Below are positions 1 to 64,000 of a DNA stretch of 64,000 nt, piece by piece. The notes beneath the pieces were generated by a model that was not told the origin of the DNA, searched no databases, and was given only the letters and a program-made list of their open reading frames with translations. The translations under genes and the position numbers were made by a program. How positions within the stretch are numbered: position 1 is the stretch's first letter; the number at the start of each line of letters is the position of its first letter. Source of the stretch: Paramacrobiotus metropolitanus (lineage: Eukaryota > Tardigrada > Eutardigrada > Parachela > Macrobiotidae); contig NW_026570305.1 of NCBI RefSeq assembly GCF_019649055.1, forward strand, positions 434,001 through 498,000, written 5' to 3'.

Positions 1-2
1 GT

Positions 3-2393
3 GCTGTAGTCGCATGGTCCTTTTGTGCTTTAGTCGCTTTGACAGCACCGGCACCAGCAGGCACTTTGCACTGCATGTTCCACGAGCTGGACTTTTGCGG
101 ATGGTACGGCATCGATAACGAAAGTTTAGCTTGGAGCATTGTGCCGTCCGGCAACAAGAACGAGACAGCAGCCGCAGTGTTTTGCTCCCGACTACCAGGG
201 CTACTGACCACGGCTACGGCTTACCTCATTAGCCCAAAAGCAACGTGCAGTCAGTGGGCCTTCTGTTTTTTCGAGGTAGGTGGTTGAGAACTGAGAAAGC
301 AAATATCTCCGGAGTACTCTACGTTTCTGTACAATAGGAATAACGCGATTGAGCAGGATTTTCGTTCTGCAGTTTGAATACCGATCTTCCCAGGGTTCGG
401 TAGTAGAAGTGCAGCTGTGGATGGCCTCAAACAAGACATCGTCAGCGCATTTAGCATGGGGAAGCGGACCGAACGAATTTCCGTTATACACCAGAGTTAC
501 CGTGAACTTGAGCAGTGCACCAGGAACATTCTGGCTGGTTTTGTCTACCACTTTCTTTGAGGACGCATCCAACGTTCAAGTCAGAAACTTCAACTTCTTT
601 GGAGACAACGGTGAGCACTAGCAGTCTTTGACGCAGGCAACAGGGCTTTCCGCTAATTCATTTAATTTACAATACTGCTTTATGGCAGGGAACGGGACGG
701 CTAAATCGGGTAAGACTGGATCGACTAGATTTATTTAAATGTTATGAAATTTACACGTCAGAAACTGTATGCGTGCATATCCTGCTTGCGTAGATTATGG
801 TTTCATTACGCTTTCTGGCAATATATTGGGAGGCCTTAGCATCCTGACCATTATAGCGGGTCTCCTGCTTTTTCGGTATTATCGTGCTCAAGTAAGTAAT
901 CTCGTACAATTATAATTTAATAGTGTTACAGTGGCAAGTAAGCCTGTTAAATATAAAAGGGAGTTGAGGAATGGTTAGAAAATGCTGCGAAAAATGGGTT
1001 AACAGAAAAGAAATACACATCACCAGAAAGTAAACTAGTAATGGATTTACTGTTCATTCCAGCGGGATTACTGCAAACGATTGTATAACTGTGAAGTACA
1101 TCCATTCTTATTCGAAGAACTGGAAATCCCGAGCAGCTCGATAACTCTTTGTTAGTGCTGGGAAATAACATATAAGTTACATGCTTAACATATAAGTTAT
1201 ATGTTTGACCTTTAGTGAACAAGGAATTAAGAAGGAGCCACTTCTGTCAAGTGGGACTGGCACGAATAACAAAACTGCACACGAAACACTTCGTTCTTGA
1301 GAACACAACCGTTGTCGTCAAATTTTTGTTGGATAAATGCTCTCAAGAAGAGGAGCGGTACTTTCTAGCGGAAATGGCAGCCTTCATGATGGTGGGCAGG
1401 CACAAGAATATCGTCAGTTTAATTGGGGTGATTCTTAAAGGTATCCGCATTCACACCAAGAGCGAAGATACTAATCATAAAATACGATCACATCTGGAGG
1501 CAGACATCAAGTTATATAATCCCTGTTGCTTGTGGTTAGCATCAATATGTTTTGCAGGCCGTCCGATGATTGTTATGGAACACTGTGCTAATGGATCCTT
1601 ACTTGAGCATTTGCAAAAGAAAAACAATTATGTTGGCCTGAAAATGGTTGGATCCGTTCATACGATCCAAAAGACAGATTTGCACAATGTTTCTTCTCGA
1701 GACGAGCTGCAAAGTTTGCTTTCGATCGTATACCAAGTTGCAGCCGGAATGGAGTTCCTATGTAGTCGCGGCTTTCTCCACCGCGATCTCGCCGCACGCA
1801 ACGTACTTCTGGACTCCAGTCTTACGGCTAAGATAGGCGATTTTGGTTTGGCCAGAAATGACAGTGAATACATCTTGCAGCGGCAGAATGTACGAAAACT
1901 ACAGAGTTTTGTTTGAGAAAAATTCGAGAGTATTATGCATGAAATGGCACGTAAGTGTCACAGAAGCCGAGTTAACCCTTTTTTCTGTAATCCAGGTGCT
2001 TCTTCCGCTTGGTTGGATGGCTCCGGAGGCACTGGTGCCAATGGAAGGCCGTTACTGTGAGAAAAGCGATATCTGGTCTTTTGCCGTACTTTTGTGGGAG
2101 TGTTTTACATTCGGCCGGTCTCCGTATGAGCAACAGTTTCCACAAGGACTTCAGTTGGATGTTCTTCTGGAATTCCTTGCGAGGGGTGAACGACTAGTAC
2201 TTCCTGGTGTCTGCCCACACTGGATGTAAATACCACCTGCATTTTGCAATCTTTGGCAAACAACACGGACCCTGAATCTTTTTTTTACAGGAACACATTG
2301 GTTTCCAGCTGTTGGGAATTTAATCCAGCAGACCGGCCAACGTTTAGCGAAATCCTAAAGAAAATCAACCAAACCTGGATAGTTTATTTATAA
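3..2393 (+). CDS. Receptor tyrosine kinase with one MAM domain (5' end just outside window)
   Basis: Probable single-pass receptor that signals by tyrosine phosphorylation. Inferred exons are 3-275, 373-610, 689-709, 794-891, 1063-1150, 1216-1440, 1558-1889, 1996-2225 and 2291-2393; all junctions keep phase, giving about 535 residues. The window opens inside a signal peptide ([19 protein letters not shown]), so only a few codons are missing. The ectodomain is a single MAM-like domain ([11 protein letters not shown] near its start), shorter than in ALK-type receptors. A membrane helix ([17 protein letters not shown]) lies at about 800-880. The kinase domain has [26 protein letters not shown] and a C-lobe [12 protein letters not shown]. 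Oddity: the glycine-rich loop is degenerate ([13 protein letters not shown]), while the Lys, catalytic Asp and DFG remain. The kinase call is secure; the ligand and exact subfamily are not. Confidence 0.85.
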
Positions 2394-3248
2394 TTATTAC
2401 ATTTTTGGAGACTGAGGAGTAAATCTCGGAATCTGTTGGAACTTGTGGTTTTCAGAAAGCCGTGAAATACATTGTCAGCGTCCAAATGTATTTTGTCATC
2501 ATCCATGCCACGGAAGACTAAACCTTTTTAGCTGGCCTCTAGGTGCAAAGTTTAGCCGCGTGTGCAGTCTCTAAGCTTTACTGCTAAAATTTCCAAACAG
2601 TACGAGCACATCAGACACGCTAAAATATTAACGAATTTTCACGGATTGACCTACACGAGTGTAGGAAAATTGTATTTCAATGTCTACATAAATTTGTATA
2701 TTACAAAAACTACACTGTAGTTCCGAAATTATTATAAGAATTACAATTTTTGTCTAGATTGGCTGTTTTACCATGCGGAGAAATAACGTTGCCGCAAAAA
2801 ACTGCGATGATTACTTATATTTTCCAAGCCGGTTTTTAACGATGATAAATGTTTGCCTTAGGGGATAAAGCAAACGGCTTTACCAGTAGGAGCACAAGGA
2901 GCACAAGTTGGCGCTATCAATTTACTAAGCCTGCTAAAATAAACTGATTTAGGTAACTGTGAGCTTTTTAGCATGTAAAATAAGCATCGCCATGTTCCGC
3001 TGTGATTTCTGTACGTTTATTGTGTACATTGCACTCTGCACTCCTGCCTCAACGAAAACAATCCGTAATCTACCAGAAAGTATGTAAAATCATACTAACC
3101 TAATCAGAGAGTATGCATTTATACGCAATCACAGTGCATTTCAGAAATGTTACTGCGGTCGGCATGGCTGCAATATTGCTCTTTAAAATACATTGACATA
3201 TGTATTTACAATTGAACGTTCTTAGCTTGCATTGTTTTCATCGTGCAG
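2394..3248. other. Intergenic, no gene seen
   Basis: This AT-rich stretch lies between the kinase stop and the first recognisable astacin exon. I see no conserved coding signal on either strand. It may hold the kinase 3' UTR and the upstream exon or promoter of the astacin-LRR gene, whose signal-peptide exon I could not find. Confidence 0.5.
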
Positions 3249-6200
3249 ACTGGAGAGACTTCATTGATCCGGAGATTTTGGCAAACAGTGATGATTAAGA
3301 ATTTACCCGCTATGACAGCGATCTTCCGGAAGGGGACATTCTGGGACTGCAAACGCTGCAAGTAAGCCAGATAATTATTCGTAGCACATTCTGCGCATGT
3401 TGTCGGTTTCTGTAAAATTTAACACACGTTTGTCAAACAATGCAAGTTACAAAACTCGGTTCGAAGTTCGAACGAAGTTTTCAAAAAACTACCAACAGCA
3501 TATTTCGCGTGCATACATCATATAACCTTTTGCAGCTTGAACATGGAGCAGCAAACGCTGCCAACGATGCCAATTCTTTCTGGCCCAACAACACAATTCC
3601 CTATGAATTCTCCAAAAAGCAAAACGCGTTAATATTAGAGGCTTTTCGCAAAAGACACCATAACCATACCTTAACCATACCTTATCGTGTAGCTAGACAC
3701 CGCCATCGGAGTGACAGTGTACAGGATACCTTAAAACCAGCGCAGTTGTTTTCTAGAGGTCTTCGTATTTATTTTTTTTCTCGTGCTACACGGTATGGCA
3801 TCGTTTGGAACATCAAAATTCAAGTTCTCCGATGTTTTCTGTGCTAGAAAAGCTTAGCTCTAACGAAGTTAAAGTGTATGGGAACTAAGAGGAGCCTTTG
3901 GAAGTCAGCTACCATACAACGAATTTGTATGGTATCCGCACTTACCATACGCTCGCACTTAACCATAGCGTATGGTTAAGTGTAGTGCTATGGTTAAGTG
4001 GAGCAGTTGCGAAAAATGTCTAATATTAAATGAGTGAGGAACACAACCAATTTCTGGCGTTGTTATAAGAAGAAGATGTCGTAGTGCGAGTAGTCTGCAG
4101 CATTGTTTTTGCCGAGCAGGCATTCATTCAGTCGTTTGTACTGTAGCGCCCAAGGAAATGCAAATTATTTTGGAGTCGATGCGAATAATAAGTTTTCTTT
4201 CCGGCAACTGCGTCAGATTTGTGGAGCGCACTAGCGAAGAAGATTATATCAGCTTCCAAAAAGGATTGCAGTCAGTAATTCGATTTCACCGGTTTTCGGA
4301 TATGTGTCAATCGTTATCAAGAATATAATTTACTAGTTGCTGGTAGATGCATGTCGAATATCGGTCGCGTTGGAGGAAAACAGGCGGTGGTATAGCCGGC
4401 TTGTCTGAAACAGCACGGCGATGTCCAACACGAACTGATGCATGTGATGGGTTTCTTTCACGAACATTCACGAGCCGACAGAGACGACTATGTTAAGATC
4501 ATCTGGGATAACATTGCCAAAAGTAAGGTTGATTAAAGCCCTGAGTCTCTATGTGATTTTCGTTACCTTCTTTAGGCGACAAGGATCAGTTTGCCAAGCA
4601 CGAGGACGGAAACACTTACGGATTGCCATATGACTACGAATCGGTCATGCATTACAAGCACAACGCCTTTGCCAAAGACAGCAGTATTCCGACTATTCTT
4701 CCCACAACCAGAAAAGCCAAGATTGGACAAAATAAAGATCTGAGTCCTTTGGATGTTGTCAGAATACACCGGCGATTTCGATGTGCGATTGCAGACCCAA
4801 AAACCTTTGCAGGTAAGTACGCGTATCCTTTACGGTTTTACCCAACAAACTTTAGGTTGGACACCTTGAACATATCTTTTCCTTCCTGTGCTTTGTGTTT
4901 ATAGGTAGCGACAATAAAAACGAAAAACCGAATAATTGTCCGGTTACTGAGCCAATGAACAATGATCAGTGCGAATGCGAATGCAGCTTAGGTACGTTAC
5001 TAGGTGGTGCCACAAAAGCGACTTTGCCTGTGGAATGCGCCGTAATTCGTTAGAACTTAGAAGTAAACCTATTAATAATTTCTGCACCGAATATTCTGAG
5101 CGGCGCGACGCTGGCTGGTTAAAATTGGTATTTTAATTTGTGCATCAAGTACTATCGACCCCGCTGTTCGTTGTGACCGCGCGGCAGGCTAGAATAACTC
5201 TTAAACGTCTTAATGCAATGGGTGATTCAATTTCGAATTTGCTAACGCTTACCGAAACCTCCAATATGCTGTCGAAAATTAGCGTAAGTACAACTGTATT
5301 AAGTACTATGAATATGGTTTGCAGAGGATGGCGAAAATAAAGAGACAGTTCTTGCGTCGGACACTTTCCCGCAGTATTCTCATGAACCAATGACCGTAGA
5401 ACAGTGTGGGCACCAGTTTACGACCAACTGCAACATTCCGAAATTTACACCTGATAATTGCACCGTTACTCAAGGACTTACCATCAATTGTAGCACATTC
5501 GCCAGTTCTGCAGAAATTCGACAAATCAGCGCCGGAATATCTACAGCCCCACTAAGGGCAGTCGGGATTGCGCTGTATGATGGTGATCAAATAATCTTCA
5601 AAAATTTTGAAACAGTCCGGCACCTGGTGGCGTATTTCCAAATCAAAAACTGCATTTCCAGTCGCACCGTCCAAAAGCTGGCCGTACTCCGCTTCTCCAG
5701 TTTGTTAGAATTCGAGATGAAAGATTGCTACGGATTGGAGATCATGAAAACTGACTTCAGCCAAACGACGAAGCTCAAAGTGATTACTTTCACAAATACT
5801 ACTATTCAGATACTGGATAAAGGCACATTTACCGATTTGCCGTATCTACGCCTGCTAACCCTAGAGCTCGGCATGCAAACCATGGATGTTTTTAGGAGAG
5901 CCATTCGTAATTTCTTAAAAAGGCTTCACTGTGGCTGCGAATTTCAGTGGTTCCGTGAATGGTGGGACACGAATCGGCAGTTGCTGCGAAAAGCCGGTTC
6001 AGGCGAGGTGTACTTTATTCCAGATTCATTCAGGAGCTCAGCTTTTAGAAAAGAGGACATTTATTTGCCTATCGACTGCTCAGTAAATCCATTTCCTTCC
6101 GCCCCATCTTTCATCGATCACAAGCAATACAGGTTCTCAATCAACGTACCGGACTGTAAGTACGACAAAAGACTAATCTCACAATATAACATGTTTGTTT

Positions 6201-7853
6201 TAAGAAAATTATGAATTTTTTTACAAACTTTTATTGGCAATACAAAAATAATATAAACTTTATTGAGACTGGTGAAACAAAAACAGTAATGGTGCACTAA
6301 CATTTTGTCATTTATGACACGCGAGTTCCCCTGACCTTTGTTTTCCGACAGTTTGCTGACCAAGATATTGCCGATTCTCACTACGACAAATTGATGTTCG
6401 ACAATTCGCTTACATGCGAAATCCTGGGTTTTTTATCATCATAATTTTTTAAAAAGCAGCGGCTTGCCTTTACTGGCCACTGGTCACTCGAAATATTATC
6501 GCATTGCATTGGTTTGTTAATTTGTGGCTCATTTGCAAATTTCAATGCATAGCGTTAGGAAGCAATTGCACGAATTCTCAAGAAAGCAGCGTACCCCCGG
6601 GTTACAAACTAAGCTGATTACTCGGAATTTGAACCTATCCATCCATTTAGATTATTTTTGTTTCACGAGGCGCGTGTGTCTTGAACACTGTCTAGATATT
6701 TTTTATGTAGTGGTTTGTTTGCCCTTTGTGGTCAGTCAGAAAAGGGGAAGGTTGTTACGGGAAATTCTTTGGTCAGTCCATAAAATACTATGGTCAAGCA
6801 AATCGTCGATGTTCACCCTAGGTGATGGTCTTCTAGAAAGCTGTCGATCAGCGATCTGTCGTTTCAAAAAATTAGGTAAAGGTTTTGGGGGTCAGCAAGC
6901 ATCGGTGTTGGCTTTTGCCGTAATCCATGTACAGTAGTACTAATAACTACTGGCTTGCGTGATGAATTTCCTAAACTCGTACAAAAATTTTACTTCCAGT
7001 TTCAGGTATCGATATTGGCAAATCACATTGTTCGGATAAACTAGGGACCTCCAAAGATGCATTTGTTGCTTTTTCCACCGATCCGATGACTGCCGAGGAG
7101 TGCGATGCTCAGTTCACGGACAACTGTGCGCCTCTTTATACAAAAAGCGAATGCATGGAGACTCAGTCGGTGCGGATCAGCTGCAACGAAGAAGCCAACT
7201 CAGAAGAAATCAAGGGCATGCTCTCAGCTATCAAGAAGGCACCCTTGCGTGCTGTTGCCTTTGTTTCATACGACAATTCAGAACTCTCATCGACTGATCT
7301 TGGTGAGGTGGGCAAGCAGATTATAATTTACAGCCTTTTCAACTGCACCGGCCCAAGAACAACAGGAAAACTCCGCAAGCTGTCCATGCCCAATCTTTTA
7401 AGTTACAATTTGAACACATGTTTCGACTTACATGTAAAAAGAGAGGATTTTGATTCTTCTCAGAAATTGCGAATGATTGCTTTTGGAAATTCTACAATCC
7501 GTACTATCGAAAGCGATACTTTCTCTCAGCTACCAGCACTGCGCATACTGTCATTGGAACTCGGGATCAGAAAGGTGAAAACCTTTAGCGCGGACACGAA
7601 AGATTATTTGTTTCGACTTCACTGCAGCTGCGAGTTTTTCCAATTCCGCATATGGCGAAGAAGCAACAAGCAATTACTTCGAATGGCTGAGAGAGGAAAA
7701 ATATTTTGGTTTCAAGCCAGCTACCGAAGCTCCGAGTTCCAGCCAGGCGACGTTTATGTGCCAGTTGATTGTTCTGCAAAACCTTTTCCGCCTGGACCAC
7801 GGTCCATTAATTTTGCACAGATTGAATATTCATTGAATGAACCTAGCTGCTGA
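3249..7853 (+). pseudogene. Astacin metalloprotease joined to two LRR modules, catalytic part decaying
   Basis: Exons recognised: prodomain 3249-3361 (DLPEGDILGLQTLQ); start of catalytic domain about 3535-3650 (SFWPNNTIPYEF); about 4148-4270 (NCVRFVERTSEEDYISF); zinc-site exon about 4350-4522 ([20 protein letters not shown]); Met-turn exon 4576-4812 (ESVMHYK); Cys linker 4905-4991; LRR module 1 5325-6155; LRR module 2 7000-7853. From the zinc-site exon onward every intron phase matches, so the LRR modules belong to the same gene. Each module has a Cys-rich cap, two or three LRRs and an LRRCT-like cap (LHCGCEFQWFREW and LHCSCEFFQFRIW). Damage: an extra TAA in the prodomain (3296-3298, absent from the related copy near 46.8 kb), an in-frame TAG at about 4391-4393, and a disrupted exon near 3650. 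The 3' half is open and could still be expressed from another start. The family is sure; functionality is doubtful. Confidence 0.65.
3650..4000. repeat. Cluster of CCATAC / TATGG repeats and a palindrome inside an astacin intron
   Basis: CCATACCTTA-type words recur. CACTTAACCATA (3956-3967) pairs perfectly with TATGGTTAAGTG (3971-3982) around a 3-base loop, and a further TATGGTTAAGTG follows. The cluster lies beside the place where the astacin exon loses its expected splice donor, so it may be a small inserted element. Confidence 0.5.
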
Positions 7854-8414
7854 TAATGGACGTTTGTCCAGTGCAGTTAGTACAAGCTGTACAACATTAG
7901 CACGGCTTGTTTCTAATCTGCCGATGCCATGCAACATTAAATTGTGTGAATATCAACGCTGGTGTTTGGGCTTGGGGTTATTATATAATTTTGGGTGCTT
8001 GCAATCTGCCAACGTTTGCTGGTCTCTTCGGACAACGGAGATCTCAGTATCATGTTAGTGAATTGCTATGCTGCTTGCTCAAATTTTGTCAGACATTCGC
8101 ATCCATTGTTGAATGGTACTTGTTCGATGGCTGTAACAAAATCTGCTTTGTAAAACATGTTTTTACTGTAATGCGGTCGCCGAAGCATGTTCTGCTGCTG
8201 CATTTTCTCGTATAGCAATTCATGTTGGCAACTTTTTCTGGATGCGTACCATACATTCGATGCCTACGTTGTAATTTAAATTAAATTTCCAATTTTTTCA
8301 GGTACTCGGTTAGGGTGCTTTATATGCTAGTATGACCACAGTGTATTTATTTATTTCTTCAACAATCATCTCTGCTGATTCCGCCATCGTTCAAACGAAA
8401 ACAATCAAGCTTCG
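7854..8414. other. Intergenic between convergent genes
   Basis: This contains the 3' flank of the astacin-LRR gene and the 3' flank of the minus-strand crystallin-like gene. Short open frames here have no recognisable motif and are treated as chance. Confidence 0.5.
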
Positions 8415-8831
8415 TTATGCACATGAACATTTGACCGACTGACAGTTGACAGAGAATGTGAAGTACCCCAAATTCGTGCCGGCGGCGGCGAAGGATGCCG
8501 AGCACGACTGTTGTCCACTATTATCCCTGGTATACATGGCCAGCGTGCATCCAGGCACCACTACAGCTGACTTGAGCCTGCCCTGATCGGCCGAACTGAA
8601 GTGTCCATCGTGGTTCTTCTTGATGGCGACGCTTTGCCCCGCGAAATTTGACTGATGATACAGTATGGCACAAACATCAGCCTCGATTACGGGATGTACG
8701 GAAGGCTGGGTTGGGAAGCTTGGAAATGTGGGGAAAGTGAATGGTTTCCAGGTGGGAAACTGAAAGTTGGCGGGGGCTGCGCTGGTATAACAAAATACAA
8801 CGCAAACAGCAATAAAAATTCGCGCTGCCAT
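8415..8831 (-). CDS. Secreted stand-alone beta/gamma-crystallin-like protein
   Basis: Single-exon frame of 138 residues. It opens with a signal peptide (MAARIFIAVCVVFCYTSA, cut near AAPA), followed by a short Pro/Phe-rich segment with PTWKPF, FPTFPSFPT and similar words. The rest is a Greek-key-like domain: ILYHQSNFAGQS, then DQGRLKSAVVVPGCTLAMYT, ending in CQSVKCSCA. The same domain, with the same Cys pattern and CxC end, forms the C-terminus of the astacins at 9841-11405, 20351-21802 and 23765-25434. Known family members are structural, Ca2+-binding or recognition modules; here it is probably an extracellular partner or competitor of the astacin tails (inference). The start codon is the first ATG after a TATA box about 90 bp upstream. 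Confidence 0.75.
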   Translation of the reverse strand: MAARIFIAVCVVFCYTSAAPANFQFPTWKPFTFPTFPSFPTQPSVHPVIEADVCAILYHQSNFAGQSVAIKKNHDGHFSSADQGRLKSAVVVPGCTLAMYTRDNSGQQSCSASFAAAGTNLGYFTFSVNCQSVKCSCA

Positions 8832-8921
8832 TGCGAAACGTTGGATGCAGTTAGAAGATGTAAACTAGTAAAACTTCAAAAGCAGGAAACTGATTCGGAA
8901 ATACAGCTACAAACCTGATGT

Positions 8922-9085
8922 CTTTATACGTTCGCCGTTAAGTGTACCGTTATCTATACGGATGTGAATGAAAAAGCAATATAATTTTAATGCCTGCATG
9001 CTTTTACTAGAAACGAACGCAGGTTGCGTTTACACATGCGGTAGTACTGCTGGGAAATAACGTTACTCACCGGCATTATCTTATC
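8922..9085 (-). promoter_or_regulatory. TATA box and GATA site of the crystallin-like gene
   Basis: On the minus strand a TATAAAG lies at about 8922-8928, and a GATAAG (CTTATC on the plus strand, 9080-9085) lies further upstream. The arrangement resembles the astacin promoters in this window. Confidence 0.45.
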
Positions 9086-9711
9086 ACAGGTCTGGATATC
9101 CCAGACGTTGAACTAGCGGCCAATCAAGTCTTCTTGTAGTTTTACTAAGGTAATCTGACATTTTGTGGGCTATAAGCGTATCAGCTTGCTCATCCACTCA
9201 CGACAGTTCCAAGCCACGTTTCATCGAAACCATTAAAATGCCGGGATGTAAATAAACGACTTTTCCCGTTTTCATGTGCCGTTTTTGAAATCCAGATTAC
9301 TTAATAACGAGAAGAAAAGGTTCATCGTAAAAATTTGACAGTATCGATTTAGCGCGCTTTAGTTCGTAAAATAATACAATATGCTGCAAAGAAAATCTGA
9401 GAAATATAGAAACTTGTAGAACAAAATAACTGTAACATGAATTTGGTTCTTTCAGAGCCATTCGAAATATTGTCAAAAAACACTCTTAATTTGCAATTTT
9501 CTTAACCATCTAAACCCGTAAGATTAATTCATTAGTTCAGATTAGATTTGGATTTTGGGCCACTCCGCTTCATATCGGTCAAAAACAATAATTTAATTAT
9601 TCTTCGCAGATGCGTTTCGTGTCAGATTGAAGAGACACTACTTTGCATTTGTCTTTGTATGACAATGACATTGACAGTCAGCCACAGTTCATTGTTTGTA
9701 CTGTCACCGGC
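9086..9711. other. Intergenic between divergent secreted-protein genes
   Basis: This AT-rich stretch lies between the minus-strand crystallin-like gene and the plus-strand astacin. No coding signal is seen; it is likely a shared upstream regulatory region. Confidence 0.45.
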
Positions 9712-9787
9712 GATAAGATTTCTGTCACATGATACGTATTAGCGTTATTAGACATCCTTATCCGACATGTAGACAATATTATAAAAG
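9712..9787 (+). promoter_or_regulatory. Astacin promoter: two GATA sites and TATA box
   Basis: GATAAG lies at 9712-9717, its reverse CTTATC at 9758-9763, and TATAAAAG at 9780-9787. The coding start is 54 bases after the TATA box. GATA factors drive gut genes in many invertebrates, so intestinal expression is a reasonable inference. Confidence 0.5.
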
Positions 9788-9840
9788 GAGGCGTAAAGAA
9801 TAACAGGTTAGCATACGCATATTTCCTTTTAAGCAGTAAC

Positions 9841-11405
<1,565 letters not shown>

Positions 11406-11471
11406 AATAATGTGTTGTACTGAGTGTGGGAAAAATGTACACTGTTTCTTAACAAAACTGCAACGAAAAGG

Positions 11472-11502
11472 AATAAAATATAAATGAATGTTATGAAATA
11501 AA
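11472..11502 (+). terminator. Polyadenylation signals of the astacin gene
   Basis: AATAAA occurs at 11472-11477 and again about 25 bases later, 70-100 bases after the stop codon. Confidence 0.5.
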
Positions 11503-12386
11503 ATTAATGGCGCTGCACGATTCTCACGCTCTGGAAATCGAGTTGTTTCCAGTATACTGAACTGGGCAAAAGTTCAGATGCACATTTACTTTGAACAAAA
11601 TTGTCTGGCTGTGAATCTATTTAATCAACACGCAGAAGTGTTTTTACGCAGTTCTGACAAGGAAATATTATTTCGACAATTTTAATGACAGAATGTTGGA
11701 TATGGAAAGTTGTATCGGCCTTCCGTCATAAAATTTCAGCGGAAAAACTAGATGTTGAACAACTGACAGTTTGAACGGTGTCTAGAAAAACAGCACAAAA
11801 AATAAAGCTTTTGCAGCTCAAAAATAAGTGTTTTATACAACATGTTATTGCCAAAACAGTGCATTATGTCAAAATCTTTTAAAATGTACTCGTATTTCTA
11901 ACGCTCACTAACAGCAATTAGCATGAAGTGGTGGCGAAATACTGAACCTTTTGTTGAACCAACTGACCCATTGTTTCATTATGATTCGCGATAGTCATGG
12001 ACTCATGATAACCGATGAAAAGTCATAAGCGGACTTCAAAATGGGCTAAAATGCTGTAATTGACGGGTGCTTTGAAATTTACTGCCGCTTCATTCCAGTC
12101 TTCTGCAAGATATTCGGTTGCAGCTTTCATCTCCAGAAATCTTACAATTTAGTTCAACCGGATCTGATGTGCTTCACGCAATACGTAATGTAAACAAGCG
12201 GCACGCGTCTTAACTAACAGGTTAAGAAGGACGCCATTGTCTTATGTTTGCTTTTGGGTTGCAGCCAGATAATTATTAAACAGATAACACAAGTGATGAC
12301 GGCATTCTTCAACATGAAAGCAAATTTCCGGTTGGATTTGCTGCCAACTGATATTTGAAAGCATCCAGAGTGAGTCGATCGCCCAA
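11503..12386. other. Intergenic, no gene seen
   Basis: No coding or repeat signal is supported here. The minus-strand frames at its right edge lack motifs and overlap the promoter of the next gene. Confidence 0.45.
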
Positions 12387-12392
12387 TATAAA
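12387..12392 (+). promoter_or_regulatory. TATA box for the cysteine-repeat protein
   Basis: TATAAA lies about 150 bases before the start codon. The small paralogue at 17.3 kb has TATATAAA about 180 bases before its start. Confidence 0.35.
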
Positions 12393-12539
12393 CCAACGCG
12401 GCAAATGTGCAATATACCCGTACTCGAGCATCAAAGCTGATCGACCGTCTGAAAGATTTCCATAACAGTAGCAACAGCTTCTACGTAATCGCGGGGTTAA
12501 ATAATTCTCCGGTGTTTTTGAGTTAGATCGCGTAAAGAA

Positions 12540-13640
12540 ATGCGGCTGTTTGTCATTTATGCTCTCGCTTTTGCGGCACTCTGCGGTAAGTACAAGGCAT
12601 ACCCGGAAAAAATGCGATATATCCTTAATTTCTCCTTTTTCCCGCAGACGTTTCTTTCTGTATGGTAGAATTACGATATCCATTAAAAGTAAGCAAACGC
12701 TTACAGTAATTAATTCTTTAGGTAGCCAGATTATTGCAGACGCCGCTCCACGTTCCAGTGGAGGAACAATTATCGCCGGAGCTGTTTCCTTTACCACGGC
12801 TTACGTATGTAACAACGTGTTCTCCACCACTCCTAACCCAGCATGCTACTTCCTCACTCCGGCGGTCAACGGACTATCCACCGGAACTCCAACGACTAAC
12901 GCTCCAGGGGCGACCTTCACGTGCAACGGAGTCACCCAATCAACACCCAACCCGGCCTGCATTTACCAGACGACACCGATGGGCATCGCGTACCAAGGCT
13001 TCCTTACCGCGGGAGTGCAGTACCAGTGCGGCGGAACAACGTCCGCAACGTATAATCCGGAATGCACGTATAACACTGCGCCGTCAAACAATATCCTAGT
13101 CGGTACAATCGGGAATGTCTACCCAACATATTCCTTTGTGTGCAACGGACAAACAACAAACACGTACAATTCATTATGCACCTATCCTTACCAAGCCGTC
13201 AACAATGTCTTTTACGGTACTTCGCAAGCCGGCGTTACCCAAATCTGGACGCCTCCCACGTTTGTGTGTAACGGTGTGACGTCCTTCTTACCGAGTCCGG
13301 CGTGTCACTACCTGACGCCACCGGTGAACAACGTTTTTACCGGCACCACGGGCACACAGTGCCATTCGCCATGTAAGAATCAGACATCTTCTGTCAGAAT
13401 AGTCGTAATAAAACTTTGACTTTTGCAGGCCCTTCGTCCAGCGTGTTAATCTGTATCCCCACTGGAGGCAGTAAGTTTACATCACCCTAGTTTCGAATCA
13501 ATGGAAATAGCGAAGTGTATAATTGTCTTTGCGGAACTTTGTTGTGTTTAAGCTGTCTCGATGCTATAAGACTGTTTTCTTTGGTCGTTACAGCCACTGG
13601 TTCACCAGGCGTCGTTATCGGCACCCCCGTCCAAGGCTAA
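12540..13640 (+). CDS. Secreted protein with about five cysteine-pair repeats
   Basis: Exons 12540-12585, 12722-13372, 13429-13470 and 13594-13640 give 261 residues in consistent phase. The signal peptide is MRLFVIYALAFAALCG. The body is a chain of about 43-residue repeats rich in Thr, Asn, Pro and Gly, each with two Cys about 12 apart: CNNVFSTTPNPACY, CNGVTQSTPNPACIY, CGGTTSATYNPECTY, CNGQTTNTYNSLCTY and CNGVTSFLPSPACHY. The end reads SPGVVIGTPVQG. I do not recognise the family. The repeats, lack of charge and signal peptide suggest an extracellular structural or mucus-like protein (inference). It shares the 46-base first exon, the 42-base penultimate exon and the PGV/GTP ending with the gene at 17273-18046. 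Confidence 0.7.
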
Positions 13641-13966
13641 TATGGATATGGTGCGTCTGCTTATACTATACACTTTCCGACTTCCGAGAAACATCAAAGA
13701 AGTTCTGCATTCACGAAGTAATCAACAACCTTTTCGATTTCCATGTTGTCCTGTTCCGGCAACTACAATTTTTAAAACATTGGCCTGTTGTTTCACGTCC
13801 TGTTTTTGACATACCGTACTTTATAAAAGCTGTCTGAATGTTTCCGCACTTGGATATTACTTTTCAGTATATTTAATAAACTCAGCACACAGGTTTTGCT
13901 CGAACATTTCCTTGTTGCGAATGGAAATAAAAATTTCTGACAAACGGCGTTCCAAACGTTGCTTAA
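13641..13966. other. Intergenic, no gene seen
   Basis: This is the 3' flank of the repeat protein. An AATAAA-like word occurs near 13875. No other feature is supported. Confidence 0.4.
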
Positions 13967-14459
13967 TTAATGTTACCGCTTCCGGACTCCACTGGGGGCA
14001 CTGGAGCCCCGGCTGCTGGGAGGCTGGTGCTCTCTGTGATCGGCTGTGTGCGGTGACCGTGGGTCAGCGAGAAGCCGGCCGACCGGGGGTCGGCGGAAGA
14101 GAGCGGCCAGTGCCCTGCGCAACCGAAGGCCCCTTTATTGAGCAAGTGCGAAATAACAGAAGAAACAGCAGGGTGTGGCGGGTGGTAAAAGAACAGAGAT
14201 CACTCGCGCGCACACGATATCGTAGGAGCAAAGACAGACAGCAGTGAGAACTGCAGAACCATGCAATGCGAGCACACGAACAGAACCAAGTGCAAACAGC
14301 ATCCCCGTGCATGACGGCGGCCGCTTTGGTCTAAGCGCCACGGCGACGCGCAGCGCCACCAACAGACTCACGTAACTCGCAACACACGGCGAAAGGAGAC
14401 AGAGCGGGAGCGCATGTCCTCCAGCTAACATTAACATCAATTAACTCGTTAATTGTCAT
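13967..14459. repeat. Composite GC-rich element, copy 1
   Basis: It consists of block A (13967-14133, 167 bases), an 87-base spacer and block B (14221-14459, 239 bases). Both blocks recur almost unchanged in the next element, offset by 493 and 1216 bases. It starts with TTAATGTTA and has TAACATTAA near its other end, a weak hint of inverted termini. GC content is clearly above the surroundings. Open frames within are by-products of the repeat. Confidence 0.75.
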
Positions 14460-15675
14460 TTAATGTTACCGCTTCCGGACTCCACTGGGGGCACTGGAGC
14501 CCCGGCTGCTGGGAGGCTGGTGCTCTCTGTGATCGGCTGTGTGCGGTGACCGTGGGTCAGCGAGAAGCCGGCCGACCGGGGGTCGGCGGAAGAGAGCGAC
14601 CAGTGCCCTGCGCAACCGAAGGCCCCAAACAAAACCTCAAACAACTCAATACAAGAATTGATGAGCCGTTGGCACGGTTCTGCGGATGTATTTGGTGAAG
14701 ATTCGGAGTTCCATTGAGAGCAGGTAATATCCGGCTATCTTTATGTGGCCAGGGCTGACGTCGTTACGTTGCCGATAAGGAGCGGTGCGGTGTGATGATC
14801 CCGGCGTGGTGTGGCAGGATCCGTGGTATGTCAGGATCCAGTCAGGTTTTACCATGCAAGGTGCTACCGCCCTTCGGGGTCTGCTTGCCGCCAAAGATCA
14901 CCGCACCGGAGGTGACGGCTTGGTATGCCGTCCGAGAAAGGTGCAACCGCTGCTGGGGGTCTGCTTGCCGTCGAAGGTAGGCGCACCGAAGGTGATGGCC
15001 TTGCATGCCGTCCGAGGGAAGTGCAACCGCCGCTGGGGGTCCCTTTGCCGTCGGAGGTAGGCGCAGCCAAAGTTGGTGGCTTAGTGTGCCCGCTGTGCCG
15101 GGCGGAGTTGCAGGTAATGTCTGGCCGTCGGAGGAGGATGTGGCCGTGGTTCAACACCTGCCTTGCCGTCCGCGGTAGGCGTAGCCGTCGCTGTTGGCTT
15201 GCCTTGCCGTCGGAGCTGGGTGCGGCCTTAGTTAAAGCCTGCCCTGCCGTCCGAGGTGGTGCAACCGTCATGTTGGCTTTCATGCCGCCGGTGGGAGAGA
15301 AAGCCGTAGCTGGAACAAGCCAGTTCTGCCGTCAGAAGTGGTGAAGCCATCCTTGGTGGCTTACTGTTTGCAAGGGTTGGTGCGGGCATAATTGTTGGCT
15401 TGCCCTTCCGTTCGAGAAGGGTGCTGCCGTAGTTTTCGTAGGAGCAAAGACAGACAGCAGTGAAAACTGCAGAACCATGCAATGCGAGCACACGAACAGA
15501 ACCAAGTGCAAACAGCATGCCCGTGCATGATGGCGGCCGCTTTGATCTAAGCGCCACGGCGACGCGCAGCGCCACCAACAGACTCACGTAACTCGCAACA
15601 CACGGCGAAAGGAGACAGAGCGGGAGCGCATGTCCTCCAGCTAACATTAACATCAATTAACTCGTTAATTGTCAT
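14460..15675. repeat. Composite GC-rich element, copy 2, with internal minisatellite
   Basis: Block A is repeated at 14460-14626 and block B at 15437-15675, directly abutting copy 1. The spacer is expanded to about 810 bases and is largely minisatellite. The head-to-tail arrangement suggests tandem insertion or unequal exchange. No transposase was found. Confidence 0.75.
14865..15430. repeat. Degenerate 36-40 bp minisatellite
   Basis: Units built on TGCCGTCGGAGGTAGGCG followed by a GTTGGCT-like end recur about every 36-40 bases, with a higher-order period of about 80 at the left. Because many units are near multiples of three, long frames appear on both strands; these are not considered genes. 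Confidence 0.7.
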
Positions 15676-17090
15676 GTAGTTTCTTTGGAATATCCTTGAA
15701 GATCCAAACCATATTTTTACGTACAGACTACAGAGTACTACAGCGCACTATACAAAACCAATCAAAATCACAATCTCAACAGTCGGAGGCGGCTTAAGAA
15801 CAGCGAACAACTGACATAAGCTCCCGACTACCGGTGGAGCCAAGCCTATCTCTGAATGAATGCCGCCTTCCTACGCCGGATTTCTATGCTGATGTTTTGG
15901 TGTAGAATCTGTAGATACTGTATTTCGTTGCTCGTGCCTCGCCGGCTTCCTGCCGTATCTCCTGGCCATTTCCGTGATCGGGCGAGTAACTCCCCGGTCT
16001 GAAATGTTCAAGAATTTGGAATTCTGGGGCGCCGAACAGGAAGCCCTACTGGTTAATGGCACGCGGGCATTGTCTTGTTCAGAATTTCGGTGAACAATAA
16101 TGGCAATATTAGCGGTGGCACGCGGGGTCTAAAACAATTTGTCTAACCAATTTCAATATGATTCCACGAAAGATCAATAAAATATTGGACATTGAACTAT
16201 AATAATAACGCAGATAAATTAGCAGCCAGTGTGGACACTGGACAGCACTACCCACTTAAGCAGGTTTACATTACTTGAAGAAGTTTACAAAACAGCATAC
16301 GATGCTTGAAGTTGAAATGCTCCAAAAGAAGACCTTTATTAACTTAAGGCGAAGGCATTTGGAGCTGCTTCCAATAAAATTAGTAGACCAATTTGACATT
16401 AATTTATATCCTGAGACTGCCACACTAAAATACCGCAGGAGCTTTCATACGTTCCGGCGGTCACTTTGTACAGATACGTTATGCGGTCAGTGGAAGTGCC
16501 TCTGAGGTACAATTATTGGCCGAGATTCTTTAGCTGCGGTCGTTGTTTGGTAGTTTTACGGCACCGGCCATGGTCAACAGAAGCCGTTTCCCTTGATCTG
16601 CCCCGGCTGACTGTACTGAAAACGTCACGTGAAATTTTGAATGGCTTCTTGTTGCATAACAAAACCTGAACAATAACGAGGACATATCCTGGATGCAGAT
16701 AATGAAGATAATAAAGCGGTTCCGCTTTCTAGTTGCTGAAGTATTTGTTCTTCTTATCAGCGGCCACAATTGCGGAACACTTACTGTAAAGAGAGCTCAA
16801 ATTAGGCCGCTATCTGGTAGTTATTTAGTCACCACTCAAATACATATGCGTGATATTCCAGTTTACTTTACGAAGAAAATCAGCTTAAGAGGCATCTTAT
16901 TGATTTCTTCTACATGGTAGTAGGATAAAAGATATATATTGCGTCATGTGGTTTGATCTGCGTAACATAAACCTGGATTATTATCGCTGAACACCGGAAA
17001 GCTGACCGTTGTTGCTTATTTACCGGCTACGATTAGTTGTTGGTTTTCTCGATAGATAGAAATTTTCCGTGTAGACTTCTTATATAAAAC
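15676..17090. other. Intergenic, no gene seen
   Basis: I find no supported gene or element. Several 60-80 codon frames lack any family signal. Confidence 0.45.
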
Positions 17091-17098
17091 AGTCGCTA
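17091..17098 (+). promoter_or_regulatory. TATA box of the small cysteine-pair protein
   Basis: TATATAAA lies about 175 bases before the start codon at 17273. Confidence 0.35.
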
Positions 17099-17272
17099 AC
17101 GCCAAGAATTTTATAACTGTCTTTTATTAAATCGAAGTCATCCGTTTTTACTGAAAGCAGCAGCAGACTCGATCTTAAAAGTCGTTGACAGAAATTTATT
17201 TGTTTCTATTAGCGAACCTTCCTCTTAACGCTTTAAATCCTCTGTAGTAGTACGTACTACCGAATTCGAAGA

Positions 17273-18046
17273 ATGCATCTTATATTATTTTGTGTTCTTC
17301 TTATGACGGCGTTTTCTGGTAAGTTTTCTACCTACGTTTCGCTTTTTGTGTTATCTTTGCAACCGCTTTTGGCAATGCGTATATATATGCACCCACGTTT
17401 AAAATTAAATGAAATGCATCTCATTAAGACTTACTTCTCCCTTATCCTATGTGCGATGGTTTGCATAGGGCAACAAGCAGTGACTAGTCAAAACTTTCTG
17501 CGTGAGAAAGCATATGTGTTGACTTACGTTCGTTTAATGCCCTTTGTGCCGCTTAACGGCTCAAAACCATGCCATCACGGCTATTTATTTGATTAACGAT
17601 AAGAATGTATACTCTACTAGTTTTCAGACCATGACCTTTTCTTCCGCACACAGTATTGCAGATTAACAAACGCATCATGCTTGCAGATGCTTATCCCAAC
17701 CGCAGCGCTGATTCAAACAGGAACTCGGTGCTGTACCTCTGCAATGGACAGTATTACAACTATCCTTATCCATCCTGTACGTTGACTACCATGCCCGACC
17801 ATTAACCGTTAGAGATAATGTAACGTCCCGCTTAAACTGCTTGTGTAATTGTTGCAGGTACTTATCCCGGCGTGATTGTGGGAACCCCGATTCCAGGAGG
17901 TATAAACAGTAAACGATTTCAACAATACTCCGTACCTTTACAACAACATTTTTTATGTTCTGCTTGCACAATGTTCATTTTTTACAGCCACACAAGGCCC
18001 CATCGAGCCTACCGTAATTTGGATGAAAAGATTTGGGAAACAATGA
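17273..18046 (+). CDS. Small secreted one-repeat paralogue of the cysteine-repeat protein
   Basis: Exons 17273-17318, 17687-17776, 17858-17899 and 17988-18046 encode 78 residues. The signal peptide is MHLILFCVLLMTAFS. There is one cysteine pair, CNGQYYNYPYPSC, equivalent to one repeat of the protein at 12.5 kb, then PGVIVGTPIPG, equivalent to its end. Exons 1 and 3 have the same lengths (46 and 42) as exons 1 and 3 of the larger gene, so they are true paralogues. The C-terminus reads WMKRFGKQ, which happens to resemble an amidation site. The function is unknown. Confidence 0.6.
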
Positions 18047-20350
18047 ATCGATTAACTGGAAAGAGTCCGCTAACTAGAGTCTTCGGTTTTTAGATTTGCT
18101 GATATTTGTTATTTTTGGTTGGTACATCAAATTTTTACTGACGGAGGGCTTTTTGTTGCTAGTATTAATGTTGATGATCAGATTAAAAATTCTTTGTTGT
18201 GGTACTGCGAAGCGTTTTCGACGACCATAGAAACCGGAGTTAACTTTCGGGCTTTGCTGCAAAAGGCTAGATGTGCTGTAAAAGTACGAGCAGTTACAAA
18301 GATACTGAAATTGACAAGTGTCTTTATTCAGTAACTATAAATGGCTTTGCATTAAAACATAATCTAAATAAAAAATTCCCCAACACACTGTGGGCATTCC
18401 CACTTTGAATCTCAAACCTTTAATGCTGAAAAAGTAAACAAATAGAGCGGCCTTCTCTGTTCGAACTGCGAACGTACCTTTTGTCAATCTCTTTTGACAA
18501 ATTAACGGACGCCCAGCACCAAGACGGAATAACGCAATGTCCTGAATGAAATTTGAATCAGTTAATGCTGTGTCTCGAGCAAACAAAACAGCGTTGGGCG
18601 TCGAACATTGACAAACACTTTTTTCCGCAGCTCAGCATATTTCGTATTAAAGGGTAAATCTTACCAATCTTTCAGTCTGGGTAAAGAGTCACCGCAGAGA
18701 CGTTGTCGCCTAACAATTTTTTCCACGTTTGTGGACAACTTTTGGCTTTTGTATTGCTGACTGTGACTCGTATAGATGAATCGTCATGCTTTCGCTGCAT
18801 TTCGTGATCACTTGATTTCGCTATCAACACTCAGCAGGGATCGTGTGTTAGAGGATTATGCAACACCACCTGGGTACTATCGTTGTTGAATAAAAGCACT
18901 TCGAATAAAACACCCCTGTTAAAAAAATGCCTTTTCGCTAACGCAAGACACGACTAAAGTAATATATCCGCGAATTCTGAATAGCGTTCTGGCCTGTGAG
19001 TCTGCTCGACGTGCGGTTTGTGGAGATGAAAGTCATCGGCATGGCCGGAGGTGCGCATTCCAGCTGAGAGTCTCACCTGTCGGTACAGACTGCTCACTGC
19101 CGGCACCCTCCGCCTGTGCCCGATTTCTTCGCCACCCTTTATTGGACAAATACATAGCATGAAGCTAGATGACATGTACCGCAGCCGCTGAAGCAGGGCG
19201 GGTGGGCGGTCGGTTAGCGAAAATTTGTGAGCTCGTAACAGGTGAAAAACCGGTATGAGAGTTGAGCAGCAAGATGCGTCGCGCACAAGCTACGAAACCA
19301 GTTAAGATTTAGCGGAAATTAAATTACCGCTGAACGAACAAAACGAACGAATTCAGCGGTAATTGAATTTCTGCTGAATTCGTTCGTTTCCCTGAACTCC
19401 ATCCCTGCACTCTCCGGCACAGACATTTATATAAAGTCTTTCGTATAATTTTGAAAGCCCTGTTGATATGCATAGCCAACACTGAAGTAACAAAAGCGTG
19501 AAAAGGTCAGTTTTCTGCTGATAATAGTGTAAAGTTCTGAGCAATTTCATACACATAAGCCAAACCACACAACGGATCGTCCTATCCTTACAGATGAACA
19601 TGGCGATCGAAGCAAAGATTCGCTGGCCAACTAATCCTAACTTGCTGGTTGGAAGTTGGAACTCTCAAAGATATTGGCGAAAAGAGTCCAGCGAAAAAGA
19701 TTACCAGTTCGTTGTTTCGGCTTCAGTTAATGAGATTCATTTATTCTTTCTTTTGCACCAAAGCTGCATTAACCCCAGTTTTGTTGCTGCTTTTCGATGA
19801 TAAAATTAAAGAGTTTATGCAATGAATTTAGGACTGTAAATCGAGAGACGCATCTTCCTAACAGTGCTTAATGCGTTATAAGGTGCAACCTGTTCTGTTC
19901 AAGTTGTCCACCAATTTACTCAAAATTTGTTCAGTTCAGAATAAGCAATTCTAATCGGTAAGGTTTTTGACTGATTGCTGCTTTATGCGGTTACCTGTCC
20001 GCGAGTAAGCTTGGAAGGAAAAAGTTTGCAATTCAGCCATGTAGAGAACCTTTGCGCAGTGAACTCGTACTATGCGTTACATATACTATAATTCGAAAAC
20101 AACCAAAATAAACAGCCAGCGAAATAGTTCCACCGATTTCTTTATTCCTTCTGCTGCTAGCTTGATATCATGGCAAATTCCCACAAAGGATCGAAACTCA
20201 ATGCCGTGCATGTTTCCAAATAAATAAATCAAAAAAGGAGTAAAATAAGCAAACCACTTCCTGCATTGCAGGTACGTAAGTCTAAATAAGTACTAAGCCG
20301 TTATTTAGCTGGCTAGCTAAATAAACTAAGCTAAGTCGTTAGGCGTGCCG
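18047..20350. other. Intergenic, no gene seen apart from a hairpin cluster
   Basis: No exon of a known family is found. The minus-strand frame at 18954-19286 is more GC-rich than its surroundings but shows no motif. Confidence 0.4.
19323..19388. repeat. Two overlapping, mutually exclusive inverted repeats
   Basis: ATTACCGCTGAA (19323-19334) pairs with TTCAGCGGTAAT (19352-19363). AACGAACGAATTCAGC (19342-19357) pairs with GCTGAATTCGTTCGTT (19373-19388). Both are perfect, and they share bases 19352-19357, so only one hairpin can form at a time. Confidence 0.75.
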
Positions 20351-21802
20351 TCACACACAGGTACATCTTGCGGAACTACAAGTGTACTGCGGTAAAAAAT
20401 TGAAAAAACCTTCAGCCCCGTTTAACGCCGGATATATCATGTGCGCGCCTTGTAAGCCACCGGAGGAAAAAGTGGTCAGCGTACATCCCGGGTCAACTAT
20501 GGTCGACTGCATTCTGCCCATATCAGCCGCCTGCAAATTGCCGTTGTGTCCGTTGACCAGGTCGACACTCGCTCCTATAAACCACTGGGAAGGGAACAAC
20601 CGTGCACACCGTTTGCCACCAGGAGTAACGATTGTCGGTTGAGTGGGGGTGATCGGGGTGTCTGGGTACATGGCTCGAATCTCCTGGATGTCGGTAGCGC
20701 TCAGTCCGTCGCGCTGTCCAATTGCCGTGCCCTGCCAAGGCGCTTTCGGGCGAATGGTGTAAATACCGGGGTTGGCAGCGAACTCGTACTGATGGTAATG
20801 CATTATAGACCCGAAATCGTAAGTTGTGCCGAATGTCGAACCATCGTTATAGGTCAGGAAATTGTTGTGCCATACTAAAAGTAAGAAAAACTCACAGCTA
20901 TCCCGCTTTTGAATTGTTCATTAGTCTATGATTAAGCTTCAAAGAAGGTACCGTACATTGATTAGTATTTTGCGATGTTACTGAAAAAAAGTTTTCTTTA
21001 TGCGTCTTCTATCGTAATCCAGATTTTGTCTGCTTACGTATTCAAAAAATTATTTTGGATGAATTCGACTAGAAATCGAGATGCATGTATAACATTGTCT
21101 TACATGCTGGAATGTTGCTCCAATTGATCTCGACGTACGTATCCCGGTCAGTCCTGGATTGTTCATGATAGAATCCAATGGCATGCATCAGTTCATGCAC
21201 AATTGTTCCGTGTCCATAGCATCCACTACCCAATGTCAGTTTCTGAGAGCCTCCCACCATACCAATATAACTAGAGCACCTGCAAATTATAAAACCGGTT
21301 AAAGCAACAGTTTTAAAATTAAGGAAGACCGTGGTATTCGACTTACCCGGGTTCTGACACAATATCAACGTAATTAGTTTCGAAGACACGTTGCTGGAAG
21401 CGTACAGCATTGGATGTCTTGACCGAGATGTCGGACATGGCATTCAAAATATTCTGCCGCACGACGGAGTCGAAATTGGAGGCAATCTGGTAGTAAACTA
21501 TTCCATTTGGCCAACGTTTCGCGAACACTCCGGCTTTGCTGATGCTGGTTATTTTGGCTTTCTACGTGCAAACGAAATACGGTTAAAATCCGCTGAGTAC
21601 TTTAATGACCTTTGTAGCTTACAATATCGGCATCAGTATCCCCAGGTTCGATTATGCCAGCAATGTCTCCTTCAAACAGCCGGGATTCTTCAGCTTTGGT
21701 GGGCCTTGTACAGCCAACTTCACCTGTGCCGGAACTGAGCGGCGCCGTCATCGCTGCACAGATCAAAGACAATAAAACAATACCCTTTTGAAGTAGCTGC
21801 AT
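20351..21802 (-). CDS. Secreted astacin metalloprotease with C-terminal beta/gamma-crystallin-like domain
   Basis: Exons in coding order are 21802-21623, 21561-21347, 21279-21104 and 20874-20351. I chose the ATG at 21802 because it opens a clean signal peptide ([21 protein letters not shown]); a longer frame begins at 21847 but puts a poor leader in front. The prodomain stretch is [11 protein letters not shown]. Catalytic domain: [12 protein letters not shown], zinc site [19 protein letters not shown], Met-turn [11 protein letters not shown] Thr/Pro linker leads to the crystallin-like domain ([20 protein letters not shown], ending ARCTCV). Exon lengths 215 and 176 equal those of the 9.8 kb gene. 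It is a likely secreted protease with the same cleavage role as its paralogues. Confidence 0.86.
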
Positions 21803-21952
21803 TTCGTAGAGTTTAATAGTGAAAATACCAAAACTGTTATACAACAAATAAGAAACTTATGAAATAGTCTGTCAACACAAAGGTAAATATATCAGTTCTA
21901 AAGACAGAGGAGACTGTTTTGTGGTGATTATGCTGATGCCATTATTACTGCA

Positions 21953-22006
21953 GCTTTTTATAGCTTTTTTCTTTCGGTTCTCACATAGCGACGGGATGTG
22001 CTTATC
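21953..22006 (-). promoter_or_regulatory. TATA box and GATA site of the minus-strand astacin
   Basis: A minus-strand TATAAAAAG lies at about 21953-21962, with GATAAG (CTTATC on plus, 22001-22006) about 40 bases upstream. This repeats the layout at 9.7 kb. Confidence 0.45.
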
Positions 22007-23510
22007 ACCAGGAACTTTCAGCAGACATCTGACGTCGCAAAAGAAAATGCAGTCATCATTATGCTACAATTTTTTCATGTGCGGCAGAAGATGCGTCGGT
22101 GTCTTCTTGTGGTGTGTCCTTGGAGAACTTTGTAAATACCGCGGTGTTTGTTTTTCGTAGTGAGTACCAACAGTTATCAGTCATCTTGCGGACATTTATA
22201 TCTGCAATTATCGGCATCATTTTATGTTCTAATCGGTTCTTAAGAAAATCCTGCATTGATAAGACCCAAATGTGTAACATGAGCGATAAGCCTACCTTGA
22301 CCGATATGCACGTGGTCGCGTGCCTTTTGAATCAATGTTCACTTGGAATTGCGTCATCTTTATCTACTGCATCGGACGCGGAGATGTTGCGTCACAACAC
22401 TTTTTTTGGTGGATGTCAATTTTTTACATTAAAATTACGAGTGTTTCTTTTTCCGATTTCTCTGCTGTATGCTTTCACTGTTCGCGACTGGTTGATTTGA
22501 TCGGCTCAATGGCAATGATGAAAAATTAGTCAGTACCTGGTGCTGCTAAAGACTTGATGCTATGAAGTGTCTGGCAAATTACACACATTTTATACTAAAA
22601 TAAAATTACTTACTAATATATTTTTGTTTTATACATTTCATATTTTATAAAAATAAAATACAATACACGAAGGACTTGCAATTTGAACAGCAAGACAAGT
22701 TACTGTAATTACATTCAAGTAATCAGTAACAGAAGCACGAAAGCCAACATTAACCTTGAAAGAAGCTAACATTAATTAACTTATGTTTTTTCATAAGCCA
22801 CCATTTCCATCCGAGCGCCGGCACGCATTTCCGTGTAACGCAGCGCTGAATATGGTTTAGGGTGTATTCAAAGTTCAAGCAAATTTACCATGTTTGCAGA
22901 ACCTTTTTACAAATCTTCCACTTGGTTTAAACACTGCGTAGAATTTCCAGTTGATTTATCGATTGGTTATTAGGTTTACCAAAAACAGCGACTTGAGTGA
23001 CTTGATAAATTTTTTTACTTGTAATTCTAAAATAGCGAACACTGTAAAAACTACAAAATATCATGGCAGCCTCTTGTCGATCTCCCACGATGCTACTACT
23101 GTATTAGTGATTCGACTTATGTATTGTATTTGCGATGATACTTTTGTCAGAAAGAGGGTCACAGTATTAGAACAATAATTCACATGCCATTGGGAAGCTG
23201 CCTTACGACAGACAACCGTAAATTTTGAAATTCTTGTTATTTCTTAGCGTTCGGCATGCATGCCGCCTCGACCCACCGCTGCTCATGGCAGCCGCCACGG
23301 AAATGATGCCTGGACCTACCTTTACTACAGTGTAGGTACCGGCGACGGCGATTACTGGTGCTGGACTTTACGATGGCCGTACTCAGTAAACAATCATAAT
23401 TTCGAACAAAAACTAGCGATAACAGACCAACGCATGGCGATGATATAAGCTGTTACACCTTACAATGCAAAACAAACACAGCGGTGTACATCAATGGCTG
23501 TGTAAAGGCG
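22007..23510. other. Intergenic between divergent astacins
   Basis: No supported gene. A short open stretch at 23260-23448 with several Trp and Tyr codons has no recognisable partner exon. Confidence 0.4.
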
Positions 23511-23518
23511 CCGAAAAG

Positions 23519-23655
23519 ATAAGTCACAATATCCGTCAGCGGTGTATAAAGAAAACGTTTTCTTTACGACGTCAAACGCTTTCTTATTACGGCAACACGT
23601 TTCCGCATGTGATAAGCGTATCCGTTTGATGCGTGAAGAGGAACCCACATAAATA
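23519..23655 (+). promoter_or_regulatory. GATA sites and TATA-like box of the 23.8 kb astacin
   Basis: GATAAG occurs at 23519-23524 and 23611-23616, and a weak TATA-like CATAAATA at about 23648-23655. This is the third astacin promoter with the GATA-then-TATA order. Confidence 0.4.
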
Positions 23656-23764
23656 CCGGTCTCCCGTGCATTGTTCGGAACTTTGTCTATCGTAAAGAAC
23701 AACTAACATTAATAATTTTTTACCAACTGTTCATAATTTTCAATTCGCCTTTTCGTCGTATAAA

Positions 23765-25434
23765 ATGGATAAAAACGTGTTCTTTCTAATGTCATTTATT
23801 TGTGCTGTTTGTGCGGCACCCTTCGATCTGAGCGAAAACGCGCAGTTCGACTTAAAGGTCACCGGCAAGACCTTATTTGAAGGAGACATCGCTGGTGTTA
23901 TTCAACCAGGAGAAACCGCTGCTGATTTAGTAAGCTGCACAAGGTCACTTTTAAAATAATTTAGTCAGCTTTATAGCTTGGTAAATGTTGTAGCGGACTA
24001 AACTCGACAACCTGCATAAAGCCGGAGTAGCGCCCAACCTGCGGTGGCCCAACGGCGTCATCCACTACCAGTTCACCGGGCAGTTCAGTCAAAGCGATCG
24101 GAATGCCGTTAGAGAAGCAATGACGGAGATCACGACAAAGACCACCAATGTCATTCGCTTCCAAGAGCGCTATTATGAAACTGATTACGTCAATATTGTG
24201 AAGGAAGCCGAGTAAGCTTTTGATTTTTCTAGACGGGTGATGTTGGATGAATAAAAACCCTTTGATTTGCAGATGCTCGAGTGAAGTGGGGAAGATAGGT
24301 GGTGCGCAGAAGCTGTCGTTGACGGACGCCTGCATAGCGGTTAAAGGAGCCATAATCCATGAACTGATGCACGCCATTGGATTCTGGCATGAACAGTCCC
24401 GATTTGACCGTGATGCCTACGTAGAAATCAACTGGAGTAATATTCCCGAAAGTAAGCGAATTTCTCTGCCCTAAAATGAACAATCATCAGCTAGAATTAT
24501 GCCACTAGAATGTAGCTACAGTAGAATAGAGTAGAGATACGTAGAAATACAGATACAGTACTGTACTGTTACCCTGCACTTGCCGAAATTTTGTACAGTA
24601 CGAGCGGTGCGGTACTGTAGCCATGTGAAAGTTAAGCCGTTCATGTTCAACTAGCAGCCAGCTGCCTACACGCTGCTGCAGACCGAGTATGTGAATCATG
24701 AACGGAGACTGAGCGCGCTCGTACTACGTACGCCTGGTTGAGCCACTGAAACTATCGGCAAATGCAGGGTAACAGTACAGTAATGTAACCTATGCCTAAT
24801 TTGTTTTATTTAATTTTATTTTATTTGCATCGTTTGTATTGATACTGACGGCACGGATTTTCGGTTTTCAGTGATCTTTTCTTCGTGTGAACAGAATGCA
24901 CTTTTTGCTAAACTTGTTTTTTTACCAGACAAACGCCCCGATTTCGAAGTGCGTGCCTACGCCCATACCTACGGTACCGCGTACGACTTTGGCTCCATCA
25001 TGCACTCTGGTCCGTGTGATTCCGCTGTGGACCCATGTCCCACGAATTTCACAATAACAGCCATAACTTCAACCCAAACCTTCGGACAACGCAACGGCCT
25101 TAGCCAGATTGATATCCAGGAAATCCGAGCCATGTATGGAGCCACAACCACCACCATTAATCCCTCTGGCAAATCATGTGCCACCTTGTTTCATAATCCA
25201 AACTTCTTGGGAACGAACGTGATACTAATGAGCGGACACAATGGAAACCTGGAACCGGCTGATGCGGGACTGGTGCGGTCAGCCAGGGTTTGGTCGGGAT
25301 GCACGTTGACGACATACCCCTTTGTTGGCTTGCAAGGTGCCGGGCTGGCTTATCCAACTTTCCCGCCAAGCGATGGGTTCTTTAACTTCTCGCCACAGAA
25401 TCCTTGCAGCTCGGCGCGATGCACCTGCATCTGA
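23765..25434 (+). CDS. Secreted astacin-like protein with crystallin-like tail and altered Met-turn
   Basis: Exons 23765-23929, 23994-24211, 24273-24451 and 24929-25434 join in phase to about 355 residues. The signal peptide is MDKNVFFLMSFICAVCAAP, with prodomain [11 protein letters not shown]. The catalytic domain has RWPNGVIHYQF and an intact zinc site [19 protein letters not shown]. The Met-turn reads SIMHSGPCDS: the Tyr that follows SIMH in the paralogues, and is usually a zinc ligand in astacins, is Ser, and two extra Cys follow. The last part is the crystallin-like domain (CATLFHNPNFLGTNV, GCTLTTYP, ending ARCTCI). The third intron holds a TIR element. Activity may be reduced or altered. 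AATAAA lies shortly after the stop. Confidence 0.82.
24559..24782. mobile_element. Short TIR element (MITE) in an astacin intron
   Basis: The 28-base ends 24559-24586 and 24755-24782 are inverted repeats with one mismatch. The outer bases are TA on both sides, so a TA target duplication with termini beginning CTGTACTG is likely, as for Tc1/mariner-derived elements. It has no coding capacity. Confidence 0.7.
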
Positions 25435-26233
25435 TAGCTGTTCGGATGCTTGATAAATTGGAGAAAATGAATTTTTAAATAAATACAAAAAAACGGATAC
25501 GTTGCTATCGCGAATTTCAAAATTGCAGGCTGTCGGATACATGAAATACAGATACTGTGCCGTACGTAATTCATGAAGTTTTTATTATTACGTCAACTGT
25601 TCCATAATTCGATCTTTTTCAACCGACGTTACCATTGTTAAGCCGCAGAAAGCAACCACTTATTAAATTAATACTGTTCGGCATCATGTCTTCAGTTTAT
25701 TCGATCAGTACGATTGTCCATTGTGGGTAATTATCTGTCCCTTGTTTGTGCAATTAGAACATCGTTTGCTTGCATTGATAAGATTTTGCTTCCTTATATT
25801 TCGATCTTTTCCGTTTAACGGAGCAGAAAACTGCATAAACGAGTAGGCGTAAGCGTCATCGCGGTACCGGTATGCTGTAGCATACAGTAACAGTAAAGGT
25901 CAACCCCGACCCTGGTTATGGACGATTAAGCAAGAATAGCGTGATAAACGTCTTTTAAATGATTTACGTTCGGATCGATACATGATATATAGAGCTCGCT
26001 AAGATCCATTGAAGAACGTGAATGCTAGACGACTATTCAAAATGTAGCCGAAGCTTGAATTATTTTTAACGAATGAATGCAAAACCTCTTACGTAGTTTA
26101 ATACGTGGCCATTTTCTTCCAGCGCGATGATGAATAGCACAGTTGTTCTCAAAGCTTCTATTGCAATGACCTTGCATCATCCTTAAAACTGAACGTTCCG
26201 AGTTCGTTCGGTTTAAACTGATCCTGCTACATG
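25435..26233. other. Intergenic, no gene seen
   Basis: This is the 3' flank of the astacin and the upstream region of the receptor gene. Nothing else is supported. Confidence 0.45.
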
Positions 26234-26242
26234 TATATATAA
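26234..26242 (+). promoter_or_regulatory. TATA-like box upstream of the receptor
   Basis: A TATATATAA-like word lies about 115 bases before the receptor start codon. Confidence 0.3.
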
Positions 26243-26355
26243 TGTCAGTCTTACCTTAACTACATAATACGCAGTCTTGCATTTCTCACTGTGTCATAGC
26301 TGTCCAAAGGTTTCTCCTTAAAGCATAAACTGAATTGTGCAGTTACAACATTATC

Positions 26356-28907
26356 ATGTCAACGGCGGCTCCAAACGCTAGCAACGCTACCTCGTCCGGC
26401 GGCTATATTCCGCCGCCACCATCATGGTCATTCTTTCCCGTCTTTAACCTCGTCACGTTCCTTCTGGTCATCTTCCTCAACTCCGGCGTTCTCGTGGTCT
26501 TCATCAGGGACAAGCAGTTGCGCACTCCCTTCGCCATGTATCTGATGAATCTGCTGTGCGCCAACATCGTTATCGCCATCCTACAGAATCCGCTGGACAT
26601 TGTCACGAGCTACGCTAACATCTGGTATCCCGGTCAAAAGGCCTGTACGGTGTATTTATACGCGAGTTATGCCATCAGCGGCGGGATTATGATCTCGCAT
26701 GTTCTGATTACGACGAATCGGATCTGGGCAATTTGTTTCCCGTTTTCGTATAAGCATTTTCACACCAAGAAACTCGCTATGGGAGTATGCGTGGGAATGT
26801 GGTGTTATGTCCACATTCTCATCTTGCCAGGTAAAACGGAAACCATTATTTAATTAGGCCTATGGTTGGCATTGTGCTAGTACATAAATATATATTAGGG
26901 TAGAATTCGAGAGCCAATATGGTTGGTTACAGCAACTCAAATATTGGTTTCTTTGCAAAATTGTTGCACAACGTTAGTTATACATAGTATCTGTACGTGA
27001 CAGTACGTCAAGTGCATAATTATTTATTGTAGCCAACAATAATATTAAAAAAAGTTCCGTGTTTTATTTGCGAAGCTGCGCCCCTCTGTTGACCAACTTA
27101 ATCAAATTTTGATTAAGAAGAATTATTTTACAGAAACCTTTATGATTTAAACATAGTAATAATTACTGTATTAGCGTATTATTTTTATTATTTATAATTA
27201 TATTTACAATCACTCTATTACTGTGATAATAATCTATTACTTTGTACTATGATTTTGAATCACGGCCAGAACCGCTTCTCAGCGTAATAATTTTATAAAC
27301 ACGGAAACCGTTATATTATTGGCGGCCCATGATTCAGCAAATTAAAGATTAAATATTTATTTTATGATGGTGTTGTTGTTCAAAATGCGGTCTGCTTTCC
27401 TAGTACAAATGCTCTACATTTCTATTCATAATCGAGAAACAATGCAAAAAGCACACGCGGTATCTAATAAATCTTGCGCAAAAAGCGTAAATATTCAGCG
27501 ACTAAGCTGAGTGTGAGGTGTGTTCAGCGGCTAAGCTGAGTTTCCTTTGGCATGTCCTATGGATCCTGCCATCTCCACTGGGAACAAATCGTTGTATTAC
27601 ATGTTTATGCTTACTACTCTCCCAGCATGATCGAAATCTGCTTTATGTGACGCTTTCTTGGCGCATCGTTACGGCCGGTTTGTACAGTCATCTGTCGTCG
27701 TTTTGATTTTATTAATTTCGTCATTTAGAAATGAATAAACTGCTTAAGATCAATTCTCCGAGACAGTCTGACCTTTACGCTTTACAGTGCAATGAAGAAT
27801 TCATGAGCTTCATTGAAAGCCAAATAATGCTAGTACAATTATTTAACTTTATTGTAACGGGAGAATAATCCGAGCGGCATTTGTCCATCCGCAATTATTA
27901 GGCCGACAACCGTACACGGGTCATGATGGCGATTCATCAGATAAAATAACCCTTAAACCAATGTGATTCACGCACAATACACCAGTTCATTGTTCGGACA
28001 GGCCACCTAGTGTATTCATAGAAACTCAAGGACAGGCACACGTCATACCCTGAATTTTTACCGGAAAAAGATTATGATCATAATCTTTTACAATTCATGA
28101 ATTTTAAAATTAGATTTGACACCGCTGTTAAAAGCGGTACATTTAAATGCCTCACTACGATTTAATCCCAGCCTTTCCTCCTCAAATCCATTTACTGGGT
28201 CAAGCAACCTAAAGATGTCAAATGAAAAACAGTTGCAGAGACAGTTTCAGCAAAAGTGTGGAAACGACACTAATAACTTGCCCCATTGGTTGCTCACCAT
28301 CATAGTCAACAGATTACAGTTACATTACATTACAATGATTACATTTCAGCCAGAATACCGGAGTGTGATTTTTATTATAGGGCTAATCATGGATGGACTG
28401 TACTACCGCCCGCCACTGGACATCATGGGGTGCAGCATCAATCTCGGAACGCAAAAAGAATGGTCGGAAGCTGTCCACTGGCTGATCTACAACCTGGCCG
28501 AGATTATCGTCGTCTTCGCGTACCCCGTCATCTGCTTCTACCGTATTCGGTCCCGCAAGATAGTAAAGGTCACCACCGGTAACTCCGTCCCGGCTAACTC
28601 CAATCCAGCCGACACCAACAGCGCCGAGGCCTCCAACATCTCTAATAAACCTTCGCAGTTTGCCGGGGAGAAGAAGAAAGAGCGCTCCTATGCGTTCATG
28701 GTGCTGACGCTGATGACCTGCAGTGTGGCGGTGTTCTGGACGCCCATCATGGTCTTCTATGGGCTTGCGCCGTACGGCTACTTTAATTACACTTTCTACC
28801 AGGTGGCTCGAGCGGTGTATTCGTGGGAGTGTGTTCTTGACCCGATTCTTTTTGCCGTCGCCATGAAGGATATCTGGAAGTCCGCGCGACGGATGACTGG
28901 TTGGTAA
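26356..28907 (+). CDS. Rhodopsin-like seven-transmembrane receptor
   Basis: Two exons, 26356-26830 and 28381-28907, join in phase 1 (LILP then GLIMDGLYY) to 333 residues. The N-terminus has Asn glycosylation sites (NASNATSS) and a Pro run. TM1 ends LNSGVLVVF. TM2 contains LLCANIVIAILQNP. TM3 starts at the conserved Cys (KACTVYLYASYAI) and ends NRIWA where DRY is usual. TM4 spans the intron. The ECL2 Cys is in MGCSIN. TM6 has VFWTP and TM7 has DPILF in place of NPxxY. It is probably a peptide or small-molecule receptor of an expanded family; the ligand cannot be told. Two damaged relatives lie at 30597-31036 and 42914-43330. The exon 2 start at 28381 was chosen over 28352 because only it keeps the frame. 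Confidence 0.8.
26831..28380. other. Receptor intron, AT-rich
   Basis: This 1.55 kb intron includes a small duplication (CAGCGACTAAGCTGAG and CAGCGGCTAAGCTGAG near 27500-27540). No nested gene is supported. Confidence 0.5.
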
Positions 28908-30596
28908 AAACCGCAACATCCGCTCAGAACTACAGAGTACATACTCCAACGATGCATACGATTCAAATGCCAATGTAAAATCATACGAACATACATATTG
29001 CAAGCATACGAACATACATATTTACCGTTAACTGCTGAACTGCGTTTACTCAAACTTCTCACTGCTCGGCGCTGTTTCCCATCACCACGTTCTCACTTCA
29101 CATCCACTGCTACGTTTTATTGAATCCCAAACAGATCTTTTCTTACTGTTACTAACCCGCTGCTGCAAATGGAATATATTCTCATAAATTACAAATTTCA
29201 GTCGCTCGGCAAAATACTCGCATTATACTCAACATGTTTCTATGATTCTATCAACGGAGAAGTATTCTTGGAATGGAGATAGTAAAGCATCGGTTATATG
29301 GATCTAGCCGCACTGATATTGGATTGTCGCACAATTCCGTCTGAATGTCGCAATTCGATTCATCCAAAACCGAAACGTGCCAACAAAATCAAAATTATGT
29401 TTGTCGTTACTGGGTTAGCATTTTTTCATTACTTGATTAACTTCAATGTGTCAGAAAATTGTCTTGTGTTTTTTTTTTCTGCAGTATAATTATTATTAGA
29501 CGCAGTTTAACAACAATGACAACTTGTATTTTTTTAACAACTTGTATTTTTTTAACAACAACAACTTGTATTTTTAACAACTTGTATTTTTTTTGCATAG
29601 CTGGAATTTCAATTTTCTGATCGCGAATGTTATTCGCCCGGCCTGCTGCATTGGCAGACCCGAAATGTTTTGTTTACTAGTATTTACTTCCCGATAAAGT
29701 CTGTTTATGGACTAAAAACTGTGTAAATGATAACTACTAAATTTGAGTTCACTTTCTTCGTTGCCGCTGTCACTGTGCAGTTCAAGATTGCACCGCTCGT
29801 CAGGATTAAATCATCCAGCGTTTTCGTTCTTAAATACGGACGTCGTCTGTCATTGTGAAGAACGCATTTATCAAAACGCTGATACTCGTAATTACAAAAA
29901 CATTTACGCACGCCAGTTGCGCATGCCGGCTATAATGCATCAATCTATTTACTGACAAACCAGACCGCAGCTCTGCGTTTTAGAAAGTCAGAACTGCGAG
30001 AGAACGACGAGTCTATTCAGAAATAACATCGAAAGTTAAGCGTTGAATTATATTTTTGTAATGAAGTACAAGACACATGAATGACATGATCTATAATACT
30101 CGTACCCTCCGTGTCAGCGAAAATTTGACTCTTTGCTATGTACGTTCATGACGTTAATATGACATACCTGAAGCCGCAAAACTTTCAAGGTTTACCATTA
30201 CACGGCGTACTGAGTTACCAATTGTTATGAAATATTGATGGAAAATTTGCGGTGATATCATTTCGGACTTCCTTTTTATATAATTTTATCTCGTCATATT
30301 ATATCTTTACTACAGAAAAAGGATCTGTCAAAATCTTTTCGGGCAAATTCCGTGTTTGCCAATCCAGCTGATATTTTCGCATATTTATTAATGTAGGTGG
30401 GTGCAAGCTAGGAGCTAGTCATACCCATACTGTATATACTTTAAAGTACTTTATATTGGATTTTTTTAAGGTGATAGAACAGTTAGCGATTCTCGTATAA
30501 TTCTGCTTTAATTTACCAATTTCTGCGCCGTAGCTGAGGTTGTGCCGCAAGCGAAATTTCTTTATTGAAGCGTAATTGTCTGGTTGCGGCAAAATA
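28908..30596. other. Intergenic, no gene seen
   Basis: It contains a short tandem repeat at 29518-29592 and the word TGCATTGGCAGACC (29647-29660), which also occurs at 31368 and 62638. No coding signal is supported. Confidence 0.4.
29518..29592. repeat. Tandem repeat of AACAACTTGTATTTTTTT
   Basis: About four copies of a 17-20 base unit (AACAACTTGTA plus a T run) lie in tandem, with copy-length variation in the T run. Confidence 0.7.
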
Positions 30597-31036
30597 ATGT
30601 CAACGGCGGCGACAAACGTTAGTAATGCCACATCGCCCGGTGCTTACGCTCCGCCGCCGCCATCATGGTCATTCATTCCCGTGTTTACCGTGGTCACCTT
30701 CCTCTTGGTCATCTTTCTCAGCACTGGCGTTCTCGTGTTCTTCATCAAGGACAAGCAGTTGCGCACTCCCTTCGCCATGTACCTGATGAATTGCTGTGCG
30801 CCAACATCGTTATGGCAATCCTGCAGAATCCGCTGGACATCGTCACGAGTTACGCTGACAGCTGGTATCCCGGTCAAAAGGCCTGTACGGTGTATTTATA
30901 CGCGACTTATGCCATCGGTGGGGGAATTATGGTCTCGCATATTCTGATTACGACGAATCGGATTTGGGCGATTTGTTTCCCGTTTTCGTATATGCATTAT
31001 CACACCAAGAAACTCGTGTGCGTGGGAATGTGGTGA
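30597..31036 (+). pseudogene. Receptor pseudogene, exon 1 only
   Basis: It matches exon 1 of the receptor at 26.4 kb nearly throughout (MSTAATNVSNATS, SWSFIPVF, KACTVYLYATYAI, NRIWAICFPFSY). One base is missing at about 30790 (ATGAATTGCTG against ATGAATCTGCTG), which shifts the frame in TM2. Near the end, nine bases are lost and the Cys-Tyr codons of TM4 have become a stop (GMW then TGA). No second exon follows. It is a 3'-truncated duplicate. Confidence 0.85.
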
Positions 31037-31931
31037 TAAGTCCATATACTTATTCTACCAAGTGAAACCAAAACTAATACTAATTACAAATAGAAGAACA
31101 AATGCCCAAGGGCGAAGACCGAACAGTAATTAAATACAGTTGCAGCTGTTTATTGTAGTTGAATGATTCCCAAAAAATAACCTTTTTTACAGAGTATTTT
31201 GTGAATTTGTTTATATGTGCAGTATCTGCAGCTTCGATTTTCGATAGTTGGCAGCATCATATGACAATTTACAGGATTCACATTTTTGAAAATTTCTTGA
31301 GATGCAATGGCTAGCTCAAAATTAATGTTATGTATTTTTTTGTAATACTAAAACGTTCACGTTTTCGTGCATTGGCAGACCGGAGCGAAACCAGAAAAAA
31401 CTGTTTTATTAGTAGTGATTTGATTTTATTAATTTTATGCAAATTTGTTTGGTTAGCGGGCACAGATCAAAGCAGTTTCTATGAAAGGCCAGGTTAAACT
31501 AATTGTTTTAGGTGTTTTTTTTTCTTGATCCGCAGTAAAGTTTTTCCACAGTAAAGGGCAGACTGCTTCGACTGCTGCTTCCTGCTTCGAAAACAACATG
31601 GAGTATGAGCGCATTTGCGCACGGCCCGTTTCTTCTCTGGTCACTCGTAAATGCTGAGCCGAACAAACTAAGTATTTCAGGAAGGAAAAGAACAAAGAAA
31701 GTATTGGGTTTTTTCCGAGGACAAAACTTTACTACAAGTACCACATTTCGTGGCACACGTATCCACTCAACTGGTCATCGAAAAAGCTGCTGGTAGTATT
31801 AGTTTTATGTGAAAGTCTTTTCGCGTATGTCAGCATATAATACTGTTCAAGTCGTAACAGCCGACTAAGTACATATAAGAAACAACTTCTTTTCCGCCTT
31901 TCAACGGCTTGCTCGATTATTAGAAACATCT
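31037..31931. other. Intergenic, no gene seen
   Basis: AT-rich; it carries the second copy of TGCATTGGCAGACC at 31368. No gene is supported. Confidence 0.4.
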
Positions 31932-32483
31932 CTAAATGGAAGGAAACGCAAGATTTTGAGGCGAGGTCAGAAACAGAACAACGATCAAAGCAAAATAAAA
32001 TGGCAGCCAAGGGCGGACATTACTGGACGCTAGCGTTATCTCCGTAGAATTTCTTGTGTTACATAAATCTGTGTTGCAGACGCAATATTGATATCCGTTT
32101 CCTGCTTGATGGCATCCTACTGAATATTCTGGGCGGCCCAGTCCTTTGAATTTCTGGCTGGGTCCTGGTGGTCCTTCACCTTGACATCCTTTTCCCCGTA
32201 TAAAGCTTCTATCCATCTTCGGTCTGTCAGGGTAGTCAGGGTCATGAGCAACCTCCATACAGTTTCCAGGACAGATCAGCTTATAAAAATATGACGAATT
32301 CATTTTTTCAAACCAGGCCCCGCAAGCGTATTCTAACCCTGACTCGTAACTTCCTTCTTTACAAAAATAACATGACAACGCGGAAGTAGCTTCAGGAAAT
32401 CTGGTCAAGACGTATTCTACAACGACCAATAGGAGGATCACATTCACCATCGCAGGTAAGAATATGCTCCAACTGCTATTCAA
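31932..32483 (-). CDS. GPI-anchored Ly6/uPAR (three-finger) protein, quiver/sleepless-like pattern
   Basis: Single-exon frame of 183 residues. A hydrophobic leader (VNVILLLVVVEYVLT) is followed by a cysteine framework: LSCYFC, YACGAW, LICPGNCMEV, RGKGC, VGCHQ, and the diagnostic end YCVCNTDLCN. The tail, WLPFYFALIVVLFLT, is hydrophobic and follows a small-residue stretch, as for GPI attachment. Such proteins sit on the cell surface and modulate channels or adhesion. The start may be the Met at 32450, which gives a tighter signal peptide. A minus-strand TATATA lies near 32553-32559. Confidence 0.72.
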   Translation of the reverse strand: MNSSWSIFLPAMVNVILLLVVVEYVLTRFPEATSALSCYFCKEGSYESGLEYACGAWFEKMNSSYFYKLICPGNCMEVAHDPDYPDRPKMDRSFIRGKGCQGEGPPGPSQKFKGLGRPEYSVGCHQAGNGYQYCVCNTDLCNTRNSTEITLASSNVRPWLPFYFALIVVLFLTSPQNLAFPSI

Positions 32484-32799
32484 TGATTAAATAATTATTA
32501 AAATGGTGATTTTTGCCCATGGGTGTTATAGAAAACCTAACATTAACGCCAGGTATATAATATTCACTCTACAGTCGATAGGCAGTCAAGGTTTATGTGT
32601 TATCACTATATCCAAACACAAAAAAAGCCAGTTTCTGCTACTTTAACGGCTGAATAGCGTGCAAAACTTAAGTACAGCTACGGGCCGACGGCAAGAAACC
32701 AACATAGAAAACCCAGAATACAGTAGTTACTGCGCTAATAGAATTTAGTAAAATACTGTACTCCTTTAAGCGGGCAGCTGCGGGCTTAGCAACGACCGC

Positions 32800-33379
32800 T
32801 TTCCCATCAGTAAAGTGTACACATAATACAGAATATAAGTACGGTAACTCGTATAATAATATATAATTATATACGTATAATTATATAAGTACGTATAATT
32901 ATATAAGTACGTATATACGTATAATAAGTATAATTAACAAGGTACGTATATACGTAAGGTATAAGAACGTATATATACATATAAGAACGTATGTATATAA
33001 GAGCGTATGTATATAAGAACAAGAACGAACAAGAACGTATGTAACAAGAACAAGAAACGTAACGTAACGTATGTAACGTATGTAACGTAACGTAACGTAT
33101 GAAACGTAACGTATGTAACGTAACGTAACGTATGTAACGTACGTATGTATGTAACGTAACGTATGTATGTAACGTATGTATGACTGTATGTAACGTATGT
33201 ATGAGAAGATAGAGATTTTGGTTGTTTTTTAATGTTTAAATTTTAACTTTCACGTAGTGTACCGGCGCTTGCAATCATTGTTATCTTGGCGGCTATTGCC
33301 CAATAAATATTTATGTATGACTTGACATGTAACGTATGTAACAAGAACAAGAACGTATGTATATAATATATATTCTTAT
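32800..33379. repeat. ACGTATATA / AACGTATGTA microsatellite tract
   Basis: Runs of TATAATTATATAAGTACG, then AACGTAACGTATGT-type units, fill most of 32820-33210, with a further patch near 33330-33380. The pattern resumes at about 34095-34190, after two inserted elements, so the tract was probably continuous before insertion. Confidence 0.7.
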
Positions 33380-33726
33380 ATAGGGGGAAAAATGTGTCTA
33401 GCCGAACCAATCCCTTGTACTTCTGATGTAAGCCAGCTGGTGGTTTACGTTGTAGCTTGACAGTGTTTTATGTAAAGCGCTGCCATTAAGATTGCAGGTA
33501 CTGATAACAGGTAAGCAGCACTCGTACAACTGCAGGTAAACAGGCTAAAACTGTGTTATAGCCCAGACCTGCCTGGTGCAGCTAATACCACATGTACCGT
33601 CAATGCCGCACAGCCTTAATAGCAGCGCTTTACATAAAACGCTGTGCTGCCACAACGTAAACCACCAGCTGGCTTACATCAGAAGTACAAGGGACTGGTT
33701 CGGCTAGACACATTTTTCCCCCTTAT
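33380..33726. mobile_element. Foldback/MITE-like element with about 110-bp inverted arms
   Basis: The arm at about 33380-33490 (starting AGGGGGAAAAATGTGTCT) is inverted at about 33615-33726 with few differences. The centre has about 125 bases and no frame. It sits inside the microsatellite tract; the short target duplication is hard to define in TA-rich flanks. Confidence 0.75.
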
Positions 33727-33736
33727 ATTATGTATG

Positions 33737-34096
33737 TACAAGCTTGTCCGGTAATTTCTGACGAATCAATACAGCGAACTACACAGATTTGCGTGTTACG
33801 CCTAAATTCACACTACGGCGCGCCACGCCACACTGTTCAAACACGTAACTTGCATTTGGCTGGCTGTTGGCTTGGCATTTGGCTGGCTGTTGGCTTGGTA
33901 CATGCCATATAATTCAATGAGAATAACAGTAACTGCCTGGCGAAAGGTGGCTAAAAACGGTCGGTGTGGTAATGGACAATCTAACTGCGGAGCGGATTTA
34001 GGCAGATCAGATAAGCGTAGTGACGTGGCCATCGTTTTAAGCGCAAATTTCGCGCTAGCTGTACCTTTGCGTAGGAAATTACCGGACAAGCTTGTA
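33737..34096. mobile_element. TIR element (MITE) in the microsatellite
   Basis: The perfect 22-base inverted ends 33737-33758 and 34075-34096 (TACAAGCTTGTCCGG at the left) continue imperfectly inward. TA at both borders fits a TA target duplication. Internally, CATTTGGCTGGCTGTTGGC is duplicated in tandem near 33853-33898. Confidence 0.72.
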
Positions 34097-34569
34097 TATA
34101 AGAACGTATGTATACGTATATACATAAGGTACGTATATACGTAAGGTACGTACCTATATACGTATAATTATATAAGTACGGTAACTCGACTAATACTTGT
34201 GAAAACCCCGTCAACATTAATGGAGTGAAACTTAAAACCATAGCTGGCTTTTCCGAAAAAATTTGCGTCTTATACCAAAACATGGAGCGCACTTCGATGA
34301 TGTGGTATTCTTCAAATTTAAAAAAAAATGATTGCTTGTAGTACCATTGCCGCTACATTTGCGGAACAGATCGCTAATTTAGCATTTAACTGCCGCTCTA
34401 AACCTGATGATTGCCTATAAAGGCTCTGTCTTATTATTTTATAATGTTGATCGTTGAGTTCCCAGGTATAGTATGCAACTGTGTTAAATTGTGATGCATA
34501 ATGCATCAAACAGGTGTACGTTTCTATCTAAATTACCATCGATAGCTTCTTAAACTACCAGAAGAATAA
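34097..34569. other. Intergenic, no gene seen
   Basis: This holds the rest of the microsatellite and AT-rich sequence. A first exon for the following Cys-rich gene could be here but was not identified. Confidence 0.35.
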
Positions 34570-35083
34570 GTACGTTAAACACGATAGCAGTCGGCGTGTT
34601 TGGTGTGTTTTTAGATGCAACGTTGGGCTTCGAATGGTACAAGTGCTCTGGTGGCGATGACTGCACAAACGCGCAAGAGCACCTGCTGGTATCTTGTCCG
34701 CCATCAACAACGACGTGCATTTCAATCCGCCACACAAGCTCGCCACAAAACTATTAGAAATGGGCAAGGGGTACTAACACATTCGTTTGACATTTTGACA
34801 GTCCAAATCGTGCAGAAAACGTTCCATTTTTGTTGCACAATGTTTTACTTCAGACGCACCATATTATGCAAGATATTGTGCTCCAGGGTACTTCAGCCGT
34901 GTCTGGATAGATGCGCGACAGCGTTCACGTTTTCGGGTGGAAGTGGATGTCTTAGTGTGCGGCACCACCAAATGCAACGGAAAAAACGATAAGCCCTATC
35001 AACCTAATACGGATTCCCCTTCACAGAACTCTGGCACAACAACCACCACTCCAGCAACTACAGCTGCTACCGCGTGCAAATAA
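34570..35083 (+). pseudogene. Damaged Cys-rich, Ly6-like secreted protein
   Basis: A leader-like stretch (NTIAVGVFGVFLDA) with no ATG of its own runs into FEWYKCSGGDDCTNA and LLVSCPPSTTTC. A second block after an acceptor near 34854 reads YYARYCAPGYFSR, then VDVLVCGTTKCNG and a Thr-rich tail ending TAATACK and a stop at 35081-35083. The cysteine spacing and the CxxxxCN ending recall three-finger domains. I could not join the two blocks in phase: the first runs into a stop, and a shift is needed. It may be a decaying gene or one with an unseen exon. Confidence 0.4.
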
Positions 35084-35097
35084 ACCGATTTCTTTAA

Positions 35098-35162
35098 GGC
35101 AGGGCGTAAAACGTGGCAGTGGCACCTGCCAGTGGCACTGCCAATGGCATGGCGAGCAATAA
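35098..35162. repeat. Dispersed repeat block (part 1)
   Basis: GGCAGGGCGTAAAACGTGGC onward to about 35165 is nearly identical to 43497-43563. Here it ends directly against astacin coding sequence. Confidence 0.65.
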
Positions 35163-36835
<1,673 letters not shown>

Positions 36836-38997
36836 CGAAAAATCCTGGTCCTTCATGGTTACACTGAACTTGAAAAAAGGCACACCCAAACAATCCACAA
36901 TTAAATTTTATTAAATACCGTGACGGCTAACGAGCAGTCTGTAACGGTGCGCGTGCGCCCAAACGTGAACGTTTTGTGTTATTCAACCTTCCGTCTTATG
37001 TACCTACTTCGAACAGAGTAAAAGCCTCTGATGATTTTAACTGCTCTTGTTGCGTACTAATTAAATTACGATGCCGATAACAAAAAGCAACCGTAGAGCT
37101 CGCACTTTGCGATTGCGATAATAGACATTATGTATTCGACTAGCTGTTTCCACAACGCTTCGGCTTTTTCTACTCAGTAAATTTCATTTTAATCCGGTCG
37201 ACACCATGCATGCGAAACACCGTGAACACCACCGCACCAATAAACACGGTAAACGACCGAATTTCTGGTGAATTTAGATAATTATATTAATGAGAAGTTT
37301 CCATTACCGATGTATTTCGTGATGGAGTGCTCAAAGTGCAGAGACGTTTTCCGTATTGTTTGCCAAGGTGCTGTGAATACAGCGCAAGCAATATATTTAT
37401 TGCGGTTACGAGATGAGACTGGCAAATTCTTCGTCCTTCTTGACCTTTTGTCTCTGTTCTGCAATGTCCCGTATTCTGCCTTTGATTTCAGTTGTTTTCT
37501 ACTTTAATTTTCGTCGCGTTTTGTGATGTTCGATTGTTCGTCGTTGATTTCCTTTCAATTACCCTCATCCAGATTCAGAGCTATATTGCAACGAATGGGT
37601 TACACGGTTACACCAGACGGCTAAAGCCACCATCACGAGAAGGCCGACCAAACCCAATTTATATTCTAAAAGCCCGTAGTCGAAAATCCGGCCAAATAGT
37701 ATCCCTTTCATCTAAACCCGTCCCGCTTTGAAAGCCAGAGCGGAAACTGATTCGAAAGCCAATGGCAGCCAGCAACTTTAACCGTCCAAAACGTCCAGAC
37801 GGAAATCATGTCCTCCGGAAGTTGCCCTTCTAATCGTTCAAAATGACAAGAAACCATGAAAAAGGCCGCATCAGATTTTTTCCACTCATTTGAGCCTTTG
37901 AACAAGAAATAGAGGACAACTTTCGGTTTTTGCCCCGGCCGGTTCCGGTGAAGTGGATGTCAATGCTTGAGTGTGAATTTAGATACCGGCCTCTCTGTTG
38001 GAATTTATGTTAGTTTACAAGCATCCGTACTCCTACACGACATTACACTCAAGTGGAGACTCTTGGACTGGAATTCAAAGTTCTGAAAATTCAAAAAGCC
38101 TGCAGACAAATTCATAGTTCGGCAGAAATTTCCAGACACGAAATCTCACCCTGTCTTCTTTTTCGCTTCCGAAACTTAAGAAAACTGGACGCTTCTCGAT
38201 TTGTCTCACTCCTCGCGAACTGGGATACATTTTTAACTTACTGTTACATAGTGCTCTGTTAGCTGTGAGCCTGTGGCTGCCCATTGACAAATAGCGGGTT
38301 TATAACAATAATTTTGGGGGGTGGAGACTTCTGGTACATTGGTAGGCGCTGATCCCCACCAGAAACCGCAGCACTTTACGTTTTACGGTTTATGGATCGC
38401 ATCATGCACAACGTATTACAACAAACCTGTGCACAAACCGCGCAAGGAAATTCTACCCTTTGGGTATCTTTTAGAAAAACTGGTTTAACACGTTTGTAGA
38501 GCATTTCTATGGATACCAATCGTGAGCTTTTACATTTTAAGCTAAAAACAGCTGTAACGGTACTCGTACTAAAGAATAATGACAGAATGACTGGAATTCG
38601 TCGCTTCAAGAAATTATAGCACAATTGTTCGTTTATTGCATGTATTCGTTTACGAGAAATAAGGCACAGGGTTAATTCGGCACGTACGATGCGGTCCTCT
38701 TATCAGATTTTGTGTCTTATTTTTTTTGTATTATGCAATCTGCTTCGTGTCTAAACCTGTTTGATCAGTACACGCAGCCGACATTATGGACGTTTATTTA
38801 TGTTAACACTTGTTTACCAACGTTAGTACACTATAACGTGTGTTTCCGTGCGTTATTTGTCCCGGGTAGTCATCCGATACGCTGAAACCTGAACCACTTT
38901 ACACACCTATTATTCATTTTCGCATCGATTCGAAGTCGTATAAATACTGTGCGTTAACTGTATAAGATACTCGCGAGTAATTTTTGGTCGTGGATGA
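36836..38997. other. Intergenic, no gene seen
   Basis: This 2.2 kb has scattered short frames and no motif. Its right end probably contains the 5' untranslated region of the LINE, whose exact start I could not place. Confidence 0.4.
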
Positions 38998-39831
38998 GAT
39001 GGAGGAATACGGAAGCTCGTAGCGGAGCTGGAGACTGACACGAAAGCTACGAAGGGGACGAAACTCATCGCGCCCATACTGTACAAACTCATCGATGAGA
39101 ATCAACAGCTGCGTAAAAAAGTCGAAGCGCTCGAAGGGCAGCAGCTACGTCGGAGTGTGGGTCAACTGAGAGATGATGTCACAACACTTGGGACTACCAT
39201 GCAGCGAATTGTGGAAGAAGAACTGCCGGCGCTGGAGAACCGAGTTCTTGAGACCGAATCCAAGATGGCGGAGAACCGTGCCGAACCGGATCAGCCTGCA
39301 GCACATCACCAGCCAACAATGCCTAAAGCAAACAAGCCTGTGCGTTCAACAACCAACCCATCTAATGATCCTGAAATCGTCGAAGTCAAGACTGATTGGG
39401 CTACTGTAACTCGTCGAAAGATCATCAAAGGAAATCATCGAACTGGAGGAATTGACGATGCTAACCCACGACACAACCTGGCCAAAAAGCTAAGTTTGCA
39501 ACGTAAAGCTCATTTAGACGTATGCGTAATGGGTATTCCGCTACATAATAATGCGGGATTCGAATCTACAGAAGAATATGCGAACGATTTTAAGACATCA
39601 CTGGGGGATTTGGGTGTGAATGTACGCTTTGTTAAAGTCTTTGAGCGTAAAGAAGGTGACAAGCGTAGTACTACTTGCGCGCGTATTGGTACTTTCGCCG
39701 ATTGTGAAGATGCCCTGATGTCAGCAGATATATGGCCTACGAATGTATCGCTGAGGCGCTGGGAATATAAACCACCTGCTCCGCAGGCGGGAAACGGGAA
39801 ATCGCGGGTTTTTCATCGCAACCAGCGTTGA
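38998..39831 (+). CDS. LINE ORF1 protein, coiled-coil type
   Basis: The frame is open from 38998, but its first ATG is at 39199. The sequence before that ATG already reads as a heptad-like coil (LIDENQQLRKKVEALEG), so a start upstream has probably been lost; ATGGAGGAATAC at 38999 lies in another frame, pointing to a small indel. The middle is charged and linker-like. The C-terminal half (AHLDVCVMGIPLHNN to SADIWPTNVSLRRWEY) looks like an RRM-like ORF1 fold. No zinc knuckle is seen. ORF1 proteins bind the element's RNA. Confidence 0.6.
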   Translation, partial: DGGIRKLVAELETDTKATKGTKLIAPILYKLIDENQQLRKKVEALEGQQLRRSVGQLRDDVTTLGTTMQRIVEEELPALENRVLETESKMAENRAEPDQPAAHHQPTMPKANKPVRSTTNPSNDPEIVEVKTDWATVTRRKIIKGNHRTGGIDDANPRHNLAKKLSLQRKAHLDVCVMGIPLHNNAGFESTEEYANDFKTSLGDLGVNVRFVKVFERKEGDKRSTTCARIGTFADCEDALMSADIWPTNVSLRRWEYKPPAPQAGNGKSRVFHRNQR

Positions 39832-42779
39832 AAGACTCGCTAAGATGTGAGAAATTTAGATTGGTCAAACCTGCAGTAAAATCTAAGCTGTCGGCGTTCA
39901 CAAATGTTAAATTCAAACTTTGTAATATTAACGGTATACTTTCCAAGTCTTCTTCCGTAAAACAGTTTTGTAGTGGTTCTGACATAGTCGGATTTACAGA
40001 AACTTGGGATAGATCTGAATACCCAGATTCGTTATTCGCTGATTTGAGAAGCTTCAACGTTTTCAGGCGACCTAGAAGTACTGATCCCCATGGTGGCGTG
40101 TGCTTTGCCGTTCGAAAAAATTTAGACGCTGTAAGACGGACTGACCTGGAAAATAATGATCTTGAGTTGTTGTTTATAGAAATAACAAAAATTAATATTT
40201 TAGCTGCGGCATTTTATTCGGCGCCTTCTCGAGTATCTATAGATCTTCCAATTTTGATCGAACATCTGAGAAATATCCCGCATGCAAATTTTTCAAAACT
40301 GCTACTTGTTGGTGATTTCAATCTTCCCGATATTGATTGGACTAAGAATTGTGCGAGTAGCAAACAAAGTCGTGAATTTTTAAGGTGTTTGAAAGAGTTT
40401 AATCTAAAACAAATAATTTTTTGCCCTACGCGTAAAAACAATATTCTTGACTTTTGCATTATTCCTACGGTGTGGTCAGCAAGTGTCCCTGAAAGTGTTT
40501 GCCCTCCGTCAACAACAAACGATCACAATGGGGTTTTCATTGAATTTCCTAGGCAGAAACGAAAAGATACTAAAGTACTAAAAAAGCGTTGGGTAATTAC
40601 GGATGAAGCTAGTTTACAGTTTCGTAACCATTTGTATGAAATTGATTGGAATGCACTGCTACTAAACCTTAGTCCGGATGAGCAAGCGGTTTTTATTGAA
40701 AACACGGTTCTTGAAGTAGCTAAGGCATTCTTTCAGCTAAAAGAGGTCAGGTACAGGATGGCTGAATTCGAGTATCCTGCAAGCTTGCGTAATGCGATAC
40801 GTAGCCGGAACTCTGCATTTGACCGTTTTAAGCGTGAGCTGAATACTTTGCGAAAAGAAAGATTGCGACATGAATGGTTGAAAAAGTCTCGGTTAGCAGA
40901 GAGGCAGGCTAATGCATATTACCGTATGCAAACAATGAAGATTGCGGCTGTATCTCGGCATGATAGCAAAAAATTCTGGCGCTTCGTAAAAGCTGCGGTA
41001 GATCGTCCAAATATGCCTCCACTGAAACGACCGAATGGTCTTCATGCTGTGGACGATGAAGAAAAGGCTGAGTGTTTAAATGAACAATACGCGAGTGTGT
41101 TTGGCCAGTGTCCAGTGCATTGTATGGCTGCTGCTCATGTCACTGAAGATGTAACAGAAGAAAGCTTATTTGCTAGTGATAGCGACATTTGGGACGTTCT
41201 GCAAGCAATTAATTGTAATAAATCTAGCGGACCGTATGATCTATCTTCAAACCTTCTTAAAACTTGTGGCGCTTCACTGATCCATCCCCTGAAAATTTTG
41301 TTCAATAATTGTTTAAAGAAAAGCGTATTTCCCATGTCATGGAAAACCTTTTTCGTAACTCCGGTCGTCAAACAAGCCGCTGATCAGACCAACCCTGCAA
41401 ACTGGCGCCCAGTGGCAATGTTACATCCTCTGTCGAAATTATTTGAAAAATTTATTTGTAAAATTTTGAAATTGCAAATTGGTAATTTTACAGATAAACA
41501 ATTTGCTTACCGTGAAAAGCATTCTACCGAACTTTTGTTAACTTTGTTCTGTCAAAAATTAGCAGATGCTAAAGGTCGTGGTAAACGTGTCGACATTATT
41601 CTGTTGGATTGCAGCAAGGCTTTCGATAAGGTTGATCACTCTATTTTACTTGCAAAATTATCGAAAATGAATGTTTCGTGTAAAGTTGTAAACCTTATCA
41701 GTAGCTACCTATCAAATCGAGTGCAGTCGGTTATTGTAAATGGCAAGAAATCGGTGTTTTTACCGGCTACAAGCGGAGTCCCTCAAGGGTCGCTTGTCGG
41801 TCCCAAATTGTTTAACTGTCTCCTTAGTGATTTTCCTGCTGTTTGTGTCCATGGCAGTGAAATGTTGCTGTTTGCTGATGACGTAATGATGTACAAAATA
41901 ATCGAATCAGATGTGGATGCGCTAGATTTCCAAAAAGATCTGGATGCCGTCACTGAATGGGCGCGCAAGCATAACTTGATTTTCAATGCGAAAAAGTCGG
42001 CCTGTATTCAGTTCTCGTTCAGAAAGAAAATATCTCAGCCCTATAAAGTAAACGGAGAAAGTGTCCCCATAGCTGATTCGGCTAAGTATTTGGGAATTTA
42101 CGTAGAGCGCAGTTGCAAATGGAAATTGCAGTCTGAAAATATTTCGAGTCGAATGTTAAAGCGTTTGCGTTACCTTAACACGTTATTTCGTTCCCGAGAC
42201 TTGTCAGCACGTTGTATGCTGTATACGAGCCTCGTTCTGTCCATCTCTGATTACTGTGCGTCTGTCACCTTTTCAACTCAAAAAGGACTAATCGATATTG
42301 TGGAGAACGTTCAAAAAAGATTCATTCAATCACTTCACCTTAAAACTGACCGGATAGACTATATTGGCAGATTAAAGGAGCTACAGTGGGAGCCCATTGT
42401 ACGGCGCAATCTGAAGCGCAGTCTTCAGCTTACGTACAAGTTTGTATACAACCTAGTCCCTTATGGCGACAAGTTATTTTGTAAGGATACTGCGGTGCGC
42501 TCTGGTGTTGCAGGTGCTACGCGTCATCAGCAGATGATGGCTGGACATCCGTGCCCGATTTCCCCTACTGGATCAACGTTTGGTGGTCACATGCTCCCAA
42601 CATCGGACCGATCGTTTGCTTATCGGATGGCGAGGATCTGGAATGACTTGCGGATTCCTGCGGAATCGTACCAGAGTCTTGGCAGATTTACTGCCGCTTT
42701 AAATTGTGTCGATTGGAATTCTGTAGTGTCTTTGAAGAAGTTTTACCACGCTGAGCACGTGTTGTTACTGAAAATGTAA
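39828..42779 (+). CDS. LINE ORF2: AP endonuclease and reverse transcriptase
   Basis: A frame of 983 codons without interruption. The endonuclease has CNING (about residue 34), TETW (about 57), GDFNLPDIDW (about 161) and NDHNGV (about 230). The reverse transcriptase has LLDCSKAFDKVDH (about 594), SGVPQGSLVGP and LLFADDVMMYK (about 679), as in CR1/Jockey/Rex1 LINEs. The frame opens at 39771, overlaps the ORF1 end by 61 bases in the -1 frame, and has no ATG before about residue 330, so translation must come from reinitiation at a non-ATG codon (TTGA overlap) or from frameshifting. The intact frame suggests recent activity. Confidence 0.85.
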   Translation: MKDSLRCEKFRLVKPAVKSKLSAFTNVKFKLCNINGILSKSSSVKQFCSGSDIVGFTETWDRSEYPDSLFADLRSFNVFRRPRSTDPHGGVCFAVRKNLDAVRRTDLENNDLELLFIEITKINILAAAFYSAPSRVSIDLPILIEHLRNIPHANFSKLLLVGDFNLPDIDWTKNCASSKQSREFLRCLKEFNLKQIIFCPTRKNNILDFCIIPTVWSASVPESVCPPSTTNDHNGVFIEFPRQKRKDTKVLKKRWVITDEASLQFRNHLYEIDWNALLLNLSPDEQAVFIENTVLEVAKAFFQLKEVRYRMAEFEYPASLRNAIRSRNSAFDRFKRELNTLRKERLRHEWLKKSRLAERQANAYYRMQTMKIAAVSRHDSKKFWRFVKAAVDRPNMPPLKRPNGLHAVDDEEKAECLNEQYASVFGQCPVHCMAAAHVTEDVTEESLFASDSDIWDVLQAINCNKSSGPYDLSSNLLKTCGASLIHPLKILFNNCLKKSVFPMSWKTFFVTPVVKQAADQTNPANWRPVAMLHPLSKLFEKFICKILKLQIGNFTDKQFAYREKHSTELLLTLFCQKLADAKGRGKRVDIILLDCSKAFDKVDHSILLAKLSKMNVSCKVVNLISSYLSNRVQSVIVNGKKSVFLPATSGVPQGSLVGPKLFNCLLSDFPAVCVHGSEMLLFADDVMMYKIIESDVDALDFQKDLDAVTEWARKHNLIFNAKKSACIQFSFRKKISQPYKVNGESVPIADSAKYLGIYVERSCKWKLQSENISSRMLKRLRYLNTLFRSRDLSARCMLYTSLVLSISDYCASVTFSTQKGLIDIVENVQKRFIQSLHLKTDRIDYIGRLKELQWEPIVRRNLKRSLQLTYKFVYNLVPYGDKLFCKDTAVRSGVAGATRHQQMMAGHPCPISPTGSTFGGHMLPTSDRSFAYRMARIWNDLRIPAESYQSLGRFTAALNCVDWNSVVSLKKFYHAEHVLLLKM

Positions 42780-42913
42780 ATATTGAAAATTTTTTTTAAT
42801 TATGATCATTTACTGTTTCTTGTCTTCCGTTTTTTATGACGTGTCTACTGCCTCGGATTGGGCCTTAGCCCAGATTGTGTGTGGACGTTAAACCATTAAA
42901 CAAAAAAAAAAAA

Positions 42914-43330
42914 GAACGTGAAATTGAAGTATCCGTACGGTGCAATTCCGTAGAATACCATAACGGGCGTCCAGAATACTGCCACACTGGAGGTCGTCAG
43001 TGTCAGCACAATAAACGCGTAGGAGCGCTCTTTTTTTCCCCAGAAAGCTCCAAAGGCTTATCAGAGGTATTGGAAACAGCGGTGGCGTTGACGTTAGCCG
43101 GGGTGGGGTTGTTGCCGGTAGTAGCGACCTGTTTAACCTTCTTGCGGGATCGAATGCGGTAGAAGCAGATGACGGGGTATCCGAAGATGACGATAATCTC
43201 GGCCAGGTTGTAGATCAGCCAGTGAACGGCTTCCGACCATTCTCACTGCGTGGCAAGGTTGATGCTGCAACCCATGACGCTTAGTGGCAAGCGGTAGTAC
43301 AGATACAGTCCGTCCATGATTATTCCCATA
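42914..43330 (-). pseudogene. Receptor pseudogene, exon 2 fragment cut by a LINE
   Basis: Read on the minus strand from about 43330, it matches exon 2 of the receptor at 26.4 kb: GIIMDGLYLYYRLPLS, MGCSINLATQ, EWSEAVHWLIYNLAEI, FYRIRSRK, then FWTPVMVFYGIAPYGYFNF. It has a TGA after MGCSINLATQ and a one-base loss in the GEKK region. It stops abruptly at 42914, where the LINE A-tail begins, so the TM7 end is missing. Confidence 0.85.
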
Positions 43331-43495
43331 ACAAAAGCAGCATTTCTTTAAAAATGGCAACACTGGTCTGTTACAAACTTGTAACACGAAGTCACGAGCG
43401 CACTGGCCCAAATGTCAATGCATTTATGTTATCGAAGATCACTTTTAGAAAAAGTTTTTGGTCACATTCTTTCGCTTTGCTGTGTTTACAGAAAG

Positions 43496-43655
43496 GCAGG
43501 GGGTAAAACGTGGCAGTGGCACCTGACAATGGCACTGCCAATGGCATGGCGAGCGATAAAACCTGGAGACTCTGGCAACTGGCAAACGATAAAAGGTGGC
43601 AGATGCCGCATAAAATACGGCACCACGTGTAAGCGGGTTCGGAGAGTTTTGTCAA
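43496..43655. repeat. Dispersed repeat, fullest copy (parts 1 and 2)
   Basis: Part 1 (43497-43563) recurs at 35098. Part 2 (about 43564-43651, starting GAGACTCTGGCAACTGG) recurs inverted at about 46025-46112. No coding capacity is seen. Both other copies abut astacin pseudogene sequence. Confidence 0.65.
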
Positions 43656-46024
43656 CCGCATATTTTTAAAACTCTCTCCAGTGAATATTCCAATTTTTCC
43701 TTTAAAGTTTAAGCAATTATTGGCCATGCACAAAGTTCGTAAGTAAGCTCCGGCATGTAAAATTGCAACAAGTCCCATTGCATTCTGCCGTTTGCCGAAA
43801 AATATCACAAATACTCGTACATTACAAAAGGACAAAAAAGCGCATTTAAAATGCAATCGCGGCACTTCCAGATCTGGAACGCGCACCTTCGGGAATACGT
43901 ATGCCTTTGCGGTTGAGCATGGCGTTTTATTCGATTGATCAAGTGCAGCTTATCGACAATTCTCACTGTCAGCATTAGCATCGTAGCTCAGTTTGTCCGC
44001 ACCACCCTTTGGTAGCTTACTTTGTGACGATCGTTACCAGTAGTGCATGCTTACGTACAAACAGAAACACTATAAATTATTATTAAAACAACATTTAAGG
44101 GTAATGGCACTTATACATACTTTTACAGTCACTTAATTGAAATATTCATAATGCAAACCGCTAATTATATTAATATAATGCTAATTAAACGTACCCAGTA
44201 ACCCTCTACGGCAGGCCCTCAGTATTATAAACGACAAACAGTTTCGGACTGGAAAAGAAAATATAGTGCTGTAATAGCTTGTATTTACAAAACGATAATA
44301 TGTCTGCAGAGAAAAGACAGTTGAGTTACTTGAGTAAAGCCGCGCTTTTGTAAGTGTTTCGACTACAGACTACAGGCAAGTGCCCGCAAGGTGGCAAACA
44401 CTAAACAGTAGTGCCATGTTTTAATTTTTAATCTAGTGTACAGTACTGCAGTATCGCATCGCCCATCTGTTTGGTATACTTGCACGTAAACTTCGCTGTT
44501 ATTCCAAAAAAACCGGCGCCATGTGTATGCGCACTTTACATTCACAGGGTATCTCCACAAACAGTTAGCGTTATCTTCTTGTTTTTTCTAAATGATTATA
44601 TTCTGTCCGTTGCATATAGCGGCAAAAATAAGCGTGTGACACAAGCAGATGAACCCGAGCGTTCGTGTAAATAGTGCGGCGTGCGTTAAAATCAGTTGCG
44701 TTTAGAGCTGAAGAGTTTGCTTGTGATTCTGATTATGGCGCTATTTTTAGAGTTTCTAACAGTACCGACACCTGCCGTTACTTTCACGTTCATGAATGTG
44801 GACTCTTTTAAATCAACTAGGAATCACAGGATCATAGTGACGCGCGACATAGAAATAACTTCGTATTATTCTGTATCTGCGTTCTCGGTATTCGAGTATT
44901 CGACTATGAAGTCAATTTGGGTAAGTAGTAAGTAGCTTAATTTGTTTTACCTCTTCTTGCTTTAATTATTTTTGACATTGGCAGGTTTTTACCATAAAGC
45001 TTCTAATGAGTCTGAACACACTAAAACACACTGTGTACTTTGAATGTGCGTATTACACCGCAAATATAACATAAAATTTTAATGGTTGGTTATTTTAAAA
45101 CTACCAATAAATTTCGTACAGATATGCTTGCAAATTCAGACCGCGAGCGCGATATTACTTGTACACTGTAAACGTCAACGTCATGCTGCTATTGTATGCA
45201 GCTGGTGCACGTTATTAATTTTATATTAACAATAAGTAAGTTTAAAGTCAAAACGAGGGAACACAGTAAAAACACGTAAGTATGTTGGACGTATGAAGAA
45301 TATAACAATCATGTGCGTATAAAAACAGCGTTCTGACAATGAGCAGCGAGAGTTGGATGCTTAGTTCATAATATATATTTTTGTAGTCTGAAAGTTTTGC
45401 ACCGAATACCAAACACTGTTACAAAGTCCGCCGGGAAAGTTACGTTGGAAACTTGGAAGTTCAAAGCCAATAACAGCTTAATTTTTGCTACTATTGTCAC
45501 AGCGGCACCGATAAACGTCATGCAGTTATACCTACTTGTAGAACTCTGTGCACATGGTTTCTTCAGTGATTTCTAACCTGTGTAGAAATAACTGAAGAAA
45601 CCATTTGTACAGGGTAGAAATAACCGGTCACACCCTGCCTGACCAGCCCTGGCGTAAGTGGCCCGTCTGACGCATCGTATATCGTGCTGGTACCTACTGT
45701 ACTTATTACTCTACCGCACTTACAGTACCAATAGGCAATAGGTAATTAACGGTTCAAAGCACCACGTTAAAATGCTTCTATTGTAACTTTATTAAAGCAG
45801 GCATGCTCTTTCCAGTGTAGCGCCTTCAGGACGTGTCGCGATTGTGTTTCTATCGCGGCTTTTCAGTCTTTTTATTGCGGTACTTTGCGAACAGCAAGGT
45901 GCAAAGTTGACCTTTTGAAATTTTGTAACATACCATCGCACACCTACGCATTAAGTGCACGGCGCCTGCGGTTAACACTCTCCAGGAAAATTGACTGTGT
46001 TCTGGTAAGAGTATCGAGGAAATA
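43656..46024. other. Intergenic, no secure gene
   Basis: The best candidate is a short frame with ATG at 44735 (MALFLEFLTVPTPAVTF) that could be a signal-peptide exon ending at a GTAAGT donor near 44920. No following exon was found, so it is not called. Confidence 0.35.
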
Positions 46025-46112
46025 CAGTTCACCAAACTCTCCGAACCCGCTTACACGTGGTGCCATATTTTATGCGGCATCTGCCACCTTTTATCGTTTG
46101 CCAGTTGCCAGA
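46025..46112 (-). repeat. Dispersed repeat block (part 2), inverted copy
   Basis: This is nearly identical to the reverse complement of 43564-43651. On the minus strand it directly continues astacin sequence after the GKQ codons. Confidence 0.65.
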
Positions 46113-46835
46113 GTCTCTTGTTTGCCTCTAATGCGGCCGATATTAGACGCACACCTGCAAGGAGGGGGAAACATCGACAAGAGATGCAAGAACGAACTCG
46201 CGATAACGTGCCTTAGTCCTCTCTGAATGCTAATGTAGTCCTCCTCATTGGTCCGCTTCACGAAGTTGACGCAGTTTGCGGAAAGGTGACTGATGATTTG
46301 CATAGATTCCAATATTATTCGTACTTCATTTGCTCCTGCCAACATTATATATTTTTATCGATCAAAAAAGCCGTTCCGTGAGATATATTATCGCTGCGGT
46401 AGCCATTAGTCATTGCTGGTAAATGGAGCGTTTGAAAAGATGTCGTTTCTTACTCATTAATGCGTACTGCGTTTTTGAGAATTCATACGGTATCGTGTTG
46501 TTTGGCCAGAAGGAGTCGGCATCGTTAATGGCATTCTTCGCTTCATTGGGAAGCTAAGAAGAAAACTTTTCTGGAGGTTAGTTGTACTGCACCTTTAAAT
46601 GCCCCGTTTTTTTTAACGCGGTTTACGAATGATAGCTAAGAAGAAAACTTTTCTGGAGGTTAGTTGTACTGCACCTTTAAATGCCCCGTTTTTTTTAACG
46701 CGGTTTACGAATGATAAAAGAATACCTCAAATGTCTGCAAACCGAGAATGTCTCCTTCGGGCAAGTCGCTGTCATATCGGGTGAATTCATCATTGCTGTT
46801 TGCCAAAATCTCAGGATCGATAAAATCTCTCCAAT
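46113..46835 (-). pseudogene. Astacin pseudogene, 5' exons only
   Basis: Minus-strand exons: prodomain 46835-46726 (DWRDFIDPEILANS, then DLPEGDILGLQTFE), first catalytic exon about 46550-46470 (DSFWPNNTIPYEFSKTQ), second 46335 to about 46213 (NCVNFVKRTNEEDYISIQ), and a partial third about 46160-46113 (ASNIGRIRGKQ). The prodomain lacks the extra TAA seen at 3296, so it shows the ancestral reading. The zinc site, Met-turn and all later exons are missing; the sequence runs into a repeat block at 46112. Closest to the astacin-LRR gene. Confidence 0.75.
46552..46716. repeat. Perfect-looking 82-bp tandem duplication
   Basis: Bases 46552-46633 are repeated at 46634-46716, starting AGCTAAGAAGAAAACTTTTC and including an octa-T run. 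It lies in an intron of the astacin pseudogene. The lack of divergence implies a recent event. Confidence 0.85.
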
Positions 46836-48332
46836 CTGTTTAAAAAGATTGCACCAAAATAGTAGTTATACAAGCGGCAACTTCAGTTATACATCATATA
46901 CTATAATAAAGGAAATCATTACTTCGTGGTAACTGGCTCGCTACGATAGTTTTAGGCAGGTCGCAAATTGCGTGGTACAGGAAAATGAGGCACAGAAAAG
47001 AGGACCTCATGGTGCCCAATTTACTTAGGGCCTTATTTCTCGTAAATGAGTACCTACAATACATGTAAACTCGAACAAGCTCACAAAAACTTCCTGAAAT
47101 GCCTTAAATGTAAAGGGCTCATGGTTCATACCCTACAAAAATACTGGACAAACATGATAAACCAGTTTTTCTTGTTGGAATGTAATGCACAGTAAGTGAA
47201 AGGCTTTTGTTGTGTAATACTTGCAAAAGCGTACCCAAAGGGTAGATTTTCTTGCGCGGTTACTTGTTGTAAAACGCTGTGCTGCGTGTGCATGACGCGA
47301 TCTAGAGAAATGCGGCTTCTACTGGGACACATGCAGACTATAGAGTACCAAAAGCGTCCGCTCGCAAACTGACGCAGATAATCCGCTTAGGTAATGACAG
47401 CTATCGCTAGCAGAGCGCAGTCTAATGGTTAGCTAAAGCTCTATCCCAGTTCGCGCGGGCCTGGACAAACCGGAGCAAGCACATTCTGTTTTTTTTACGT
47501 TTTCCATTGCGAAACACAAAACAAGGGAAATATTTCGCGTCTGGACGCTTCTGTCGGCCTACCAATTCATGTGCAGATTTACCGAAGTTTCAAATCGAAT
47601 CAAAATGTTGCCACCTGAGTGTACGTAATTTCGTACAGAGGCGTGGATGTCTTGTGTACTATACCCAAATTCCGGCAACAAAGGCCCAAGTTTGAATTTA
47701 CACTCCAACACAAACATCCCCTACGAACGATGTTTGTGTTGGAGGCATATAACTTTAAAGCAAGAGCTTCAATTATTAACGCCCCCAACATCTAATGCGT
47801 TTAAAATATAAAATCTGTATCCAGGAACAGAATAAAATACCAGCCTACGTATGTTTTTCCGGCCTACGTATATAAAATACCAGCCTACGTATATAAATAC
47901 CATCTATGGAACAGCTACTGCGCTCTCATCAAAGCAAAAGCCGACGCCCAGAGGGGCAAATCAGTCAAATCCACACTAATCTGGACTCTGGATGTTGAAT
48001 AAAGCCATGAGTCGGCTAAAGCATCTTGAGAAAAACGCTTGAAATTTTGATCGTTAGGTTCCTCACAGAACGCTTTGTATATGTTAAATTGTTAATTTTC
48101 TTAATTGACTGGTTTTGATTTTTACTTACCGTTGCTTTGCCTTACGGTTTCTGTTGTTTTTTTCATCCCGTCCAGTCAGGTTTCCATTAATTATTGTTCT
48201 ATAACAATGATTGCAAACGCCGGTACAATGCCTGATGGTTGAAATTTAAACAACCTAAATCTCTGTCTTCTATTTGGTAAAAATTTTGACAATAAGTGAG
48301 AGTTAAAGTTTAACAATGAACATCGTCGTATG
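46836..48332. other. Intergenic with a hairpin and a short repeat
   Basis: No gene is supported. CAGCCTACGTAT-type words repeat near 47840-47900, and a 16-bp hairpin lies at 47703-47744. Confidence 0.4.
47703..47744. ncRNA. Perfect 16-bp hairpin, possible structured RNA
   Basis: CTCCAACACAAACATC (47703-47718) and GATGTTTGTGTTGGAG (47729-47744) are exact inverted repeats around a 10-base loop. The stem is short for a miRNA precursor, and the flanks do not clearly extend it. It could equally be a small element end. Confidence 0.25.
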
Positions 48333-49085
48333 TATGACATGTTTTCGCGAAATGCGCTCTGTATACAACTGACAACACACAAGTCATCGTTCTGCTAAGG
48401 ACAGCAGAAAACATTAGGAAGAGGGGCAGGATGGTAATCCGCAGATGGCATAGTAACCTACTGCAGACCGCGCAGAAACAAAGAAAAGGCAGGTTCGGTG
48501 ATCAACAGGTTGATTTCACATTCGGCGCGAGACAAGAGACAGCGAACCGCAGCCGGTCAAGGGCGCTGTTTTTCAACGTTCCAATTTCGGTGTAGAATCA
48601 GCTTCCTCGGCGTTCTCGCGTTATGTTTAAGTGAAGTTAGTAGTAATGGAGCGCTAACTTGCTGCTAGAGATTCCGTCTGCCCGTTTCGCTTGACGGATT
48701 TCACACATTCGACGATGCGAATGGTTTTTTCAGCATACGTATCTGCGATTTCGAGCACTGCGCACTGGCGTCGTCTTATCAGTACAGAGCGTCTGTAGCA
48801 GTGTCGCGCTAAACCCAGAGAAAGCATGTACGCGGTTATAGGCGTATAGCCAAGCCGAACAGTCAGATATCAGACGTTAACGAGTTCCCCTTCTCATCAT
48901 TTACTCGACTGGTTGTCTGCAAGTTTACAATTTCTTTCTTGTTTTTTGTCGCGCCGACAACTTCCGAGTGCTGTTACACAGTGGTTGTGGAGTATTTTCT
49001 TAATGTTTCCTTCCGCACTACGGTGGTAAATCCCTTCCAAATGTTTGCTTAGATTTTGCTTGGATTATTCCTTTTAATTCCAAAA
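48333..49085 (+). promoter_or_regulatory. Upstream region of BTB gene 1, conserved in BTB gene 2
   Basis: Blocks such as ATGTTTTCGCGAAATGCGC (48340), AGGAAGAGGGGCAGGATGG (48417) and CAAGCCGAACAGTCAGATAT (48851) recur in the same order before gene 2 (53308, 53389, 53537). The word CAGATATCAGACG sits about 205-220 bases before both start codons and may mark the transcription start. Confidence 0.45.
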
Positions 49086-52000
49086 ATGTCGAAAATAGTT
49101 GCTGGCGCGCCACCTTCTGGTCAGACAGCGAGCGATGGGAATCGGAAAAGGGAACTACTGCTGACTGGGCAGGACAGTAGTGATGTGACCTTTATTGTGG
49201 GTAGCCAGCATGGAAGCGGCGTGCAGACCTACCGAGCCCACAAGTAAAATGCTCGTTAAATTGTCAGATTCCTCATGATGTTATAATCAACAATCAGTAA
49301 GGATCCAACACAGGATGCAAATATAATGTTGCTTAGGGGGGTTTTGCTGGGTAGCGGAAGCGCGGTTTTTCAGCGCATGCTGAACGGGGAAACCGGCGTC
49401 CATAATTTGGTTTTCGAGGTGACGGATGTGGCACCGGAGGCGTTTCTGAACATGCTGTGGTAAGTGCCAATTTGATTGAAGTCCATACAATCGAGTACTA
49501 CTACTTACAACTCGGGTTGTATGCTATTATCTAACCATAAAACACCGAAAAAAAGCTAAAAAGCAGGATGAAACTGGTTTTACTGGAATTTTTAGGGCAA
49601 GCAGATGCTTTATTAACTGCATATGCACAAAATTTTCGGACGCATAGCACCTTTGCTAACTACGTGAATAAAATTAATTTAACATAAAAGAATATAAATG
49701 CAAAATGCAATGCAACTGCACTGCATTTCAACGATAACAGGAAATTATAAATTAATATTGATTGTGCTATTATAAGTTAATAATTATTACAGAAATTCTT
49801 TCCCATCCCGTATATCACGCGCACGCATGTCCTTTTTCCTTTGACGAGTATTATTGACATCTTTTATTAATTTAAATAATAGCACAGAGTTAAGGGCAAT
49901 TGTTTCATCAGAGTAAGATTATAATACTTGAGGCGCGTCAGAATTACATACGGCAATGTTCCAGTTCTAAGGCGTTTCACCAAGATTAATCACCTTTTTT
50001 TCATTTTAATCGGCACTGCTACTTACATGTACGAGTACATGTCTGCAGTGCCGACCGGTGGCACCAACTGGAGTGAATGGATAATTATTTAGCTTGAGGC
50101 GTGGCTGGCGCCGATCCGTATTTGTTGTGTCTCCTTGGTTTTTCGCTACGTTGGAGAAGTTGCAGGAAGTTTTTTCTCACACCGCCGTTAGAGCGGGGCC
50201 ATCCTATGGTCGGCTGACTCCGCTTCGTTTTCACTGACTGCATGGTCGGAAGAGAACTTCAATCTCCGGCTTAAACGTTGATTCCCCCCGCCCCCCTCCC
50301 CCCCGCTTTATCTTCCCAGCTTCGCTCGTTTTCGGATGGCTAAATCGGCCATCAAATGATGACCAATTCAGCGCTGGAAGCGGCGGTAAATAATAATATA
50401 AGTACAAGTACAACTGCACAAGTACCGCAAATGATGGCGAATGACTCATCGTTGCTTGCGGGAAGTATCACTGGTTTTTTTATTATTTTTACAATCACAG
50501 GAAACATGCAAATTAATACTGGGATAATTATTACAGAAAAAATTGCAAAAATATTTTGATCATGCAATATTTCATAATATTACCGTAAATATTAAAACTC
50601 GTAGAATTAATATAGAAAAATGTTACGATCATACAATATTAATTTTATACTCGTGTTACCTTATTAAAATGGGTGTCCGTGATAAGTAGGATGCAAAAGC
50701 CTTCACAATCGGTTTTTTATTCTCCTATAGGTTTCTGTACACGGACGGCGTTGAAAATCTGAACTCTGACACCGCATTCAGCACTATGTTATGCGGTGAC
50801 AAGTATGAACTTCCGCTACTGCACGATTTGTGCTGGGAATTTATTATCGGCAACGTGAACAAAGACAACTGTCTGCTGATCATTCAAAAAGTAAGTTACA
50901 CCTCGTTTTCCCAGTATTTCGAAAACAATATAAAAAGTTGCATGCATGCTTATGAAGCGCCTGTCAACAACATTAAATGCAATATGATCCTTTTTCCAGG
51001 CGGAAGAAATGAACGCGCCGGCGGTTGTGAAGAAATGTCTGGAATTGATCGACACATGCGGAGCGGAAATTCTACTGTCCGATGGTTTTTGGACTGTAAA
51101 GCGGACCACCCTGGAAATGATTCTCAAGCGGGACACGCTGACAGTCAATGAAAAGGATGTTTTTGAAGCCGTAAAAAGGTGAGATTTCTAAAATTAATTC
51201 GAGTTAAGTGATTGTTACACTCTACTACTCTAGAATTAAAACGTTAGATGTTCCGTTTTGCCGTATACGTATTACGCAAATAGCATTTTTCTATTCGAAC
51301 ATTGAACTCAATGCTGATGATTTACGCGCGGTGGAAGTATTCCTGTTAGCTGTTTCTCGCGGTCTGTTGGTGTATTAATAAACGTTTTAACCACTGACCG
51401 GTTTCACTTTTTTAGTTTAATCTTGTACGCATTCGCTACATACAGAGTACTCTATGCGTGGTGCTAAATCTGCTTTAAAATGCTGCAAAATTACAATTAT
51501 TTACATCATTTACCGTAATTATATTCGATAATTCGATAATTACGGTAATTACATTTATTTTAAAAATTAACTTACATTTTGTCTTCCGTTATATCTACGT
51601 ACGATGTAACGTATCTACGTACGATGTTATGTCTTCCGTTATATCTACGTAGTAGTATAACAAAAATGTAAATAATGAAATACAAATTTAACTTTGAAAT
51701 TTTGTCATGTATTGTTAATAATGTAATTAATTATTATTATTTAAATTAATTAATTACACCGTATCTGCCTTTATACAATATTGCATTATAGGTGGGCGAA
51801 ACATGCATGTGCCGCTGCCGGTCTGGAAGTATCGGCGAAAACCTGCCGGGAATTGTTGGGATCAGCGTTCTTTCTTATCCAGTTTCCGTTGATGGCATAC
51901 GCGGAAATTCTTGACGCATATCTGGTAACACAACCATCTGACGCCACTTACTGTCAGTTTTAATAGTGAAATTGCCTTAATTTTCAGTCGGGTTGGTTGA

Positions 52001-52401
52001 AAGGTCGCGAAGTTGGACAGATCTGCGCCAGTAAATACGCCGCCGATGGCGTCCAACCATCGAAGCAGTTTGCCGGCACCCGGAAACCTGCCTTACTTCC
52101 GGCGCCAGTGCAGCCACAACGCCACCATCCAGACGATCAGGGTGATCGCGCGGAGTCCCAGCCTTCGGCGACTTTTACTAAACATTATCGCAAGAAAGTG
52201 TCGGCATACGATTTGTTCTGCGCGGAGGAACGCAAGCGTAACCGAGCGGCGAATCCTAAGGGAAGTTGCGCCCCGAAAGAAATTGCGCGTCGCTGGCATG
52301 CCGCTGACTACGCCACCAAACAGGAGTTTCAACGACTGGCAGAGTTGAAAAAGGCGCATATGGTGAAGAGCAAGAGTACTGCCAAATGGTACAAGTGTTG
52401 A
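49086..52401 (+). CDS. BTB-BACK protein with C-terminal HMG-box-like domain (copy 1)
   Basis: Exons 49086-49243, 49337-49459, 50731-50890, 51000-51178, 51792-51924 and 51988-52401 join in phase to 388 residues. BTB/POZ domain, residues about 22-140: SSDVTFIVG, YRAHKGVLLGSGSAVFQRML, VAPEAFLNMLWFLYTD, CGDKYELPLLHDLCWEFI. BACK-like domain about 150-250: CLELIDTCGAEILLSDGF, TLEMILKRDTLTV, RWAKHAC. After a basic linker, residues about 310-370 form an HMG-box-like domain: KKVSAYDLFCAEERKRNRAA, then CAPKEIARRWHAADYATKQE and FQRLAELKKAH. BTB-BACK proteins dimerise and often act as Cullin-3 adaptors; HMG boxes bend or bind DNA. I know no standard family with this combination. Confidence 0.82.
50283..50305. 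repeat. C-rich homopolymer-like tract in BTB1 intron 2
   Basis: A run of mostly C (CCCCCCGCCCCCCTCCCCCC) stands alone in AT-rich intron sequence. A short frame just after it (about 50360-50560) has a membrane-like stretch but no other support. Confidence 0.6.
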
Positions 52402-53300
52402 TTGCTGCGCAAAATCCCAGTTTTGCGAAAATCTGACAGAAATTTGCGGCTGTTACGTATTTAGACTAGCATATTTTTGCATTTCCTGAAGCCGGTTCAC
52501 TGTAAACATGCGTTTTTGTGTCATCTTTTTCGACATTATGTTACCGCTAAACATTTCGTCTTGTTTTGGGAAAACATTATATGTTAAGCTCTACTTTGAT
52601 AACTGTGTAAAAAGTTAGGTTGTTTTTTGTTGAATACCACGTTTCTCTTCCATATATTTCACTAATACGATTTATTAGCTAGCCATTAAAAATTTTAATT
52701 TAAGTTCTATTCGATAAGGTTGAGGAAATTCACCGAAAAGTCTGTTGTACAGTTTTTGATAGCCTCTCCTGTGGTCTTCTCGCAGCATTGTGTTGTTGTC
52801 AATCTCCCCGATCGTATTTCGAGAACTTCAAACCGATTTTATGTTTGAAATTCTTTTCTCTTGCATCACAAATTAAGAAGGGAAAAAGTGAACCTCTAAT
52901 GGTTTTTGAAAAAATTAAAACTGGTCTCGACCAGATGCCGAAACCTGGTAGAAAGGCTAAAATGTGAATGATTCGTGGAAAAAATTTGTCATCCCCAGCC
53001 TGGCGAAAATTTAGCTCTGGACTACGGTGCACTGGAGTCATCCAGAAATACATTTTTTAATTTATGAAAAGAATCGGAAGTTTGAGGAGACAGGAAAGTG
53101 GGAAAGGAAGAAAATCTGTGTCGTACAAAAAAAAATTAATAATTTCTTTCAGTGAAGGTTCGAAACGTTCGAAACGGAAAAAAATCCGGATAAAAACAAG
53201 GATACTATTACAGTATTACCAATCAATCCCGTGTTAGAGTGTTTTCCTGGCCGGATTCGAGGTTAACTGCCCAAAGTTACCGTAAAAATAAGCAGTATTA
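52402..53300. other. Intergenic between BTB copies
   Basis: This is the 3' flank of copy 1. No gene is seen. The duplicated upstream region of copy 2 begins at about 53303. Confidence 0.5.
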
Positions 53301-53761
53301 CGTATGAGATGTTTTCGCGAACTGCGCGCACTCTTTGAATAGTAAGGGCCATCTTTTTAAAGATTAAAGGGACAGGCAGACAATACTAGGAAGAGGGGCA
53401 GGATGGCAATCCGCAGATATCCTGGTTAACGCAAAAAGATAAAGAAAAGCCAGACAATCAGTTAGTCAACAGGTTTATTTCACGTCTTACCAGTTTTGCT
53501 ATGAACGCGGACAAAATATGGACATGGTCATTTAGCCAAGCCGAACAGCCAGATATCAGACGCTAGAGTGACCTGCCTTTTTCAGTTTTCACCACTCACT
53601 CACTGGGCCGACATTCTGCAAGTTTACAATATTTTCAAGTCTTTCTTGCGCGCCGACAGCATTACAGTTATTTTTATCCGCGATACGGTGTTAAGTCGTT
53701 CCCAAACGGTGCTTCAACTCTACAGATCGATAGCCGATAATCTGTTCTATTTATTTCAAAA

Positions 53762-56238
53762 ATGTCGCAGTCAGATTCTACCGCGTCACCCAGCGTAGGG
53801 AATCGCAAAAGGGATCTACTGCTGACCGGACAACACAGCGATGTGACCTTTATTGTGGGTAACCACCATGGAAGCGGCGTACAGACCTATCGAGCCCACA
53901 AGTAAGCCAGCCATTACATTGTCAGTGTTACTCGTACAAGGACGAAGCAGCATGCATCTAACACTATAACAACGGATGGGAATGCTGTTTAGGCGAATTC
54001 TGCTGGGCAGCGGAAGCGCGGTTTTCCAGCGCATGCTGGATGGAGAAACTGGCGTCCCGTATGAATCGGTTTTCCAGGTGGCGGATGTGGCACCGGAGGC
54101 GTTTCTGAATATGCTGTGGTAAGCGCTAATTTGATTACCATACACAAATACGAGTACAACTTTGTGTTGAAAGTTATCGCTCAGTATCCAATATTAGAAT
54201 GTGCGTTGTGCCACAATTATAAAGCATGTCAATAAAAAAATAATAACCCCGAATTATCCTTGGCTTTTCTGTTTTACGACCAGAGAAAACAAGCAACTTG
54301 ATATAATTGTTTTTCGATGTGCCAATGATTTATTCCAACCTTGCACAAGCAAATGCCGTTTAAACTTAAAACTCAAATTTTCGATAGCTAGAAGCCTAGA
54401 ACAAATAAAAAAACTCTTCCAGCTGTTGATATAATTAATACAGAAATATGTAAAAACACTAGGTTCGCATAATATTTCGTACTATTAATTTATAAAAATT
54501 GTTGTATGTGTAATGTAGGAAACAGGATGAAAAATGGGCGTTCATAATATGTGAATTAAAGCTAGCCGGGCTTTACTAACAATTAATATTTGGGTATCAA
54601 GAATATTAGGTATGGTCACATTTGTTCACAATGGGGATATTCTCGTAATTCTAAACGCTCTATCTTCATAATGGTGTTTTGTGGTTGTAGGTTTCTGTAT
54701 ACAGACACTGTTGAAAATCTCACCTTGGACACCGCGTTTACCACTATTTCGTGCGGTGACAAGTATGGACTTCCGTTGCTGTGTGAATTGTGCTGGAAAT
54801 TTATTACCTCCAACGTGAACAAAGACAATTGCCTGATGATCATTCAGAAAGTAAGTTGCGCCTTTATTTAAAAATGTTTCGAAAATAAATCAAAAAAATT
54901 GCGACAACCGCATTGTATTTTTATACTGTGAAGCGCCTGTTAATAATCTTGACTGTTCTCTTTTCAGGCGGAAGAGATGAGCGCGCCGGAGGTTGTGAAA
55001 AAATGTCTGGAACTGATCGACACGTGCGGCGCTGAAGTATTATTGTCCGATGGTTTTCGGACTATAACGCGGACCATCCTGGAAATGATTCTCAAGCGGG
55101 ACTCGCTGACAGTCAATGAAAAGGATATTTTCGAGGCGGTGAAAAGGTAAACCTCGATGTTTCTAAGTCTAATTCGAGTCAAACGATTGTCACACTATAG
55201 GACTACAAAGTTGGAACTCCGTTTTATTCTGTATATTATGCAAACAAGCGTCTTTTTCATGGAACTAAGTGCTTGCGATTTAAGCGCGCACTGGATGTAT
55301 TCCTCTTAGCTGTTTCATACACTCTGCTGGTTTCCATTAACAAAATTTTAACTGCTAACCGGCTGGCCGGTTTCCACTTTTTTAAAACTAAATGGTATGC
55401 ATTCCCTAGAAGTATGTATGGTGCTAAATTTGATTTAACGCACTACAGAATTTTAATTAGATAAATTAATTGGGTACATATTTAATTTCGAAATTGTATC
55501 CGCATTTCATAGTATCTATCTACCTTTATATTTAATTATACTGTAGGTGGGCGAAGCATGCATGTGCCGTCGCCAATGTGGAAGCGTCGGAGAAAAACTG
55601 CCGAGAAATGTTGGGGTCAGTGTTTTTCCTCGTCCAGTTTCCGTTGATGGCTTACGCGGAAATCCTTGACGCATATCTAGTAAGTGGTAACACTGTCGTC
55701 TGTTTAGCGAGCCTGTCTATCAATTCGATAATGAAATCTTTCATATTTGCAGGCGGGTTGGTTGAAGGGTCGCGAAGTGGGACAGATCTGCGCCAGTAAA
55801 TATGCCGCTGATGGCGCCCAACCATCGAAGCAGTTTACCGGCACCCGGAAACCTGCCTCTCTGCCGACGCCCGTACAGCCACAACGCCACCATCCAGACA
55901 ACGGCGAACGCGCTGAGCGCCAGCCTTCGGTGATTTTTGCCAAACAGCATCGCAAGAAAGCGTCTGCGTACGATTTGTTCTGCGCGAAGGAACGTAAGCG
56001 TATCCGAGCGGCGGATCCTAAGGGAAATTGCGCTCCGAAAGAAATGGCGCGCCGCTGGCATGCCGCTGACTACGCCACCAAGCAACACTTCCAGCGATTG
56101 GCGCAGTTTAAAAAAGCGCACATGGGGAAGGGAATGAGTGTAGTCAAAGAGCACACCCGCACCAGCAATGACTGCAGCGTGAAAACCCCGCTTTACGAAA
56201 TAGGGATCGACACTGCGGCTGCCACATATTTAGACTAG
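53762..56238 (+). CDS. BTB-BACK protein with C-terminal HMG-box-like domain (copy 2)
   Basis: Exons 53762-53901, 53993-54118, 54691-54850, 54968-55146, 55547-55679 and 55753-56238 give 407 residues. Internal exon lengths 160, 179 and 133 equal those of copy 1, and the domains match residue by residue: HSDVTFIVG, YRAHKRILLGSGSAVFQRML, WFLYTDTVENL, CLELIDTCGAEVLLSDGF, RWAKHAC, then KKASAYDLFCAKERKRIRAA, CAPKEMARRWHAADYATKQH, FQRLAQFKKAH. It has a longer tail ending AAATYLD. The N-terminus is six residues shorter than copy 1. Both copies are open throughout with conserved splice sites, so the HMG-like part is maintained as coding sequence. Confidence 0.82.
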
Positions 56239-58786
56239 CGTTTTTTCATATTTCCTGGAACGAATTCGCTGTACACATGTATTTTTGTGACTTATATTTC
56301 GTTATGTTGCCGCTACTGGCGCTACGTGAATTAATCGCAACTATTATAAGCAGCCAGCGCATTAATTAGTAAGAGAATTACGCTCGAATCTTCGATCACT
56401 TTTTTATTAGATTTGCTGATACTGTTTTTATGACTCTGTCCACTTTGCTCAAGGGTAATAAATAGCTCATAGATCAGAATTAAACATACAAAAGTTAACC
56501 ATTGATTCAGAATTAACTGCACTCGATTTTAAAAATGTTGCTACATTAATCTCTTGAAGCTTAAAGCATTCTTATTAGTTAACAAATTTATTGACAAAGA
56601 CCGTACGTTATCGCAAATTCAACGGAAAGTTTTCAGTTAATTTACAATTACGCCAAAAACAACTTGTCAATTACATTTAATAAATGGTTATTACTCTGTA
56701 TCTGTGCAGTTTTGAGCCAAATAAATGCATATTACCGAAGTATTTACAAAAATAATTAGAACGAAAATGAAATATTCTCATGTACTACAGTGTCTGCAGC
56801 TTTGCAGTACTAAGTACTGTAATCATTGCCGCCGGCGCTGTGCGCAAGTAATTAACATGCATTTTGCGAGAGTTATTTATCGCCTCATTGAATTCCCTTT
56901 GTACCGGAGATTAATTGGGAACGAGCGGCACCTCCTTTATCCGATCGAGGCGGGCATCTTTTAATTGCTGCGCGGCCAGATTTATTTGCTTCCAGCTGCA
57001 AAATGCTGCCAGTTCATCGCTAATATATTTTCTCTCGTAAGGCCTTAAATGGGCTTGCCGCGGTGTGAATTGACCGCTTTGTGCATTGCGGTTGGTTGAT
57101 TGTTCACTTGCAAATTTTTGTCGAGCGCCGCTCTCATACAGAGGGAGTGGAAAGGGAAACTTGATGCCATAATTATTGTTATGTAGATACTCATACGTTT
57201 GTCATAAATTTTGATAAATGCTTACGGAAAGTGGTCAGCGCATTAGTGTGTGATCCGAAAACAATTTTGATGTACAATGCACTGACCACTTTCGAACGGA
57301 AACCGGATTTGCCAGCATCCGTGGCGCTGCCCTGGCAGTCGTAACAGGAACGTCCTGACGCTGCACCTGAAGTTTTCAAACCACAATATGCCGGATGGAC
57401 AAAATTGAATGTAAAGCTAGTCGGCAATAAAGTATAACTTTCTGCTGATTAAAAATTCTTAAAATCTAACCTTAATTATCAGTAAGACAGTAAATGTTAT
57501 AACTATGTATTCAACAGCAGATAGGTAGCGTGCGTGGCCTTTGGTTAGCCGGGGAGACTTTTTCTTATTATCAGTAAAAAACGAGCGGAGACGTAGATAA
57601 AAAAAATCATATGAAGTATTCTATACTTCTCGCTAAAAAAAATCGGCCTGTCCACTCCTGCTGTAGGTAGAAACCCAACCCAGTCTGATGTGAAATACGA
57701 ATAGGGACGACAATAAATTAAAGGTCGTACTTTTTTTACTGGATCCACGTACGAGCGTTATACAAATCGTACGTTGCATACTTATTGCTAAAATTGGTTT
57801 TGGCAAAATTACAAACTTTTTACGACGTTTTACCGCTCATTCACGCCCAAGCAAAATTCCAAGCAACCAACAAGAACGTGAATTAAAGGTCACCGTTAAA
57901 TATTAATGGGCGCACAATTTTCGAGTAATGTATAGGAAAGTGCATTCTTAAGTTTTCGAACACTAAGAAGCAAACTTTACAAACGACGTCGTATAGCGGG
58001 AAAATTATAAAAAAACTGCCTGGGACATGCATTCTACTGGTTATAGGAATTCCATCAACCAGCACTGTATTACAGTTTAGATACGTGATATCTAAGGGTA
58101 AATACACAACTGTTCCATGCATCACTATAACATTACGTTGCACGCCATTAATTTCGCCTAATGAGTGAAGTACAGTCTGCAAACATACGAGTAGCAACAT
58201 ATTCCAAGCAGCAATATCTCTGTAACGGGCCTCAGAGCTTTTAAACATGATATCGACATGTAATTATGATTGCTACATATGTAATGCACCCAATCGGCGT
58301 TTAGTGCTCGCATAAAATTTTTATTGCTGCTTGTTGTACACACTACACAGTACACAACAAATTCGTTTGTTTAAAAATACCGTATTGCTAAAAAACAAAC
58401 AACGGCAACGGCGATAAAGGAAATTAATTTGAATATCCTAAAATTCAAGAAAAACGGAAAAGGAACATACCTTAAACGAAAAAGTAAACAGTCAGAGCGT
58501 AATGGGCCTTCTCGTAAAATTGATTTTCCCTTCAAAAGCATAAGTTACAGCCGCTTATTCATTGACTCCTGATACATTACAAAATACGGCGAATCTTTTT
58601 TTGTGAAACTTTGAACGATGCAGAATAATATTAGCGCTGAGCTGGTGATCTTATAACACCAAACGAACACTTGCGTTTTTTCCGACGCCTGATCGGTTTT
58701 TTTGCTTCCAGCAAACATACGATATGTATCAAACTACCTAGATATCGCGCTGCACAGCTCAGCGTTTTTAAAAGCCCGTGCTTTTC
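56239..58786. other. Intergenic, no secure gene
   Basis: Mostly AT-rich. A minus-strand frame near 57230-57427 contains RSCYDCQGSATDAG, which could be the start of a Ly6-like exon, but no partner exon was found. AAAGTGGTCAGCGCATT (57228-57244) is inverted at 57276-57292 with one mismatch. Confidence 0.35.
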
Positions 58787-59366
58787 GGCCAGGGTCAAAA
58801 AGAGGGAGGAATTCTGTGAGGGAGGAATTTCACTGTGGTCAAAAAGAGGGAGGAATTTTTAGAGGGAGGAATTTTACTGTGGTCAAAAAAAGGGAGGAAT
58901 TTTCGAAGTCGAACTGAAGTACTCGGGGACCTCGAACCCGGGTCCCTGAGGTCGCCAATAAGATTTTCACTGTATATATACAGTTTGACATGCTAAGTCG
59001 AACTGAAGTACTGGGAACTTCCGACCCATGTTCCTGACCATGCTAAACAAGATCAACATTACTATCATGCACCGACAAGTGATGTCCGGTAGCAGCAAGT
59101 ATATTTCCTCACACAAAAGAATGCTGAATTTGTCTGGCAGTTTATTATGATGCCGGGAACAACGGGATTTCAAATTTTTTTGCGAGCAGACTGTTGCGGA
59201 AACTGGTAAGGTGCTCGTCGCCTTCGTCATAATGAATAGCCGGTTGAAGCAGTTGAGTTGCCACTTGCCTTATTGTTAGAGCTTTCAGATTACAAAATTA
59301 ACGAAAATGCTGTGCAATTTGTATAAGGAGCATATTTAGCTATGAACGTCACACCTTTTCTACCCA

Positions 59367-59920
59367 AAGGTGATCCCCGTTCGACTCGGCAACCGATCAC
59401 TGCGGCCGCTTTCATTTCGGCCAAGTTTTTCGGCCGCCACTCACTTCTGCCGCCACTCACTTCGGCCGTAGCTCATTTCGGCCGACGATTTTTTTGGTCT
59501 AATTTGGGCAAGAAAACGTTACTTTCGGTGTAACTACGTTTCGATGGTATCATAACCTTTCGAATAACCTAAGAAAAACCTAAGAATAACTTAAGAATAG
59601 CCTAAGAATAACCCAAGAAAACCCAAGAAACCAAAAGAAAATCCAAGAAACCACACGAAAACCTAAGAAACATAAGATCATAACGTCAATAACCTAAGAA
59701 GCGTATGGATAACTTATGAAAACCTAAGAAACCTGAGAAAACCGAAGCAACATAGTAAAAACTAGGAAACCTTAGGAACTTAAGATGGCCAAATGTCCTG
59801 CTGCCGAAATGAGCGGTGGCCGAAATGAGTGCGGGCCGAAGTGAACCTCGGCCGAAATGACGTTGGCCGAAGTGATCGCATGCGGCCGAAATGTAACGCG
59901 GCCGAGGTGATCCGACGCGC
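59367..59920. repeat. Nested symmetric array: TTCGGCC blocks around AACCTAAGAA blocks
   Basis: TTCGGCC recurs every 17-20 bases at 59415-59485, and its complement GGCCGAA recurs at 59815-59905. Between them (59565-59790) the word AACCTAAGAA and variants repeat about 15-20 times. GGTGATCC occurs at both outer edges (59370 and about 59907). Confidence 0.7.
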
Positions 59921-60539
59921 GATTTTTTTTTGTTCTTTTTTTTATCAACCAAAATTCTGTCCGTATAACAAGCTTCTAATACTTCACTCTATAAAATGGC
60001 CGTTTCAGAATATTTTTTTTCACATCTGTATCCTGTAAAAATCGACTTCAAATTTTTCACTTTAAAGCTAATTTCTCAGCAACAACAAATGCGTTACCAT
60101 TACTGTACTCATTTTAAAGTACAAAAATCATTTCTTTATGTGTCATATGCTACGTTTTTGTCTAAAAGTGAAACGCGTCGACGGTATGCCCGTTTTCGCA
60201 GAAGGATTGAGTTGCTAGCCACTTCCCGTTAAGCGAAGATTAGTTTCGGATAAGACTGCGAAACAGCCGAAATCTATCACGAAAATCAAGAAAATTTAAA
60301 ACAGCTTTAGAAACACAATTCCACAAACAAATTTAGAAATCAGTTTGACAAATGAAAATGAGTCTGCTGACTTCAGGAACTAAGGATTGCAAAACCTACT
60401 CGAAAGTACTTTAAAAATCGAATTTAAAATTTCAAAATGACTCGGAGATAGCATTAGGAAAAAAACGGTGACTTTAGATAATTTCAATACCTTCAGCGTC
60501 AATGTCAACAAACTCTGATGTCATCCTCATGAACCCGGT

Positions 60540-60850
60540 TAAGGAATTTTCGAGCACTTCAGTTCGACTTCGCGCGTCAAACGGTAAATATACAGTGAAA
60601 ATCTCATGGGCGACCTCGGGGAACCGGGTGCGAGGTCCCCATGTATTTCAGTTCGACTCATCACGTCAAAACTACATATACACAGTGAAAATTTCATTGC
60701 CGACCTCGGGGACCCGGGTTCGAGGTCCTCGGGTACTTCAGTTCGACTCAGCACGTCACTGACTGCATATATACAGTGAAAATCTTATTGGCGACCTCAG
60801 GGACCCGGGTTCGAGGTCCCCGAGTACTTCAGTTCGACTTCGAAAATTCC
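60540..60850. repeat. 93-bp tandem subrepeats in the foldback element
   Basis: About three units, each with TACAGTGAAAAT, GACCTCGGGGACCCGGGTTC and TACTTCAGTTCGACT, stand in tandem at the inner edge of the right TIR; the last unit is part of the TIR itself. A diverged unit also follows the left TIR near 58985-59035. Confidence 0.7.
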
Positions 60851-60967
60851 TCCCTTTTTTTGACCACAGTAAAATTCCTCCCTCTAAAAATTCCTCCCTC
60901 TTTTTGACCACAGTGAAATTCCTCCCTCACAAAATTCCTCCCTCTTTTTGACCCTGGCCTGCTTTTC

Positions 60968-61463
60968 TGTGCAAAATCATATCCCAACAACGATACCGCG
61001 CCGGCGCCGCACTGGCCGCCTATCAGCCTGAAAAAAGATGCTTATGTTCGCTAGATACCCAAACTTCAGCGGCACGACGAAATAAATAGGCTGCTTGTCT
61101 GTCGGTTACGCTCAACAGATTTCGCTTCCCACGCTAGCGAAGGCACGGCTTATGGTGATTGGTGAAGCCGTGCCCGTATGACAACCCCGTTGTCTTATCA
61201 GAGTCTCGTGGCAAAGCCGACATGTTGAGACGTGGGCGTGGTCATGTGGGCCCGCTGGACACCAGACTGTCCAGATATGATACATCAAGCCATTCAGACG
61301 TTAAAAATTAGCCGCTCATCTTATCACTTATCCTTCGATCGGCTGCTTTGCTGCAAGTGTGCGGTACAGCTTCATTTTACTTTTTTCCAAGTCTAACAGG
61401 GATATTATCTAACAGCTGCTCAAATTTTGTCCGGATTAATCCTTTTGTTCTAAAAATAAAAAA
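60968..61463 (+). other. Upstream region of the third BTB paralogue
   Basis: It carries words similar to the conserved block before the other BTB genes (CCAGATATGATAC at about 61270, CAGACGTTAAAA at about 61296, then CTGCAAGTGTGCGG). No other feature is seen. Confidence 0.35.
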
Positions 61464-61848
61464 ATGTCGCAAATAGCCGCTACATCGTCTACCGGTTCCG
61501 GCCACACAGCCGGCCTTGCGGAGTGCTATGGGCAGCTGCTGGACACCGGTCACCTTAGTGACATCCTGTTTAAACTTGTTCCACGCCACGGAAACGAAAT
61601 CGTACGGACATTTCCGGCCCACAAGTAAGCGGAACATTGTTCGGAAGCACCGGAAAGAGCAACCTATTAAGAACCTACCTCTGGAGGATATTAACTCACA
61701 TAATACTGCTTTATAGGGCAATTCTACTTACCAGGAGCCAAAATAGCCCAGCCTTCAAACGCATGTTAAACGCGGCAGCACCGGTCCCCCGTGGATTTGA
61801 GATTCTTGTGAAGGATGTAGAGCCGGAAGCGTTTGAGAACATGCTATG
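61464..61848 (+). CDS. Third BTB paralogue, first two exons only
   Basis: Exons 61464-61624 and 61717-61848 encode HLSDILFKLVPRH, TFPAHKAILLTRS, AFKRMLNAAAPV and VEPEAFENMLW, matching exons 1-2 of the two upstream BTB genes with the same intron phases. The expected next exon (YTD to IIQK) is not found in the following 1.8 kb, so the gene is truncated, interrupted by inserted sequence, or continues beyond the window with a long intron. Divergence from copies 1 and 2 is much greater than between those two. Confidence 0.65.
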
Positions 61849-63693
61849 GTAAGCGCCATTTTCCGGCAGGCGGTGGGGTTGCCACTGCGACAGAGGGTGT
61901 TTAGCACCCGAGACCATATGGCTCTGTTGTGTAGAATTTGTAAGGGTAGTCTTTTTTGTAGAAGCAGTAGTTTAGCCATATGTGTCCTGTCAAGGACGAT
62001 TTTCGGGTTGGGTGTTTCGATATAAATGAGGCCGCTTTTAAAGTTCTCTGACGAAATGATTTTGGATTGGAAGTTATCGGATGGGGGAGGTAGGTATTTC
62101 CTGGTGATTGGTGGTTTTGTGAAGCATAGTGTGCTGTGGCCCTGTGGGTATATAAAAGGAAATCGGAGTGCGGTGGAAATTTAGTTGGTTAAGGGAAGTT
62201 GTGAGAAGTTTGTTGTATGGATTGTGTTGTAAGATCTTATTTGATAGTTTGAATTGTAAAGCTTGTTGTAGTAAGGTGGAGAGTGATTTGGAGTGCCTGG
62301 GAAGAGGTGTTTGAAGGGATTTTGGCAGATTTGTGACAAGTAAGGAATATTTGTTTTTAGTGAATTTTTTTTAATTATTGTTAATTTTTTAATGTATTTG
62401 GTTTCTTAAGTAAAATAGATTAAGAGATATTAAGGAATAAATAGAGTATTTGTTGGCGTTTGACTTTATGGCAGTGTGGTTTAAAAGGAGAGTTTTAAGG
62501 AGATTAGTATTAAGAAGGTTAGTTTTAAGGAGGCTAGTTAATTTTTTCTTGCAATTTTATACAGTATATCTGTATATTCGGATGTTTGGTGTGTAGATGC
62601 TGTTGAGAGTACGTTTATAAAGTAGGAAAACTAGGTGTGCATTGGCAGACCGGAGCGTAGCAGCTTTTCGCTTGTGTGAAAGATAAATAATTTTTAACGT
62701 GCTACCAGTAGCACTTTTAGTATTTAACATTATCAATAATTTAACCTAAGAATATAACGAGCCAGGAACATTTTCGTAATGACCTTTGGTAACAACCTTT
62801 CGTAACGAACACAGATACATTTTTGCATTGGCGCTGAACTTAGAGGACTTTCGCTACGATTTAAGAATGAAAATTGATTTGATTCTACGAAAGATTTGCT
62901 TTAAATGTTATATCATCATTTAGTTTTAGAATGTCAAAAAAAGTTGTAAATGAGTGATTTGGATAGGCGGAAGTTAAAATGAAAATTATCTTAAGGTATA
63001 GTGAGTTGATTAATAGAGTGGTAGAAATAATATTTATGTTAATCAATGATGAAAGATATTATGTAAGAAAAGGAAAATATGGAATATATGAAGGAAAATA
63101 GAAAATATATTACGGAAAATATGGAAAAGGATATTGTGGTAAAATATAGAAAGATTAGGTGGCATTATAGGAAATTTATTTGGCATTATGGAGTTATGTT
63201 GTGTAGATATTGTAATTGATAAAATCAAAATGAAGAAACAGGTGGATGTAGTGTTCCGTATGGTTTATTGTATAGTATATGGTGCGTATAATGTACTGTA
63301 AAGTTGACTGGTTTTATGGTTTGAATCTGGGTATATTATGGAGTAAATATAGTTATGGATGAATGATTATGTGTGTGGGAAAAAGATATTTTGAAGAATC
63401 ATGTGGGTGTAACGATCCGTATGATGTGAAGGTTGTTGTATTTAGGGATTTTTATTTTACTAAAGCTGGTAAATATTTTGAAAAAACAGGTGGGTGTAAC
63501 GTTCCGTATCATTCAGTATTTTAGGGTATTTTGATTCGTTTTGAGATTGGCAAGTGAAGTTGGAGTTATGAGAGACAGGTGGGTGCAATGTTCCGTTTAG
63601 AGGTTTACAAATGTTTTTCATTGTAGATTAAATTCGGAAAAATTTGGAGAACATGATTTTATGGTATTTAATAATGAATTTTTATTTTGATAG
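61849..63693. repeat. C-poor, repeat-bearing region after BTB exon 2
   Basis: The plus strand is rich in G, A and T and strikingly poor in C from about 62150 to 63650. A motif near ACAGGTGGGTGTAACGTTCC occurs four times (63238, 63401, 63487, 63575). AGTTTTAAGGAG words repeat near 62485-62540. TGCATTGGCAGACC is at 62638. No gene is seen. Confidence 0.5.
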
Positions 63694-63882
63694 ACGAAAT
63701 TCCAGGAAGTGCTATGGATATTGTTGTCACTGACGACAATACAACCGTATTGCAGCCTGAATCCAGCAAACGATCTGCTGGTAAGAAATTAAATATAATT
63801 ATTTATTTTAAATTTATTTTTTCTAAATTTATTTATTTACCATTTATTTGTTTATACAGGAACTCAGAAGAAACGAAATTAA
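63694..63882 (+). CDS. Last two exons of an unassigned gene
   Basis: Exon 63694-63780 (EIPGSAMDIVVTDDNTTVLQ, then PESSKRSAG) is followed by an intron with clear GTAAG and TACAG ends, and by exon 63860-63882 (TQKKRN, stop). The phase is consistent between them. Direct joining to the BTB exon ending at 61848 would create a stop, so at least one exon is missing or this is another gene. Acidic then basic, low-complexity C-terminal tail; no domain recognised. Confidence 0.4.
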
Positions 63883-64000
63883 TGAATGGAATAGCATGAA
63901 CCGTTGGTTTTACTTTGAGATGGACCAATCGTTTTCATTTTTGTTATTGTTATTTGAGTGATTCATCAATTTATTAGCGCCATTGTACCATTTTATCTAA

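What the first reader, a model, noticed from the sequence alone, without database searches (positions are those of the whole stretch)
49086..56238. Two intact genes fuse BTB, BACK and an HMG-box-like domain
Seen: six-exon genes with matching phases encode a BTB domain, a BACK-like region and a C-terminal SAYDLFCAEERKR...KEIARRWHAAD segment with HMG-box spacing. Known: BTB-BACK proteins usually carry Kelch, zinc-finger or MATH partners; I know no standard BTB-BACK-HMG class. Inference: a lineage-specific chromatin or ubiquitin adaptor that targets DNA through the box.
Basis: partly seen in the sequence, partly recalled or inferred. Interest (0 to 1): 0.85.

Follow-up and report, generated by a model that had tools for sequence, protein, structure and literature searches.

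The report
BTB-BACK genes with HMGB-like box
Neighbouring duplicate genes in an unnamed animal genome join a protein-pairing module (BTB-BACK) to a shortened, altered copy of a DNA-packaging module (HMG box), and neither part keeps the residues best known for its usual job.

Summary
Two six-exon genes (388 and 407 residues, GT-AG introns, phases 0,2,2,0,2,0) encode BTB, BACK and an HMG-like C-terminal box. The box scores below Pfam's curated cut-off (20-23 against 25.4 bits) but far above 6000 shuffles. Its best match elsewhere in the genome is an HMGB-like box on contig C10 (56-59% identity to genes 1-2), and all three copies lack the same two residues, so one fusion before duplication is likely. 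Between genes 1 and 2 the box is under purifying selection. The CUL3-binding phi-x-E site reads T-G-V, T-G-V, A-P-V; 14 of 20 readable paralogs keep phi-x-E. The primary DNA-intercalating position is Asp, Asp, His; none of 16 other boxes read has either, though 4 are polar there. Structure prediction is inconclusive. Best reading: a BTB-paired basic protein, probably neither CUL3 adaptor nor intercalating DNA bender. New variant of a known kind; expression and clade distribution untested.

The parts
49086..49243 (+). gene 1 exon 1 (ATG 49086; start of BTB)
49337..49459 (+). gene 1 exon 2 (BTB; T-G-V at the phi-x-E site)
50731..50890 (+). gene 1 exon 3 (end of BTB, start of BACK)
51000..51178 (+). 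gene 1 exon 4 (BACK)
51792..51924 (+). gene 1 exon 5 (BACK region)
51988..52401 (+). gene 1 exon 6 (linker plus HMG-like box, stop)
52201..52362 (+). gene 1 HMG-like box core, residues 323-376; residue 326 is Asp at the primary intercalation site
   Evidence: coordinates worked out by hand from the exon table
53762..53901 (+). gene 2 exon 1 (ATG 53762; start of BTB)
53993..54118 (+). gene 2 exon 2 (BTB; T-G-V at the phi-x-E site)
54691..54850 (+). gene 2 exon 3 (end of BTB, start of BACK)
54968..55146 (+). gene 2 exon 4 (BACK)
55547..55679 (+). gene 2 exon 5 (BACK region)
55753..56238 (+). gene 2 exon 6 (linker plus HMG-like box plus longer tail, stop)
55963..56124 (+). gene 2 HMG-like box core, residues 317-370
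   Evidence: coordinates worked out by hand from the exon table
61464..61624 (+). gene 3 exon 1 (third tandem copy)
61717..61848 (+). gene 3 exon 2; exons 3-6 lie past the window end in L001 at 4572-4731, 4821-4999, 5101-5227, 5318-5755, after a 6.7 kb intron 2

Best explanation
A BTB-BACK gene in this animal lineage gained, in its last exon, a copy of an HMGB-type box, most like the one on contig C10. The fused gene then duplicated into three tandem genes, with one truncated remnant on another contig. Shown: the architecture, the shared exon plan, homology of the box to HMG boxes, the shared deletion, and purifying selection on BTB, BACK and box between genes 1 and 2. Inferred: the BTB-BACK part pairs the protein with itself or a paralog but does not dock CUL3, because the phi-x-E contact is gone; the basic box acts as a non-intercalating, non-sequence-specific contact to nucleic acid or chromatin (pre-bent DNA or structured RNA), made two-handed by BTB pairing.
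For: Gene models and phases. Pfam BTB, BACK and sub-threshold HMG_box; HMG_box also tops gene 3's exon 6, 17.3 bits, E 0.0066. 37.1, 37.5, 29.7 bits against at most 14.9 in 6000 shuffles. Profile of the three exon-6 products against PDB: 24 of 25 listed sequences are HMG-box proteins; best whole-sequence E 1.5e-5, a two-box HMGB1 whose boxes score 0.26 and 1 singly; best one-stretch hit HMGB1 at 3.1e-4. hhalign 98.3% to the C10 box and 97.4% to a 12-box alignment. C10 is the top blastp hit of all three among 16 boxes: 59, 56, 43%. 15-row tree: the three boxes form one group (83/87) on the HMGB side of a split (84/90) from the SOX-like boxes; no branch starred. Box, gene 1 against gene 2: pN 0.073, pS 0.355, Fisher 6.5e-5. 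phi-x-E absent in 3 of 3 genes, present in 14 of 20 readable paralogs; E85A of that motif in KLHL3 severely disrupted CUL3 binding (PMC3616122, passages). Two apolar intercalating residues drive HMG bending, the primary one in helix I (PMC4498601, passages). Box pI 10.1-10.5.
Against: The box is below Pfam's curated cut-off in all three genes. AlphaFold2 on two sequences joins helices 2 and 3; for the exon-6 model none of 21 Foldseek rows is an HMG box, and for the box-only model HMG boxes lead but with best E 0.66. 4 of 16 other boxes also have a polar residue (Gln, Ser, Asn, Asn) at the primary site, so a polar residue there is not unique. Of the 20 paralogs, 14 come from C182, C187 and C237 and are alike (11 of 14 with phi-x-E); of the other 6 only 3 have it. 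Box selection against gene 3 is weak (Fisher 0.031 and 0.018). A 19-row tree breaks the three-box group, and the tree does not resolve C10 as donor. No evidence here on expression, nuclear location or binding.
Confidence: 0.4

Rival explanations
1. A CUL3 substrate adaptor that brings ubiquitin ligase to chromatin through a DNA-binding HMG box.
For: BTB plus BACK is the usual adaptor scaffold; nearest solved relatives by sequence are BTBD6, SPOP and KEAP1. Box basic, pI 10.1-10.5. BTB and BACK under purifying selection. 6 of 20 readable paralogs also lack a strict phi-x-E, so its loss is not unique; 4 of 16 other boxes are polar at the primary site.
Against: phi-x-E replaced by T-G-V, T-G-V, A-P-V; Asp, Asp, His at the primary intercalation site, a residue seen there in 0 of 16 other boxes read.
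Confidence: 0.17
2. The box is now a protein-protein or structural helical tail with no nucleic-acid role; BTB-BACK does the work.
For: Altered primary site and two-residue deletion, predicted merged helix 2-3, gene 3 box identical to gene 1 at only 19 of 61 aligned residues.
Against: Basic charge kept in all three; box under purifying selection between genes 1 and 2.
Confidence: 0.25
3. The C-terminal segment is not homologous to HMG boxes; the resemblance is chance.
For: Below Pfam's cut-off; no significant fold match.
Against: Shuffle control, profile hits to HMG-box proteins, 56-59% identity of genes 1-2 to the C10 box, hhalign 97-98%.
Confidence: 0.03
4. Gene-model artefact: exon 6 belongs to a separate gene and is not spliced to exon 5.
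For: No transcript evidence available here.
Against: GT, AG and phase 0 at this junction in all three genes; GT and AG at the matching places of the C11 remnant (by eye). The open frame of exon 6 begins only six codons before it and has no Met before the box in gene 1 or 2, so a separate gene would need an unseen upstream exon; the linker is itself conserved.
Confidence: 0.05

Closest known systems
BTB-BACK proteins of the BTBD6 / SPOP / KLHL kind
   Same: BTB then BACK, both above Pfam cut-off; best solved relatives by sequence BTBD6, SPOP, KEAP1
   Different: Pfam reports no PHR, MATH or Kelch partner; HMG-like box instead; phi-x-E replaced
HMGB-type boxes, here the C10 gene of the same genome (family label recalled; its full gene model was not built)
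   Same: Core 56-59% identical to genes 1 and 2, with shared SAYxLFCAxER and RRWxAADxATKQ blocks
   Different: BTB boxes are two residues shorter and have Asp or His instead of Phe at the primary intercalation site; they follow BTB-BACK, and no acidic tail is seen in the translations
Maelstrom HMG box (PMC4373776: title, start of abstract in a listing, and passages read)
   Same: A divergent HMG box reported to bind structured RNA and a DNA four-way junction but not double-stranded DNA; offered as an analogy
   Different: No sequence comparison with Maelstrom was made here
BTB transcription factors with other DNA-binding domains (BTB-zinc finger, pipsqueak type; recalled)
   Same: BTB pairing joined to a DNA-binding module
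   Different: Different module; recalled, not tested

Membership tests
BTB-BACK protein | BTB domain above curated cut-off | tested here: met
   48.5 and 48.1 bits against 20.5 for genes 1 and 2
BTB-BACK protein | BACK domain above curated cut-off directly after BTB | tested here: met
   39.9 and 43.3 bits against 20.9 for genes 1 and 2
CUL3 adaptor | phi-x-E motif after helix 3 of BTB | tested here: not met
   T-G-V, T-G-V, A-P-V in genes 1-3; 14 of 20 readable paralogs have it; motif from PMC3616122
CUL3 adaptor | Physical binding to CUL3 | not testable with these tools
   needs protein; CUL3 contacts other than phi-x-E were not examined
HMG box | Profile score above Pfam cut-off | tested here: not met
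   20.2-23.2 bits for genes 1-2 and 17.3 for gene 3, against 25.4
HMG box | Sequence homology to HMG boxes above shuffled controls | tested here: met
   29.7-37.5 bits against at most 14.9 in 6000 shuffles; 24 of 25 PDB profile hits are HMG-box proteins
HMG box | Three-helix L-shaped fold | tested here: inconclusive
   Two-sequence AlphaFold2: helix 1 plus one long helix; 27 of 29 Foldseek rows are HMG boxes but best E 0.66; best VIA-align Z 3.4, rmsd 2.3, 49 aligned
Intercalating DNA-bending HMG box | Apolar residue at the primary intercalation site of helix 1 | tested here: not met
   Asp, Asp, His in genes 1-3; 16 other boxes: Met 5, Phe 5, Asn 2, Leu, Ala, Ser, Gln, so 12 of 16 apolar and 4 polar; site from PMC4498601, placed by the alignment to HMGB1

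The most novel reading that the evidence does not exclude
A new class of BTB-BACK proteins in which an HMGB box was captured and reworked into a non-intercalating nucleic-acid or chromatin-binding module, arrayed by BTB pairing and freed from CUL3: paired architectural chromatin or RNA-binding proteins built from a ubiquitin-adaptor scaffold.
Probability: 0.28. Interest if true: 0.65.

Novelty: new variant of a known kind. Interest (0 to 1): 0.45.

Why it matters
It is a clear case of a ubiquitin-adaptor scaffold joined to a chromatin-protein module, with a likely donor type of box, three intact copies and a truncated remnant in one genome, so the order of gain, duplication and loss of old contacts can be followed. 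If the box still binds nucleic acid, it tests whether an HMG box without its wedge can be rescued by pairing. Testing needs only small recombinant domains.

Tried and rejected
The first splice table had misplaced junctions (frame lost in gene 2); corrected. Gene 3 was first read as lacking exons 1-2, because a tblastn extension upstream of its exon 3 looked like a decayed exon 2; the real exons 1-2 are inside the window, with no N in the 6.7 kb between.

Other BTB-HMG fusions: among 68 HMG hits and 150 BTB hits no pair on one contig lies within 10 kb (nearest 10,004 bases). But only 150 of 1036 BTB candidates were scored and the C85 BTBs themselves are not in that list, so others are not excluded. 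Two exon-6 searches found the three genes, one truncated copy on C11, the C10 box and weaker hits. The C11 copy stops early in the box, and the chromodomain ORF after it lies beyond that stop, so I do not call it a fusion; no earlier exon was recognised in about 7.5 kb upstream.

Fold searches: for the exon-6 model none of 21 Foldseek rows is an HMG box, and in its VIA-align list of 44 rows HMG chains appear only at Z 2.1-2.3. The box-only model puts HMG boxes on top without significance. Both models rest on two sequences.

Trees: the 19-row tree did not group the three boxes. I rebuilt with 15 rows, dropping C15, C2_3333A, C2_3333B and C4. The first three were flagged as long; C4 was not flagged, and gene 3's box, which was flagged, was kept.

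Organism: not identified. Boxes of SOX type (label recalled) say animal. No Chitin_bind_4 hit argues against an arthropod, but that search had no positive control. One Lipocalin_7 hit was not informative. Literature: searches returned 0 papers; others (15 of 96 listed; 10 of 33 listed; 6 listed) showed no BTB-HMG fusion by title or abstract start; none of these papers was opened. Only open-licence PMC papers are held.

Full report
What is there. The two gene models were rebuilt from splice sites and give exactly 388 and 407 residues, with GT-AG introns and identical phases. The proteins are 79% identical. Exons 1-6 are 81-88% identical in DNA between the genes; the introns align at 63-75% in the columns that align, with large gaps in introns 2 and 4. 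A third gene of the same six-exon plan lies downstream: exons 1-2 in the window at 61464-61848, exons 3-6 in the next stretch of the contig, 398 residues, same phases. Its intron 2 is 6.7 kb long, without N.

Domains. Pfam finds BTB and BACK above cut-off in genes 1 and 2, and HMG_box below cut-off. Gene 3's exon 6 has HMG_box and HMG_box_2 as its only listed families, at 17.3 and 16.4 bits, also below cut-off. Because single scores are weak, I made controls. A profile built from 12 other HMG boxes of this genome gives 37.1, 37.5 and 29.7 bits to exon 6 of genes 1, 2 and 3, and at most 14.9 bits to 6000 shuffles of them. A profile of the three exon-6 products lists 25 PDB sequences: 24 are HMG-box proteins and one is a designed protein at E 0.72. 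The best whole-sequence E is 1.5e-5, for a two-box HMGB1 whose boxes score only 0.26 and 1 singly; the best one-stretch hit is HMGB1 at 3.1e-4. hhalign gives 98.3% with the C10 box and 97.4% with the 12-box alignment.

Origin of the box. In the whole-genome search with gene 2's exon 6 the best match outside the cluster is the C10 box (E 3e-8); with gene 3's exon 6 it is the C11 remnant, then C10 at E 0.039. Among 16 other boxes that I read (from the 68 hits), C10 is the best blastp hit of all three: 59% over 49, 56% over 50 and 43% over 49 columns. The C10 open frame begins near the SAY block after an AG, and an ORF with a lysine-rich and acidic stretch lies downstream, as in HMGB proteins; I did not build that gene model. 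All three BTB boxes lack the same two residues before the conserved Trp. A 15-row tree groups the three (83/87) on the HMGB side of a split (84/90); no branch is starred and the order inside is open. With four more rows the group is broken. A single fusion before the duplications is the simplest account, not a proven one.

Selection. Gene 1 against gene 2, Nei-Gojobori counts: BTB pN 0.110 and pS 0.333, BACK 0.081 and 0.335, linker 0.091 and 0.249, box 0.073 and 0.355 (Fisher 6.5e-5), last 12 codons 0.430 and 0.676 (not significant). So the box is kept while the tail after it drifts. Against gene 3, BTB and BACK stay strongly constrained but the box signal is weak (Fisher 0.031 and 0.018). The exon 5-6 junction has GT, AG and phase 0 in all three genes, and GT and AG at the matching places in the C11 copy (by eye).

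Functional residues. CUL3 adaptors use a phi-x-E motif; in KLHL3 it is M83-S84-E85, and E85A severely disrupted binding (PMC3616122, passages). At the matching place genes 1-3 have T-G-V, T-G-V and A-P-V. Of 23 paralog loci scanned, 20 were readable there and 14 have hydrophobic-any-Glu (counted by eye): 11 of 14 from contigs C182, C187 and C237, which are alike, and 3 of 6 others. HMG boxes bend DNA with an apolar residue in helix I and a second at the start of helix II; HMGB1 box A has Ala16 at the first and cannot intercalate there (PMC4498601, passages). I placed this site by the alignment with HMGB1; that the aligned Ala is Ala16 is recalled. Genes 1-3 have Asp, Asp and His there; the 16 other boxes have Met 5, Phe 5, Asn 2, Leu, Ala, Ser, Gln, that is 4 of 16 polar but none Asp or His. 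The second site lies beside the two-residue deletion, so its residue is uncertain; the alignment suggests Cys in genes 1 and 2. The box stays basic, pI 10.1-10.5. Maelstrom's HMG box, reported to bind structured RNA and a four-way junction but not double-stranded DNA (PMC4373776, listing and passages), shows that a divergent box can take such a road; this is an analogy.

Structure. AlphaFold2 with the two window sequences gives block-mean pLDDT mostly 74-87 over the box, helix 1 and one continuous helix where helices 2 and 3 should be. For the box-only model 27 of 29 Foldseek rows are HMG boxes, best E 0.66 with TM 0.44; VIA-align best Z 3.4, rmsd 2.3 over 49 residues. For the exon-6 model none of 21 Foldseek rows is an HMG box. 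With two rows this is inconclusive.

Reading. A BTB-BACK family that took in an HMGB-type box and then lost the best-known contact of each part. The likeliest product is a BTB-paired basic protein touching chromatin or RNA without intercalation. Clade distribution and expression are unknown.

Noticed in passing
window 61960-63700 (intron 2 of gene 3): A C-depleted, strongly G-skewed stretch (skew up to 0.74) with repeats of the motif GGTGGRTGYARYGWTCCGTWT; the genome lists 40 exact matches in about 17 clusters on 14 contigs, 3 of them here, and 0 for the reversed control, so it looks like a dispersed repeat family. A TATA-like box near 62150 and a small spliced-looking ORF at about 63714-63882 lie on the same strand (by eye).
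   Followed up: partly
window 10803-11402 +, 20354-20917 -, 24814-25431 +: Three astacin protease exons each followed in frame by a tail that looks alike by eye; one tail has sub-threshold matches to peptidase inhibitor I36 and beta/gamma crystallin.
   Followed up: partly
window 39771-42776 +: An open 1002-codon frame with endonuclease and reverse transcriptase domains, a LINE-like retrotransposon.
   Followed up: partly
L006 2418-3479 (C11, minus strand): A remnant of the same gene family (exons 5-6, stop early in the box) followed about 200 bases later by a chromodomain ORF.
   Followed up: partly
L004 476-1663 (C11, minus strand): A BTB-BACK paralog with a C-terminal extension of about 170 residues that matched no Pfam family and no PDB sequence at E 0.01.
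   Followed up: partly
G000 C159:5563-55842: A cluster of HMG-box part-matches, 15 of the 68 rows, distinct from this finding.
   Followed up: no
window 14001-16000: GC content rises to 0.57 against about 0.42 in most of the window.
   Followed up: no
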